This document shows, piece after piece, positions 1 through 50,480 of a stretch of DNA of 50,480 bases (within the stretch, counting starts at the first letter, position 1; the number at the start of each line of letters is the position of its first letter). The notes under the pieces are model-generated. The model worked only from the letters and a program-made list of their open reading frames with translations. It ran no database searches and was not told where the DNA came from. This DNA is from a virus. Where the stretch lies: positions 1 to 50,480 of the IMG/VR virus record IMGVR_UViG_3300029286_003728; one strand, 5' to 3'. Position numbers and translations under genes: made by a program.

Positions 1-216
1 TCATGGAGCCCGCCTCCACTTCCACAGCCCGTGAATGGCCCGGACTAAATAGGTAAAAAACAGCGTTGCTTGGACGTAGAGCCCGGCCTGATAATCCACA
101 ACCATCCATCCGGCGTTAGAAATCAACCAGACATAGAAGCATTCCCGGCGCCGGTGGTTGTTCAAAATGACGCCGGCGATGCCGAGAATGTAGAGAATGA
201 TGTGGGCCGGATGCAT
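1..216 (-). CDS. small PnuC-like membrane protein
   Basis: 71 aa. Three hydrophobic stretches (ILYILGIAGVIL, CFYVWLISNAGWMVV, LYVQATLFFTYLVRAI) and a closing GLWKWRR resemble the last helices of PnuC-type nicotinamide riboside transporters, but the protein is far too short to be a full transporter. An in-frame ATG at 234 would add six residues. I prefer the ATG at 216 because it overlaps the upstream stop as TGATG, which suggests translational coupling. If the contig is circular, its stop directly abuts the terS ATG at 50480. The membrane location is seen; any function is unknown. Confidence 0.7.
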   Translation of the reverse strand: MHPAHIILYILGIAGVILNNHRRRECFYVWLISNAGWMVVDYQAGLYVQATLFFTYLVRAIHGLWKWRRAP

Positions 217-581
217 CAGTTTATCGGATCCCATTTAATGAGCAGGCCCCAGAGGGGAAGGCCATACTCTTCGTTGAAAAATTCATAAAATTCGCGAGAC
301 GTGTCAAACCCGTCCGCAGCGGTGAGCTTTTCCTCTTCCAGCGCAGTAAGCCACTTGCCAGAAAGAACAATTCCCGTTTCATAAATCACAATTTCATCAA
401 CACTTATGCACCGGCCCTCGCCGATTTTTCTGCATTGCTTTGTCCGCTGACCCGTATAAAAAAAGAGTAGGTGTTCGGGCCTGGGATCGTTGCCATCTTT
501 CCGGCGCTTCCTTATCGTCTGCCTCTTCGTACCATTCTCGACCATCGGTGCGAAACGCTCTTGAAAATTATATGCTGGCAT
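216..581 (-). CDS. ASCH-like domain protein
   Basis: 121 aa starting MPAYNFQERFAPMVENG. The pattern 'QERFAPMVENGTKRQTIRKR' followed by a hydrophobic strand and a basic/cysteine stretch resembles small phage ASCH-type (PUA-like) proteins, which are predicted RNA- or modified-nucleotide-binding modules. The start at 581 is fixed by a GGAGG seven bases upstream; the open frame continues further but is then only a shadow of the preceding gene. It overlaps the DUF5131 gene by 14 bp and the next gene by 1 bp, so it sits in a tightly packed early operon. The family call is from pattern only. Confidence 0.65.
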   Translation of the reverse strand: MPAYNFQERFAPMVENGTKRQTIRKRRKDGNDPRPEHLLFFYTGQRTKQCRKIGEGRCISVDEIVIYETGIVLSGKWLTALEEEKLTAADGFDTSREFYEFFNEEYGLPLWGLLIKWDPIN

Positions 582-1491
582 TTGTCCTCCACGGCAAATC
601 GTCATGCGTCCGGCCATCGAGGAGACGACCGGCGGCCTTTTTGCCGGTTCGTTTAACACATACACAATCGTCAGTCGGAGCGTCGGATTGATCGTGCAAC
701 GTACCGTTCTCATCCAACCAGTAATGCTTGGACGTAAACCCATCACGGCCGTTGACTGTAAATTCTACCCACTCACCCCACCCCTTGAAAAAGAACAGCA
801 CCCCCGCCGCCGCGCATTGATCCCGGACGGATCGAACCCAATCCGGGTGCATCGGCCTTGCGCCAAGGCCGGTTTCGCCGCCCAAAATTATAGCCTGTAT
901 ATCGCTTTCTTCTTCTTCGATATAGATGGGCATCACCTCATTTATATCTATCTCTCCCAGCATCGGCTCGATGCTCAAAAACTTCTTCCCCGGCGCCTGA
1001 AGAAACACCGGGATTTTTTCGTCGGCTTCCTGTTGATTGCAGACGGTGAGGCCCCACCAGACATTCGGCAGATAGTCGCCGCCGCCCAACGCCCGGCACC
1101 CATGATAGGGCGTGACTCCATAAATTTTTTCTTCCATGAGGTGCGCCCGTTTTGTCAGCACAAGGAATGTATGTTGCGGGCATGCTGCCATAACCTCCAG
1201 AGCATCATCAATGAACTCTGTCGGCACACTTTCATGGAAAAAATCATTCCAGACCGCATACACGGTCGGTTTTTTGCGCTTTAATGGGATGGAGAGGCGG
1301 TCGGCAAGTAGAAATACATTACCAATAAACATTCTATTATCCACCACCTGCGCTGGGTATAGATTATAATTGCCCTGAAATCTACTCGCCATTGCAGCCG
1401 ACCAGCAGTGATCACACCCTGGCGAACATGGCGTGCAGCCATCAACCAGCGACCACGGCTTGTCCCAGTATTTAACTGTCACACCCTTCAT
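568..1491 (-). CDS. phage Gp37/Gp68 family protein (DUF5131)
   Basis: 307 aa. The N-terminus shows the family signature: W-x3-W-x-L, then GCTPCSPGCDHCW at about residues 18-30, then MASRF, equivalent to the family's 'GC..SPGC.HCYA..MA.R' three-cysteine motif. Downstream blocks VYAVWNDFFHE, FLVLTKRAH, WWGLTV, FLSIEPMLGEI and GGETG are also typical. The family is common in phages and prophages; members with this motif have been linked to TcmP-type partner proteins, but the activity is not known to me and no TcmP is seen here. The start ATG overlaps the preceding stop (ATGA) and has a G-rich SD-like stretch upstream. Confidence 0.88.
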   Translation of the reverse strand: MKGVTVKYWDKPWSLVDGCTPCSPGCDHCWSAAMASRFQGNYNLYPAQVVDNRMFIGNVFLLADRLSIPLKRKKPTVYAVWNDFFHESVPTEFIDDALEVMAACPQHTFLVLTKRAHLMEEKIYGVTPYHGCRALGGGDYLPNVWWGLTVCNQQEADEKIPVFLQAPGKKFLSIEPMLGEIDINEVMPIYIEEEESDIQAIILGGETGLGARPMHPDWVRSVRDQCAAAGVLFFFKGWGEWVEFTVNGRDGFTSKHYWLDENGTLHDQSDAPTDDCVCVKRTGKKAAGRLLDGRTHDDLPWRTNASI

Positions 1492-1721
1492 TCCATCCCC
1501 CCCTGGTCAGAGATGCACATGTCGTTTTTCATTATTTCTTTCCAGGCCCGATCCATCTCCACCTGAGATTCATATCTCTTAAACTTACACCATGATCCCT
1601 GGTTGGAGAGCTCCCATATCTCATTTTCTTTTCTTCCCGCACCTGTGACGGGACACACTTGCCGTTTTCGAAATATTCTATAACCAGCATTCTTCAATTT
1701 ATTTCTATCTTGCGCGTTCAT
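1488..1721 (-). CDS. hypothetical early protein
   Basis: 77 aa starting MNAQDRNKLKNAGYRIFRKR, basic at the N-terminus and acidic at the C-terminus (SDQGGME). I do not recognise it. The start at 1721 is chosen because GGGAGGA lies eight bases upstream. The frame stays open back to a TTG at 1838, which would add 39 residues including a CGECH motif, but that TTG has its AAGGAGA directly abutting it, which is too close for good initiation. Its stop overlaps the start of the DUF5131 gene by four bases. Confidence 0.65.
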   Translation of the reverse strand: MNAQDRNKLKNAGYRIFRKRQVCPVTGAGRKENEIWELSNQGSWCKFKRYESQVEMDRAWKEIMKNDMCISDQGGME

Positions 1722-1850
1722 CTTTTTATCCTCCCATCTGTCATCTTCAAAAAAGGCGTTCCCGGCACTCGCCGCATGACACTCACCACAAGCGTCAACA
1801 TCATATCCATTACGCCGGAAGCGCGCTTCTAATGACAATCTCCTTGATCT

Positions 1851-2072
1851 TTATGTCGTTCGCACATACTCATCATATTCCGCCGCGGCTTGACGCATTT
1901 CTTGCCGCACAATATTAATGACACATGGCAAGGTCAGCTTGTCGTGTGCCATTTTGGTCAATGCTGAAATTACCCAAAAAGCGCAACCGGGACTTTCTTT
2001 TTCAATTTGTCGAAATAAAATCTTAGCTAAATAGGTGGCATCTTTTTCTTTGATCTTATCGCACTTACACAT
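1851..2072 (-). CDS. hypothetical early protein
   Basis: 73 aa, starting MCKCDKIKEKDATYLAKILF. Predominantly helical in appearance, with a CxC near the N-terminus. I recognise no family. An ideal AAGGAGG lies eight bases before the ATG. It sits between the primase-helicase gene and the small genes leading to DUF5131, in the same orientation with short spacers, so it is probably co-transcribed with replication genes. Confidence 0.7.
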   Translation of the reverse strand: MCKCDKIKEKDATYLAKILFRQIEKESPGCAFWVISALTKMAHDKLTLPCVINIVRQEMRQAAAEYDEYVRTT

Positions 2073-2088
2073 TTTTAACCTCCTTCAT

Positions 2089-4638
2089 CTATTTCTCATC
2101 CCGTCTTCGGAATCTTGCTTTTCTCTCCACCGTCCATGTTTGCGCCTGTGTCGTCAGGCCGATCCCGACAAGCGTCCGCACCCGCGCTTCGCCTACCTTG
2201 TCCGATTTCACACGGGGGAAGGTCTGCCGCACCTGGTCGAGGAAGCGATTCCGTCCCAGGGGGCGATTCTTCCCATCGGCGCACCATTCCGCGTAACACT
2301 CCCATAGCTCCATGGTCGGAACCGATACAGCGTCATGGACCTCACACATTTCGTTTACGAAGATCAGCAGGGGATTCAACGTCTCCATGAAATCGCTCGT
2401 CGCCTTGCCGACCGCTTCCTGGATCAGGAACCCATCGTTTTTCAGCAGAATCTTCAATCCATCGACCGCCCAATTAAAAATCCCCTCGATCTCCTCGATC
2501 AGGAAGTCGGCCATCCTCGGCTTGATCTCCTCGTCGGTAAAGCGCTTTTCGAAGGTGAGCACAATAATCCTGCGCCCGAATCCATACGACTTATCCGGGA
2601 TCACCGGCGCGTCGTTCATTGCCGTGATAAACTTCGCGAACGGCCTGAACTGGAATTGTTCCCCATATTTTTGCTCCGCCGTGATCGGATCACCGGAAAT
2701 GATTGCCTTCAGGAGCTCGGTGGCCAGGGGATCCCGTGTGTTCGTCTCCGTTGCCATATTGACCAATTTATCGCGCAGGAATTGCGCCTTGAACCGTTGG
2801 GTGAGATCCGCCAGAGAAAGCGATGACGTATTCTCCCTTCCAACCATCGCCTGCAGGACGTCCAGGACCGTGGATTTCCCATTCGCGCCCGTGCCGTACA
2901 AAAAAAGGGCTTTATGATACCGGCAGTCGCGCAGCAGACAATAGCCAAAAAACTGTTGAAGGAGCCCCTTTTTCGCGTAAAATTCATCCTCCGGGAATAT
3001 CTCCTTGAGGAAATCCCACCATCGCTGCGAGAAGGCCGACGCGGCATAGTTGACCGGCAATTGCGTCCGGCTCCCGTGCTTGGGATCGTGCGGGATCAAC
3101 TCCATCGTCCGGATGTCCAGCATCCCGTTTTTCACATTGATCAGACTCGGATCTTTGGGCCACATATCTTCCTCCCTGTTAATCAATCCCCGAAGAATCT
3201 TCAGGGTATTGGTCATCATGTCCGCTTGTACGCGCTCTTTCATCACAGCTACGATGATTTGCGATAAAATGGTGTCCGGAAAAAGCTTCCAGACTCCTTT
3301 TTTATAGCGCCAGAAGTCCCCGGCAGTATGGACAAGGGGCGCAAGGTAGGCGGCCAGGTAACGCGCCAGGAACATCGGCACAAATACCGGCCGCTTCCCT
3401 CGTTTCTCGAAAAACTCCGTCGGATCGATCTTCTCTGGTGGCTCCACCGCCGCCTCACTTTGCACGGCCAGCTCCGATCGAATAGTAAGATCCGACATTG
3501 CACCTGTACCGACCTGTTTTGGCGGTTTCCAGTCTGGGTCGTATCCAGCGCAGAATTCCGCGATCGGCTTGTCGCCCGATATCCGGGCCTTGGCATCCTT
3601 CCATCGCTTGTCTTTACAGGAGGCATGAAAACATTGGTAGATCAGCGGCCCGGTCGGTGCCGTGATGATTGATGCCTGCCCCTGGTCGTGATCCGGGTTG
3701 AATAAACAATGATCGAGACAGTAGAGCGTCTGCGCACCCTTTGTCTTTATCGTGTAGGCGATTCCGTAGTGGCCGAGATACGCCTCCATGTTGACAGGCC
3801 CCAGCGTGCCCTCCTTGAAGCGCGTCGCTCCGCCGGTTGTTTTCGTAGGAAAAATTTCCCCGGCAGAAGAAGGGAGGGAGCTCCCCTTTGTCGAAACCGC
3901 CGGGACCAGCATCGTCAGTTTCATCAACGTATCGAGGTCTGTGATTGGCACGTCTGCCAGGACGGAGGGTTGTTTGGGGAATAACGTCGATTTTCTGTGC
4001 GGACGATCGGTTGTAGGGTCGCCCTTCCTGCCCGTGGTCCCGTAGCACTTCCAGATCCGGGCAGGATTCACGACGGCTGGATCGATATCCACCGCATCGC
4101 TGTCGTATTTGGCCTTGATTGCGACCATCGCGGCGACGATGACCTTATGGGTTTCTTCGTTGTTCGGCAGGTCCGGCAGGCGGTAAAGCAGGTGGAAACC
4201 ATTCCCGGAATAGGCACGGATCGCCTTGGAAAAACCGAGCTCCCCCTCCAGCCAGCCGGCGATCTTCTTTCCGACATCCGTCGCTGCCTGGACCTCAGCC
4301 TCCGTCGAGGAAATGTCCGCGGGTCGTTTTGGATCCAGGTCGATCGGCAGCCACCGGATACAGACAATGTCCGCGTCCTGTGTTGTGCTTTTGGGAACCT
4401 TGAGGCGATTGAATGCCCGTGCGATCAGCGCCGGGTTTACGGGATTTATGGTGAAATAGACGCCGCGGGCTTGTGCTTTGTCAAGAATCCTGGCCCCTTT
4501 TTCGAAAGCCGCCGCCGCATCGTAGTACCCGGAGACAACCGACCTGGCAAACCCCTCCCACCCGGGATTTTTCCCTTGGGCGCCGATTGCCCGGATTTCA
4601 CAAACCTCTCCCAGATTGAAAAACAGTGGGTATAACAA
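2089..4638 (-). CDS. DNA primase-polymerase / SF3 helicase fusion
   Basis: 849 aa. The N-terminal third looks like a bifunctional primase-polymerase: WLPIDLDPKRP near residue 100 (acidic catalytic patch) and AYSGNGFHLLYRL near residue 145, followed by a region with CLDHCLFNP and CFHASC that may bind zinc. The C-terminal half is a P4/D5-type SF3 helicase: FLYGTGANGKST (Walker A, near 580), ATETN (Walker B region), then KFITAMNDAP and GFGRRIIVL (sensor/arginine region). Such fusions start replication and unwind DNA. The start is a TTG with GGGAGAG six bases upstream. This is the only replication protein I recognise; there is no DNA polymerase, so the phage probably uses the host replisome. Confidence 0.9.
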   Translation of the reverse strand: MLYPLFFNLGEVCEIRAIGAQGKNPGWEGFARSVVSGYYDAAAAFEKGARILDKAQARGVYFTINPVNPALIARAFNRLKVPKSTTQDADIVCIRWLPIDLDPKRPADISSTEAEVQAATDVGKKIAGWLEGELGFSKAIRAYSGNGFHLLYRLPDLPNNEETHKVIVAAMVAIKAKYDSDAVDIDPAVVNPARIWKCYGTTGRKGDPTTDRPHRKSTLFPKQPSVLADVPITDLDTLMKLTMLVPAVSTKGSSLPSSAGEIFPTKTTGGATRFKEGTLGPVNMEAYLGHYGIAYTIKTKGAQTLYCLDHCLFNPDHDQGQASIITAPTGPLIYQCFHASCKDKRWKDAKARISGDKPIAEFCAGYDPDWKPPKQVGTGAMSDLTIRSELAVQSEAAVEPPEKIDPTEFFEKRGKRPVFVPMFLARYLAAYLAPLVHTAGDFWRYKKGVWKLFPDTILSQIIVAVMKERVQADMMTNTLKILRGLINREEDMWPKDPSLINVKNGMLDIRTMELIPHDPKHGSRTQLPVNYAASAFSQRWWDFLKEIFPEDEFYAKKGLLQQFFGYCLLRDCRYHKALFLYGTGANGKSTVLDVLQAMVGRENTSSLSLADLTQRFKAQFLRDKLVNMATETNTRDPLATELLKAIISGDPITAEQKYGEQFQFRPFAKFITAMNDAPVIPDKSYGFGRRIIVLTFEKRFTDEEIKPRMADFLIEEIEGIFNWAVDGLKILLKNDGFLIQEAVGKATSDFMETLNPLLIFVNEMCEVHDAVSVPTMELWECYAEWCADGKNRPLGRNRFLDQVRQTFPRVKSDKVGEARVRTLVGIGLTTQAQTWTVERKARFRRRDEK

Positions 4639-4692
4639 TGCCGACTCTCCCGACCTATAACTGATGAGTGAAAAAACCCGACGCGCTGCGCG

Positions 4693-5400
4693 CTATAGTT
4701 TTCCGTTTTCTTGCGCCTTGCGCCGTTCTCGTGGGAAAAGTGGCTCCGCAACGAAGCGCGCGCCGAGACTCGTAAACGTATCCCAGCGATAGGCACGCGC
4801 ACCCCGGCAGCGAGAACCGGCATACGCGGCAAAGCTCCAAGGGCCCCCGGCGACCAGCCTAAAAGAAGGATTTGTGGGATCTACCGATGACAGCCATTGC
4901 CACACCAGTCCCGCACAGTCCTCGCATCCGATATCGCTGATCATTCGCCTCCCCAGGGTATCGACGTGCCAACCAGTATCAGGGGTGTATTTGCTGCCCC
5001 CAATATTGGTCATTTCGTTAGAGCCTTCGGCCAGTGATGAGAATTCCTCGTGGGTGGGCAATCGCTTCCCACACTCCATCCCGACTTTTATGTAATCCTC
5101 CAACATTTCATGCCGGATCTTTCTGTCCGGAGAAGAAAAGAGATAGATATCAACCCACAGATCCCGCACCCGGTCATAAACCATTCCGCCGTTGCTTTTA
5201 CATTTTGCCCGGTGATTGAGATTCCACAGCGAGCCCGGCAGTGGATCTCCGGCTTTGTATCCACTCAACGGATGACCGGGGATATCCCCGACATCAGCGC
5301 AGAGAGCGTGAAATCCCCCGATCGCATTAAAATCACTCGACGCGATGGTCAACTTCAATTTTTTCGTAATGATATAATCTTGTCCTGGCAGCAAATTCAT
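4693..5400 (-). CDS. DGR variable protein 1 (C-lectin fold target)
   Basis: 235 aa. The body (IGGFHALC, LNHRAK, MVYD, WVDIYL, GKRLPTHEEF, GCEDCAG) is parallel to residues 120-290 of the 499-aa target at 15036-16535. The C-terminus GARFVAEP is the classic end of a DGR C-type-lectin variable domain. Residues 181-219 are encoded by a variable repeat copied from the template at 14839-14954. It lacks the roughly 115-residue N-terminus and the 150-residue insertion of the larger target, and has 14 extra residues after the variable region. It is unusual in lying beside replication genes, 10 kb from the reverse transcriptase. GGGAGG precedes the ATG. The exact role is unknown; a binding protein is likely. 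Confidence 0.9.
   Translation of the reverse strand: MNLLPGQDYIITKKLKLTIASSDFNAIGGFHALCADVGDIPGHPLSGYKAGDPLPGSLWNLNHRAKCKSNGGMVYDRVRDLWVDIYLFSSPDRKIRHEMLEDYIKVGMECGKRLPTHEEFSSLAEGSNEMTNIGGSKYTPDTGWHVDTLGRRMISDIGCEDCAGLVWQWLSSVDPTNPSFRLVAGGPWSFAAYAGSRCRGARAYRWDTFTSLGARFVAEPLFPRERRKAQENGKL
4745..4860 (-). repeat. DGR variable repeat VR1
   Basis: 116 bp aligning without gaps to the template repeat at 14839-14954. I count 18 differences, and all fall where the template has A on the coding strand (T on the plus strand); no other base differs. This adenine-only pattern is the hallmark of DGR mutagenic retrohoming. The GC-rich end encoding GARFVA is unchanged, as expected for the initiation-of-homing end. 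Confidence 0.95.
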
Positions 5401-5411
5401 CTCCGACCTCC

Positions 5412-5681
5412 CTATTCTTTAACTCCTTTAACTTGATTATGGCGCTGGCGCTCATCCACCAACACCTCCGTCCCTGGATACCGAAACCCGTTGGCGATCC
5501 ACCGGTCCAGGTCTTCAACCTTGTATCGTTTATTATTCGCGTCCCCGCCGATGGGAAGGCCACCCTTACAAGCCTTTTCCGTGAACGTCGACCGGGCCAT
5601 CCCGCAATGCGCTGCTGCCTCCATGGTATTGTACCAAGGGGACGAAACGACGATTCCGGGATTGATCTTGATTTGTTTCAT
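5412..5681 (-). CDS. MerR/excisionase-like HTH protein
   Basis: 89 aa. The segment NTMEAAAHCGMARSTF, then GLPIGG and KRYKVEDLDRWI, matches the winged-helix pattern of helix_turn_helix_17/Xis-type proteins: HTH, a beta-hairpin wing, then a helix. Such proteins act as excisionases or small regulators. With an integrase in the genome an excisionase role is possible, but it is far from int and in the other operon. The start overlaps the upstream stop (ATGA) and there is no SD, so translation is probably coupled. It lies 11 bases before the DGR target gene. Confidence 0.7.
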   Translation of the reverse strand: MKQIKINPGIVVSSPWYNTMEAAAHCGMARSTFTEKACKGGLPIGGDANNKRYKVEDLDRWIANGFRYPGTEVLVDERQRHNQVKGVKE

Positions 5682-5941
5682 TTCGTTCGATCTATCTTGA
5701 CTATTTCGTTACCCGGATCTGGTGCAGGTGGGAGTTTCACCGCTCTTAGCCGTTCTATCGTCTTCCGGGTGGAGTGAGCATAGTTGTGTCGCGTAAGCAG
5801 GTGCGTAAAATATGCTTCACCCTGGTCATCCTTCAGTGCGATGGTTACGGTCATCATGCCCTTGGCCAGATCCGGACCGCGGCCGATCGAGACAAGTTCC
5901 AGATATTTCATTCTCTTCGCATTATCGTTATCGTCGCTCAT
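5678..5941 (-). CDS. hypothetical early protein
   Basis: 87 aa: acidic start (MSDDNDNAKRMKYLELV), a central beta-rich piece (MMTVTIALKDDQGEAYFTHL) and a proline-rich C-terminus. Not recognised. AAGGA lies six bases before the ATG. Its end overlaps the HTH gene by 4 bp and its start overlaps the end of the small membrane peptide gene, so it is an operon member. Confidence 0.65.
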   Translation of the reverse strand: MSDDNDNAKRMKYLELVSIGRGPDLAKGMMTVTIALKDDQGEAYFTHLLTRHNYAHSTRKTIERLRAVKLPPAPDPGNEIVKIDRTK

Positions 5942-6077
5942 TGTTTTCCTTTCTGCCGCTTCCAGAGTGGCTGTACACGCATGCCCGGACGATATGGGCC
6001 GGGTCCAACCCGGTGCATTGCAGAAGCCCTACCAGAAATGCCAGCACCATCAGGCCAAATATAAAGTATCGTTCCAT
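5928..6077 (-). CDS. 49-aa single-pass membrane peptide
   Basis: Short ORF beginning MERYFIFGLMVLAFLVGLL, one clear hydrophobic helix followed by a basic tail ending KENNERR. A GGGGGCGGA stretch lies five or so bases upstream of the ATG. Its TAA falls inside the start of the next gene, giving the tight overlap typical of this operon. It is one of several tiny membrane peptides in this early region. Function unknown. Confidence 0.55.
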   Translation of the reverse strand: MERYFIFGLMVLAFLVGLLQCTGLDPAHIVRACVYSHSGSGRKENNERR

Positions 6078-6111
6078 AATTTCCGCCCCCTATAAAACAG
6101 TGTCTGTTGCC

Positions 6112-6471
6112 TCAGGGAGAACCTTCTTGTCCCGGATCCTGAAAATCCCGATTCATCAGCAGTCCGTACCCGGCCACATCCGTCCAGGGTGACTCCCCCA
6201 GCGCGGCTTTGTCGGTGGCAATCCGAAAGAATTTGTCGAGAATGCGAATCATCGCGCCCAGGTTGTCGTACTGTTCGGGGCGGATGCCGTGGGGATAGAC
6301 AATCTTGAGGATGGATCCGACAAGATCGAACGCCCGGCCGTATGCTTTTTGCTTGACGTCCACCAGCCGCCCGATCGCAGCGCCGGCGGCCTCGTACCGT
6401 CCGGGTTCGATCTGGTACTCCACCAACCCGCATGCCTTCTTCTTATATTGCTCCCCTGAACCTGTTCCCAT
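6112..6471 (-). CDS. Nmad1/DUF1599-like protein
   Basis: 119 aa starting MGTGSGEQYKKK. The run KQKAYGRAFDLVG, then RILDKFFRIATDK and GESPWTDVAGYGLLM, is the pattern of the phage Nmad1/DUF1599 type (all-helical, MazG-like, nucleotide-modification associated): 'YG.a......', 'RI.DK..RI', 'gE.p..DiaGYa.L'. This would place it in nucleotide metabolism or DNA modification, but no partner modification enzyme is recognised here. The start at 6471 is chosen for AAAGGGAAG just upstream; an ATG ten codons earlier has no SD. Confidence 0.6.
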   Translation of the reverse strand: MGTGSGEQYKKKACGLVEYQIEPGRYEAAGAAIGRLVDVKQKAYGRAFDLVGSILKIVYPHGIRPEQYDNLGAMIRILDKFFRIATDKAALGESPWTDVAGYGLLMNRDFQDPGQEGSP

Positions 6472-6481
6472 GGCTTCCCTT

Positions 6482-6739
6482 TCATAAGACTGTTTTTTCA
6501 TGCCCGATATTTACCTTTTCCCCTTTCCTGTAAAAAAAACACATTCCATTGTGTTCCACAAAAAGAACATCCACCCCATGTTTTCTCATGAGGGCCTTCG
6601 TTTTCTCACTCGCCACCCTATCGGGCGGGCCCTTCACCCTCTCACAGAGATCATCAGCATCAGCGAAAAAACACTCCAGGGCGACGAAGAAGATAAGGAA
6701 GCAGGCAATAAACGCAACGATGAATCCGCGAAAGGTCAT
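6482..6739 (-). CDS. small membrane-anchored hypothetical protein
   Basis: 85 aa. Residues about 4-22 (FRGFIVAFIACFLIFFVAL) form a signal-anchor or signal peptide, followed by a polar domain with DLCERVKGPPDRVASEK, LFVEHNGMCFFY and a KVNIGHEKT end. Not recognised. The start at 6739 lies four bases after the stop of the 41-aa peptide, suggesting coupling; the SD is weak (TTGGTAAG). The upstream open frame is a shadow of the 41-aa peptide gene. Confidence 0.6.
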   Translation of the reverse strand: MTFRGFIVAFIACFLIFFVALECFFADADDLCERVKGPPDRVASEKTKALMRKHGVDVLFVEHNGMCFFYRKGEKVNIGHEKTVL

Positions 6740-6743
6740 GTGC

Positions 6744-6869
6744 TTACCAACCAAATATCCTGAGCAATGCCGGTATAATGATGACCACGAATGCCAAAAC
6801 GATGGCGACATAGGCCAACCACCGGCTCCACCTGTCCGCAAGATCCATTGATTTATCGATGGTCTCCAT
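6744..6869 (-). CDS. 41-aa single-pass membrane peptide
   Basis: METIDKSMDLADRW, then a helix WLAYVAIVLAFVVIIIPALL and a short end. AAGGAGAG sits immediately before the ATG at 6869. It overlaps the end of the coiled-coil gene by 17 bp and ends four bases before the next start. Together with neighbours at 5928, 6482 and 7069 it forms a run of tiny membrane proteins. Function unknown. Confidence 0.6.
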   Translation of the reverse strand: METIDKSMDLADRWSRWLAYVAIVLAFVVIIIPALLRIFGW

Positions 6870-7041
6870 AACTCTCCTTCTTTCTCTTTTTTTTCTGTTC
6901 GGCTACCAGCCTCAGCCGTTCAACCGTCGCCTCGACCTCTCGCTGTATCTGGGCGTCGGACTTTGTCCTGCCGTGGCCCAGGATGCCCAGGATGGTGTCA
7001 ATCTTCGTTTCCAGCGTTGCTATTTGCTCTTTGATAGTCAC
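6853..7041 (-). CDS. small coiled-coil protein
   Basis: 62 aa with GTG start (MTIKEQIATLETKIDTILGI). Heptad-like spacing, then a charged helix ending in a lysine-rich stretch (AEQKKKRKKE). Predicted helical and oligomeric. AAGGGAAG lies just upstream of the GTG, the same element found before the Nmad1-like gene. Not recognised as a family. Confidence 0.6.
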   Translation of the reverse strand: MTIKEQIATLETKIDTILGILGHGRTKSDAQIQREVEATVERLRLVAEQKKKRKKESYGDHR

Positions 7042-7068
7042 TGGCTTCCCTTGATTCGGATCTGATTT

Positions 7069-7395
7069 TCAAATTTGCTCTGCATTGCGCTCCTGCACGT
7101 GCTTGTTGACGAATTCACGAATTGCACCCAGGTTCGTCATGATGGCCTGGGCCTTTTCCAAACCGATGATAAGCTGTTCGTTCCTGCGCCCGGTCGGGAT
7201 TTTCAGGACCGGGTATTTGTAGAACATAGCTTCCTCCGGGACCGTCAGTTTCCGTTGTCGTTCCGACATGATCCACCTCCCGCTCAATGTGCACGTAACA
7301 AGCTTTACCAGCAGCACAAAAACCAGCCCCCCGACGATCCCCATCTCTATCCAGGGCATCGGGATGGCATCCAGCCAATCACAGAGTTCTTTCAT
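7069..7395 (-). CDS. membrane protein with possible internal start
   Basis: 108 aa from ATG 7395 (GAGGT upstream). Residues 14-36 form one membrane helix (PWIEMGIVGGLVFVLLVKLV). The remainder, from MSERQRKL, is a soluble helical domain. A second in-frame ATG at 7269 has an excellent GGGAGGTGG six bases upstream and would make a 66-aa soluble form without the membrane helix. Two products, anchored and free, are therefore possible. Function unknown. Confidence 0.6.
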   Translation of the reverse strand: MKELCDWLDAIPMPWIEMGIVGGLVFVLLVKLVTCTLSGRWIMSERQRKLTVPEEAMFYKYPVLKIPTGRRNEQLIIGLEKAQAIMTNLGAIREFVNKHVQERNAEQI

Positions 7396-7471
7396 CGGCT
7401 GACCTCAAGATCCTGTTCCAATAGCCTATTTCCTGCCCGGATTTCACAGCGCGGAAGATCCTTGATCATGG

Positions 7472-7819
7472 CTATTCCCCTGCCAACTTTTGAAGGATTC
7501 CCCATATCTTTGAAGTATCCGGGATGGATTCTTCCAGGATGGTTTTAAGCTCCTGTTTTTCTTCGGGTGAAAGGTAGGTACCGCCACAATCTTTAGCGCC
7601 TTTCTTAATCATACAGGAGTTTCCGCTATCCCGCGTGAGCTTAACCACCCATTCTAAGGGCGTGTGATATGGCTTCCCGCTGCTGCTTAAACGATCATCA
7701 TTTGTAACATTGTAGAAATGTGATCGCGGGATGTCGTTCCTCCGGAATATGGCGGCCCGATCATCAAATTTAGCGATTGAATCAACCAGGTCTATCAACA
7801 TTTCCTTATAATCTTTCAT
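7472..7819 (-). CDS. phage CII-like regulatory protein
   Basis: 115 aa. Pattern DRAAIFRRNDIPRSHFYNV, NDDRLSS, PLEWVVKLTRDSGN resembles the phage regulatory CII family (PF06892-type): helix-turn-helix, then 'L....v..lt..tGd'. Such proteins are transcription regulators in the lysis/lysogeny switch. GGAGAG lies five bases before the ATG, and a strong dyad operator lies 15-44 bases upstream, so it is probably autoregulated or controlled by a neighbour repressor. First gene of the long leftward early operon. Confidence 0.55.
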   Translation of the reverse strand: MKDYKEMLIDLVDSIAKFDDRAAIFRRNDIPRSHFYNVTNDDRLSSSGKPYHTPLEWVVKLTRDSGNSCMIKKGAKDCGGTYLSPEEKQELKTILEESIPDTSKIWGILQKLAGE

Positions 7820-7833
7820 ACTTGCTCTCCATT

Positions 7834-7863
7834 AACTCAAAATTTGAGCTGTGAATTTGAGTT
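7834..7863. promoter_or_regulatory. operator dyad
   Basis: A perfect palindrome CTCAAAATTTGAG (7836-7848) is followed by a further half-site AATTTGAGTT (7854-7863), which pairs as an inverted repeat with AACTCAAAATT at 7834-7844. It lies directly upstream of the CII-like gene start at 7819, in an AT-rich spacer. Most simply this is a repressor/activator binding site controlling the early operon. Confidence 0.6.
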
Positions 7864-7910
7864 GTAAATTAAAGCTATATAAAGGTCTGTTTTTGCTTTC
7901 GTAATAGGTG

Positions 7911-7939
7911 TTGCACAAAGAATTTTGCTTCTGTATTCT
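7911..7939 (+). promoter_or_regulatory. sigma70-type promoter, rightward
   Basis: TTGCAC (7911-7916), a 17-base spacer and TATTCT (7934-7939). It points right, into the region where the only convincing genes (8069-8335, 8342-8452) run left, so it would make an antisense transcript or express the plus-strand ORF from ATG 7982, which has AAAGGTG six bases upstream. Confidence 0.45.
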
Positions 7940-8068
7940 GCCGATGCGGGCTTGATGAATTTGATTTGAAAGGTGATTGGTATGACATTTCATAAGGCAG
8001 ATTCCTTGACCAATCGAAAATTATTTGATTTTCCCGTTCTCCTCATGTATGAATACATGGGGAGCGGA

Positions 8069-8335
8069 CTAAGCCGCCTGCTGTGGCCAGGACTCCAGAA
8101 TCTCTTTCACTGCCACCAGGAGATCCTGTGCCGATTTTCCCGACTGGTAACCGGTGATTGCGTTGGAAAGCACCTGCGCGCTGATGGGGCGTCCCATCCG
8201 TTCACTCAGCCGCGGCAGGAGCCCCCGATATCCGCGCTCTTTACGATTATCGAGTCCGAGCTCGACCATCGTTATCCTGATGCTTTTTCTAAGTTCGTTA
8301 TTGCTTTTGAGTTTCTCATTGACCAGATCAGACAT
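8069..8335 (-). CDS. putative HTH regulatory protein
   Basis: 88 aa beginning MSDLVNEKLKSNNELRKSI. The central part GYRGLLPRLSERMGRPISAQ, followed by VLSNAITGYQSGKSAQDL, looks like a helix-turn-helix in which the second helix carries S/Q-rich DNA-contacting residues; similar small proteins occur in the early leftward operons of Mu-like and related phages. Start ATG lies six bases after the stop of the 36-aa ORF; AAGGA is 11 bases upstream. Probably the first substantial gene read from the leftward promoter at 8508-8536. Specific function not known. Confidence 0.65.
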   Translation of the reverse strand: MSDLVNEKLKSNNELRKSIRITMVELGLDNRKERGYRGLLPRLSERMGRPISAQVLSNAITGYQSGKSAQDLLVAVKEILESWPQQAA

Positions 8336-8341
8336 ATTTAT

Positions 8342-8452
8342 TCAGATCCTTTCAGGGTTACGCATGAGATGTTCTGCAAAGTACTGCCGGAGTTTTCCCT
8401 GTTGATCGCGGGAGGGAATGGTTCCATCGAGAAAACGTTGCCAGGTGTTCAT
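8342..8452 (-). CDS. 36-aa leader ORF
   Basis: MNTWQRFLDGTIPSRDQQ and a helical end (QYFAEHLMRNPERI). It begins 56 bases downstream of the leftward -10 and ends six bases before the start of the HTH-like gene, so it is the first ORF of that transcript. An AAGGCGG lies about ten bases upstream of the ATG. It is too short to assign; it could be a leader peptide or small regulator. Confidence 0.45.
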   Translation of the reverse strand: MNTWQRFLDGTIPSRDQQGKLRQYFAEHLMRNPERI

Positions 8453-8507
8453 GACCGACCGCCTTGGTTAAAAGGTTACGAAAGAAAAACGTTGCCGCTG
8501 GAATGAA

Positions 8508-8536
8508 TGAATACACAATCGCGTTTTATTTGTCAA
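8508..8536 (-). promoter_or_regulatory. strong leftward early promoter (PL-like)
   Basis: On the minus strand, consensus TTGACA (8536-8531), a 17-base spacer and TATTCA (8513-8508). It reads into the 36-aa ORF and the HTH-like gene. It overlaps one of two direct CAATCGC repeats that are candidate repressor sites, as expected for the main repressor-controlled early promoter. Confidence 0.7.
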
Positions 8537-8553
8537 GAAAAATCTGCAATCGC
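8516..8553. promoter_or_regulatory. candidate repressor operators
   Basis: Two identical CAATCGC sites at 8516-8522 and 8547-8553, 31 bp apart (about three helical turns). One is in the spacer of the leftward promoter, the other just before a possible TATTAT -10 (8555-8560) of the repressor gene. The arrangement suits co-operative repressor binding over divergent promoters. A -35 for the rightward promoter is weak (TTGTCA, 19-base spacing), and the repressor message would be almost leaderless. Confidence 0.5.
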
Positions 8554-8568
8554 ATATTATTAGGGATT

Positions 8569-9072
8569 ATGGCTACTAAAAACATTGATTTTACTGACAG
8601 ATTAGAAAAGCGACTCTCAGAAATGGGCGTTGATAAAAAAATATTTTGCAAGGATGCGGAAATAAATTATTCCACCTTCATGACCTATCTCGCCCCCGGT
8701 AGCCGGGGCCGGGTACCTGAGTGGGATCAGCTCGTTAAAATAGCAAACGCATCCGGAAAATCCATCGACTGGCTGCTTACCGGAAAGGAGTCTCGCCGGG
8801 ACCACGCCCATCCCTGCGCTGGCCTTGAAGAGTATTGCAAAAAGATCAAGAACATAATACTGTCTCAGCATCCCGTCATTACGCCCGCTTTTCTGGCGAA
8901 TATCGCGGCATTCGACTACAGCATTGGGCAGGATGAAAAAACAAAAGATCACTCCAAAATAATAAAAAGAATGAAAAAGAGGATCAACGACCTGGAAGAG
9001 GCTGTGTCCAGGGATCAGTCTTCCGGTATCGACGAGGTCGCGTCATCGAATACCGGGAAGCGGGAAACGTGA
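8569..9072 (+). CDS. CI-like phage repressor
   Basis: 167 aa starting MATKNIDFTDRLEKRL. N-terminal HTH: RLSEMGVDKKIFCKDAEI, NYSTFMTYLAPGSRGRVP, then WDQLVKIANASGKSIDWLLT, which is the usual end of a CI/HTH_3 repressor DNA-binding domain ('...i..A...g.s.dwLltG'). The C-terminal part is charged and coiled-coil-like (IKRMKKRINDLEEAVSRD), not a LexA-type protease domain, so SOS autocleavage is unlikely. The start at 8569 follows TTAGGG and lies beside the operator region. It faces the leftward early operon, so it is the probable lysogeny repressor. Confidence 0.8.
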   Translation: MATKNIDFTDRLEKRLSEMGVDKKIFCKDAEINYSTFMTYLAPGSRGRVPEWDQLVKIANASGKSIDWLLTGKESRRDHAHPCAGLEEYCKKIKNIILSQHPVITPAFLANIAAFDYSIGQDEKTKDHSKIIKRMKKRINDLEEAVSRDQSSGIDEVASSNTGKRET

Positions 9073-9079
9073 TTTATCT

Positions 9080-9568
9080 ATGCCTATCTTAAAAAAATAT
9101 CTTCGATTTACATTGGTACTCGTCTTGATCTGTTCTTCGGCGCCTTGCTTTGCATCTGATTTTTCTGCACATGTCGTTGGCGTCACAGACGGGGATACAA
9201 TCAAGGTGGTGAGTGAAGGCAAGGAAACGCGCATCCGGCTTTATGGTATCGACTGCCCGGAAAAGGGCCAGCCGTATTGGCGGGCAGCCAAGGAATTTGC
9301 AACGCAAGCCGTGGCCGGGAAAACTGTAAACATTCGCCCGGTTGATAAGGACAGGTGGGGCAGGACCGTAGCCTGGGTTTTTTATGATGATGTGAAATGC
9401 CTCAATAAGGACCTGCTGCAGGCAGGCATGGCATGGCATTACAAGCGCTATTCTGCCGATCAAGACCTTTCCGATCTCGAAAAAGCCGCGCAGGAAAATA
9501 AGTCCGGATTATGGCAGGACCCAGGATCTAAACCGCCGTGGGAGTACAGGCGTCGTCCGCATCGATAA
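9080..9568 (+). CDS. secreted staphylococcal-nuclease-like protein
   Basis: 162 aa. A signal peptide (LVLVLICSSAPCFA, cleavage near residue 25) precedes a full SNase domain: VTDGDT (metal-binding D37, D39), RIRLYGIDCPE (catalytic R53, D58, E61) and DRWGRTVAWV (R95). YKRYS and a SGLWQ end are also typical. All catalytic positions of thermonuclease are present, so it should cleave DNA or RNA in the periplasm or outside the cell. It lies eight bases after the repressor gene, on the same strand and separate from lytic genes, which is the position of a lysogenic-conversion cargo gene. The SD is poor. Confidence 0.88.
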   Translation: MPILKKYLRFTLVLVLICSSAPCFASDFSAHVVGVTDGDTIKVVSEGKETRIRLYGIDCPEKGQPYWRAAKEFATQAVAGKTVNIRPVDKDRWGRTVAWVFYDDVKCLNKDLLQAGMAWHYKRYSADQDLSDLEKAAQENKSGLWQDPGSKPPWEYRRRPHR

Positions 9569-9597
9569 GAAGGGAAAAAGACAAGCGGGAGTGATAT

Positions 9598-9837
9598 ATG
9601 CCATTATTTCTGATTGTTATCGCGGCGTATGTCGGTTTCTATTTTATAATCAGCCGATTTAAAATATCGGGTGGCTGGGCTTACATCGGGTATTTGGTCG
9701 GGGTGCCTGTTTTTGTTTTATTCGCGGTCTTAATTTTGAATTGGCTTGGACTCTATATGGACCTGTCATCTGATGATGATGAATGCGTGAAGTGGAACTG
9801 GGCTACCGGAGATTGCATGAAGACAATCCCAAGATAA
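9598..9837 (+). CDS. two-helix membrane protein
   Basis: 79 aa. Helix 1 PLFLIVIAAYVGFYFII, helix 2 YLVGVPVFVLFAVLILNWLG, then an acidic end with two cysteines (SSDDDECVKWNW). GGGAG precedes the ATG. It follows the nuclease gene by 29 bases and precedes another small membrane protein, so the three may be one cargo operon transcribed from the prophage. Function unknown; superinfection exclusion or nuclease immunity are only possibilities. Confidence 0.65.
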   Translation: MPLFLIVIAAYVGFYFIISRFKISGGWAYIGYLVGVPVFVLFAVLILNWLGLYMDLSSDDDECVKWNWATGDCMKTIPR

Positions 9838-9858
9838 AGAAAGGACAAGGGAAATATC

Positions 9859-10035
9859 ATGAAACGGTGGCTATCTTCGTTGGGCGTCTTTTTTCTGGGA
9901 CTGGTGATCTATACGCTGGCCAAGGAGACATGGCCTGAGGCGGTTTGGTTACGGATCATCGTTAGCACTGCTACTTTTGGCGCCGTGTACTGGACCTGGG
10001 ACAAAACAAAAGACAAGTTAAACGCAAAAAACTAA
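9859..10035 (+). CDS. 58-aa membrane protein
   Basis: MKRWLSSLGVFFLGLVIYTL forms helix 1; a second hydrophobic stretch (LRIIVSTATFGAVYW) follows, ending in a lysine-rich tail (DKTKDKLNAKN). AAGGGAAATATC precedes the ATG. It lies 21 bases after the two-helix membrane protein and 26 before int. Not recognised. Confidence 0.6.
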   Translation: MKRWLSSLGVFFLGLVIYTLAKETWPEAVWLRIIVSTATFGAVYWTWDKTKDKLNAKN

Positions 10036-10061
10036 AGAAGCGTAAGATCTGGTAGGAATAA

Positions 10062-11132
10062 ATGTCCGTTCGTTCCCAGTCAGCCAAAAAGCATACCATT
10101 GATTTCCGTGAGGGAGGAAGAAGCAGTCCCCGGCACATGCTCACCTATAACGGCACGCGTGATGAAGCCCTTATCTATGAGCGGAAATTAAGGAAGCAAT
10201 ACAACAAGCCCACCATGCTCGGCCCGCACACCTGCGACATGATCGCAACACAATACCTCGAATGGGTAGAGATGCAACAATCTCCAAAAACCCTGAAAGA
10301 AAAGAAAAAGATGTTCTGGAACCGCATCCTGCCTTTTTTTGGCAATATGCAGCCGGATTTCATCAACAGCAACATTATTACCGCCTATAAGAAGCATCGG
10401 AGGGAAACCACGACAAGGCCCACGGTCAATCGGGCAATCAACCTTGAATTGCTCGGGCTGTCAGCCATGATTAAGTGGGGTGCAAAGCAAAACCTCTGCT
10501 CCCTGCCGGAAAAATTTGAACATCTGCCCCACCAGAAAAAGCTCCCCTCTGTCCTGTCCCGTGGTGAGGTGGTGAGTATTCTTTCCGCCATGACCAAGAC
10601 AACCCGGGCCTTATTTGCCACCATGTATTATTGCGGGCTGAGGAAGGATGAAGTAACACACCTGCTGCCGTCAGACTTAGCCCAAGATAAAAGTTATTTA
10701 AGGATAAGAGGTAAGGGAGGCCGGGAGCGGCTCGTGCCCGTTGTGGACGATCTGAGGGCGATTCTGGGCGATCTGGACCTGACCGGGAAGTGGCTTTTCC
10801 CGTCGCGGGTGTCCCAGAGGAAGGGCGAGGCAAAGAGTGGCGCCCTTACGGACATCAGGCAACCACTGAAAACCGCCCTGAAAAAGGCCGGGATTGATAA
10901 ACGGGTTACGCCGCACGGATTCCGGCATAGTTACGCCACGCACCTTTTAGATTCCGGCACGGATCTCCGGATCATACAAATGCTCCTGGGACATCAAAAT
11001 GTAAAAACGACCGAGATTTATACGCACGTTTCCATGGATCTCATGCGCCAGGCAACAAGCAGCTTAAATGTGGTGGGCTGTGGTGAGGTGGTGAGTAAAA
11101 AACGAGCATCAAGAAAAAAGGCGACCCGCTAA
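10062..11132 (+). CDS. int: tyrosine recombinase / phage integrase
   Basis: 356 aa, full length. N-terminal basic arm-binding-like region (1-60), core-binding SAM-like domain (about 57-155) and catalytic domain (165-335). The complete catalytic set is visible: R194 (CGLRKDE), K218 (RGKGG), H285 and R288 (HGFRHSYATHLL), H311 (LLGHQN) and nucleophile Y320 (TTEIYTHV). It would integrate the phage at an attB site; the adjacent tRNA-like sequence at 11155-11192 is the probable attP core. A hairpin with a T-run at its end serves as terminator. Confidence 0.95.
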   Translation: MSVRSQSAKKHTIDFREGGRSSPRHMLTYNGTRDEALIYERKLRKQYNKPTMLGPHTCDMIATQYLEWVEMQQSPKTLKEKKKMFWNRILPFFGNMQPDFINSNIITAYKKHRRETTTRPTVNRAINLELLGLSAMIKWGAKQNLCSLPEKFEHLPHQKKLPSVLSRGEVVSILSAMTKTTRALFATMYYCGLRKDEVTHLLPSDLAQDKSYLRIRGKGGRERLVPVVDDLRAILGDLDLTGKWLFPSRVSQRKGEAKSGALTDIRQPLKTALKKAGIDKRVTPHGFRHSYATHLLDSGTDLRIIQMLLGHQNVKTTEIYTHVSMDLMRQATSSLNVVGCGEVVSKKRASRKKATR

Positions 11133-11155
11133 CTACTCGTATCGCCTTCGTTTTT
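11118..11155 (+). terminator. intrinsic terminator after int
   Basis: AAGGCGA (11118-11124) and TCGCCTT (11142-11148) form a stem with a 17-base loop, followed by CG and TTTTT (11151-11155). The left arm lies within the last codons of int. It ends rightward transcription before the lysis genes of the opposite strand. Confidence 0.5.
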
Positions 11156-11192
11156 GGTGAGCCCTGCCGGGATCGAACCGGCAACCTACTGA
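11155..11192 (-). other. probable attP core (tRNA 3'-end sequence)
   Basis: Read on the minus strand it contains TGCCGGTTCGATCCCGGC, a perfect T-arm (5-bp stem, TTCGATC loop), followed by AGGGCTC, A and CCA: the acceptor strand and 3' end of a tRNA. No 5' half of a tRNA is present, so it is not a functional gene. A tRNA 3' end beside a tyrosine integrase gene is the usual identity segment used for integration. Phage genes continue on both sides, as in a free circular genome. The amino acid identity cannot be read from this part. Confidence 0.75.
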
Positions 11193-11283
11193 GATATTGG
11201 CTGTCGTTTTTTCGCTTGCTATATCAAATACTTCCAGAGTGTAAAACTCACCACGAGCGAACGGCCGGTTTTTTTTGCAGTAC

Positions 11284-11871
11284 CTACACTTCCTTCTTTG
11301 GCAAACCTGGTGTGCTGTTATAAATCATGGCGGTCTTTTCATTGCCGCTTGCCGTTGATCCTTTTCGAAAATTCACGACGGTTGTAAACGCAGCGATCAG
11401 CGCACCTATCATCATGCCCATGTAAGTGCTTTCGGCAGGTTTGCAGACAAACAGGGCAATCAAAACAATAATAAATCCTACCACAATTACCCAGTCAAAC
11501 ACTTTGTCCTCTGTGTCTCTTGTCCCGGTAGCCTTCATGCCCTCAACAGCCATAGTCCGGGCGCTTGCCGTGTCACCCAATTTAGCCTTATGCTCTTCAA
11601 TCTCAGCATCCCGCATCTTCACCTTGAAGTCATTTTCAGCAAGCATGGCCTTGAGTCTGATTTCAGGGTCAGTAGATATTGCGGATAAAACATCTTCTGG
11701 TTTCGCCGAAGAACCAAGTCCAAAAGCACGACCTAAAGCTGCGACAGCACCCAAAGCTGCGGCAGGAGCAGTTCCAACTCCAGGAACTAATGCACAAACG
11801 GCAGCAAGTCCGGGGGCATAGTCTGTAACAGCATCACCTATCTTTTGGAATACGTTTCGTTCTTCTGCCAT
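11284..11871 (-). CDS. holin (3TM family)
   Basis: 195 aa. A short amphipathic start, an Ala/Gly-rich hydrophobic segment (APGLAAVCALVPGVGTAPAA), a charged central helix, then two close membrane helices (WVIVVGFIIVLIALFVC and MMIGALIAAFTTVVNF). This matches the phage holin family with three membrane segments. It would form the membrane lesion that releases the lysozyme. AAGGAGG lies before the ATG. It directly follows the lysozyme gene (1-base gap), forming a lysis cassette. Confidence 0.8.
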   Translation of the reverse strand: MAEERNVFQKIGDAVTDYAPGLAAVCALVPGVGTAPAAALGAVAALGRAFGLGSSAKPEDVLSAISTDPEIRLKAMLAENDFKVKMRDAEIEEHKAKLGDTASARTMAVEGMKATGTRDTEDKVFDWVIVVGFIIVLIALFVCKPAESTYMGMMIGALIAAFTTVVNFRKGSTASGNEKTAMIYNSTPGLPKKEV

Positions 11872-11872
11872 A

Positions 11873-12379
11873 TCATCCTCCTTGTATCATCATTGCGATT
11901 TCTTCCGGCCGGGCAAGTTTACCATCATCCGTACCCTCCGGATCTCCACCGAGTTGTTTCCAGTATTGCGAGTGCTTGATCCCGGTTACCGCATCGTCCC
12001 AGCGGCCTTCGTTGATCGCTTTGTTCGTGTTTTTGAAGGTCTTGAGGGTTCCGATTCCCATGTTGAACATCATGTCAATAAGCGCGAACCTTCTGTTTTC
12101 CGAGAAGGTGTCAAAGTCCCTGTAAATATCCCTGCAATTGTCCGTGGCTGTGGTTATCGAAATATCAAGAAGCCGGTCAATCATTTCATCCGTTATATAC
12201 CCATGCATCTGGAGGAATGAGGCGATGTCCGCGGGCAGGGGGTTCGCGTCAAGGTTCCACCCCACCCCGATTGTGCGTTTCTTCTGGGTGCAAAGATAGA
12301 CTTTATTCTTTCTACCTTCATGCCTACGGAGCATTTCCTTTAAGCGTTCAATGTTCATTTCCAGAACCTCATTAGTCAT
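11873..12379 (-). CDS. T4-type lysozyme (GH24 endolysin)
   Basis: 168 aa. The catalytic pattern E-8aa-D/C-5aa-T of T4-like lysozymes is complete in its cysteine form: E21 (RRHEG), C30 (VYLCT), T36 (RTIGVGWNL). Later blocks NRRFALIDMMFNMG and W-x5-GI are also typical. It hydrolyses peptidoglycan. There is no signal peptide, so it depends on the holin. The ATG at 12379 has GGAG upstream; a second ATG at 12358 (MNIERL, with GAGG) matches the T4 lysozyme start and could be the true one. Cysteine in place of aspartate is a known natural and functional variant. Confidence 0.9.
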   Translation of the reverse strand: MTNEVLEMNIERLKEMLRRHEGRKNKVYLCTQKKRTIGVGWNLDANPLPADIASFLQMHGYITDEMIDRLLDISITTATDNCRDIYRDFDTFSENRRFALIDMMFNMGIGTLKTFKNTNKAINEGRWDDAVTGIKHSQYWKQLGGDPEGTDDGKLARPEEIAMMIQGG

Positions 12380-12391
12380 CTTATGTCTCCG

Positions 12392-12775
12392 TTAGATTTC
12401 AGTATAACAATCAGGAGAAAGAAAGGGAGAACCATCCTCCTCCGGCTTTTCACTTTGTAAAGTCCAATTACTTAAAACAACCCGTTGGCAATGGTTGTCT
12501 TCATGCCCCTGTGCAAGATGGTTAAGCACAAGCCTGCCTCTTGCTTTTCTGAGCAGTCCCCACACTTCACAAGGATTAGTAGATACACTCATCCAGAACA
12601 TATCATCTTTATGGTCAGGATGTTCTTTGTTCCATGTATCAAGCATATCCTGTTTGTTTCCAAAGAGCCTATATCTGATAGTAATTGTGAGGTCTATCTT
12701 CTCCTCTGTTGGCTCAGTGGCAAGGATAAATTCATTCTGGTATTCATTGAATAATTCTCCAAATCGGTTCATCAT
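12392..12775 (-). CDS. hypothetical protein of the lysis region
   Basis: 127 aa starting MMNRFGELFNEYQNEFILAT. Mixed alpha/beta, no signal peptide or membrane helix. AAGGTG lies before two adjacent ATG codons. Two bases separate it from the upstream zinc-ribbon ORF and it lies 12 bases before the lysozyme gene. Not recognised. Confidence 0.65.
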   Translation of the reverse strand: MMNRFGELFNEYQNEFILATEPTEEKIDLTITIRYRLFGNKQDMLDTWNKEHPDHKDDMFWMSVSTNPCEVWGLLRKARGRLVLNHLAQGHEDNHCQRVVLSNWTLQSEKPEEDGSPFLSPDCYTEI

Positions 12776-12776
12776 C

Positions 12777-12866
12777 TCACCTTTCTCCGCAATCAGCGCA
12801 GTGATAAAATACCTTATGTCCGGCTATCATATGCCCTACTTTGATGCTCTTACATTTCTGACACAT
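12777..12866 (-). CDS. 29-aa zinc-ribbon micro-protein
   Basis: MCQKCKSIKVGHMIAG, then HKVFYHCADCGER. Two CxxC knuckles (CQKC, CADC) separated by 18 residues make a minimal zinc ribbon. GAGGGAAG precedes the ATG, and the ATG overlaps the upstream stop as TGATG, so translation is coupled. Similar tiny ribbon proteins (Com-like) act in translation control in some phages, but here the function is unknown. Confidence 0.6.
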   Translation of the reverse strand: MCQKCKSIKVGHMIAGHKVFYHCADCGER

Positions 12867-13312
12867 CACACTTCCCTCAACTTGTTAATAGCATCCCACT
12901 GGTCTTTAGATTCCCGGATGCAGTCAGACTTGTCAACTTTTCCCGTTAACGCTATCTCAATTCTATCAACTGAATTTTTTATTATGCACTGCGTATCCTT
13001 AATTGCACCCTGAGCATCCGTGTATGTCTTGCGCCATTGGTTAATATTCTCTTCCTTGAGAATTTCTTTTTCTGCCAACAACTTTTTAATCTCTTCTTCC
13101 CTGTCATCACGCCTCCTGAACAGACGGTTGATAAATATCATTATCACAGCAGTGGACACTCCCACCACCACAGGAGTTATGTAAAGATTCCATGTTATCA
13201 CAGGTTCTACGGCAGTGATTTCTCCTCCTCCCAAAAGGCACAAAGGAGCCAGAATAATGGCAAACACAAAAACCCGCAGTAATGACAATTCAACTTTCGT
13301 AAAAAGATCCAT
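12866..13312 (-). CDS. membrane-anchored coiled-coil protein of lysis region
   Basis: 148 aa. Two membrane helices (LLRVFVFAIILAPLCLL and ITPVVVGVSTAVIMIFI) and then RRRDDREEEIKKLL, a long charged coiled coil. The topology resembles accessory lysis proteins (inner-membrane spanin or pinholin-like), though no lipoprotein partner is seen. GGAGAG lies before the ATG. The stop overlaps the start of the 29-aa ribbon protein. Confidence 0.6.
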   Translation of the reverse strand: MDLFTKVELSLLRVFVFAIILAPLCLLGGGEITAVEPVITWNLYITPVVVGVSTAVIMIFINRLFRRRDDREEEIKKLLAEKEILKEENINQWRKTYTDAQGAIKDTQCIIKNSVDRIEIALTGKVDKSDCIRESKDQWDAINKLREV

Positions 13313-13380
13313 TCCCTGTCTCTCCTTCGCTCAGTTATTTATCAATCTTCGATGTTCCCATCGAGAAAACCGTGGCACCA

Positions 13381-13686
13381 CTACGTAAACGTATAATACT
13401 TATCCACCTTCTTCACCGTCGCCAGAAACGGGATCTCGGATTCGTAGGATTTGCACTGGTCGAGCAGCACCTGGGAACCAGTGAAGACAACGTGCCGCGC
13501 ATCGCCCAGCATGAACTGAATCGTCAGGCATGTAGGCGCGTTCGCCTTAACGAACTTACTATCTTTGACCCTATATCCGATCACCGTTATTTCCTTATTC
13601 AGTATGTCGTCAATTTTCAGTTTCGCGCCGTCCAGCGGCACATGCTCTTTGGCAAAGTCTTTAAACCGCTTCGGCGATTCCTCCAT
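13381..13686 (-). CDS. small DGR-linked accessory candidate (OB-like)
   Basis: 101 aa from MEESPKRFKDF. Blocks KEHVPLDGAKLKIDDIL, NKEITVIGYRVKDSKF, CLTIQFMLGD, HVVFTGSQVLLDQC and IPFLATVKKVDKYYTFT suggest an all-beta small domain. From memory similar proteins accompany reverse transcriptases in phage DGRs and look like single-strand-binding OB folds; this is inference. It overlaps the end of the RT gene by 26 bp. The start at 13686 is favoured by AAAGGA nine bases upstream; a TTG at 13695 is too near that SD. Confidence 0.6.
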   Translation of the reverse strand: MEESPKRFKDFAKEHVPLDGAKLKIDDILNKEITVIGYRVKDSKFVKANAPTCLTIQFMLGDARHVVFTGSQVLLDQCKSYESEIPFLATVKKVDKYYTFT

Positions 13687-14689
13687 TTTCCACAATCCTT
13701 TCGAGAGCAGCTAATTCCATAGCGAGTCGTAGGTGGTGTGTGTTGGCCCAACGCATCCAGCCCTTGACGGAAGCGATGCAGGACCGGAAATATTCAAAAG
13801 TGACGTGGCCGGATGCCAGTGCCGCTGGCAATCTACGCAGACGCCGGCGTATTCGGGTCGCCGTTGATTTCCGCAGCAGCACATGGGTAGGGAAGTGCCT
13901 GTATCCCAGGAAATCAACCCCCTGAGTGATGGGAAAAACTGAGTTTTTGCTGAGTTTTAAGGCCAGGGAATCAGCAAGGAATGTTTCGATTTCGTCCGAC
14001 AGGCGCGCCAGGTATTTCTTGTCGTCATGGAACAGGCAGAAATCATCGCAGTACCGGACGTAATCCTTGACCCGCAGAGTGTGTTTGACGAAGTAATCCA
14101 GCTCATTCAGGTAGAGATTGCCCATCCATTGGCTGGTATAGTTCCCGATCGGGACATTCTTTCCGTCCGGGATGCTGTAGATGATCTCCCGGAACAGCCA
14201 GAGCGTGTCAGCGCATTTGATCTTGCGCTGGATGATATTATAGAGGATGTCGTGATCCACTGAGGGGTAGAATTTCGAGATATCCATCTTCAGGCAATAT
14301 CGATTTCTCCGGACAAACTCCATGCACCGTCTGGAGCCCTCGTGTAAGCCCTTGCCCTTGATGCAGGCGTAGGAATCAGAAATAAACAGCCCTTCCCAGA
14401 TCGGCTCGATCACCCGCATCAACACATGATGAATGACCCGATCCGGAGAGAACGGCAGGATGTAGATCAGCCGAGTCTTTGGTTCCCGGATAATCTTGGT
14501 CGTGTAGGGTGCCGGTTTGTAGGTTTTGTTGATCAGCAATTCCCGGATATGCTGAAGGTTCTCGTCCAGGCCCCGCTCGAATCGCCGCACTGCGCTTTTG
14601 CTCGATTTGCCCCGGCGTGCCTCTTTCCAGGCTGCCCGCACATTCTTTTCGCTCGTGATTAGCTGATACAAGTTGCCGTGTCGTTTCAT
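13661..14689 (-). CDS. DGR reverse transcriptase
   Basis: 342 aa starting MKRHGNLYQLI, the usual start of DGR RTs. Motif A: CLKMDISKFYPSVDH (catalytic D near residue 136). The DGR-specific motif 4 PIGNYTSQWMGNLYLN contains the (I/V/L)GxxxSQ signature, in place of the QG of retroviral or group II intron RTs. Motif C: YVRYCDDFCLF (YxDD). Thumb-like VDFLGYRHF follows. It copies the template RNA into cDNA with adenine errors, which replaces the variable repeats. The template repeat lies 150 bases upstream and the 499-aa target beyond it. The upstream ATG at 14722 would add 11 residues but has no better SD. Confidence 0.95.
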   Translation of the reverse strand: MKRHGNLYQLITSEKNVRAAWKEARRGKSSKSAVRRFERGLDENLQHIRELLINKTYKPAPYTTKIIREPKTRLIYILPFSPDRVIHHVLMRVIEPIWEGLFISDSYACIKGKGLHEGSRRCMEFVRRNRYCLKMDISKFYPSVDHDILYNIIQRKIKCADTLWLFREIIYSIPDGKNVPIGNYTSQWMGNLYLNELDYFVKHTLRVKDYVRYCDDFCLFHDDKKYLARLSDEIETFLADSLALKLSKNSVFPITQGVDFLGYRHFPTHVLLRKSTATRIRRRLRRLPAALASGHVTFEYFRSCIASVKGWMRWANTHHLRLAMELAALERIVENGGIAEAV

Positions 14690-14838
14690 TATTCTATCCG
14701 ATATATAAAATGCGACGAACAAGTTTCGCTTGCGCTACTGGTTGCCCGGCGCCTCCGCTATGTGTTTTGCCCCGGGACCATCCAGAGACAAGGCCATGAA
14801 ATCCAGCCAGGAGTATTACTCATTTCCGCAGTCCTGTA

Positions 14839-14954
14839 TCCGCAACGAAGCGCGCGCCGATATTCGTATTCGTATTCCAGCGATAGTTATTCGCATTCCG
14901 GCAGCGAGAACCGGCATTCGCGGCATTGTTCCAATTGCCCCCGGCGATCAGCCT
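14839..14954 (-). repeat. DGR template repeat TR
   Basis: 116-bp non-coding repeat between the RT gene and the 499-aa target, in a 346-bp stretch without a gene. It aligns without gaps to VR1 (4745-4860) and VR2 (15046-15161). If translated in the VR frame it is full of AAC/AAT Asn codons (about ten), the usual design of a template whose adenines are randomised. All VR1 differences and all but one edge difference in VR2 are at these adenines. The RNA made from it is the substrate of the RT. Confidence 0.95.
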
Positions 14955-15035
14955 CGGTCGATTTGACTTCATAGCCCTTAATCCTTAGTAATTCCTTTTA
15001 TGCCGTATTCCTCGCGGCGTGTGACGTGTTACGTG

Positions 15036-16535
15036 TTATAACGGGTCCGCAACGAAGCGCGCGCCGATAACCGGATCCGTAAACCAGCGAAAGTAATTCG
15101 CATGCCGGCAGCGAGAACCGGCACTCGCGGCATGGATCCAATCGCCCCCGGCGACCAGCTTAATATCTCCGTATGTACCTTGTTGATAAAGTGACCCTTT
15201 GCTTCCGGGTAAATCATACCAAGAAAATACTGGATCAGTGAAGGTCAGTAACGCCAGATCGAGACTTCCGGCAGTAGTAGTAGGAGATATAAATTCCAGC
15301 CTCTGGTGTCCTGCCGTATCGTCGTAGTTTACTGCTACACCGGGCGTCCCTGGGGTGGCATTGTAGGTAACTTTCAGAGTGTATCTCGGATTGCTCGTTG
15401 GGATATAAACATCCTTCAGGCCGGGAAGTGCGGCCAGCAACCGGGATGGTTGTATCGCATCCTCGTCGAAAAAGACCTGGTATCCGCCCACGGCGGCAGA
15501 TGCATCATGTTTGACAAGCAGTGTATAGGCCGATCCGAATGTCAGCCACTTGTCTGCCGTATCCGTCGAAACATTGCTGCAAAGATACGGGTTCCCGTCC
15601 GCGCCGAACTTGACATAAATCGGCATTCCGCCAGGTGAGGCGTCATGGGTAAGTGCCAGCGTAGCGCCGGCAATAATAATCGACAACGTGCCGGCATCGA
15701 AGCGATATGACTGGTCCCGTAACCATTGAGACACCGCCCCACAGCAATCCTCGCATCCGTTGTTTGCGATCATCCGCCTGGCTGCCGTATCTGAATGCCC
15801 GCCCGTAGTTACGGGATCTGCGGATGTGGATATGCTGGTTTCTTCGTTCGATCCTGCGGCGATCCTTTGAAATTCGGCGTCGGTCAACAGCCGCTTCCCA
15901 ACGGCATAGCCGTCAGCCACAAAATCATTCCAGTCTCTCATGTCGGAAATCGTTCCACCGTTGACAGAAGTCGTGCCCGTGCCCGTGCCGGATGCCAAAT
16001 AAATATCCACCCATTTTTCGATTCCGGGGTCATAGATCATCCCGACATTGACCAGGTTCTTTGCCCGATGCTTGAGGCACCAGACGGATGCGGGCAGGAT
16101 GTCCTTAGCAACGTACCCGGTTAGCGTATGCCCACCGATAGTGCCGACAGCCACACACAGGGTATGAAAACCCCCGATCTTGCGGGAATGTGCGGCATCA
16201 AATCCGGTCGGGTTGGTAGAGTTGGCGGAAACCTTGAATGATAGCGTCGTTCCATCCGTGCAGGCGTAAACGTAATAATCCGTACCGGCAGCCAGCGCCC
16301 CGGTGTCCAGATCGGTCACCGAGTCCACATGCACGACGGAGTCCAACAGAAACCAATGTGCCCCGATGTCGATAGGAATGTAATTTGCGTTTGGATTTAC
16401 AACCACCTCTGTGTTGTCACCAGCGGCGTGCGGTTCGATGAGCCACAGATTCTTTATCGCCCAAAAATTCTGGGACATGACCGCAGCGGCAATAATGTTG
16501 TCGCTGACGTCCAGCGTTACTTGTCGATTCGCCAT
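15036..16535 (-). CDS. DGR variable protein 2, likely receptor-binding tail protein
   Basis: 499 aa. N-terminal 115 residues look like a virion-attachment/oligomerisation part (MANRQVTLDVSDNI). Residues about 120-290 (IGGFHTLC, LKHRAK, MIYD, WVDIYLASG, GKRLLTDAEF, GCEDCCG) are shared with the 235-aa target. About 291-455 is an extra beta-rich insertion. Residues 459-497 are the variable region, ending GARFVADPL at the stop. The whole is a C-type-lectin-like (Mtd/FGE-type) ligand-binding fold. AAGGAAGGGGG precedes the ATG. Its position next to fibre genes suggests adsorption to changing host receptors. Confidence 0.9.
   Translation of the reverse strand: MANRQVTLDVSDNIIAAAVMSQNFWAIKNLWLIEPHAAGDNTEVVVNPNANYIPIDIGAHWFLLDSVVHVDSVTDLDTGALAAGTDYYVYACTDGTTLSFKVSANSTNPTGFDAAHSRKIGGFHTLCVAVGTIGGHTLTGYVAKDILPASVWCLKHRAKNLVNVGMIYDPGIEKWVDIYLASGTGTGTTSVNGGTISDMRDWNDFVADGYAVGKRLLTDAEFQRIAAGSNEETSISTSADPVTTGGHSDTAARRMIANNGCEDCCGAVSQWLRDQSYRFDAGTLSIIIAGATLALTHDASPGGMPIYVKFGADGNPYLCSNVSTDTADKWLTFGSAYTLLVKHDASAAVGGYQVFFDEDAIQPSRLLAALPGLKDVYIPTSNPRYTLKVTYNATPGTPGVAVNYDDTAGHQRLEFISPTTTAGSLDLALLTFTDPVFSWYDLPGSKGSLYQQGTYGDIKLVAGGDWIHAASAGSRCRHANYFRWFTDPVIGARFVADPL
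15046..15161 (-). repeat. DGR variable repeat VR2
   Basis: 116 bp aligned without gaps to TR. I count 15 differences; 14 are at template adenines (coding strand). The one exception is the penultimate base at the upstream edge, probably outside the copied segment. It sits at the very 3' end of the 499-aa gene. Confidence 0.95.
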
Positions 16536-16537
16536 GA

Positions 16538-16816
16538 TTATTTACCCCCTTCCTTGACATAGAGATCCCGCGCGGCCTCTCTCGATTTAAACCCCATGCG
16601 CCGCCATTTCGGCATCAGTGCCGGGATGGTTTCCGTTTTGATGTTGGTCATCTTCCCGGTCTCATCCTGGTCGTAACTGACGACCTTCTCCATCGTGTCG
16701 TCGTCCAGGTCCACGACCGCCTTGAGATCCGCCAGCGCACGTACCCGGAATTCCGGCTCGGCCAGCAGGTTCTCAAAATCCGCTTTTGTTGCGATTACTC
16801 TGGGATACCCTTTCAT
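16538..16816 (-). CDS. hypothetical virion-region protein
   Basis: 92 aa, MKGYPRVIATKADFENLLAE start, helical, with an acidic centre (LDDDTMEKVVSYDQDE) and a basic end (PKWRRMGFKSREAARDLYVK). Ideal AAGGAGG before the ATG. Two bases separate it from the DGR target start, so it may be a chaperone or fibre-assembly partner; that is a guess from position. Confidence 0.65.
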   Translation of the reverse strand: MKGYPRVIATKADFENLLAEPEFRVRALADLKAVVDLDDDTMEKVVSYDQDETGKMTNIKTETIPALMPKWRRMGFKSREAARDLYVKEGGK

Positions 16817-16849
16817 ATTGCCTCCTTAATAATTGTCAATTTTATCGGG

Positions 16850-17368
16850 TCATGACTTCGTCGGATAACCCTTGAAATAGTACGTGTTATTGCCCTTGTC
16901 CACGATTCCCAGGATCACCGGGGTTCCTGACAAAGCAGCATCCACCGCATCGTCAACCACCACTGATCGCAGGCCGGCTGCTGTTACGGCCTTGCCCGTA
17001 TCCGTCCCGTCGATTACCTCTGCCGGGGCCGCCAGGATCACCGCCCCTTTGAGGAATTCCGTAGCGGCATTGATAAGGGTCGTCAGTTCTGTCACGGATA
17101 GCGCCTTGAGGTTTCCGCCGGTGAGGCGGCCAGCAACGGTCTGCTCCGTGACATCCAGCACCCCCGCCGCTGACCCCGATGTGAAGTAGGGGATTTTATT
17201 CGACGACGCCGTCACGGCCCGAATTGCCGTAAGGGCTACGCCCAGCAGGTTAGCCAGTGTGGATTTTTTTGATATGGGGGTACCTGATGGATCGTCAACG
17301 ATCATTACCAGATCGTCGGTTGTGGGTGTAGTGGCCTCCGCCAGTTCTGATATTTTGACGTTGCTCAT
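16850..17368 (-). CDS. tail fibre/appendage-like protein
   Basis: 172 aa. The start MSNVKISELAEATTPTTDDL, followed by VMIVDDPSGT, is the short 'ISELp.at.p...D.v.iv' motif found at the N-termini of many phage tail fibre and tail-spike proteins. The rest is Ala/Thr/Val-rich and ends NNTYYFKGYPTKS. It probably forms a small virion appendage. The end shares the YYFKGYP/YYFKMYP sequence with repeats in the 1221-aa tail protein (GVAYYFEGY, GVPYYFKMYP). Confidence 0.65.
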   Translation of the reverse strand: MSNVKISELAEATTPTTDDLVMIVDDPSGTPISKKSTLANLLGVALTAIRAVTASSNKIPYFTSGSAAGVLDVTEQTVAGRLTGGNLKALSVTELTTLINAATEFLKGAVILAAPAEVIDGTDTGKAVTAAGLRSVVVDDAVDAALSGTPVILGIVDKGNNTYYFKGYPTKS

Positions 17369-17395
17369 TTTTGTATCCTCCTTCGTTTTGTCATT

Positions 17396-17674
17396 TTATT
17401 GTAGAATCAAAGCGTCGCCGGCTTCGGTGATCAGCGTAGCGCCGCTTTCAGCGCCGTAGGGATAAGGATCGATCGTCCCTAAAAGCAGCCAGTAGCCGAC
17501 GCCTCCGGAAATTCTCAGCAGTATCCAGCACGCATCGTTACTGTCGTCGATCCACAGTATTGGCACGGCGTAGGCCACGTCCGCGTAGTTTGGCGGCCGG
17601 CTCTTAATGGTATATAGGGCCCCGGCTCCGGCGAGTTCCATCTGCCCGGTAAACGGGTTTATGCGTCCATACAT
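17396..17674 (-). CDS. small virion-region protein
   Basis: 92 aa starting MYGRINPFTGQMELAGAGAL; beta-rich, aromatic (YADVAYAVPILWIDD, YWLLLGTIDPYPYG). Not recognised. It is in a run of four short genes between the giant protein and the DGR target, suggesting a tail-tip or fibre part. Confidence 0.6.
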   Translation of the reverse strand: MYGRINPFTGQMELAGAGALYTIKSRPPNYADVAYAVPILWIDDSNDACWILLRISGGVGYWLLLGTIDPYPYGAESGATLITEAGDALILQ

Positions 17675-17715
17675 GGCGCGCCTCCTTCTTGTTTATCCGT
17701 TTTGTCTTCCTGCGA

Positions 17716-17964
17716 TCAGGCGTATGTGTACGTTGCCCGATCGTTCCAGACCTTGGTGTAATCGTTAACGCCTGCGGCGAATTGAATCGCCGTGACGTTA
17801 TAATTTGCGTCATACGTGATTTTTCTGATCTGCCATTCCGCGGCCGAAACCAGGGCGCCGGGTCGGGCGCGGCCGATGTACACGGGATAAATATCTGTGT
17901 AAGCGACCGCCATTTGGAGATCAGCGGAATCAAAGGGGAATGAAATGGTCTGATTGTTGATCAT
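17716..17964 (-). CDS. small virion-region protein
   Basis: 82 aa starting MINNQTISFPFDSADLQMAV; beta-rich, ending DYTKVWNDRATYTYA. Not recognised. It is the first gene after the terminator at 18042-18075, so it must be read from its own promoter or by read-through. Confidence 0.6.
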   Translation of the reverse strand: MINNQTISFPFDSADLQMAVAYTDIYPVYIGRARPGALVSAAEWQIRKITYDANYNVTAIQFAAGVNDYTKVWNDRATYTYA

Positions 17965-18041
17965 GGTAGCACCTCCTTTCGTTAGGTTTTGTGGTGTAGG
18001 TTCGGCGATGCCTTCGGTGAGGAAGGAATCGACAATAAAAA

Positions 18042-18075
18042 AACCCGGGTCAGCATCCGAATGCCGACCCGGGTT
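18042..18075 (-). terminator. strong intrinsic terminator
   Basis: AACCCGGGTC (18042-18051) pairs perfectly with GACCCGGGTT (18066-18075), with a further inner GCAT/ATGC pairing and a CCGA loop. On the minus strand the stem is followed by a run of seven T (18043-18037). It lies 112 bases after the stop of the giant gene. Confidence 0.85.
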
Positions 18076-18186
18076 AAATTTCTGTCAAATTGTGCGCCCG
18101 GTTGATCAGACCAGGTGTTTTTTTTATAGGGGCATGTTACATGGCCTTATTTTCGCTAAATATTTAAAATTGTCAAGCGAAAAGTT

Positions 18187-21100
18187 TCACCTTGCCATCT
18201 TCGCTTCCCGGATCTTTTCCTGATTCTCCCGCGAGATCTCGATCTTGATCCGTTGCCGGATCCCTTTCCTGGCGTTCGCCACGATCCCCGAAACCGCATC
18301 CGACTTGCGTTTGTCGCTCATCGTCTCCCATGTCTCCGAGTCGACCAAGGTCAGGAGGCGCTTTCGTGCGATTTCGCTCGTCTGTTCCAGATAGCGACCA
18401 TACTGATCCATCGTCATCTTGAACGGGATCCCCGCGATCTCGACCGAGCGGCTGGGTGGAGCCGTATGCAAAATTCCCTTCGCGGCCATCGCCTGCAACG
18501 CCTCATAAACCGGGTCTTTCCCCTTGGCCTTCGTGATCGGCAGGACGGCAGCGGGCGCCTCTTGAGCAATCTCAGCCAGTTTCTCGTTGAGACGTTTGGC
18601 GTATGCGGCCTTATCTTCCTCGTCGTATGACGGGTTCGCCTCGATCCGGGACTGTTCCTTTCGCAGATCTTGTATCCGGACAGACGCTTGCGCGCGGGTC
18701 TGTTCCGGCGATACGGAAACGATGTTCACCCCGAACCATCGTCCCAGGGCTTGCCCGGCAGAAACCTCACGGCCCCAGCGATCTTCGCCACCCGCAATTG
18801 CTCGGCCCGTGTATCCGATCGCGCCTTGCCGAGTGAACATCGAAGGTATCCAGATGTTGGCCATGTATTCGAGGAGTTTTGCGGCCTTCATCGGAGCGGG
18901 GTCCAGTTGATTGTATATCGGTGTCCCGAAATAGGAGTGCAGCGGCGGTTGATCCTCCCGCGCGGAGAGTCCTGTGTAGAGCATCGATAGGAACGGGTTC
19001 GAAATACCCATGTCGCGGATTGCCTCGCCCAGGTCCGTGGCTTTCATGTCGCGGGCAATCGCCAGATAGTTTCCCCATGGGAAGAAGTATTCCAGGTTAA
19101 CCCATTGCCACTGGCCCTTGTTTGACTTCCATGGCAGGATCATCATCGATCCGCTTTTCTTGATGTACGCGGGGAGTTGCTTTTCCAGATCTTCCCAGTC
19201 GTCATCATCCAGGTCGTTGAACCCCATCGCGAGCATCTTCGCCGCCGCGTAGATCAGCCCGAACTTTGCCAGCACCCAGGGCCGCTTTTTCAGTGACTCC
19301 GCGATCAGAGGGGCTATTTTGTATTGATATGTCGCGAAAGGCACAATGGTCTGCCGAAGCCCTTTGATCGACCGGCTGGTCAGCGAATAATCCATCCCCC
19401 ACTTCATCGCCTCCAGCGTCGCCTCGTCGATTGATTTACCAGCCTCGCGCTGCTCGATGAAGATTGACAGCTTGCTGATATCGTCGATCTTTCCGTAATA
19501 CTTGGCCACGTTCTTGACCGCGATCAGGATCTGGTCGATCCTTCCACCCTTCACCTTCCGGAACTCATCCAGGACGTCGTTGATCTCCGATACAAACCAG
19601 TTGGTATGGAATATCCCCATTCCAAACGCCTCTTCATAGTAGGCATCTTTTGCCTTCATCGCCTCGCACGCCCGGATAATGTCGCCGGGGATCTTCGATA
19701 GCTCGCGGCCCCTCATATTGTTCTGGATGATATTAGAGATGATGTTTCGCACAGCCGTCGGGAAGTTTAGCGCCACCTTCCCCATCTTGAAGGTCGCCAT
19801 CCCCTGCCGTTCGATCTCCAGAATCGTGTTCATGAGTTTCCCGCGATCGGTTGCCACATCAAGGACCGGCATCAGGTCGTCTGCTATCGCTTTCCGGACG
19901 AATGCGCCGGCCAGTGGGCCGTATCCCTTCGAGTTCGGAAGTTGAACGAAGTCCGCAGGCATGTTTTCGGATGCCGCTTCTGCCTTATCCAGCGCCTCGT
20001 GCAGTATCCTGTGAATTTCCGCGACCTCCGGCGTCGGGTGTTTGGCCAGCATCGCGTCGTAAGTCTTGGCCTCCTCGACGAGTTTTCCGATACCCATCGT
20101 CACGTTGCGCCTGGTCCGGCCACGGATGGGTGTCGCCAGCGGCTTTCCGATCGGGACCTTGATCAGCGACGGTTGCCATACCCAATCGGCGTTATCGGCA
20201 ATTGATTTCAGATAGTCCCACTTTGCGATGTCGGTGAGCGCCTTTCCCATACCTACCGGGACCGCCACGGAGGCGTCCTCGATCAGACCCAGTTCCTTCT
20301 TCTGCTGCATGGTCAGTTTGGTGTTGCGGCTCTTGGTATAGGAGAGGTTCAGCTTTCCCGAGGAGGTCAGGAAGATCGGAGTGTCTTCGCCCAAGACGTG
20401 TTTCGCATACATATAATGGATATACTTCCCGCGATACTTCTCAAACTGCCCTTCGGCGATAATTCCGCGATCCACCAGCATCTCGCCGATCACCTCGGTC
20501 CGACGCTGGATCATCTTGGCCGTCTCGCGGACATCCTCCGGCAGGTTTTCGATCGGGATATCGCCGTTCAGATACCAGAACATATCCTTTTTGACCTGGT
20601 CCGGGTAGGTATTTACCTTCTGGAAGAGTTCATCGATGAACCGAACCGCCCTGGCGACGTTCCCCATCGCTTCGTAGCGTTTGGCAAGGACTTTATCCCC
20701 ATCGGGCACCGTCGAGAACGGTTGCCAGAATTCCTTCCAGTGCTTGGCAAAGGCGCCCGCGGCTTCCCGAACAGCCGGCGAGGTCTTCGCGCCCATCATG
20801 GCCAGGCCGCGGTTCTTTACTTTTGACACCGCCGGTACGACTTTCTCCGCCATCACCTTCTCGGCTTTATCACCGACTTTCATCAGCAGCGTAAATTCAC
20901 CACCCGGGCCTGCTTTGTGCAGGGCTTTTTTACCTTCCGCAAGCAGATAGGCAAGATCGCTGTCTCCATACTTTGCCAGTTTTGCCAACCCAAGACGGCG
21001 CAAAGCTTCCCGGACAGATCCAAATACCTCTTTCGCCTTCTGCATGAGTGTCGGCGACTTCTGGCCGATCAACGCCAGTAATTCTGCAGCTATCCGCGCA

Positions 21101-24100
21101 TTCCGCATCTCCGGCGACGTCTCCGTCTTCGCGTCTTTCCAGTAGGTGTCAAATTCCGCCCGGTCGCCGTACTTGTCCGCTATTTTTGCCAGCCCCTGGT
21201 ATCCACCCAGCCTATTGTACAACCTGGCTAATTGCTGAATGCTGCCCTGGCCAAACAGTCTAAAAATACCCAGATGTCCGTACACTTCATGAAAGATTGA
21301 CTTTTCAAGCTGTTCTCGTGTAGCATGTGCGTCACGAATCAAATAAATGGAGCCATCTTTATGCAAGACAGCGTAGGTATTATCCTGGGTTCCGCCGGCA
21401 TCTTCTGCGGCCTTGCGTACCTCCTCCGGCAGCAGGTCAAACGAGTCCGAAAGTTTCAGCGTGACGACGCCGTCAAGTTTGCTCATCTCGCGGAAATCCC
21501 GTACAACAGAACCAGCGTCTTCAACGGTGATCGGTGCATCTACCCGCACCGACCCGGAGGCCCCGGCAAACAGGAAATCCCGGTCTCCGCGGGTGTATTG
21601 CGGGTAACTCACCACGCCACGATCGTCGACCAAGATGGTCTGATTAGCCCGCCATGATCCGGAGATATCATCGATAATGTCCAGGAGTTCTACTCTGCCG
21701 TAGGTGGCTTCGATGAATCGGAGGAGATTGACCGTTTCGTCGGGTTGCATGGCCCGGGTTGCAGTGTAGGCGATGATCCTGGTAGCGTTCGTCTTTTCGA
21801 GTCCCGAGAGGATCGCGTGTTGCTGTTCGCCCCGGATTTTTCGGTAGTCGGTGATCGCCACCTTTCCGACTGGTTGGTTTTTTATATTGAGTAAAAGGAG
21901 GCCACCTTCGGGCAGCTGGTCTTGAAGATAGTTATACGCGTCTTCCGCGCCGGTAAAGTGAGGAAGATTCTTTCCCGTTTTGGCGACGATCCGTTCGACA
22001 ACCGGGACGCTCGCCGTATTCTTTCCATCTTCGACGGGTTTCAAGTACGGGGTTCTGCCGGAGATCAAATCCGAACGGGTTGAGTACCGTTCCGGGGTCA
22101 CAGCCAGAGAATTTTTCAGTTCGACAGCGGTCCCCTTGAGGAGATTTTCCAGCCCATCATGAACCTTGGCATCTTCCAGGGACAACCGGGCCTCTCCCCC
22201 CGGATGATTGTGTACCAGGTAAAGAGACGTCGCTCCTTTGGTATTAATCGCCTGACCGGCGATCAAGACGGGATCGACCTGTGATACGGCCTGGAGACCG
22301 ATCGTGTGCTGGTAAATCTGGATGATTTTGTCGTTTTTGTCGAGCAGAATGGAAAGCAGTTTTTCCTGCGCCAGGTTGCCGATGAGGCTGCGAGCTACTT
22401 TTGCGGCGGCGTGGTTGGTGTGAACGGTTCGGGTCGGTACTCTGCCTCGCCAGGAGACTGCGGACGCAATCTCGGGATATACAATCCCTCCCTCCCCTTC
22501 GGGTACTGAACCGGGGACGTTGGCTTGTTCTCGTGTGGCAGGATACGTTTTTCCTTCGGAAATGTCTTCATAATATCCCTCGCGATTCTCTTGTACACGC
22601 GATCCGGCATCGTTGTCAAGGGAATTTTGTGATGTTCCAGCTTCACGGGTAATATCAACGACCGGGCGTCTTGCCGTCAATCTTTCGATAATGTCCGCAT
22701 CCTGGTCGCCTGTCGGGATGAAGTATCGGGTCTTGAAACTGATCCTCTCGGTAAAGACACCCGCGCGACTGAGTTCGTTGTTGTCGCTGTAATCCGGGCC
22801 GATCAGTTCTATCCGGTCATTGCCGGAAACGCGCCTCTTGGCAATCGACCAACCGTTGGAGAGCCGGATCCGGTATCCCTGCGTGATCCGGCGGACGATC
22901 TCCTGCGGCGTCGCATTGATCTGGCTCGTTGTGGCGCCCAGGTTTTGTAGAACCCTCGTCAAGTCCCCATCGTTGATCAGTCTGCCGACCATCTTCTCGC
23001 CTGTCTCGGTTTGCACCCGCATGATCCGCATGTGTCCCGTGTCGATCCTGTCCCAGATAGGCAGGATTGCACCGGTAATGAGATGTCGGCGCTCTGTCTC
23101 CATTACCGGTGTTTTGTCGTACAGCCGTTGCCACGGATCCCGGGCCTCGTCGGGGGTGATTGTTTCCCATTTCTCCGTATTGTTAAGATCGGACGTGTTC
23201 ACAGGTTGCTGATGGTAATTTGCCGCGCGGAGCGCCCGATATTCCTCTATGTTCCCGGATTCGGTTGTCCGCTGCCGTGACTCCGAGGCTACGACCCACA
23301 CATTCCCGCTCCGGATGTTGCGGTAAAACGGCCGGGAAAGATTAGCCGCGTCCTGGAAAGTAAACCGTTTGGTGCGATAGGATACGTCAAGCTCCACATA
23401 TTTTGTCTCGGCCCCGGTGCGTTCGTCGGTATAGACCACCTGCTCGTTCACCTTCTCCACCTTGTCTGCCCGGAGTGTTTCCAGGCCGGCATCAAGGGTG
23501 CCCTGCGATTCGTGCATTCTGATCACCGCGTCGAGCCGGTCTGAAAAGTGATCGAACGTCCGGTTCTGGACAGTGTAGGTCATGCTGAGAAGCCGGTTCA
23601 AAAACTGCCTGATCGGCGGAAGATCCAGCCGCAAGCCGCCATCGGCCTTTCGCAGGTTGAGCCCGGTCTCCCGTTCAAACGTGGCGATATCCAGGCCGGG
23701 GATGTCATTGTGTGCCAGGTCGATAAAGAACCGGCGCAAAGCCTCCTGGGCATAGGTGCTTTCCAGATTGTCCCGGGCCTGGAATATTCCCTGGCTACCC
23801 GTTTGCCGCTGGCCTTTTGTCAGTGCGCCCAGTTGGTCGAGGCGACGGGCGATCGACGATATAAACCGGCTTTGCCCCTTGAGGTCCGTGGTCACCAGGA
23901 TGTAGTGCGGGGCATTCGCCTGGTTTGTTCGGTGGGTACGGCCAAGACCCTGGACGGCCTTGTCGGACCTCCAGCCCGGTTGAACCAGGTAATGAACGCG
24001 TTTCCGGCGATTGACGACGGTGTTATCGGCATGGTAACTCCTGCCGGTGCCTCCGGCATCCGAAAAGACCAGAATCTGTTTCTTGTCGTTCATGAAGGCA

Positions 24101-27100
24101 TCGGCATCGCCATCGGCGACGGAACGGGTGCGCTTTTCCTCGACCTTTTTCCCTTCCTTGTTGATCACGATGCGGCGCCCGCGGCCTGTTACTTCCGATA
24201 CCTTATCCGCTCCCAGTTGATTGAGAACGATCTCCAGTGGCCCGTCGGGGACAGCAATGCTCCCGAGCCGTTCCAATAGAGCGTCCCTTGCCCGGACTGC
24301 GTCAGCGTTGAGCACCGGATTCCCGTTGGAATCGACCACTTTGCGGGTCTGCGGGTTCCCGTTTTCGTCGGTGTATTCCTCATACTGCTGGACAGGGAAG
24401 GAGTGTTCGATGTAGGTCATCAGGTGATCCCGTGGCGTCAGGTCGAGATCGTCCAGTTCGTCGCCTTCCTCCATTCTGGCCATGGCCCGTTCCTGCGAGG
24501 CCTCGTTGGTGTTGACCAGTTGCATCACGACGGCATTACCGTCGGCAATATCTTTTTTCGCTGCGGTAATCACCGAGGGCATCTGCATCGAGGTGATGAT
24601 CTGATTGAAAAAACGCTGGTGCGCGCCCCAAAATGCGGATTTTGCGGCAGATTTACCCTGTGCGTTCGCCTGTGTGGTCGCCAGGGCGGCATCGATGTTT
24701 TCCAGGACCGTCTGCCATGCCACGGCCAGTTGGTCGTAGATCTCCTTCTGTTTATCAGTAAGGGGATGTTCCAGCCTGCCGTAGGTGACGTCTTCGAACG
24801 ACAAGGATCGGGATATGTAGTTTCCCATCGCCTTCATATCACGTGCGACAAGTTCCATGCCGGCGAGTCCCGATTGGGCAATCGAGTTGATGAACCGGGA
24901 CATGTCGCCAAAGGAGGTTCCGGGACCCCACAGACCCAGGCGTTGGGCATAGGCGAGATTTGATATTTCGGTGGCGCCGGTAGCCGAAACGTAAACGATC
25001 CGCGCCTGGGGAAGCGCTGCCTGTAAGGCGAGCCCCGCAAGCGCTTGTTGCGATGCCTGCTGTGTGCCTCGGTTGCCGCGTTGGGCGACGGCATTGCCCA
25101 TGTTGTGAGATTCGTCAAAGATGATCACCCCGTCGAAATCGGCGCCGAGCCAGGCTGTTATCTGCGCCAGGCGTGTCTTGCCCATATCCACCCCTCCGAC
25201 CATCTTCCGCTCTTTTGACTTGAGCGTGGAGTAGGTGGTAAACAGAATCCCTCTTGACATATTGAGGGGATTGCCCGGCTTGATCTTACGATGTTCAAGC
25301 AGAGGCGCCGTGGTCCAGCCGATACCGCCTATATCCCGCTTTGCGTCTTTGACAAGGGAGGTTTTTTCGCTGATCCAGACGGCCTTTTTTCGTCCCTGGT
25401 TCCAGTTGTCATAGATGATTCCAGCGATTTCCCTGCCCTTGCCGACGCCGGTGCCGTCGCCGATAAAGAATCCTTTGCGTTCCCCGGTATCCAGATGTTC
25501 CTGGTGGGCTTGCCCGGCGTAGATGATCGCCTCAAGCTGCGCGTCGCTGAGTTTGCCCGTCTCGATGATGTTCTTGGGAATGTTGGGTTGATACGAAGCC
25601 GCCGGTGGGGGGGTTCCCGCCATGCTTGCGCTTTGAACGAGTTTTCCGGGGTGGGGTTTCGCCCCGGCGATGGTCACTTTTTCAGGGCGGTAGTTTTCGT
25701 AGATAGAGGCGCTGAACGCCTCATGGGGTTGTTCGGCTTGATTGACTGCGGTCAGGGCAGCGGATTCGCCCGCGGGTAATCCTGTACGGTTGCGCTCATC
25801 CTGCTGTCTAATTGATCCAGGCAATTCTGCGCCAGGTCTGCCGGGTCCGGGCTCCGTTTGATTTGGTCGAGTTGCAGATATGTTGCCGCGGCCTCCGGGT
25901 TCCAGTGAAGATAAAGGCTGTCCAGTTGTTCTCGCACCCGAAGATCCGACACCAACACCACTTCCTTCTCCAGTTGCTCCGAGGTCAGTTGCAGGACGTG
26001 CAGGTATTCCGGGTCGGGATGAGACTTCTCCTGCAGGAGGAGTTTTAGCGCTAATTTGTTGATCGGATGCCGGTTGGCTTTCCCGGCCTGTTCGAGTTGC
26101 TTCTTGTCTGTCATTTCGCACCCCCTCGATCAGTGGTAAAAGTTCTGTGAGTTTTTCCACCTTTCCGGTAATTTTAGTATAATCACCTGGTTTTATTTTG
26201 TCAATAATAATTATCCGGGTGTCATAATCGGTCCCGTACTTCGCAAAGCTCTTCCCACTGATCCCGATATTGGCCCGGACGACGTTCTCCTTTTCGATTC
26301 CATCCCACCAGACGCGGTGTGTCGGTGAGGAGATGGATTCCCCTATGATCGCAACCAGCCGCCCATTCGGCGCCAGCCGTTTCAATGCCTGGTCGATGTG
26401 TTTCATCCCTTCCCGGGTGTCACGGGAGCCTTCTTTTCTGCCTGCCGTGGAACTAAAGGGCGGATTCATCACGATCACAGTGGGAACGATCTCCGCCGGC
26501 AGGATATTGTGAAGCTGTTCACCGTTTTCGGCAAACACCTGGTCGAAGCCGAGTTCGCGCAGGATCGCGACCCGCCGTGGCGCGATCTCGTTGACGATCG
26601 TCTCTTTCACTTTGGCATTCTTTGCGAAGATCGCCAGGTCACCGGTTCCGGCTGATGGTTCCAGGTAGATATCGTCTGTCTTGAGATTTGCCGCCCAGTT
26701 GGCGATATAGGCCAGGGCAGGCGGTGTGGAAAACTGCTGGAATTCGTCCATCTCCGCGGTCCTGCGGGTCTGTGTCGGCAGAAGCGTATCGGTCATCTTT
26801 TGCAATGCCTCGACCATATTTTTTGCATGGACGATGTTCATGGTTGGATCCAGGACGAGGGACTCTCCGATATATTGGTTTACCCCCATTTCCATGGCAT
26901 CATAGGCGTCTTTGATCGAATACTTCCCCTCTGCCATTGTTCCGGCGAAAGCGGTATCCGCCCAATGGCCCAACTGCTGCCAGGTGATAGGTTGCTTCTT
27001 TGCAATCGCGTTCTGAACATTGGCCGCGATGCTTGTAAACGGTTTGATGTCCGGCTCACCGGCGTGCCGCTCGGATGTAGTAACCTCCATGTAGAACCGC

Positions 27101-30100
27101 TTGATATAAGGAAGGATCGCCTGGGGCTCGAATCCTCGTGCGCCAAACTGGCTGATCGTCTCCTTCATCCAGTCCTTGACCTCAATCGCCGCCGCGCGGA
27201 AGTGATCATAAGTCGCCTGCAGGTGGGGTTTGATCGCCTGGTAGAGCTCCTCGTCGAAGACGCCGGTGCCCATCATGCTGATCGGGCCTTTGCCCGCACG
27301 TTTCATGATCTCGGCAATCGCGTCATAAGAAGAAGCCACCCCTGCGGCGACCTCGGATGCAGCCTTTCCGAGCGACGGCGCGGGTTGGACCAGATCGAAA
27401 TCCTCGGCCTTGAAGTGCATATTCCCCGTATTTTCGGTCTTGATTCCCTGCCCACCGTCCTGGTAAGATTGGATATGCTGAATTCTTCCGCCGCTTTTCT
27501 CGCTGATACCGCTCCCTGGTTTCGGTCTTACTTGATCGCCGATTTGAAACTTGACGGGAGGATTCGAAGTCTGTTTCTCTGTCGGCTTTTCCTCGACTAT
27601 CGTCGTTCCCGGACGGATCCCAAGTCTCTCCATGAGTTCCGGTGTCGGATCACCGTTGTAGAAGCTCCAGACCTTCTTCGGACCATACCAGCGTCCACCT
27701 GCTTTTTTGATCGTCTCGGAATGCTCACGAGTGTTTCCGGATACGTTCCAGACGGTCTTGCCGGTGTTGGTTGCCCCTTTGGTGACAACCAGTCCGAGGT
27801 CTCCCAGATTGCCCGCCGCTTTACTCGGCATGGCCGCAGTTGTTTGTGCAGTTGTCACGGGTGTCATCTGCTGACCGGTAGCGATCGCCACACCCCGTGA
27901 CGGCGCCGTCTTCTCCGGTAGATACTTCTTTGCCTCCTCCGGATACTTCCCGGCCCATTCGTCGAACTGGCGCTGTGCCGCCGCGGCCTCCTGACGGTAT
28001 CCTTCAGCCCGGCTCTTGTGTTCAGTGACGCTCGACGGCTTGCGCGCTCGCTGTGCGGCTGCCTCGAAGTCTCTGGCTTTTTGCTTCCGGTATTGGATAT
28101 GGTCGAGGACGTGATCAGGTTCCATGAACCGGTTGTCGATCTTGATGTCGGGGATCACCGACGGCCGTTCAATCCCTTCTTCGCGGGAGATATCCGCCTC
28201 GCTCGCATGAAACTCCGTTCCGGAATCCGATTTAACCTGATAGTAATGCGAACGGTTCTCTGATCGGCCGCCGCCGTATAGTCCGATCGACTGCATCGTC
28301 ACCGTATCGACTTTGGTGATTATCCCATGCCGGCCGCTTTTCAGGACGACGCGTTCGCCCTGCTGAAACGCCGCGCCTTCAACCTCCTTCGGTGCGGTTT
28401 TGGTCGATTCCTCTTGCTGGACTTTCCTTTCGTACTGGGAAAGCGCGCTCCTGTATGCACTTCCGGCGTCCATCCCCGTTCCGGCGATAGTAACAAACGG
28501 CTGCCGCCGTGAAATCACAACCTTAAACGTATCCGGTAGCAGATCCGGTTTGCGATGGTGGACGACATAGCCCGCTTCCGGGTGGTCGGGAACGGGTTTC
28601 TGCTGCCCCGTAACGGTCAGATCGGGCAACGCGCTGGCGGGCGTTGTTGTTGTTCCAGGGGGCTCGGCCTTCGCCGGCTTACGTTCTTCCTCTGTCAGAT
28701 AGGTCCCCGGGCGGTTCTTTTCGTCGATCGTAGTCTGCATACCGCCGTGGGTCGGGACCATCTTCACCGATTCATACTGTTTGACGCCGTTTTCGATGAT
28801 GTAGCGCCGGGGGCCTTCCGTATAGATATCCAGACCATCAGGATTCTTGCCGATTGCCTTCGGCGGGGGTTGCAATGGTTTCTCTACACCGTCCTCGATG
28901 GTGAACATGGACCCGTCGGATCGTTGGTATAGTGGCGCTCCGTCGTGATTCTTGCCAACCACCTTCGGCGCTGCCGGTTTGCCGACAGCCGTCGTCACGC
29001 CTTGGGATGGCGCGGGTTTGGGTAGTGGTTCCGGGGCGGTATTCGTCTCCGCAGGTTTTCCCATTTCGTCCAGGGCGTCGCTGGCCAGCGCATCAAACTC
29101 GTCGCCTGTGAGAATATCGCCTGTCTTCGGAGAGACCTTTGCCACGGCGGTAAGTACCTTATCCGCCACAGGAGTTTCTGCTTTTGCTTCCAGTCCAGCA
29201 TCCTTAACGGGCGCCGGTGCCTCAAGTTGAACGGCTTCCGGCTCAACCGCCATTTCCGGCACAGACCCTTCAATCTCAAACTCTGTTGCGTCTTCTGCCT
29301 GTTTTAAATAATCAACGCCCTTGATGATCGTGCCGTCTTTTACTTTCCGGATCGTTCCGTCCTTCAGGGTAACGGTTCCCTGGTCGTCGATATCGGTAAC
29401 GGTAAATTCCTCGCCAAAGATGACGAAACGATCTCCCTCCAGAAGATCTGTCACTGCAAGCTGTTTATCCCGGACGGGGTTAAACCCTCTTTCGGCCCAG
29501 AATGGTTCTTCCAGGATGTGGCCCGGGATGCGTTCACTTGCGGCTGCAACGATCGCGGCATAGACGTCTTTCTGCTTTTCCGTCATTTGCGCCCCGGTCT
29601 GCGCCTTTTTGATCACGGTGAGTGCATCGTTTTTTGATACGGACATTCCCTGTTTATTAACCGCGGTTAGCCAGTCCACTCCTGCCGGTACTTTTGTAAA
29701 TGTGTCATCAGGTCTGGCGATCATGGAGGCAGAGCCTGCATTTTGCAGTTGGCTTTCCATGAGTCCCAGGAGGTACTGGTGCATGTCTTCGTCTTCTTCG
29801 GTTTTTATCGACTGCCTGACGTAATCCTTGTTTTCTTCCTCCGATATAATGCCCTCATCTGTGATCGGAGCTTCCTTCGATTTAATCCCCATGATCTGAA
29901 GCGATTGCGGGATAGTCTCCGCGACCGCGGACGTCTGGAGAATTTTGTCCAGGACCTTTTTTTCGTCTTCCGGGAGCCGGCCCTGGCTTGCTTCTTCCTG
30001 CAAGAGAGCGATGTCCGAGTCCGATGGCCGCGACGCTGGCCAGAATGATAATGTTTTCCGAGCAGAGGTTACCGCCTTTCGTTTCCTGTTTAGTTCCTCA

Positions 30101-32067
30101 GACAGGATATTGGATTCCCGGTCACGGATATCCTGTTCCCGTTTGGCATCGACGGCCGCGATTCGGTTTTTTACCAGAAGCGGCCGCATTGTATTGAGAT
30201 CCACGGGCTGACCGTTCAATTGGTACAGCCCCCGGTCGTCCGGGGTGATGATCAGCCCCAGTCCAGGTCCTTTTTTGTCCGTAGGAGATACGGCGAGAGC
30301 GGATACCAGCCGTTTTTCAGAAAGGCTGAACGTCTCGTCGAAGATCTTCTGCTTCACCGGATCATCGCCCGCGAGTTGAGATCTCAACGTATCCCGGGTC
30401 GTCACGGCCTGATCGACTTGTATCTGCTGCGTCTGTGCGGCTGCCTCGGCAGCGGCGCTTTCCTCCGCATCTCTGCGGGTAATCTCTGCCAGGCGCGCCT
30501 GTTCCAGCGCCTGCTGATTTTCCTCATTCAGTTCAGAAAGGGCCGCGGTGAAGAGATCCTGCCCTTTCTTTCGGTTTTCGGCCTTTTTCCCCTGATTGAT
30601 CGCCTTTGTCAGCGGTTCGGCAAGCGCAACATCTTTACCGGCCTGCGGCCCGGAGGCCAAAGCTCCGGCGCCTGGGTCGGTTGTTGTTTTTCCGGCAGTC
30701 GTACCAGTCGCCGTTTCATCAATCGCAACCGCATCCTGTCCGGATTGCTGTTCGGAAACGGGAATCGTCTCTTTCATCCCGAACATCCCCAGGACGCCTT
30801 TTTTCGTCTTGGTCGCTGCTCGCCCGAAAGTTCCCGGCGGTGGTGTATATTTTCCATCTCCATAAAGCAGATAGCTGACCATCTCTTTGCCGTCCACTTC
30901 GGGAATAGTCTGTTTTTGTGCAATATCCTTGACTTCCGTGCCGCCGGTTATGGCGTCGGCCCCTGGCGGCGTTTCTTCAAGTTTCGTCCGGATCTCGTTG
31001 ATCCGGGTATCCAGTTGCGCGGCAATCTCCTGATCAGTAACCCCTGCATCCTTGAGGGCAAATACTGCATCCTTGACGCCGAGTTGCTCGGCCAGACTGT
31101 TGTATTGTTTAACCTGCTTCTTGTGGACGCTGGTTCCAATCGTCCCGCCGGCAGCGCCGCCTAACGCTCCGCCGATGATGCCTGATTCCAGAATCCGGCC
31201 GATATTATCCAATAGGGTCTGATCCGGTTTATGCCCCAGCTTTTCCACCAGGATATTGACGCCTTCCTGGGCGGATTCCGTTGATCCCTCCAAAAAAGCC
31301 TGCCGGACAAAGCGCTTGACCAACCTGTCTGCCCCGGCCTGTTTTAGAAATAGATTGTCGAATGGAAGAAGTTCAATAAGGCTGTTGACGGTTCCGGCGG
31401 CCAGGCCTTCCATAGTGGCCACGCGCTCTATGGTATCAGCATCAAATGTGCCGGCCTGTGCCATTTCCTGTTTTGCCTGGGTGTACGCGCTCCCCGCTTC
31501 CAGCGTCATGGATCCGGACCATGCGCCCGTCAGTGCCGCGCCGCGAATGGCTTTAGCGCCCCAGTTTGCCGCCTGTGCACCGCGCAGGGCGGCATACCCC
31601 GGCAACATCATGGTAACCATGTTGGGCAGGTTTTCACCGAGACTGCGAACCCACCAACGCCAGTCTCCCATCCGTTTTGGATGTTCCCATACCGTCTCTT
31701 CTTTAAGGTAATCCGGGCGTTTCAGGGCTGAGTTTTCCTGGAGTTCCTGCAGATATTCCCGTGCGGATCCTGCTCCGGGCACACCCAGCATCTCCACCGT
31801 TCCCGCAATGGCCTCCCCGGTTTGAACCACTCCGGAGGCCAGCGCGGAAACCGTTTCTGCAATCACACCGCGGGGTTTTTCGGGCTTCGCGGGGGGTTGT
31901 TTAAGAAATGTAAAATCACCGGTATCGGCTCTTTTGATGACATCGAGCATATCAAACGGGCCGATAGCCGACGTTTTTCTTGCACCGGGAGACAGGGGAT
32001 CTTGGGAAAAAATACCGGCATTCGCCTGCCGGACAGCATCGAGCATATTAAAGGTGGATTCGGGCAT
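18187..32067 (-). CDS. giant polyvalent protein (methylase-helicase-JAB-peptidase)
   Basis: 4626 aa, over a quarter of the window, uninterrupted. From the N-terminus: two repeats (FNMLDAVRQANAGIF, FDMLDVIKRADTGDF); Ala/Gly-rich hydrophobic region (about 130-310); long linkers; N6-adenine methylase (PSAGTGD near 1806, NPPF near 1869); Strawberry-notch-like SF2 helicase (GDGTGVGKG near 2206, IIFDESHNM near 2317, GLGRTHRTNQ near 2709); RadC-like JAB (VHNHPGGEARLSLED near 3288); metallopeptidase-like HEVYGH near 3594; a 900-residue C-terminus resembling LPD-type polyvalent-protein domains. The methylase-helicase pair recalls P1 DarB. Such proteins are packaged and injected to resist host defence or help DNA entry. 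SD AGAGGA; a CRISPR-like repeat lies directly upstream. Confidence 0.92.
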   Translation of the reverse strand: MPESTFNMLDAVRQANAGIFSQDPLSPGARKTSAIGPFDMLDVIKRADTGDFTFLKQPPAKPEKPRGVIAETVSALASGVVQTGEAIAGTVEMLGVPGAGSAREYLQELQENSALKRPDYLKEETVWEHPKRMGDWRWWVRSLGENLPNMVTMMLPGYAALRGAQAANWGAKAIRGAALTGAWSGSMTLEAGSAYTQAKQEMAQAGTFDADTIERVATMEGLAAGTVNSLIELLPFDNLFLKQAGADRLVKRFVRQAFLEGSTESAQEGVNILVEKLGHKPDQTLLDNIGRILESGIIGGALGGAAGGTIGTSVHKKQVKQYNSLAEQLGVKDAVFALKDAGVTDQEIAAQLDTRINEIRTKLEETPPGADAITGGTEVKDIAQKQTIPEVDGKEMVSYLLYGDGKYTPPPGTFGRAATKTKKGVLGMFGMKETIPVSEQQSGQDAVAIDETATGTTAGKTTTDPGAGALASGPQAGKDVALAEPLTKAINQGKKAENRKKGQDLFTAALSELNEENQQALEQARLAEITRRDAEESAAAEAAAQTQQIQVDQAVTTRDTLRSQLAGDDPVKQKIFDETFSLSEKRLVSALAVSPTDKKGPGLGLIITPDDRGLYQLNGQPVDLNTMRPLLVKNRIAAVDAKREQDIRDRESNILSEELNRKRKAVTSARKTLSFWPASRPSDSDIALLQEEASQGRLPEDEKKVLDKILQTSAVAETIPQSLQIMGIKSKEAPITDEGIISEEENKDYVRQSIKTEEDEDMHQYLLGLMESQLQNAGSASMIARPDDTFTKVPAGVDWLTAVNKQGMSVSKNDALTVIKKAQTGAQMTEKQKDVYAAIVAAASERIPGHILEEPFWAERGFNPVRDKQLAVTDLLEGDRFVIFGEEFTVTDIDDQGTVTLKDGTIRKVKDGTIIKGVDYLKQAEDATEFEIEGSVPEMAVEPEAVQLEAPAPVKDAGLEAKAETPVADKVLTAVAKVSPKTGDILTGDEFDALASDALDEMGKPAETNTAPEPLPKPAPSQGVTTAVGKPAAPKVVGKNHDGAPLYQRSDGSMFTIEDGVEKPLQPPPKAIGKNPDGLDIYTEGPRRYIIENGVKQYESVKMVPTHGGMQTTIDEKNRPGTYLTEEERKPAKAEPPGTTTTPASALPDLTVTGQQKPVPDHPEAGYVVHHRKPDLLPDTFKVVISRRQPFVTIAGTGMDAGSAYRSALSQYERKVQQEESTKTAPKEVEGAAFQQGERVVLKSGRHGIITKVDTVTMQSIGLYGGGRSENRSHYYQVKSDSGTEFHASEADISREEGIERPSVIPDIKIDNRFMEPDHVLDHIQYRKQKARDFEAAAQRARKPSSVTEHKSRAEGYRQEAAAAQRQFDEWAGKYPEEAKKYLPEKTAPSRGVAIATGQQMTPVTTAQTTAAMPSKAAGNLGDLGLVVTKGATNTGKTVWNVSGNTREHSETIKKAGGRWYGPKKVWSFYNGDPTPELMERLGIRPGTTIVEEKPTEKQTSNPPVKFQIGDQVRPKPGSGISEKSGGRIQHIQSYQDGGQGIKTENTGNMHFKAEDFDLVQPAPSLGKAASEVAAGVASSYDAIAEIMKRAGKGPISMMGTGVFDEELYQAIKPHLQATYDHFRAAAIEVKDWMKETISQFGARGFEPQAILPYIKRFYMEVTTSERHAGEPDIKPFTSIAANVQNAIAKKQPITWQQLGHWADTAFAGTMAEGKYSIKDAYDAMEMGVNQYIGESLVLDPTMNIVHAKNMVEALQKMTDTLLPTQTRRTAEMDEFQQFSTPPALAYIANWAANLKTDDIYLEPSAGTGDLAIFAKNAKVKETIVNEIAPRRVAILRELGFDQVFAENGEQLHNILPAEIVPTVIVMNPPFSSTAGRKEGSRDTREGMKHIDQALKRLAPNGRLVAIIGESISSPTHRVWWDGIEKENVVRANIGISGKSFAKYGTDYDTRIIIIDKIKPGDYTKITGKVEKLTELLPLIEGVRNDRQEATRTGRESQPASDQQISAKTPPAGEVSSRPGIPARPATDLGATGEGSGVGVGSSGARTTGQPLSSLEPGGRGNISATRPNQTEPGPGRPGAELPGSIRQQDERNRTGLPAGESAALTAVNQAEQPHEAFSASIYENYRPEKVTIAGAKPHPGKLVQSASMAGTPPPAASYQPNIPKNIIETGKLSDAQLEAIIYAGQAHQEHLDTGERKGFFIGDGTGVGKGREIAGIIYDNWNQGRKKAVWISEKTSLVKDAKRDIGGIGWTTAPLLEHRKIKPGNPLNMSRGILFTTYSTLKSKERKMVGGVDMGKTRLAQITAWLGADFDGVIIFDESHNMGNAVAQRGNRGTQQASQQALAGLALQAALPQARIVYVSATGATEISNLAYAQRLGLWGPGTSFGDMSRFINSIAQSGLAGMELVARDMKAMGNYISRSLSFEDVTYGRLEHPLTDKQKEIYDQLAVAWQTVLENIDAALATTQANAQGKSAAKSAFWGAHQRFFNQIITSMQMPSVITAAKKDIADGNAVVMQLVNTNEASQERAMARMEEGDELDDLDLTPRDHLMTYIEHSFPVQQYEEYTDENGNPQTRKVVDSNGNPVLNADAVRARDALLERLGSIAVPDGPLEIVLNQLGADKVSEVTGRGRRIVINKEGKKVEEKRTRSVADGDADAFMNDKKQILVFSDAGGTGRSYHADNTVVNRRKRVHYLVQPGWRSDKAVQGLGRTHRTNQANAPHYILVTTDLKGQSRFISSIARRLDQLGALTKGQRQTGSQGIFQARDNLESTYAQEALRRFFIDLAHNDIPGLDIATFERETGLNLRKADGGLRLDLPPIRQFLNRLLSMTYTVQNRTFDHFSDRLDAVIRMHESQGTLDAGLETLRADKVEKVNEQVVYTDERTGAETKYVELDVSYRTKRFTFQDAANLSRPFYRNIRSGNVWVVASESRQRTTESGNIEEYRALRAANYHQQPVNTSDLNNTEKWETITPDEARDPWQRLYDKTPVMETERRHLITGAILPIWDRIDTGHMRIMRVQTETGEKMVGRLINDGDLTRVLQNLGATTSQINATPQEIVRRITQGYRIRLSNGWSIAKRRVSGNDRIELIGPDYSDNNELSRAGVFTERISFKTRYFIPTGDQDADIIERLTARRPVVDITREAGTSQNSLDNDAGSRVQENREGYYEDISEGKTYPATREQANVPGSVPEGEGGIVYPEIASAVSWRGRVPTRTVHTNHAAAKVARSLIGNLAQEKLLSILLDKNDKIIQIYQHTIGLQAVSQVDPVLIAGQAINTKGATSLYLVHNHPGGEARLSLEDAKVHDGLENLLKGTAVELKNSLAVTPERYSTRSDLISGRTPYLKPVEDGKNTASVPVVERIVAKTGKNLPHFTGAEDAYNYLQDQLPEGGLLLLNIKNQPVGKVAITDYRKIRGEQQHAILSGLEKTNATRIIAYTATRAMQPDETVNLLRFIEATYGRVELLDIIDDISGSWRANQTILVDDRGVVSYPQYTRGDRDFLFAGASGSVRVDAPITVEDAGSVVRDFREMSKLDGVVTLKLSDSFDLLPEEVRKAAEDAGGTQDNTYAVLHKDGSIYLIRDAHATREQLEKSIFHEVYGHLGIFRLFGQGSIQQLARLYNRLGGYQGLAKIADKYGDRAEFDTYWKDAKTETSPEMRNARIAAELLALIGQKSPTLMQKAKEVFGSVREALRRLGLAKLAKYGDSDLAYLLAEGKKALHKAGPGGEFTLLMKVGDKAEKVMAEKVVPAVSKVKNRGLAMMGAKTSPAVREAAGAFAKHWKEFWQPFSTVPDGDKVLAKRYEAMGNVARAVRFIDELFQKVNTYPDQVKKDMFWYLNGDIPIENLPEDVRETAKMIQRRTEVIGEMLVDRGIIAEGQFEKYRGKYIHYMYAKHVLGEDTPIFLTSSGKLNLSYTKSRNTKLTMQQKKELGLIEDASVAVPVGMGKALTDIAKWDYLKSIADNADWVWQPSLIKVPIGKPLATPIRGRTRRNVTMGIGKLVEEAKTYDAMLAKHPTPEVAEIHRILHEALDKAEAASENMPADFVQLPNSKGYGPLAGAFVRKAIADDLMPVLDVATDRGKLMNTILEIERQGMATFKMGKVALNFPTAVRNIISNIIQNNMRGRELSKIPGDIIRACEAMKAKDAYYEEAFGMGIFHTNWFVSEINDVLDEFRKVKGGRIDQILIAVKNVAKYYGKIDDISKLSIFIEQREAGKSIDEATLEAMKWGMDYSLTSRSIKGLRQTIVPFATYQYKIAPLIAESLKKRPWVLAKFGLIYAAAKMLAMGFNDLDDDDWEDLEKQLPAYIKKSGSMMILPWKSNKGQWQWVNLEYFFPWGNYLAIARDMKATDLGEAIRDMGISNPFLSMLYTGLSAREDQPPLHSYFGTPIYNQLDPAPMKAAKLLEYMANIWIPSMFTRQGAIGYTGRAIAGGEDRWGREVSAGQALGRWFGVNIVSVSPEQTRAQASVRIQDLRKEQSRIEANPSYDEEDKAAYAKRLNEKLAEIAQEAPAAVLPITKAKGKDPVYEALQAMAAKGILHTAPPSRSVEIAGIPFKMTMDQYGRYLEQTSEIARKRLLTLVDSETWETMSDKRKSDAVSGIVANARKGIRQRIKIEISRENQEKIREAKMAR

Positions 32068-32079
32068 GTTTGTTCCTCT

Positions 32080-32112
32080 GTTTCAATCCACGCTCCTCGC
32101 GGGAGGGACGAC
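32080..32112 (-). repeat. solitary type I-C-like CRISPR repeat
   Basis: 33 bp. On the minus strand it begins GTCGTCCCTCCC, has a stem-loop (CGTCCCTC / GAGGAGCG, one mismatch and one GU, CCGC loop) and ends GCGTGGATTGAAAC, the conserved 3' end of type I-C repeats. Translating it in other frames gives PRGAWIET, SIHAPRG and FQSTLLAGG, the well-known spurious peptides of such repeats. Only one copy is present; no array, leader or cas gene is visible. It ends 12 bases before the ATG of the giant gene, abutting its SD. Confidence 0.8.
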
Positions 32113-32135
32113 GTGTCCACAATGTTCCGGGCTCA

Positions 32136-33284
32136 TCAGTCTCCGGTGAAACTGTACTGATCGGCTTCATTGGCGATTCTGTTCAAGTTTCCGCTCGACT
32201 GTTTTTTCTGTTGTAACTGATAAGCGTGACCGCGCATGTAGTCATAGGCATCCTTGTAATTGCCCTGTTTTATCCTCTGTACGTAACCTGCCGTTATCGC
32301 CTGCTGAAGTTTTTCCGGCGCGGCGCCCTGAATGATTTTTGCAGCTTCTTCAATCCGTTCATTATAGAACGGGTCAACGCCTATCTTTTTTCGCAAAACA
32401 TCAAAGGCATCCGGTGCAGAATTTAAATAATCTCCCGCATCATGCGTTTCTTTTAACCCGGCCCGGACTGTTTGGACTGACTTTGCAGCCTCCTCGGCTG
32501 ACTGCCCGCCGGCGATCAATTTTGCAACCAGGGCAGAATCGTCTTTGGATGTCCAGTCTCCGACCTTCGTCATTTTTCCGTACAAGACCCCTTGCGCCAA
32601 CGCCCTTTTGTACTGCTGCTCCAGCGCCGGGACGTCTTCCGGTTTGGCCGTAGGCAAAGCCTTTTCTATAGCCTTGCGTTTTTCGTTGGCCACGGCCACA
32701 CCCATGTGCGGTATATATCCCCGATATTGATTCAGGAGCTTATCGGCGTCATCCCGCGTGTACGTTGCATTCAGGTTAGAAAAACCCATGGCGGTTAATA
32801 TTTCCGGTTCGATGCCTGCGCCTTGCGCCCAAGTTGACAGTGTCTGTGTCTGCAACCCGTGCCGGATCGCCTGTGACTGTGCACCAGCGACGCCTGCGCG
32901 CGCTGTGTTCTCCGCTATCTGCGACGGAATCAACCGGCCCTGTTGATCCAGGGTGGCCTGATGCATTGCAACCTGATTCTCCTGACCCGTTGCAGTAAGA
33001 GCCTCGGAAGCCTGGTTTGCGCGTGCTCGCTCGGTTGCCACATCGCTGTCAATCCCGATCCGGGTCAGTTCCCGGAGGTTCGCAAGTTTGTCCCGCTCCG
33101 CTCCGCTTCGCACCAGTTCCGTTTCCGTATTGGCTTTGGCCAGGGCCAGATTCAGGTTTGATTCGTGCACCTTGGTAGCCATGTAATCGGCCATGATATC
33201 CTTGAGCGAAAGTCGGGTTTCCTTCAGCGCTTCCGGAACCGCGCCATAGGGATTGTTCCCGTATCCGAAATTTACGTTCTGCAT
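32136..33284 (-). CDS. internal virion protein candidate
   Basis: 382 aa, starting MQNVNFGYGNNPYGAVPEAL. Almost wholly helical, rich in Ala/Gln/Glu (ALAKANTETELVRSGAE, HQATLDQQGRLIPSQIAEN). No membrane helix. Length, composition and position between tail genes and the giant gene resemble the ejected inner-core proteins of T7/N4-like podoviruses. No enzyme motif seen. Confidence 0.65.
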   Translation of the reverse strand: MQNVNFGYGNNPYGAVPEALKETRLSLKDIMADYMATKVHESNLNLALAKANTETELVRSGAERDKLANLRELTRIGIDSDVATERARANQASEALTATGQENQVAMHQATLDQQGRLIPSQIAENTARAGVAGAQSQAIRHGLQTQTLSTWAQGAGIEPEILTAMGFSNLNATYTRDDADKLLNQYRGYIPHMGVAVANEKRKAIEKALPTAKPEDVPALEQQYKRALAQGVLYGKMTKVGDWTSKDDSALVAKLIAGGQSAEEAAKSVQTVRAGLKETHDAGDYLNSAPDAFDVLRKKIGVDPFYNERIEEAAKIIQGAAPEKLQQAITAGYVQRIKQGNYKDAYDYMRGHAYQLQQKKQSSGNLNRIANEADQYSFTGD

Positions 33285-33303
33285 AATGAACCTCCGTTTT
33301 TGA

Positions 33304-33729
33304 TCAATCTTTTAAAAACGCGGGATCGTCACCGCAAAGGGGCATGACAAAGCTTTGCATATTGGTCTCTACCGGCAGCATTCCCCAGGATTCCATCATT
33401 TTTTTAAACGCCGTCGATGCGGTAACTCCGTAAAGAAATGTGCATCCGTGCTCAACGGCAATGGATTTAAGGGTATTGAACAATTCAGCAAACGCCGCCT
33501 GCCTTTCCTGCGGCATTACTTCTCTTGATCCGGTAGCCCAGGTGGGCATTGCCACGCTTCCCGGCTCCAGATACATGAAAAGCGCGGCGATAAATGTTTC
33601 GTCGTCCCGGAGGGCCACATATCCCGTCTTTGGCAAAAACTCGATCGGGCAGGGAAGCCAGCCATAATGTTCCCAGATCTCCCGGAGCTTGGGATAATGC
33701 TTTTCTTTATCGAATTTCACTAATTTCAT
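33304..33729 (-). CDS. GNAT-like protein in tail/internal-protein cluster
   Basis: 141 aa. KEKHYPKLREIWEHYGW, then GYVALRDDETFIAALFMYLE, PQERQAAFAELFNTL, FLYGVTASTAFKKMMESWGM: order and spacing fit a degenerate GNAT acetyltransferase fold (beta1-alpha-beta2-beta3-beta4, late helix-strand). The acetyl-CoA loop Q/RxxGxG/A is not clear, so catalysis is uncertain. Similar small GNAT-like genes lie beside internal-protein genes in other podoviruses. Its start overlaps the preceding gene by 23 bp. Confidence 0.6.
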   Translation of the reverse strand: MKLVKFDKEKHYPKLREIWEHYGWLPCPIEFLPKTGYVALRDDETFIAALFMYLEPGSVAMPTWATGSREVMPQERQAAFAELFNTLKSIAVEHGCTFLYGVTASTAFKKMMESWGMLPVETNMQSFVMPLCGDDPAFLKD

Positions 33730-35116
33730 GTTCCAGATCCTCTAACATTTGATTTCGCATGGTCATGGAATTGAGGCAGGCCAGGCGGTCGTCATCCGAT
33801 ACCGAAGTCCCCTGATCCGTCTCGCAGAGATCGGCAAAAATGACGCCGTTGACGCAGATCAGGTGATTTGCCGTGACCACCGGGTAAACCCGGACGGCCC
33901 CAGCGACAGGCACAGGCGCTGCATGGGTGCTGTTTTTCACGCGCAGCCACCGGCCGTCTTCAAACACGGCATGGCCTCCTTCGACTCCAACGCCTTTGTA
34001 CCGGCAGATATTCCCCGCCAGAATAACACCGACGCCAAGAACATCGCCACCGGCATATATGGCATCCCCGATCTGCAAATCCTCCACGGGTGTCGTCGAC
34101 CCATCCGCCATCAACACAGGCGTCCCGGCGACAAAACAGAAGATTTCGCTGATGACCAGGCCAGCGCCAGCGCCAGCGGCAGCGCCAAGAGGCCCACCCA
34201 CCGACCCGATCTGTGCGCCGATAATCGCCCCGGAAACTGCCCCTCCTGCCGCGGCTGATACCCGACGTTGATCGTCTTTACCGCCTATGCCGAGCGATTG
34301 CATGATCGCGTCCGTTGCCAGATTGGTGACTATTCCAGCACCGGCAGCAACGACCCCGGTTCCGAGCGAAACGCCGGTTTCTGCCACCCCTTCAGCGCCA
34401 AGTTCTGCGATCTGCCTGGACCCCTCCAGGCCGAGGTTTTCTCCAGCGTTTAATCCAAGTTGCTCGGTTGCAATGTTCCCAACTCCTTCTTCCAACCCCG
34501 TTTGCACAACTCTCTCCGAGGCAATACCGGGCAGGGTACTTTCTACTGTGCCCGAGAGAACATCGCTGGTCGTTGTTGCAGCAATCGTCCCGGGAACTTC
34601 TCCCGTAGTAGCAATCTCCGGCAGGGTGGTTTCTGCGATTTGCCCCGTAACCTGTTCTACCGGCTGCACAGCGCTTTCCCCCAGTACCTTGTCATAAGCG
34701 CTTCCGACCGCTGATTTGATCGGTTCAGCAATGGACTTATACCCCAGCTTGATCGGTGCGGCAATCTCCGGCAGACTAATAATCCCGGCCTTATCCGCCA
34801 GATAGGCGCCGGTGAGCGCCAATCCCGTCCCCTGGATGAGATTGCTCTTGGCTGCCTGGTCCTTGCTGATTTCCATCTGTTCTGCCGACAGCGCCTCATT
34901 TTTGTCCGCGATGTCCCTTGTCAGCGCCAGGGAGACATCAGCCTGCCGGGTGTCTTCTGCCAGCTTTTTTTCTTCAAAGGCATTTTCCTTATTGCTCTGC
35001 ACCCGCTGCCGGTACGCAGGCACCTGACCCAGGAGGAGCGATGCGGCAGATACGTTGCGCTTCTTGGCTGTCAAGGCGCCGTATTGCGGATTTGAGATGT
35101 CAGCAAGGTTCAGCAT
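33707..35116 (-). CDS. internal virion protein with C-terminal Hint domain
   Basis: 469 aa. Residues 1-100 helical; 100-325 Ala/Gly-rich, amphipathic to hydrophobic (AAGGAVSGAIIGAQIGSVGG). From C327 a Hint (hedgehog/intein) module: CFVAGTPVLMADGSTTPVED (block A, nucleophile Cys), VEGGHAVF (block B-like His), VVTANHLICVNGVIFAD (block F). The remaining 30 residues follow. Hint modules self-cleave at the N-terminal Cys; the block G end 'HN-C/S/T' of a splicing intein is not seen, so cleavage rather than splicing is likely. The upstream part would be an internal/ejection protein that is matured or released. Confidence 0.8.
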   Translation of the reverse strand: MLNLADISNPQYGALTAKKRNVSAASLLLGQVPAYRQRVQSNKENAFEEKKLAEDTRQADVSLALTRDIADKNEALSAEQMEISKDQAAKSNLIQGTGLALTGAYLADKAGIISLPEIAAPIKLGYKSIAEPIKSAVGSAYDKVLGESAVQPVEQVTGQIAETTLPEIATTGEVPGTIAATTTSDVLSGTVESTLPGIASERVVQTGLEEGVGNIATEQLGLNAGENLGLEGSRQIAELGAEGVAETGVSLGTGVVAAGAGIVTNLATDAIMQSLGIGGKDDQRRVSAAAGGAVSGAIIGAQIGSVGGPLGAAAGAGAGLVISEIFCFVAGTPVLMADGSTTPVEDLQIGDAIYAGGDVLGVGVILAGNICRYKGVGVEGGHAVFEDGRWLRVKNSTHAAPVPVAGAVRVYPVVTANHLICVNGVIFADLCETDQGTSVSDDDRLACLNSMTMRNQMLEDLEHEISEIR

Positions 35117-35140
35117 AATAGTTCACCTCTCTTTATTATA

Positions 35141-35719
35141 TTACTTCCGGTATAGCTTTGTGTCATTCACGTCAAAGGCTGTCGGCTCCGCATCGGGATT
35201 GTTGAGGATATAATCAGGAGACTTATTTTGGGCGGCTGCTGCGTTTTCCAAGGCTGTTTTCATGTCCACGTTGGCCTGTTTCGCTATTTCCCTCAGTTCG
35301 GCATGTTTTTTGACAATCTCCGCTTCCTTCGCCTCGGTTTTCTTTAGCTGGGCATCCTGCGCAGCTAAGCTCAGGCCTTTAGCGCCCAATCCCAACACGC
35401 CCAGGACGGTCGCCCATTTATTCTGTTCCTCCCAGTTTTTCATCATGTCCACAGCCTGCTTGTAATTGGCATTCATTTCACGTGTTTTCTCTACGGTTTG
35501 CACATCAAATTGCCTGGTCTTTTCCGCCAGCGTTTTTTCTCCGATGGCCAGCCGGTTCGCAAAATCCTGTTCTTTGGTTGCCTTCTCGGCCTCGCTGGCG
35601 GCATACGCCCTGGTTACGGATGCAGTATCCGGCACAGCCTGAGTGCTGACGGGCGTTCTTGCTATCCTTCTCAGGGAATTTTCCAGATCGTAAGCATTTT
35701 CTATCGTTTCTCCGGGCAT
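35141..35719 (-). CDS. coiled-coil internal virion protein candidate
   Basis: 192 aa starting MPGETIENAYDLENSLRR. Long charged helices (EKATKEQDFANRLAIGEKTL) interrupted by one short hydrophobic piece (ATVLGVLGLGAKGLSLAA). The composition resembles the first part of the 469-aa gene product and inner-core proteins. No catalytic motif. It lies directly after the 1221-aa tail gene (12-base gap). Confidence 0.6.
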   Translation of the reverse strand: MPGETIENAYDLENSLRRIARTPVSTQAVPDTASVTRAYAASEAEKATKEQDFANRLAIGEKTLAEKTRQFDVQTVEKTREMNANYKQAVDMMKNWEEQNKWATVLGVLGLGAKGLSLAAQDAQLKKTEAKEAEIVKKHAELREIAKQANVDMKTALENAAAAQNKSPDYILNNPDAEPTAFDVNDTKLYRK

Positions 35720-35731
35720 GGCTATTCCTCC

Positions 35732-38700
35732 TTAATGCACATCATCGCGTAAAATTTCATCTTCATATCCCCATACCAAAAGGCGGACGCCCTTGGCGGT
35801 GGCGTTTGTATTTGTCGTAAACCGGAATTTATGCGTCCAGGCGTCCAGGTTCACGGGCTGCGTCTTCCTCACATGACGATTGCCTCCGGAAAGAGCCACC
35901 GGCGCAAGAGTAGTGGGGAGTGTTGCGCCATCCGCATAATGTTCAATGGCCATCGATCGGGCTTCCATCAGTGCCGCGCAGGCCAGTTTTACGCGTTTGA
36001 TCCGGACCAGGTCAAAAATATTGTCCGTGGGCAGGAATTCCCCTGTTGTGGCGGATTGTACGATATCCGCGCCATCCCAGGTCGTTCCATGTTCCAGCCT
36101 CATCAGAGATCCTTCATTGCGGCACCCGAAGACATATTGTTTATTTACCGCGTCGGCAACACGAAAGGCCGCCTGCGGGTACGCACACAAGGATCCGGCG
36201 GGAACTTTTTGAAACCAGCGTTTCAGGGTCATGTTGTACACGACCCACAATTGCGAATCAAAAACATCCACCAAGGTGGAGGTCGCCTTTGCCGGATACA
36301 TCTTGAAGTAATAGGGCACGCCGTTGATGATCGTTTTTGCGATGCGCGGCGTCCCGGAGAGAGCAGATGGTGTATAGGCAGGTACGGGGTTTGTTGAACC
36401 ATCATAAAGCATTGAAGATAGCGCTGCCTGGTAGCCCTCAAAGTAATAGGCGACGCCACCGGAAATGGTCTCCAGTGTGTACATCGATCCCGAAACAGCT
36501 CCGGGGCCAAGGGTATATGGGCTGGTTAACGCATCGTCGGCGGTTCCACCGGCAAGTGCGGATATTGTCGGATATGCGACCACGTAATGATATAACCCCC
36601 CGGCTGAAAAACGGATCACGACCGGTGTCCCGGACAGAGTCGCATCATCAAACGTCTGTATTGCCAGTGCCGGGACGACGCTGCCGAAATTTACCAATGG
36701 AAGTATCAGGTTATATTCGGGATAATCCGGGTCAAACCAGCCCACAGCCCGATCAAGCTTCTCGAAAGTGACGCGTCTGGAGTTCCCGGGATCGAAGTAG
36801 CATTCAAGACCCGGAATCGGGGTCAGTCCGCCGGCGTCAAACATGTATGGACCGGCATACGACAACCACACGGCGATGCTTCGGGAGCTTTGCGCCTCCT
36901 GCGACGCGGATACCTGACAGGTATCAAGGGTTAATGGCGCCGGGCAGCCGATTGTGTCTGATAGAGGGTAGATTTTATATGTATCTGCATCGCTTCCGTG
37001 CAGCAGTTGAGTTGCATGGGCCTTCAGGAAAATCCCGAAGGTGTAGATGGAGCTTCCGAGGCGGTTATAAACCTCGGCCGCGCAGGTAAGTTCCTCCGAT
37101 CCGGGGAAATACAAAGGGGCTTTACCGTCTCCCAGGCTGGAATCATCCCCGTTCCACGCCTCCGAGCTCCCGGACATGGCGAAATCGACCCGGTTCCCTT
37201 CATTGTTCGACACCAGGTTGCATAGCATGGCCCGGTTCTGATAAACAAACGGGAATTTATATGCCAAGGCGTTTAACTGAGGTGCGGGGATCGCCTGTAT
37301 CTGGTCGATCCATACATCCGCAGAGAGGGTTGCGCTAACCTTGATGCGGTAATACCACAACGTCAGACCAAACTGGTTTTTCTGCATCTCCGCGCCCAAG
37401 GCAGGCGGCGTCCAGGAGACGAAACCTGTTTGAGCCAGGGTCTTCCCCGAAACAGCCGTAAGGTCAGCAACCCCGTTTGCTTCTGCATAAGCCGTCCCGG
37501 TCCAGTATTCGACGCTGAGAACCGAGGCGTTTGTGTTGATCTTGCCCGTTTCTTTTGCATACATGATGATCTTCAGGGCGCAGGTCCGTTCCGATAAGCC
37601 GACATCGATATATTCGGCATTGGTCAACGCCCCGACGCTTGCCACTTCACCGCTTGTTGCCGTGGCGATCCCATCGGTGGCTTCGACAACGGCCATGGTG
37701 TTGTCGATCCAGGCTGCGCCGTGGTAGTGCCGGCATTGAATAACCGGCCGGAGCGCCCCATCCCACAAGTCCCGGACGGCCTGCCAGGGCGCATCCCCGG
37801 TAACCTGGTAGATCTGAGCCTCGCCGGCGGAAAGAGTAAACTGATACCAGTAAAGTAAGCGCCCTTCGATCAGTTTTGCGACAGAAGTGGGAACGGTCGA
37901 TGTAAACGACAAACTGCCCGTCTGAGCAAGCGCGATGGTTCCCAATTTGGTCCCGTCACTGACCGTGATGGGTGTCCAGGCGTTACCGTTGTGCTCCTGT
38001 CCGATGATGGAGCTGGGCTCGGAATTGACCTCTCCGGTCGGAAGGTAGAGTTTCACGGCCCGAACCGGGCGCGTGAATCCGGCGAGGAACGTCAGGGAAG
38101 TTAAGGAGTATGCCCGTGCGGGCGGGGAAAAATCACTCGTCCATCGCGCAATGCCTTTTGAAACGCGGAACTCATCTATCCACCCATTCATGTTGTAGGT
38201 AACGCCCGCCCCGCTTGTTTGACCTACCAGAAAGGCAGCAGCCAGATCCGGAAAGGTTACGGTAACAGATTGAGAGCGTCCTATGCCATCCACGGCTACT
38301 CCAAACTTGTTGGCTACCCCACCCCACCCCCGGACAATGGCAATATGATGCCACTCATTGACGAAAAGCGGACTCGACAGTTCCATTCCCAACGCAGTTG
38401 TAATAACACCGGCCACATCTACCGAAAGGTCTATGTAGCATCGTCCAGTGGCTTCAATGCGATAAATATTGCATATTATCCAGTTAAAATTATCAACCCA
38501 TTGTCCGAATATGCCGAGGTTGTTAGATCCGACCACTGCTGCGGGCCATGCGTTTATTCGCATCCAGAAATCAATAGTAAAGGCGCCGGTGCCAAAATTA
38601 AAGTCAGCATGATCTGCGGTTGTTACATAATCTCCCGTCCCATCATAAATAATTGAACTCGGGCCCCACTTTGAAAAGGAAGTATCGTTTTGCGCATTAC

Positions 38701-39397
38701 CGACAGCCGTTACCACCTTCCCGCTGCTCGAAGAGTCGATTATCGTTGTGCTTCCGTCAGCTCCATCGCCATGCAGAAGGAGTACCACGTAAGAATCATT
38801 CCCGCCGCCAATTTTGGCTAAATTATCTGCCGTTTGCAGATCGTTGCGCATCTGCTCGCTGAAGTCTTGGGGGTTCGTCAGTGCCGCACCTGTCACCGGG
38901 GCAGATGACGTCAGGAATGCGGCAGGCGGGATCTCGTCGCCGCCGTAGATCTGCGACGTCTTCCCGTTACAGTAGCCGATCTGGTTATTGGGCCATTTGG
39001 AAAAACGCCCCAGCCCGGCGCCTGCTTCATCCACATAAAGCTCGGCAGTCTCAAAATCCTTTGGATTGGGAACATCTTCCGCGGCATTGTTCGCGATATT
39101 CTGTATGACCGCGGATGCGCTTTCATCGAAGGTCAATGCCTGAAGCAATGTCCGGGACAAAACGGTGAACGGCGTCCGCAACTGGATGCCTGACCGGCCT
39201 TTGGTATAGGTCGGATGCGGCGATGCGTTGATCTTGCTGTAGCCTGCGACGCCTTCGAGCAAACCCGTTTGTCCGTAACGCCAGTTCTGGATATCTGTGT
39301 AATTCTTCGCACCGACGCCTAACGGGTCCACGGACGGGAGCCACTCGCCGTTAAAAAATATTTGCTTTCGGGGGTTGCGTTTACCTTCCGTTGCCAT
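35732..39397 (-). CDS. tail tubular protein B-like with inserted LamG domain
   Basis: 1221 aa. The start (WLPSVDPLGVGAKNYTDIQN, WRYGQTGLLEGVAGYSKIN) and later FPFVYQNRAMLC and WNGDDSS blocks are typical of podovirus tail-tube/nozzle proteins. Residues about 205-440 (DNA 38080-38785) are a concanavalin/LamG-like domain: SSIIYDGTGDYVTT, FTIDFWMRIN, EWHHIAIVRG, MNGWIDEFRVSKGIARWT. LamG modules bind carbohydrate, so this is an extra ligand-binding module on the tail. Repeats ending AYYFEGY and PYYFKMYP occur near residues 985-1040. It forms the DNA channel of the short tail. Confidence 0.75.
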   Translation of the reverse strand: MATEGKRNPRKQIFFNGEWLPSVDPLGVGAKNYTDIQNWRYGQTGLLEGVAGYSKINASPHPTYTKGRSGIQLRTPFTVLSRTLLQALTFDESASAVIQNIANNAAEDVPNPKDFETAELYVDEAGAGLGRFSKWPNNQIGYCNGKTSQIYGGDEIPPAAFLTSSAPVTGAALTNPQDFSEQMRNDLQTADNLAKIGGGNDSYVVLLLHGDGADGSTTIIDSSSSGKVVTAVGNAQNDTSFSKWGPSSIIYDGTGDYVTTADHADFNFGTGAFTIDFWMRINAWPAAVVGSNNLGIFGQWVDNFNWIICNIYRIEATGRCYIDLSVDVAGVITTALGMELSSPLFVNEWHHIAIVRGWGGVANKFGVAVDGIGRSQSVTVTFPDLAAAFLVGQTSGAGVTYNMNGWIDEFRVSKGIARWTSDFSPPARAYSLTSLTFLAGFTRPVRAVKLYLPTGEVNSEPSSIIGQEHNGNAWTPITVSDGTKLGTIALAQTGSLSFTSTVPTSVAKLIEGRLLYWYQFTLSAGEAQIYQVTGDAPWQAVRDLWDGALRPVIQCRHYHGAAWIDNTMAVVEATDGIATATSGEVASVGALTNAEYIDVGLSERTCALKIIMYAKETGKINTNASVLSVEYWTGTAYAEANGVADLTAVSGKTLAQTGFVSWTPPALGAEMQKNQFGLTLWYYRIKVSATLSADVWIDQIQAIPAPQLNALAYKFPFVYQNRAMLCNLVSNNEGNRVDFAMSGSSEAWNGDDSSLGDGKAPLYFPGSEELTCAAEVYNRLGSSIYTFGIFLKAHATQLLHGSDADTYKIYPLSDTIGCPAPLTLDTCQVSASQEAQSSRSIAVWLSYAGPYMFDAGGLTPIPGLECYFDPGNSRRVTFEKLDRAVGWFDPDYPEYNLILPLVNFGSVVPALAIQTFDDATLSGTPVVIRFSAGGLYHYVVAYPTISALAGGTADDALTSPYTLGPGAVSGSMYTLETISGGVAYYFEGYQAALSSMLYDGSTNPVPAYTPSALSGTPRIAKTIINGVPYYFKMYPAKATSTLVDVFDSQLWVVYNMTLKRWFQKVPAGSLCAYPQAAFRVADAVNKQYVFGCRNEGSLMRLEHGTTWDGADIVQSATTGEFLPTDNIFDLVRIKRVKLACAALMEARSMAIEHYADGATLPTTLAPVALSGGNRHVRKTQPVNLDAWTHKFRFTTNTNATAKGVRLLVWGYEDEILRDDVH

Positions 39398-39410
39398 ATA
39401 TCCGCGGCTC

Positions 39411-40322
39411 CTATTGTCTGCGCCGGGACTCGTAGAGAGCCTGCCGGGCTATCTCGGATCTGGTGAGTTTAATTTCCGAAGCGAAGAAACCGCCGATCTG
39501 CCCGGCGTCCGAATACTCTTTCTTCCCGGTTTTAAAGATTGATGCGGCGCCGTAAGCGATGGCCTTGCAAACCCGGGAAGGAAATCGCCAGAAACCGTAA
39601 TCTGAATAGACAGGGTTGGGCATGCAGACATAGGGCACGGTTATTGTGTCTCCGTTATTTGCGGATGGCGCATCGAGAACCAGAGACTTCACCGCAGCCG
39701 GCTGGATTACATACGCATCGGCCAATGTCCAATCGCACCCGGATCCGGAAGCTCCGAACAAAGCTGCCACAAGTTGCGTTTCCGCCGAAACCGACAGAAC
39801 ATATCCACTCGATGCATCCGTAATGTTGTGAATGATATCCCTCGGATAAACCTTGTTTGTCGTCAAGAAAAGCTTGGCGCTGTCGGAAAGGACGCATTGC
39901 CCGCCCACCAGCGCACCTGGCGCTGTGGCCGCGCCGTTGATCAGGGCGGAGCTTGCCGGTTTATCAATAATGGCAAAGCGGTTTGGCCAGTCTTGATTGT
40001 CTGTAAGGTTGGCCAGGAAGATGCTCTCGTAAGAATCGATTACGGGCCAGGAAAAATCGCCTCCATGACTATATTTGATAAAGTACTGCGCTCTCCGGTC
40101 CTTGAGGTAGAGTGCGATAAAATCCGGAGGCAGGTCGTAAACCTGTTGCCCTAAGACTGTGGTAATATCAACTGATCCATGCAGAACTTTGGTCTCACGG
40201 CAGTACATGGCCGCGGCCTGATCCAGGCATTCATAGATCCGGCGCTGGTTTGCATATAGATTCGATACCGTGTCGGTATCGATACAATCAAGAACTTCCT
40301 GGGTCAGGCGGATACCGTCCAT
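39411..40322 (-). CDS. tail tubular protein A-like adaptor
   Basis: 303 aa. The start EVLDCIDTDTVSNLYANQ and the segments QQVYDLPPDFIAL and YTV-like PYVCMPNP, FWRFPSRVCKAIAYGAAS match the usual outline of podovirus head-tail adaptor/tail tubular protein A. It connects the portal to the nozzle. Its gene is 13 bases before the tail-tube gene, the order seen in T7-like phages. Confidence 0.65.
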   Translation of the reverse strand: MDGIRLTQEVLDCIDTDTVSNLYANQRRIYECLDQAAAMYCRETKVLHGSVDITTVLGQQVYDLPPDFIALYLKDRRAQYFIKYSHGGDFSWPVIDSYESIFLANLTDNQDWPNRFAIIDKPASSALINGAATAPGALVGGQCVLSDSAKLFLTTNKVYPRDIIHNITDASSGYVLSVSAETQLVAALFGASGSGCDWTLADAYVIQPAAVKSLVLDAPSANNGDTITVPYVCMPNPVYSDYGFWRFPSRVCKAIAYGAASIFKTGKKEYSDAGQIGGFFASEIKLTRSEIARQALYESRRRQ

Positions 40323-40347
40323 GTTATTTCACCGTCTCCTCGCTTTA

Positions 40348-40635
40348 TTAGACCTTCTTGCGGTTTTTTCCCGCCTCATCGATGGCCGCGGAAAGCGATA
40401 CGGCGCCGCTTGCCGGGACCGAGATCTCGCAGGATTCGATCTCCACGGTGAACGTAGCTCCGTTGTCCCAGGAACTTCCGATCTGCTTGACCTTCCCCTT
40501 GATCGTCACCGTGACTTCCTGGTCGATCCCCAGGCCGGAATAACCTTTCGGCTGGACCTTTCCCTTTTCGCGGAAGTGAAAACTGGCGGTCGTTGGTTCG
40601 TCGATCACCGGCGATGCTATTTTAGATTTCGACAT
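40348..40635 (-). CDS. small virion protein
   Basis: 95 aa starting MSKSKIASPVIDEPTTASF. Beta-rich (VTVTIKGKVKQIGSSW, TFTVEIESCEISV), ending in a helix (SLSAAIDEAGKNRKKV). AAGGAGAAG precedes the ATG at 40635; the earlier open frame is a shadow of the zinc-ribbon gene. Not recognised; perhaps a head decoration or completion protein. Confidence 0.6.
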   Translation of the reverse strand: MSKSKIASPVIDEPTTASFHFREKGKVQPKGYSGLGIDQEVTVTIKGKVKQIGSSWDNGATFTVEIESCEISVPASGAVSLSAAIDEAGKNRKKV

Positions 40636-40786
40636 TTTCTTCTCCTTTTTCTGGTTCACCCTCTCCCGGCCACCGGCTGCATTTCGGGCAGCGTTCGGGT
40701 TCTTCGTACATCCTCGTATCCACCAGGTAACGGGTCTTGCACCACCGGCAGACATAGAGAGGGAGGTCTGTTATGGGTCCGGACAT
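40622..40786 (-). CDS. 54-aa zinc-ribbon protein
   Basis: MSGPITDLPLYVCRWCKTRY, then ...PERCPKCSRWPGEG. Two CxxC knuckles (CRWC, CPKC) make a zinc ribbon, followed by an acidic tail ending EENVEI. AGAGGA seven bases upstream. Its end overlaps the next start by 14 bp. The SD lies directly after the interlocking inverted repeats at 40801-40870, so those may control its translation. Confidence 0.65.
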   Translation of the reverse strand: MSGPITDLPLYVCRWCKTRYLVDTRMYEEPERCPKCSRWPGEGEPEKGEENVEI

Positions 40787-40789
40787 CAG

Positions 40790-41338
40790 TTATTCCTCTG
40801 TCGCCTGCGGCTCCCCGTCCGCTGAATCTCCGGCCGGGGAGCCGCAGGCGACACCGGCCGGAGATTCAGCATGGACGACCATCTCGTAGGCGTAGTCCAT
40901 AAACGCAATCGTGCGCGCCTGGCCCCACCAGTCCGGCCTTGTTTTGAACCACTCCATCCAGGTGTGGGGCGCGGTTGTCGCGGTCTTCTTCGTTCCGGTC
41001 TTTCTGCGGACATAATTCACCGCATCGAGTTCGTCGATGTTTTTGATTTCCTGCTGGAAATCTCCCGCGGCTTCCCGCGCTTTTTGCAGCTTGCCCTCGT
41101 AGTATGCGACCGATTCAGCTTCGCCCGTTCGTTTCCACCAGGCCATCGCGGCTTCGCGTTGAACCTGCGGCAGGATGTCCAGTTCGTTGGCCGATTTGAG
41201 CGGCGTTCCGTCCTTGTAGGCGTAACGCCCGTTCGCGTGCAGATAGACGGATGTGCCGCCGCTGGTACTCCAGGAACGGACAATCTGCACTGCACGCTGT
41301 CCGCCATCCGGATTTTTGACATAAAGTGTCTGTGCCAT
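40790..41338 (-). CDS. hypothetical virion-region protein
   Basis: 182 aa starting MAQTLYVKNPDGGQRAVQIV. An N-terminal beta part, then a helical part (EAESVAYYEGKLQKAREAAG), then WMEWFKTRPDWWGQ and a low-complexity end (SPAGVACGSPAGDSADGEPQ). The last 24 codons hold the two interlocking inverted repeats. Not recognised. Confidence 0.65.
   Translation of the reverse strand: MAQTLYVKNPDGGQRAVQIVRSWSTSGGTSVYLHANGRYAYKDGTPLKSANELDILPQVQREAAMAWWKRTGEAESVAYYEGKLQKAREAAGDFQQEIKNIDELDAVNYVRRKTGTKKTATTAPHTWMEWFKTRPDWWGQARTIAFMDYAYEMVVHAESPAGVACGSPAGDSADGEPQATEE
40801..40870. repeat. two perfect interlocking inverted repeats
   Basis: Arm A (40801-40816, TCGCCTGCGGCTCCCC) is the exact reverse complement of A' (40836-40851). 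Arm B (40821-40837, GCTGAATCTCCGGCCGG) is the exact reverse complement of B' (40854-40870). The order is A-B-A'-B', so two 16-17-bp GC-rich stems compete; they cannot easily form fully at once. They lie in the last codons of the 182-aa gene, just before the SD of the zinc-ribbon gene. No T-run follows, so this is not a simple terminator. Confidence 0.85.
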
Positions 41339-41383
41339 ATTTTCTTATCCTTTCTTCTCACCGACCTTTGGGCGGCAGAAAAG

Positions 41384-41415
41384 GGAGACGACCGGTTTCA
41401 AATCCGGTTGTCTCC
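41384..41415. other. intergenic hairpin
   Basis: GGAGACGACCGG (41384-41395) and CCGGTTGTCTCC (41404-41415) pair over 12 positions with one GU, loop of eight. It lies directly after the stop of the 156-aa gene. No T-run follows on the minus strand, so it is more likely an RNA stability/processing element than a strong terminator. Confidence 0.55.
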
Positions 41416-41417
41416 GG

Positions 41418-41888
41418 TTAGTCCCCGATGAAGAGGATCTGTAACGTCACCGCGGCCGGAGCGCTACCACTCGGCAGTTCGATCAACTGTCCGATATCGT
41501 AGGTTGTATCGACTGCTGTGTTCGGCAGCCGCGCCGCGCCTTCTGCCGCAAATGAATCTTCGACACGAGCGCCGTTTTCGGCAGCGCCCGCGCCGGTCGA
41601 TCCCGTGCGAACGCCCTGGGTAAATATCTTGATTTTGCGGTTTGTCGCGTCGTACTTGTAGATGAACCCGTTCGCGGATGGCTGCTGGATCAGGCCCAGA
41701 GTGATCTCGTTGCGAAACCCGAAGGTTCCGATTGCAGGCATCGGCACGCCGCCCGTGGCGTAGGTCAACGACCCGTTGCCGAAGGCGACCGACGCAAGCG
41801 TCATGTTTCGTCCCGCATGTGCGCCCGCGATCTCCCGATCGCGGGAGGCGATGGTTACGGTTATGTCAGTGCTGGCAAAAGCTCCCAT
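41418..41888 (-). CDS. virion protein, duplicated family A copy 1
   Basis: 156 aa. Closely similar along its length to the neighbour at 41948-42424 (shared ASTD.TVTIA.RDREIAGA, PMPAIG.FGFRNEI, LGLIQQPSANGF, IKIFTQGVRTGST, VTL.ILFIGD). Beta-rich, no enzyme motif. Its place just after the capsid gene suggests a head decoration or head-fibre protein. Differences cluster in the region after TGST (GAGAAENGARVEDSFAAEGA), which may be an exposed loop. Confidence 0.7.
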   Translation of the reverse strand: MGAFASTDITVTIASRDREIAGAHAGRNMTLASVAFGNGSLTYATGGVPMPAIGTFGFRNEITLGLIQQPSANGFIYKYDATNRKIKIFTQGVRTGSTGAGAAENGARVEDSFAAEGAARLPNTAVDTTYDIGQLIELPSGSAPAAVTLQILFIGD

Positions 41889-41913
41889 ATTCGTTCTCCT
41901 TTTTTACAATAGA

Positions 41914-41939
41914 GACCGGGCAAAAAAAAGACCCCGGTC
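41914..41939. other. intergenic hairpin
   Basis: GACCGGG (41914-41920) pairs with CCCGGTC (41933-41939); the loop contains eight A on the plus strand (eight T in the minus-strand RNA sense). It is between the two duplicated family A genes and is flanked by a sequence shared with the hairpin at 41384-41415 (GTCTCCGGTTAGTCCCCGAT), so it was probably copied with the gene. Confidence 0.45.
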
Positions 41940-41947
41940 GTCTCCGG

Positions 41948-42424
41948 TTAGTCCCCGATAAAGAGGATCAGTAACGTCACGGCGGCGGGTACGCTGCCGT
42001 GGGGTAGTTCGATCATCTGTCCCAGGTCGTAGGTTGTGTCGACCGCGGAGTTCGGCAGACGAACCACCCCTTCCACCGCAAAGGAATTTTCCATCAGTGC
42101 GCCGTTCCCGGATACACCTGCTACGGTTGAACCCGTGCGAACGCCCTGGGTAAAGATCTTGATCGTGCGGTTTGTCGCGTCATACTTGTAATAAAAACCG
42201 TTCGCGGATGGCTGCTGGATCAGGCCCAGCGCGATTTCATTACGGAACCCGAAGGCTCCGATTGCGGGCATCGGAATCCCGCCTGTATCGTATTCCAACG
42301 CCCCATCGCCGAAGGCAACCGACGCAAGCGTCAGATTGCGTCCCGCCTGTGCGCCCGCAATCTCCCGATCGCGGGCGGCGATGGTTACGGTCACATCGGT
42401 ACTGGCAAAATGTGCCATATTCAT
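41948..42424 (-). CDS. virion protein, duplicated family A copy 2
   Basis: 158 aa starting MNMAHFASTDVTVTIAARD. Paralogue of the 156-aa product next to it, the same length and motifs. Divergent stretch VAGVSGNGALMENSFAVEGV. Probably arose by tandem duplication. A good SD (AAGGAGGATGAAT-type) precedes the ATG. Likely structural. Confidence 0.7.
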   Translation of the reverse strand: MNMAHFASTDVTVTIAARDREIAGAQAGRNLTLASVAFGDGALEYDTGGIPMPAIGAFGFRNEIALGLIQQPSANGFYYKYDATNRTIKIFTQGVRTGSTVAGVSGNGALMENSFAVEGVVRLPNSAVDTTYDLGQMIELPHGSVPAAVTLLILFIGD

Positions 42425-42443
42425 CCTCCTTCTTTATGTGTGT

Positions 42444-42905
42444 TTACGCTGTCAAAACCTTGTCCGAGAGGTTCGCGTCGTTTTCTGCGATCTGCTTGAC
42501 CAGCAGATAGGGCCGGACATGGCCGGTCTTGCCCACCCCGACCGACGCGACCTTGAGTTCGCAAACCACCTCCTCGCCGGGGTACAGGATCGTTCCCTCG
42601 GCAACCTTGTCGTACATCACCTTTCCAGCGGCGGTCGTGGACAGGATCAGGTGGCCGATATCCGCCGCGCCGCGATCGGTATCGGAGCCGGCGGTAGGCC
42701 GCTTGTCGAAATCGATCTCCGGGGTGGAATCAGCGCCGGCGCAGGTCTCGGTGACGATAGCGCCCGCCTCATGCACTGCGCACTTGAACGGGATGGGGAA
42801 CACGCCCACATCGGCGGCCGCCTGGTCCATGTCGATCCCCGTAACGTCGTCCAGGGCCACTTCCGGCGTGAAGGGCAGGGAAATCAAAAGATCACTTCCT
42901 AACAT
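42444..42905 (-). CDS. virion protein, duplicated family B copy 1
   Basis: 153 aa starting MLGSDLLISLPFTPEVALDD. Paralogue of the 155-aa product at 42934-43401: shared IPFKC.VHEAG, VTETCAG, DFDKRPTAGSD, RGAADI.HL, TTAAGKV.YDK, GTILYPG.EVV, RPYLLVKQIAE.DANL. Beta-rich. Similar short proteins after capsid genes are often head decoration or stabilisation proteins. No enzyme motif. Confidence 0.7.
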   Translation of the reverse strand: MLGSDLLISLPFTPEVALDDVTGIDMDQAAADVGVFPIPFKCAVHEAGAIVTETCAGADSTPEIDFDKRPTAGSDTDRGAADIGHLILSTTAAGKVMYDKVAEGTILYPGEEVVCELKVASVGVGKTGHVRPYLLVKQIAENDANLSDKVLTA

Positions 42906-42933
42906 GTTAAACCTCCTTTTTCAGTCTCCTCCG

Positions 42934-43401
42934 TTATGCCGTGAGGACTTTGGCTGTGAGATTCGCATCCGTCTCAGCGATCTGCTTGACCAGCAGATAA
43001 GGCCGGATGTGGCCCGCCGCGCCGGTAACGGGCTGGGTTGTCAACTGCACGACAACTTCCTGGCCGGGGTAAAGGATCGTCCCCGCGCCCGCCTTGTCAT
43101 AAAGCACTTTTCCCGCGGCGGTCGTGCCCATGAGCAGGTGCGCGATATCGGCGGCGCCGCGAGACGCATCGGAGCCGGCGGTAGGCCGCTTGTCGAAATC
43201 GACAACCCCCGGCGTTGTCCCGGCGCAGGTCTCGGTGACGAGAACGCCCGCCTCATGCACTTCGCACTTGAACGGAATTGCGAACACCGCCAGGTCAACT
43301 GCCGTTTGGTCCAGGTCGATGCCGGCGACAGAGTCGACGACTGTGACGGTAACAACTGCGGGCGTGTAGCGCAATGAAATCAAAAGATCACTTCCTAACA
43401 T
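42934..43401 (-). CDS. virion protein, duplicated family B copy 2
   Basis: 155 aa starting MLGSDLLISLRYTPAVVTVT. Clear paralogue of the 153-aa product downstream; the first ten residues are identical, and even the upstream spacer with its SD is alike. It follows the capsid gene after a hairpin, so it is likely a highly expressed decoration protein. Confidence 0.7.
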   Translation of the reverse strand: MLGSDLLISLRYTPAVVTVTVVDSVAGIDLDQTAVDLAVFAIPFKCEVHEAGVLVTETCAGTTPGVVDFDKRPTAGSDASRGAADIAHLLMGTTAAGKVLYDKAGAGTILYPGQEVVVQLTTQPVTGAAGHIRPYLLVKQIAETDANLTAKVLTA

Positions 43402-43435
43402 GTTAAACCTCCTTCATATCTGTTCGTTATGGAAT

Positions 43436-43459
43436 CCGGACGGGCTTTCACCCGCCCGG
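43436..43459 (-). other. hairpin after capsid gene
   Basis: CCGGGCGGG and CCCGTCCGG (minus strand) form a nine-pair stem including one GU, with a six-base loop, 21 bases after the capsid stop. No T-run. It may protect the capsid message 3' end or partly reduce transcription into the family B genes. Confidence 0.5.
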
Positions 43460-43480
43460 CGTTATCCGCATTTCAGCCGG

Positions 43481-44446
43481 TTATGCAGACCCGACCTTGA
43501 TGATCCGGCACTCGCGGTCCGTCGCACTCTGGAACAGAACGTCGAAAGCCACTTTCCCGTACCAGGCCACCGCCTTCCGCCTTCCGAAGTCGCCCTGGAA
43601 GTTCGGTTGCGCGCGCAGTTCCGGATACTCGATTTCGATCCGGCCAACGGCGTCTTCTCCAAAGACCACGCCTTCGCCCAGGACGCTTCCGGAGCCTACC
43701 CCGTTGGAAAGCGCGCTCTCGTGGTTGATCTCGACCAGGCGGATATTCTCCACCATGCCGATCTCACCCCGATAGAGCAGGTCGCCCTTCTGGAGGTACA
43801 TGTGGAACGCCTGGATGACCCGGTCGTTCTTCAGCCCGCGCAGCGCCTTTGTGGCGAAGAGGCCGATGTAGTGATCCCCGTCGTATGCCGGGGTGTGGAT
43901 GTCATTGGCCAGGTAGTCGCGGATCACGCCGAGGTGGTCCTTGGTCAGGTTGCAGAGCGCCGTCGTCGAATTGGGCGGCACTACATCCATCGTCCCGCCG
44001 GTCAGGCTGGTAGGGATGAAGCAGATATAGGCGTGGCTGCCGGTGAAGGCATCGGCGGCGGCCTTGTCCATGCAGAGGTTCATCTGGTCTTTCAGAACCT
44101 TCTGCGCCCCTTCGTTCGGAGACAGCAGGGAGAGGTCTTCGGCAAGCGAGGTGTATTCCGCGCCTCGGCCCCATTCCTTGATGGTGATGGAATAACTGCC
44201 CATCGTGAGTTGATCGATCGGAATGCGGATGTCTTCGGTCAGTTCCGCCGTGGTCGGTTCCGCGACCGGCTTGTAGTACGGCAGGGTGATCGTATCGCCC
44301 ATACGCTTGCCGAATTTTGTGATCTTCTTCGTGAACGGCACGATCTTGAACTTCAATGCGGCCAGCTTCAAAAGCTCGCCGGAAAGTGCATGGCTCTTGT
44401 AAACGCCGCTTTCGGCGTCCAGTGCCCAGGTAAAGGTCTTGCCCAT
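43481..44446 (-). CDS. major capsid protein (N4 gp56-like)
   Basis: 321 aa. MGDTITLPYYKP, ITIKEWGRGAEYTSLAEDLS, NEGAQKVLKDQMNLCMDKAAA and DGDHYIGLFATKALRGLKND follow the pattern of the N4-gp56 family of HK97-fold capsid proteins ('Ie.yGrgvs.t...e...', 'l......la...D...'). It is preceded by a Glu/Lys-rich scaffold-like gene and the portal, the standard head order. It forms the icosahedral shell. GGAGG-type SD before the ATG. Confidence 0.8.
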   Translation of the reverse strand: MGKTFTWALDAESGVYKSHALSGELLKLAALKFKIVPFTKKITKFGKRMGDTITLPYYKPVAEPTTAELTEDIRIPIDQLTMGSYSITIKEWGRGAEYTSLAEDLSLLSPNEGAQKVLKDQMNLCMDKAAADAFTGSHAYICFIPTSLTGGTMDVVPPNSTTALCNLTKDHLGVIRDYLANDIHTPAYDGDHYIGLFATKALRGLKNDRVIQAFHMYLQKGDLLYRGEIGMVENIRLVEINHESALSNGVGSGSVLGEGVVFGEDAVGRIEIEYPELRAQPNFQGDFGRRKAVAWYGKVAFDVLFQSATDRECRIIKVGSA

Positions 44447-44458
44447 GTTACATTCCTC

Positions 44459-45475
44459 CTATAGTCGTCTTCGATCCTGGGCGAATTCGATGGCGTCGGA
44501 GAGGCTGACGGGCTTGTCTTCCTGCACAGTCGCGGGTTTGCCGGCGGGTGTTCCACCGCCGGGAGTCCCGCGGCCCAGGGGCAGGTCGGCGGCTTGTTTT
44601 TTGCGAACCGTTTCCGCAACCCTGGCCTCTTCTTCGGTCTTCAACTTCGTCCGGATACTGTCGTGGTATTGTTTTGTCTGTGACACGGCCCACTGTATCT
44701 GTGTATCGAGCGTGGTGGGCCTCCCTTTTTCGTCTGTGATCGGGGCGTGGCCGGCATACTGCCAGAAGAGAGGATCGTTTGCGTCAAAACCCTCGTCGAC
44801 GATCTTCTCCTGGACATACTTCCTGCCTTTCCCTATCTCGACATTGTCATCGCCTTCCCCTGCCGATGTTTCCTTTGTGGTGATAACTGGCGGGGTGCTG
44901 CGTCCGTGGGTCTGGTAGTGTTCGTAGATGTCGATGTCGGCCTGGCTGAGGCAGGTTGCGGCCTTTTTCCGGTACTCTTTATCCTCCGGATCGAGAGCGT
45001 CGATTTCTTCGAGGGCCTGCGCACGTCGCGTTGCGGCAAAATCAACGATTGTTGCCCGCAAAGTCTCCGCTTCGGCCTTGATCCGGTCGGCATTTTTGAC
45101 CCGGTTAAGTTCATCTTCGACGGCCTTCGCCCGTTGTTCGGCCTTGGTCGTCCGGCCCTGGAGTTCCCGGTAGCCTTTTTCAGCCTCGGAGTGGTCTTTG
45201 AACCGGAACGCGGGCTCGGAAGGCGTGTCCTCCTTTTTGGTTCGAGCCGCAATCTCTTCCGGTGTCTCTTCCTCTGTTGCCGTTTTCTCGCCTGCCGGCT
45301 TCTCCTTCCCTTCCTCTTTTTCTTCGTCTGTTTTCTCGTCAGGACCCGGTGTTCCAGTGATGAGCGGTGCGGCAGCGCCTTCGGAGTCGCCCCCGTCGAA
45401 CGTTTGCTGCCCTTCCCTCATGGCCTGGTCGAGGTCGGATGTGATCTGCGTTTCCTCGTCGATTTTCTTCGTCAT
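44459..45475 (-). CDS. scaffold-like protein
   Basis: 338 aa. Very charged, low-complexity N-terminal part (KTDEEKEEGKEKPAGEK), a long coiled coil (HSEAEKGYRELQGRTTKAEQ), a middle helical part and a Gly/Pro-rich stretch (GRGTPGGGTPAGKPA) near the end. Composition, size and position directly before the capsid gene are those of a phage scaffold that guides shell assembly and is then removed. No protease motif seen. Confidence 0.75.
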   Translation of the reverse strand: MTKKIDEETQITSDLDQAMREGQQTFDGGDSEGAAAPLITGTPGPDEKTDEEKEEGKEKPAGEKTATEEETPEEIAARTKKEDTPSEPAFRFKDHSEAEKGYRELQGRTTKAEQRAKAVEDELNRVKNADRIKAEAETLRATIVDFAATRRAQALEEIDALDPEDKEYRKKAATCLSQADIDIYEHYQTHGRSTPPVITTKETSAGEGDDNVEIGKGRKYVQEKIVDEGFDANDPLFWQYAGHAPITDEKGRPTTLDTQIQWAVSQTKQYHDSIRTKLKTEEEARVAETVRKKQAADLPLGRGTPGGGTPAGKPATVQEDKPVSLSDAIEFAQDRRRL

Positions 45476-45541
45476 AACCTATTCTCCTGTTCGGCGTGTT
45501 CCCGGTTCCCGGGGGCCGTTTATCGCTTCGAACCTTGCGCC

Positions 45542-45584
45542 AAAAAAAGAGGATGCAGTCGGGGTCGGCAGCCGACTTGCACCC
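45542..45584 (-). terminator. intrinsic terminator
   Basis: On the minus strand GGGTGCA-A-GTCGG pairs with CCGAC-TGCATCC (one bulged A), followed by TC and seven T (45548-45542). It separates terminase-portal transcription from the scaffold-capsid genes, which probably have their own promoter in the 66 bases before 45475; I could not identify that promoter with confidence. Confidence 0.7.
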
Positions 45585-45639
45585 TCAATTCTTTGGCTAT
45601 CACTCGCCGGATCAGGGCGGGATAACCAGTCTGTTATTC

Positions 45640-45672
45640 ACCTGGATTCCCGCGAAAGCGGGAATGACAGGT
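45640..45672. repeat. REP-like hairpin
   Basis: ATTCCCGCGAAAGCGGGAAT (45646-45665), an eight-pair stem with GAAA loop, extended by ACCTG/CAGGT outside one mismatch. This CTGGATTCCCGC..GCGGGAATGAC type is a widespread dispersed repeat in proteobacterial chromosomes. In a compact phage genome it is a host-like element. It lies eight bases after the stop of the 107-aa gene. Confidence 0.7.
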
Positions 45673-45680
45673 TTAATCCC

Positions 45681-46004
45681 TCACTCCTTCTTGATGAAAC
45701 GTTCAAAAAGCTGTTTCGTCGCCGCACGGGCGAGCCCTTCCTTGATGCCCATCTCCTGGAGGATCTTCATATAGGCCGCAGCCTCGGGATCATCCTTGAT
45801 CAGCGCATCAATCCGGGCCGTCAGTTTACCCTCGACAAGCGTAATGATTTTCGCGCCGGCTTCGGTCTTCGTCACATCGAACCAGTCTGCCTGCTCCTTG
45901 AGCATGGCTTCCTGCTGTTTTTCGTTTGCGCTCTCGCGCTCGGCTGTGACCTGTTCCAACGGTCGGCCGGTGACCGGATCAACTTTAACGCCGGAATTAA
46001 GCAT
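45681..46004 (-). CDS. hypothetical head-region protein
   Basis: 107 aa starting MLNSGVKVDPVTGRPLEQ. Helical and charged (ERESANEKQQEAMLKEQAD), ending KQLFERFIKKE. GGAGGGGGAG before the ATG, which overlaps the end of the portal gene by eight bases. Perhaps a head assembly helper. Not recognised. Confidence 0.65.
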   Translation of the reverse strand: MLNSGVKVDPVTGRPLEQVTAERESANEKQQEAMLKEQADWFDVTKTEAGAKIITLVEGKLTARIDALIKDDPEAAAYMKILQEMGIKEGLARAATKQLFERFIKKE

Positions 46005-47940
46005 TTATTTCTCCCCCTCCTGGCGCGCCGGGTGTCGTCGCAGATCCCACAGGCGTCCCGCCCATCTGGTCCATCTTCTGCATCAGGTCCGCCGCTTGTG
46101 ACGCCTCGGCGATATCCTGCTGATTTGCGACGGTCTTCGCCTGGGCGGCCAACTGCTCGTACTGCTGCGCCTTGATCTGTTTGGCCTCGTTTTCGTCCAC
46201 GATAATGTTCTCGTCGCGCAGGTTCGTCCGGGTCTCGATGGCCTTCAGGATTTCGTATGGCTTCAGATAAGGCGCAAAGATGGTATTTCCCTGACCCAAC
46301 AGCGGCAGGATCAGCGTCCGGAGATTCGTCAGCGCCTCGTTCTCGCGCATGAGCGCCTGCATCCCCGAAACATGGAAAGCCCCGTCAATCGGTGGGACTC
46401 CTCTTACGCCATTCGGCGTAGTTGCATCCGGCACGATCCCGAACTCCGCAAGTTCCTTTTCCGTGAAAATCCGTTGATAGTCCGCATATCCGGCATGGTG
46501 ATAGATCATCTCCGCACCTGCACAGATCGCGGCAATGGCGCCCGCCTCGATGTTCTCGCCCATCAGTGAATAGACGCCGAGGGCCTGGTCAAGGTTCTGC
46601 GCCGATTCCCGGTAGGTCATATCCTTCCGGAAGCCCGGCAGCCCCTGGACGCTGTCGGTGACAAGCGATCCGCGCTGAAAGTTCTGGTCGTGGTACTGAA
46701 GATTCGCCAGTATCTCGTTTGTAACGAACCGGCGCTGAACTGACCGGACCGCCTGCTGGCCGTGCGCGGTGTCGCGGGTAAGGTATTCCTTGCCGGGATA
46801 GGTCTTGACATCCGCGGGGTTGTCCAGCGCATCTATATTGATCTCGTGCATGGGGTTGACGATCCACAAGAGATAATCCTGATGCAGGCACATGATATTG
46901 CACATCGCCTCCCACACTGTCAGAATCCCCTCCAGGAGGCCGCGGCCGCCGAAGCAGAGCAGATCCGGCATGGGAGAGAAAGCGCACCCCGGCCAGCGTA
47001 GTGTCTCGTAACTGTTTTTCTCGGGCAGGCGAATCACCCTGCCGCCGGCGACGGTGTAGCGCGCATTGGGCAGCAGCAGATCTCCCTTCGGCCCCAGGAT
47101 CGTGCCCCAGAACTCGGAGACCTGCACCATCTTGCGAAACTCGGATCGTTGCCAGACCTGCTTTTTGCGTTCCGCAATCGCTTCCTTCGTCAACAAGGAA
47201 TCGTCGCTGGTGGTTTGCGTCTCTTCAATGCTGCGATCCACGTTGCGGTACTGCCCGTTTTTTTCGCCTTCCTTGAGGATGTACCAGTCCAGGTATTCCT
47301 GATGAATCCAGTAGATGCCGGACTGGTTGTCGCGGCTCATCGAATCCGGATCGCGGTGGATCTTCCACGGCTCGACCAGGCAATACTCAAGACCACGGCC
47401 GGGAACAAAGCGCGGGATCATCTCCATTGATATGCCGATCGCGAGCGACATTGTCACTGCGTCGGTGAACCGGATCTGAAAATTCGCTGCCTGTTCGTTG
47501 AGCTGATCGTCCATCACCTTCTGCCAGAACCGCCCGGCGGGTTCGTTTTTTGGATTGCGAACGGTAAGAAACTTCGGCGTGAATGCTTTTTTAACCGCAG
47601 CCGCTCCGTACTGGACTGTGGCGAACGGCTTGGGGATGACGATCTGCGACTGCCAGGGCTCCTTCTTGCTGTAAGAGACGGGCCGGTTTTCCTTATAGAC
47701 GTCGTAGCAGGCCAGTTGCGTCTTGCGGATTTCCTCCATGGACGTTGTTGATTGCTTCACGCAGTCCTGAAGGTAACTGACGAAGTGTTGTTCCTGTTCG
47801 CCCGCGTAGGCCTGCGCGGCTTCTTCGCGTTCGGCAAGCTCCTTCTCATCCATCGTCTGCGGCGCAACCTGGTCCTGTGACCGTTCGATCTCCCGCGCGC
47901 GTTTCAACAATTCTTCGGTTCTCGGGTCTGTGAGTTCCAT
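45997..47940 (-). CDS. portal protein
   Basis: 647 aa. Length, place after the large terminase, and blocks such as KKEPWQSQIVIPKPFATVQ, RFWQKVMDDQLNEQAANFQI, LVEPWKIHRDPDS and SLVTDSVQGLPGFRKDM fit podovirus portal (head-tail connector) proteins. A Gln/Ala-rich helical end (KQIKAQQYEQLAAQAKTVAN) resembles the barrel and crown region. It forms the dodecameric DNA entry channel. AAGGAGAG is eight bases before the ATG. Confidence 0.85.
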   Translation of the reverse strand: MELTDPRTEELLKRAREIERSQDQVAPQTMDEKELAEREEAAQAYAGEQEQHFVSYLQDCVKQSTTSMEEIRKTQLACYDVYKENRPVSYSKKEPWQSQIVIPKPFATVQYGAAAVKKAFTPKFLTVRNPKNEPAGRFWQKVMDDQLNEQAANFQIRFTDAVTMSLAIGISMEMIPRFVPGRGLEYCLVEPWKIHRDPDSMSRDNQSGIYWIHQEYLDWYILKEGEKNGQYRNVDRSIEETQTTSDDSLLTKEAIAERKKQVWQRSEFRKMVQVSEFWGTILGPKGDLLLPNARYTVAGGRVIRLPEKNSYETLRWPGCAFSPMPDLLCFGGRGLLEGILTVWEAMCNIMCLHQDYLLWIVNPMHEINIDALDNPADVKTYPGKEYLTRDTAHGQQAVRSVQRRFVTNEILANLQYHDQNFQRGSLVTDSVQGLPGFRKDMTYRESAQNLDQALGVYSLMGENIEAGAIAAICAGAEMIYHHAGYADYQRIFTEKELAEFGIVPDATTPNGVRGVPPIDGAFHVSGMQALMRENEALTNLRTLILPLLGQGNTIFAPYLKPYEILKAIETRTNLRDENIIVDENEAKQIKAQQYEQLAAQAKTVANQQDIAEASQAADLMQKMDQMGGTPVGSATTPGAPGGGEINA

Positions 47941-47955
47941 AAGTTGGCTCTCCTT

Positions 47956-48225
47956 TTACAATCCCGCGCCCGGCGCGTTGGGAAAAACCCTGTCAAAGTT
48001 CCGCCTGTACGTTCGGGATACGCCGCCGATCTTCCAGTCTCCGTGGTTCGCCCGGCAACCAGGATGGCATCTGTGCGGGTTCGGCGCTCCGTTCCAGCCC
48101 TCGGCAGGGTGGGTCTCCGCGCCACAATCAGTACACTTGAACATCTCCCCGGATTCCCCCGGCGCGTCATAGGGCCCACCTTCTTTCAGTTCAAAATACC
48201 GGTCTTTCTTTCCCTTAACTGCCAT
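47956..48225 (-). CDS. small zinc-binding protein
   Basis: 89 aa. CTDCGAETH and HRCHPGC provide four cysteines and histidines that could bind zinc, set between a basic start (MAVKGKKDRYFELKEGG) and a basic end (SRTYRRNFDRVF). Not recognised. It overlaps the 57-aa gene by 11 bp and lies 15 bases before the portal gene. Confidence 0.65.
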   Translation of the reverse strand: MAVKGKKDRYFELKEGGPYDAPGESGEMFKCTDCGAETHPAEGWNGAPNPHRCHPGCRANHGDWKIGGVSRTYRRNFDRVFPNAPGAGL

Positions 48226-48388
48226 TTCTTTGTTTTACCTCCAGAATCTCCTGGGTAATCATATCCAATGCCTCTTCCACCGATTCCAACATCAATCCCT
48301 TGCTCACAACAATCTTTCCGCTGATCTGGTTGCGGGCCTCGTGAAGACACTGCCGAAGTTGATAGAGATCGTCCAAGTCCATCATCAT
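48215..48388 (-). CDS. 57-aa helical protein
   Basis: MMMDLDDLYQLRQCLHEARN, then a second helix (LESVEEALDMITQEILEV). The first of three successive ATG codons overlaps the terminase stop as TGATG. GGAGG near its end serves the next gene. Possibly a small head factor; not recognised. Confidence 0.6.
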   Translation of the reverse strand: MMMDLDDLYQLRQCLHEARNQISGKIVVSKGLMLESVEEALDMITQEILEVKQRNGS

Positions 48389-49833
48389 CACCGTCCCGGC
48401 GTTCCTGGAATGCTTGCTTGTCCGGATCTGCCGCCTGAGGCGTAACTTAAAATACGGTTCATTTCCGCCTGGGGCGCCTTGCGTTTCCGGTGACGCATCA
48501 CGTCGTAAGGCATCAGAACAGAAATCAGATATAGAAACATGTCTCCCGGATGGGAATGTTCGTTCTTTACCGGCGTCGTGCCCATGATATTCCCGGAATT
48601 GTCCACCTTGTAATGCCAGCCGCCCTTGAGCGCCCGGTGGAGGGTCTTCGCCGATGCGGAAAGGATGATCGCGGCCCGGCCGTCGCCGATGAGTCGCTTC
48701 AAATGAAAATTCGTGGGATCGATCCGGTTCGGCCAGCGGGTAGGGCCTGGTTCAAACCGGGTCTTGAGCATGGCCTGGATCGCCTTGGCTGCGGAGCGCT
48801 TCCGGCTGCTCTGGTCTGCCGTCGCCATGGACGGATCGCCAATGTCCCGCCAGTCGTTGAGTATTTTACCCTTGTATTTGGGCGAGGCAAGTAGCGGAAA
48901 AAGCTGTTCCTCAATCAGTTCTTCAACGCCGACCCCTTCGTCATAAAGCACGTCATGAATGACCAGCTGGCCGAAAGGGTTGTATTGGGCTACCCCGCAA
49001 CATGGATGGCCGAAGCCGTCCCAGGCACGAATGCCCTGGAGTTCAGGGTAAACGGGGAGGATCTTCTGCGACAGGTGAATGGCCGGGTTGTAGGGAGGCG
49101 TCACCTTCTTGCCTTCCATTACCGTCGCCACCTCGCCCTCGACGTATCGCAACCACTTTCCTTTGTCGTCCTTGAACGCGGCCTGGTTCATGGCCCGCTG
49201 TATGGCGGTCAGGTGCTTGTTCTCACCCTTTGGAATAAAAAAAGTGTCCTTATGGATAATCGTTCCGTCTTCCGCGACCATATATTCATGCGGATCATCG
49301 ATCAGTTCGCTTGTCCAGTGGGTGTCGTCGCCGGGGTTATGGATCACCTGCAGACGGGGTGATGATCCCTTCTGCCTGCCTGCCCGGGCTATTGCCATCA
49401 GAAAGACCTCTTTCGGAAGTCCCGCGTTTGCACGTTCATGAATGGGCGCGGGTTCTTCCAGTGTGATGCAACCGTATAAAGGTCCTTGCAGTTTGGAGAT
49501 TGACGCCGGATCGTCTATGCCGAACATGTCCACATCGACGGGCGGGTTGGTCCGAATGTGCAGTTTTTTGTAATTGTCCTTGAAGACGGCCCAGTCGCCC
49601 AGGACCTCGTTCACGCTCTGGACGGTGGATGTTTTTATATTTTCCAATGTATCCCGTATCCATGCCGCCTGAAGCCGGATGCCGCAGCGGGCAGCATGGT
49701 GGATCATTCCGACGATCCCCGTAAAAGTTTTCCCCTCACCCATAGGGCCGACAAGCTGCACGATATTGGCGCGGCTGTGAACAAAGCGCGATTGCGTGGG
49801 AGTGAGGTCAAAAACGAGGTCTTCCCTGGGCAT
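48388..49833 (-). CDS. terL: terminase large subunit
   Basis: 481 aa. ATPase: VGPMGEGKT (Walker A, residues 28-36), arginine-rich adenine region before it, LYGCITLEEPAP (Walker B with catalytic Glu, about 119-130). C-terminal RNase H-like nuclease: acidic residues in RAWDGFGHP, IGDPSM and HPGDMFLYL. It packages DNA into proheads. The start overlaps the terS stop (TGATG), so the two are coupled. Confidence 0.92.
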   Translation of the reverse strand: MPREDLVFDLTPTQSRFVHSRANIVQLVGPMGEGKTFTGIVGMIHHAARCGIRLQAAWIRDTLENIKTSTVQSVNEVLGDWAVFKDNYKKLHIRTNPPVDVDMFGIDDPASISKLQGPLYGCITLEEPAPIHERANAGLPKEVFLMAIARAGRQKGSSPRLQVIHNPGDDTHWTSELIDDPHEYMVAEDGTIIHKDTFFIPKGENKHLTAIQRAMNQAAFKDDKGKWLRYVEGEVATVMEGKKVTPPYNPAIHLSQKILPVYPELQGIRAWDGFGHPCCGVAQYNPFGQLVIHDVLYDEGVGVEELIEEQLFPLLASPKYKGKILNDWRDIGDPSMATADQSSRKRSAAKAIQAMLKTRFEPGPTRWPNRIDPTNFHLKRLIGDGRAAIILSASAKTLHRALKGGWHYKVDNSGNIMGTTPVKNEHSHPGDMFLYLISVLMPYDVMRHRKRKAPQAEMNRILSYASGGRSGQASIPGTPGR

Positions 49834-50480
49834 CAGTCACCGCCTCCTTTTATTACCAGGAACCGGCCTGAGGCGTCGTCCTTCTGCAGCCGGTCGTCGC
49901 TTCCGAGGATAAAGACATTGCCTTCTTTGGAGCTGTCGATGATCCCGGCGTAACGGAGCTTCATTTCGATGATCCCGGTGGCCCGTTGCATAGCCAGAAG
50001 ACGCGCCCGCTGAATCGCGAAGTCGTCGGAAACGAATCCAATGCACTGGGTCATGATGGCTTTAACGGCGAGATGTCGGGCATTGTCAAGGGATTCAGGA
50101 TCGTTATGTTCGACCGGGTTCGCGCTGAGTATAATTCCCACCCATTCATCCAGACGCGCAGCGATATTCCGCCCAGCCAGGCGGTGGGCAAAGGCGTCGT
50201 TATCCTCATGCGCCCAGGTAAGGCACTGCGCCTCCATCTCCTCAAGCGCCGTCAGATCGCCAGGCACATGTGCCTGGACGTGGTCGGAGAGAATCTTCTG
50301 CGTCTCTTCGCGGCGCTCTTCGCGGGTTCGTTTCAGGTAACGGGAAATGGTAGGTTGGGAAACATTGAATCCCTCGTTCTTGAGGGCGGTGGAAATGGCT
50401 TCGGATGACCCGGTCCCCTGGGCGATTAGATCCTCTATCCGTTTGACCAGTCCCAGTTTTTCGATCTTTCCAGCGGCCAT
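49833..50480 (-). CDS. terS: terminase small subunit
   Basis: 215 aa. N-terminal HTH: LVKRIEDLIAQGTGSSEAIS, then LKNEGFNVSQPTISRYLKR. Then a charged oligomerisation helix and a C-terminal segment (NVFILGSDDRLQKDD). It recognises phage DNA and hands it to TerL. The ATG is the last three bases of the window. If the genome is circular, a GGAGG about 14 bases upstream lies in the end of the gene at position 1. Confidence 0.85.
   Translation of the reverse strand: MAAGKIEKLGLVKRIEDLIAQGTGSSEAISTALKNEGFNVSQPTISRYLKRTREERREETQKILSDHVQAHVPGDLTALEEMEAQCLTWAHEDNDAFAHRLAGRNIAARLDEWVGIILSANPVEHNDPESLDNARHLAVKAIMTQCIGFVSDDFAIQRARLLAMQRATGIIEMKLRYAGIIDSSKEGNVFILGSDDRLQKDDASGRFLVIKGGGD

Follow-up and report, generated by a model that had tools for sequence, protein, structure and literature searches.

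Why does a phage carry one CRISPR repeat directly in front of the ribosome-binding site of a giant gene? The window analysed here is the whole 50,480-nt stretch of IMG/VR record IMGVR_UViG_3300029286_003728, which derives from a temperate tailed phage encoding an integrase, a CI-type repressor, a terminase, a head-tail adaptor, a major head protein (capsid) and a diversity-generating retroelement (DGR). The initial annotation had described a 33-bp type I-C-like repeat on the sense strand, and we confirm GTCGTCCCTCCCGCGAGGAGCGTGGATTGAAAC, 33 nt long, running from 32112 to 32080; this is the sense strand for the giant gene and, in terms of the window, the minus strand. Judged by its sequence, the 33-mer is a type I-C CRISPR repeat. 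A PWM built from other solitary viral I-C repeats gives 38.2 bits at this site against -6 for the next best site of the whole window, although the score lies below that of every training member (minimum 40.9); the cut-off of SRUFinder itself is 41.1 bits, and the 38.2 bits comes from our separate PWM. Searching the 33 bp elsewhere, one of the checks proposed in the initial annotation, returned no other record with the exact 33-mer in the viral and genome contig collections searched, while the nearest host-array repeats (GTCGCTCCTCACGCGAGGAGCG... and GTCGCTCCCCCCACGAGGAGCG...) are 3 edits away, in favour of the I-C identity. Host I-C repeats from Anaerolineae (L084) and Clostridiales Family XIII (L077) share 30 of 33 positions with the phage copy, with an identical 3' part (GAGGAGCGTGGATTGAAAC). 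An ultimate origin of the repeat in a host CRISPR array belongs to the explanation that we prefer and is proposed with the same reserve, at a little below an even chance.

The repeat is solitary, as had been noted. The 14-mer GCGTGGATTGAAAC occurs exactly once in the window, with one further chance match carrying 3 mismatches, and no second repeat lies in the flanks; there is one repeat only, and not the two or more with a spacer that make an array or mini-array. Among the 30 window ORFs scanned with PADLOC no cas gene was found, in agreement with the initial annotation. A reverse transcriptase match to Cas1_IIIb was rejected as a cas gene, since it covers only the RT domain of the DGR reverse transcriptase. 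This DGR (window 13661-16535) comprises the reverse transcriptase (13661-14722) and an Mtd-like tail protein (15036-16535), and a protein at 4693-5400 matches the C-terminal part of the Mtd-like tail family, being possibly a second variable DGR target. Two other proteins matched PADLOC models: one of 307 aa (568-1491, minus strand) hits PHROG 2045 and the PADLOC candidate defence models PDC-M41B and PDC-M30B (E 1e-47), and one of 162 aa (9080-9568, plus strand), near the repressor and integrase, hits the PADLOC model C3a212 (SNc+LTD; E 3e-15).

The position in the leader of the giant gene, and the claim that the repeat ends exactly where the Shine-Dalgarno (SD) sequence begins, were both right: AGAGGA starts with the directly adjacent base, followed by ACAAAC and the ATG (32067-32065) of the 4626-aa ORF (Table 1). 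The repeat is intergenic, in a 68-nt gap between co-directional genes. A role as phage attachment site or CRISPR-array integration site was discarded, the repeat being in the middle of an operon and about 21 kb from the integrase. No sigma-70-like promoter was found in 31900-33400, and the gene order, together with the terminator at 18072, suggests operonic read-through across the repeat. With no promoter-like site nearby, expression would be late, which would be odd for an anti-CRISPR. The helicase and RadC domains suggest that the giant protein may be anti-defence. Its N-terminus contains a short motif twice (FNMLDAVRQANAG and FDMLDVIKRADTG, window 32037-32052 and 31941-31956, 96 bp apart).

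Table 1. Features around the solitary repeat and at the end of its transcription unit (window coordinates)
Feature	Position	Strand	Basis
Solitary type I-C CRISPR repeat GTCGTCCCTCCCGCGAGGAGCGTGGATTGAAAC	32080..32112	-	sequence, host-repeat comparison, PWM score
Predicted 11-nt 5' handle UGGAUUGAAAC, equal to the I-C consensus exactly	32080..32090	-	
Would-be 22-nt 3' handle with stem after Cas5d cleavage	32091..32112	-	cleavage rule of PMC3890593 and PMC5965380; its use here inferred
Shine-Dalgarno AGAGGA of the giant gene, beginning at the first base past the repeat	32074..32079	-	sequence
Putative pseudo-spacer: stretch in the spacer position of a crRNA-like product, with SD and start codon	32046..32079	-	inferred
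Giant polyvalent gene, 4626 aa, strawberry-notch-type helicase (AAA_34, Helicase_C_4) and RadC-like JAB domain	18187..32067	-	
Upstream gene, 382 aa, co-directional, no family match; stop codon 23 nt ahead of the repeat	32136..33284	-	
Terminator-like hairpin (CCGGCAGGCGAATGCCGG, then TATTTTTT), 47 nt past the repeat and within the giant coding sequence; significance doubtful	32015..32032	-	
Strong terminator that closes the transcription unit past the giant gene: 12-bp stem of -21.6 kcal/mol with T7	18045..18072	-	

The stem-loop claimed for the repeat is only partly borne out. The base of the stem (C3-G22 and G4-C21) and the whole 3' strand are intact, and the canonical stem would consist of G4-C21, U5.G20, C6.A19 (a mismatch), C7-G18, C8-G17, U9-A16 and C10-G15. 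Host I-C repeats have a paired CTCC/GGAG or CTCCTC/GAGGAG stem, whereas the phage copy reads TCCCTC, resulting in the U.G and C.A positions. The RNA folding proposed as a check gave a minimum free energy (MFE) structure of -8.4 that is not the canonical I-C fold, which lies 0.7 kcal/mol higher (-7.7), and the fold is no better than that of shuffled sequences (z = -0.43). This stem is weaker than in other viral solitary repeats: among the matches listed, 73 of 81 solitary viral I-C repeats adopt the canonical fold (mean -13.6 kcal/mol), and each of the two pairs on which the search pattern placed no constraint is preserved in 79/81, pair 6/19, C.A in our copy, being one of them. A separate count of stem covariation used loci already selected for a paired stem, which makes it partly circular; the 81 repeats are the set without such filtering. 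The window repeat is a somewhat damaged copy. Cas5d reportedly recognises the hairpin together with the 3' single strand and cuts where the hairpin begins, at its base, so that an 11-nt 5' handle remains (PMC3890593, PMC5965380); with the stem base and the 3' strand intact here, cleavage of this copy is possible, but not assured.

The same leader anatomy recurs in other phages. An unbiased I-C pattern detected at least 119 stretches in IMG/VR, from which arrays and duplicates were then removed. Among the matches listed, 69 solitary repeats were compared, and an SD and a start codon lie within 60 nt on the sense side in 15 of them, against 4 of 69 on the antisense side and 7.6% of random places; allowing for intergenic placement, the figures are 10/48 against 10.8% expected (p = 0.03). 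A directly abutting SD (within 14 nt) was found in 5 of the 81 listed repeats in sense and in 1 in antisense (1.6% at random). The enrichment over chance is modest to weak, and a small replication set of repeats ending in GAAAT had no case with this anatomy (0/12). When a targeted scan was added to the listed set, at least 18 other viral loci showed a lone I-C repeat with a paired stem, 0-14 nt, an SD and a start codon, and in several of them the repeat lies 0-36 nt past a co-directional gene, as in the window. The genes after the repeats encode a P22-type coat, a gp23-like protein (below the cut-off), head decoration, head-tail adaptor, tail lysin, transglycosylase and sigma factor. The arrangement keeps recurring, as a minority form and at a frequency modestly above chance. 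Some single contigs carry two to four dispersed I-C repeats over many kb (those behind L109/L113, G009; L126/L127, G010; L131, G015; L103, G013; L167, G012; L176, G014; and L121), sometimes with different stems or on opposite strands, and in L121 two I-C copies each lie ahead of a different gene. In an isolated phage, Bifidobacterium phage BigBern1 (MT006237.1, 15607-15629; L219), an intergenic I-C-like repeat lies 96 nt ahead of a 276-bp gene.

Intrinsic terminators within 200 nt past solitary I-C repeats are found in 13/81 cases in sense against 2/81 in antisense and 2.1% at random places, among the matches listed, and this excess on the sense strand argues that solitary I-C repeats as a class act as RNA. 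On the other hand, none of the 15 leader-type cases among the matches listed has a terminator, pointing to two forms: repeats that make small RNAs of their own and repeats embedded in mRNA, with the window repeat belonging to the latter. L106, L148, L153, L199 and others have a solitary I-C repeat followed by a strong terminator and are good candidates for RNA anti-CRISPRs (Racr) of the stand-alone, small-RNA sort. In the 60 nt downstream, complements of the handle (at least 6 nt) occur less often than at random places (3/81 among the matches listed, against 11.5%), as if the handles were kept free; the window is an exception, with a 7-nt complement.

The giant gene has relatives at 14 IMG/VR loci, with cores 47-60% similar, and close relatives of its N-terminus and of the upstream gene were not found in IMG/VR. 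In those loci that show the start, the distance to the upstream gene goes, by reading, from overlap to about 25 nt, against 68 nt in the window, and these leaders contain no I-C repeat. Conservation of the repeat, a further check named by the initial annotation, could be followed only at this 47-60% protein level, where the repeat is missing and the gap too is shorter than 68 nt. Our search for a host among Desulfobacterota and Chloroflexota samples yielded no more than relatives with 56-58% similar giant cores, in two prophages of one Desulfobacterota genome. In one of them the giant ORF opens directly behind the upstream gene, and both leaders lack a visible repeat. I-C repeats are present in 61 of 395 genomes of the Desulfobacterota sample and in 0 of 29 from the order of the genome with the prophages. 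Similarity of the integrase to plasmids gave no host hint, and neither a matching I-C array nor a host was identified in the samples searched.

Solitary repeat units (SRUs) already count as a class of anti-CRISPRs, and one member, RacrIC1 from a Bifidobacterium prophage, is of type I-C and functional: it is co-transcribed with a protein gene and active from the bicistronic transcript (Camara-Wilpert et al. 2023, Nature; PMC10651486). The initial annotation proposed a solitary repeat of this type, and we agree that the repeat is an SRU of the kind shown to act as Racr, although with a weaker stem than other viral solitary repeats. We tentatively suggest, at slightly less than an even chance, that it acts as a decoy of the Racr kind on a late polycistronic mRNA. 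Lying between two virion-operon genes, the repeat would be transcribed within this mRNA. In an I-C host, Cas5d would bind to the base of the stem together with the intact single-stranded 3' side, and its cut would fall just ahead of UGGAUUGAAAC. The mRNA on the upstream side would be left with a 3' handle that holds Cas5d and could serve Cas7 as an assembly site, and Cas5d and Cas7 would be sequestered as for RacrIF1, which acts via the product upstream of the cut, occupied by Cas6f and a Cas7f filament (PMC10651486). On the other side, the SD of the giant cistron would survive at a distance of 11 nt from the new 5' end, and translation of this cistron would still be possible. RacrIF1 needs an intact stem (PMC10651486); the C.A mismatch and the no-better-than-shuffle fold of the window copy count against the decoy, as do the late expression expected here and the weak leader enrichment.

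The main rival is a serious one, although we regard it as rather unlikely: a decaying relic. The phage would have captured an I-C repeat that was formerly a Racr, or was what remained of a collapsed mini-array, and that now drifts in the gap with no current function. Such decay would account for the C.A mismatch and the U.G wobble at stem positions otherwise kept in 79/81 of the matches listed, for a PWM score of 38.2 below the training minimum of 40.9, for the non-canonical MFE structure, and for a repeat that is absent from all examined relatives of the giant gene and, as an exact sequence, from every other record searched. However, the 14-nt 3' part still follows the consensus, C3-G22 and G4-C21 are intact, and a single change, A19 to G, would restore the paired stem, while drift in a compact operon would be expected to erase the 3' half as well.

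The idea of a leader that responds to Cas5d seems to us unlikely. Here Cas5d or Cascade on the handle would cover the SD and AUG, or cleavage would trim the leader, and the output of the giant gene would track the presence of I-C. The SD and AUG lie exactly in the pseudo-spacer position, the anatomy is repeated at 18 further loci ahead of unrelated genes, and there are multi-repeat phages, one contig having two repeats each ahead of a different gene; against this, the downstream genes have no common function and RacrIF1 works without an intact 5' handle (PMC10651486). The handle GUGGAUU can also pair with AAUCCAC in the first codons, leaving the SD and AUG in the loop, but handle-CDS pairing of at least 7 nt is found in 0/81 other solitary repeats among the matches listed and in about 2-3% of random 60-mers. 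As it is not enriched in the other cases, we treat this pairing as chance. A broader version, slightly less probable still, takes host-derived I-C repeats as portable leader elements on the mRNAs of virion genes, in which Cas5d processing would drain Cas5d and Cas7 and also set the expression or processing of the downstream gene.

Early termination has a poor chance. In this case a small-RNA Racr of about 107 nt (repeat, pseudo-spacer and terminator) would be made, with read-through feeding the giant gene. The hairpin (-10.3 kcal/mol) is followed by TATTTTTT, the canonical repeat stem becomes the MFE structure in the 107-nt RNA, and terminators within 200 nt, rare at random (2.1%), are enriched past other solitary I-C repeats. 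Nevertheless, the 2 such sites that a simple scan detected compare with 2.4 expected per 1500 nt, the hairpin lies inside coding sequence, and leader-type cases with a terminator number 0/15 among the matches listed. Chance resemblance to an I-C repeat, which could claim nothing beyond the short conserved 14-mer, is statistically refuted by 38.2 bits over about 4x10^5 tested placements, with the next best site at -6 bits.

For the preferred decoy, the closest comparison is with SRUs and Racr, including RacrIC1 (PMC10651486), which also have one CRISPR repeat of a known subtype, here I-C, intergenic on a virus, with neither a partner repeat nor cas genes. RacrIC1 differs in its location downstream of acrIC5, while the window repeat is 5' of the SD of a giant gene in a virion operon, with no acr identified; the window repeat also has no promoter-like site, a promoter within 250 bp being a selection criterion for Racr candidates in that study, and its stem is weaker. 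Viral mini-CRISPR arrays (reviewed in PMC11656645) likewise place a host-type repeat on a virus, but with 1-2 spacers between repeats, in contrast to a single repeat followed by a ribosome-binding site. The term "UTR" does not occur in the main text of PMC10651486, and SD-abutting, mRNA-embedded I-C repeats ahead of virion genes are not described in the papers found, although single loci may stand in the supplementary lists of the SRU survey. SRUs and candidate Racr are known as a kind.

Work on known Racr has treated solitary repeats mainly as small RNAs; in this phage and in others, I-C repeats are built into mRNA directly 5' of the SD and repeatedly placed ahead of virion genes, whose transcripts should be abundant. 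Cleavage of such leaders by Cas5d, if it occurs, would turn phage mRNAs into CRISPR decoys as well, or would make phage gene expression sensitive to host immunity. If I-C repeats were portable leader elements, the output of phage genes would be wired to the presence of a host CRISPR system.
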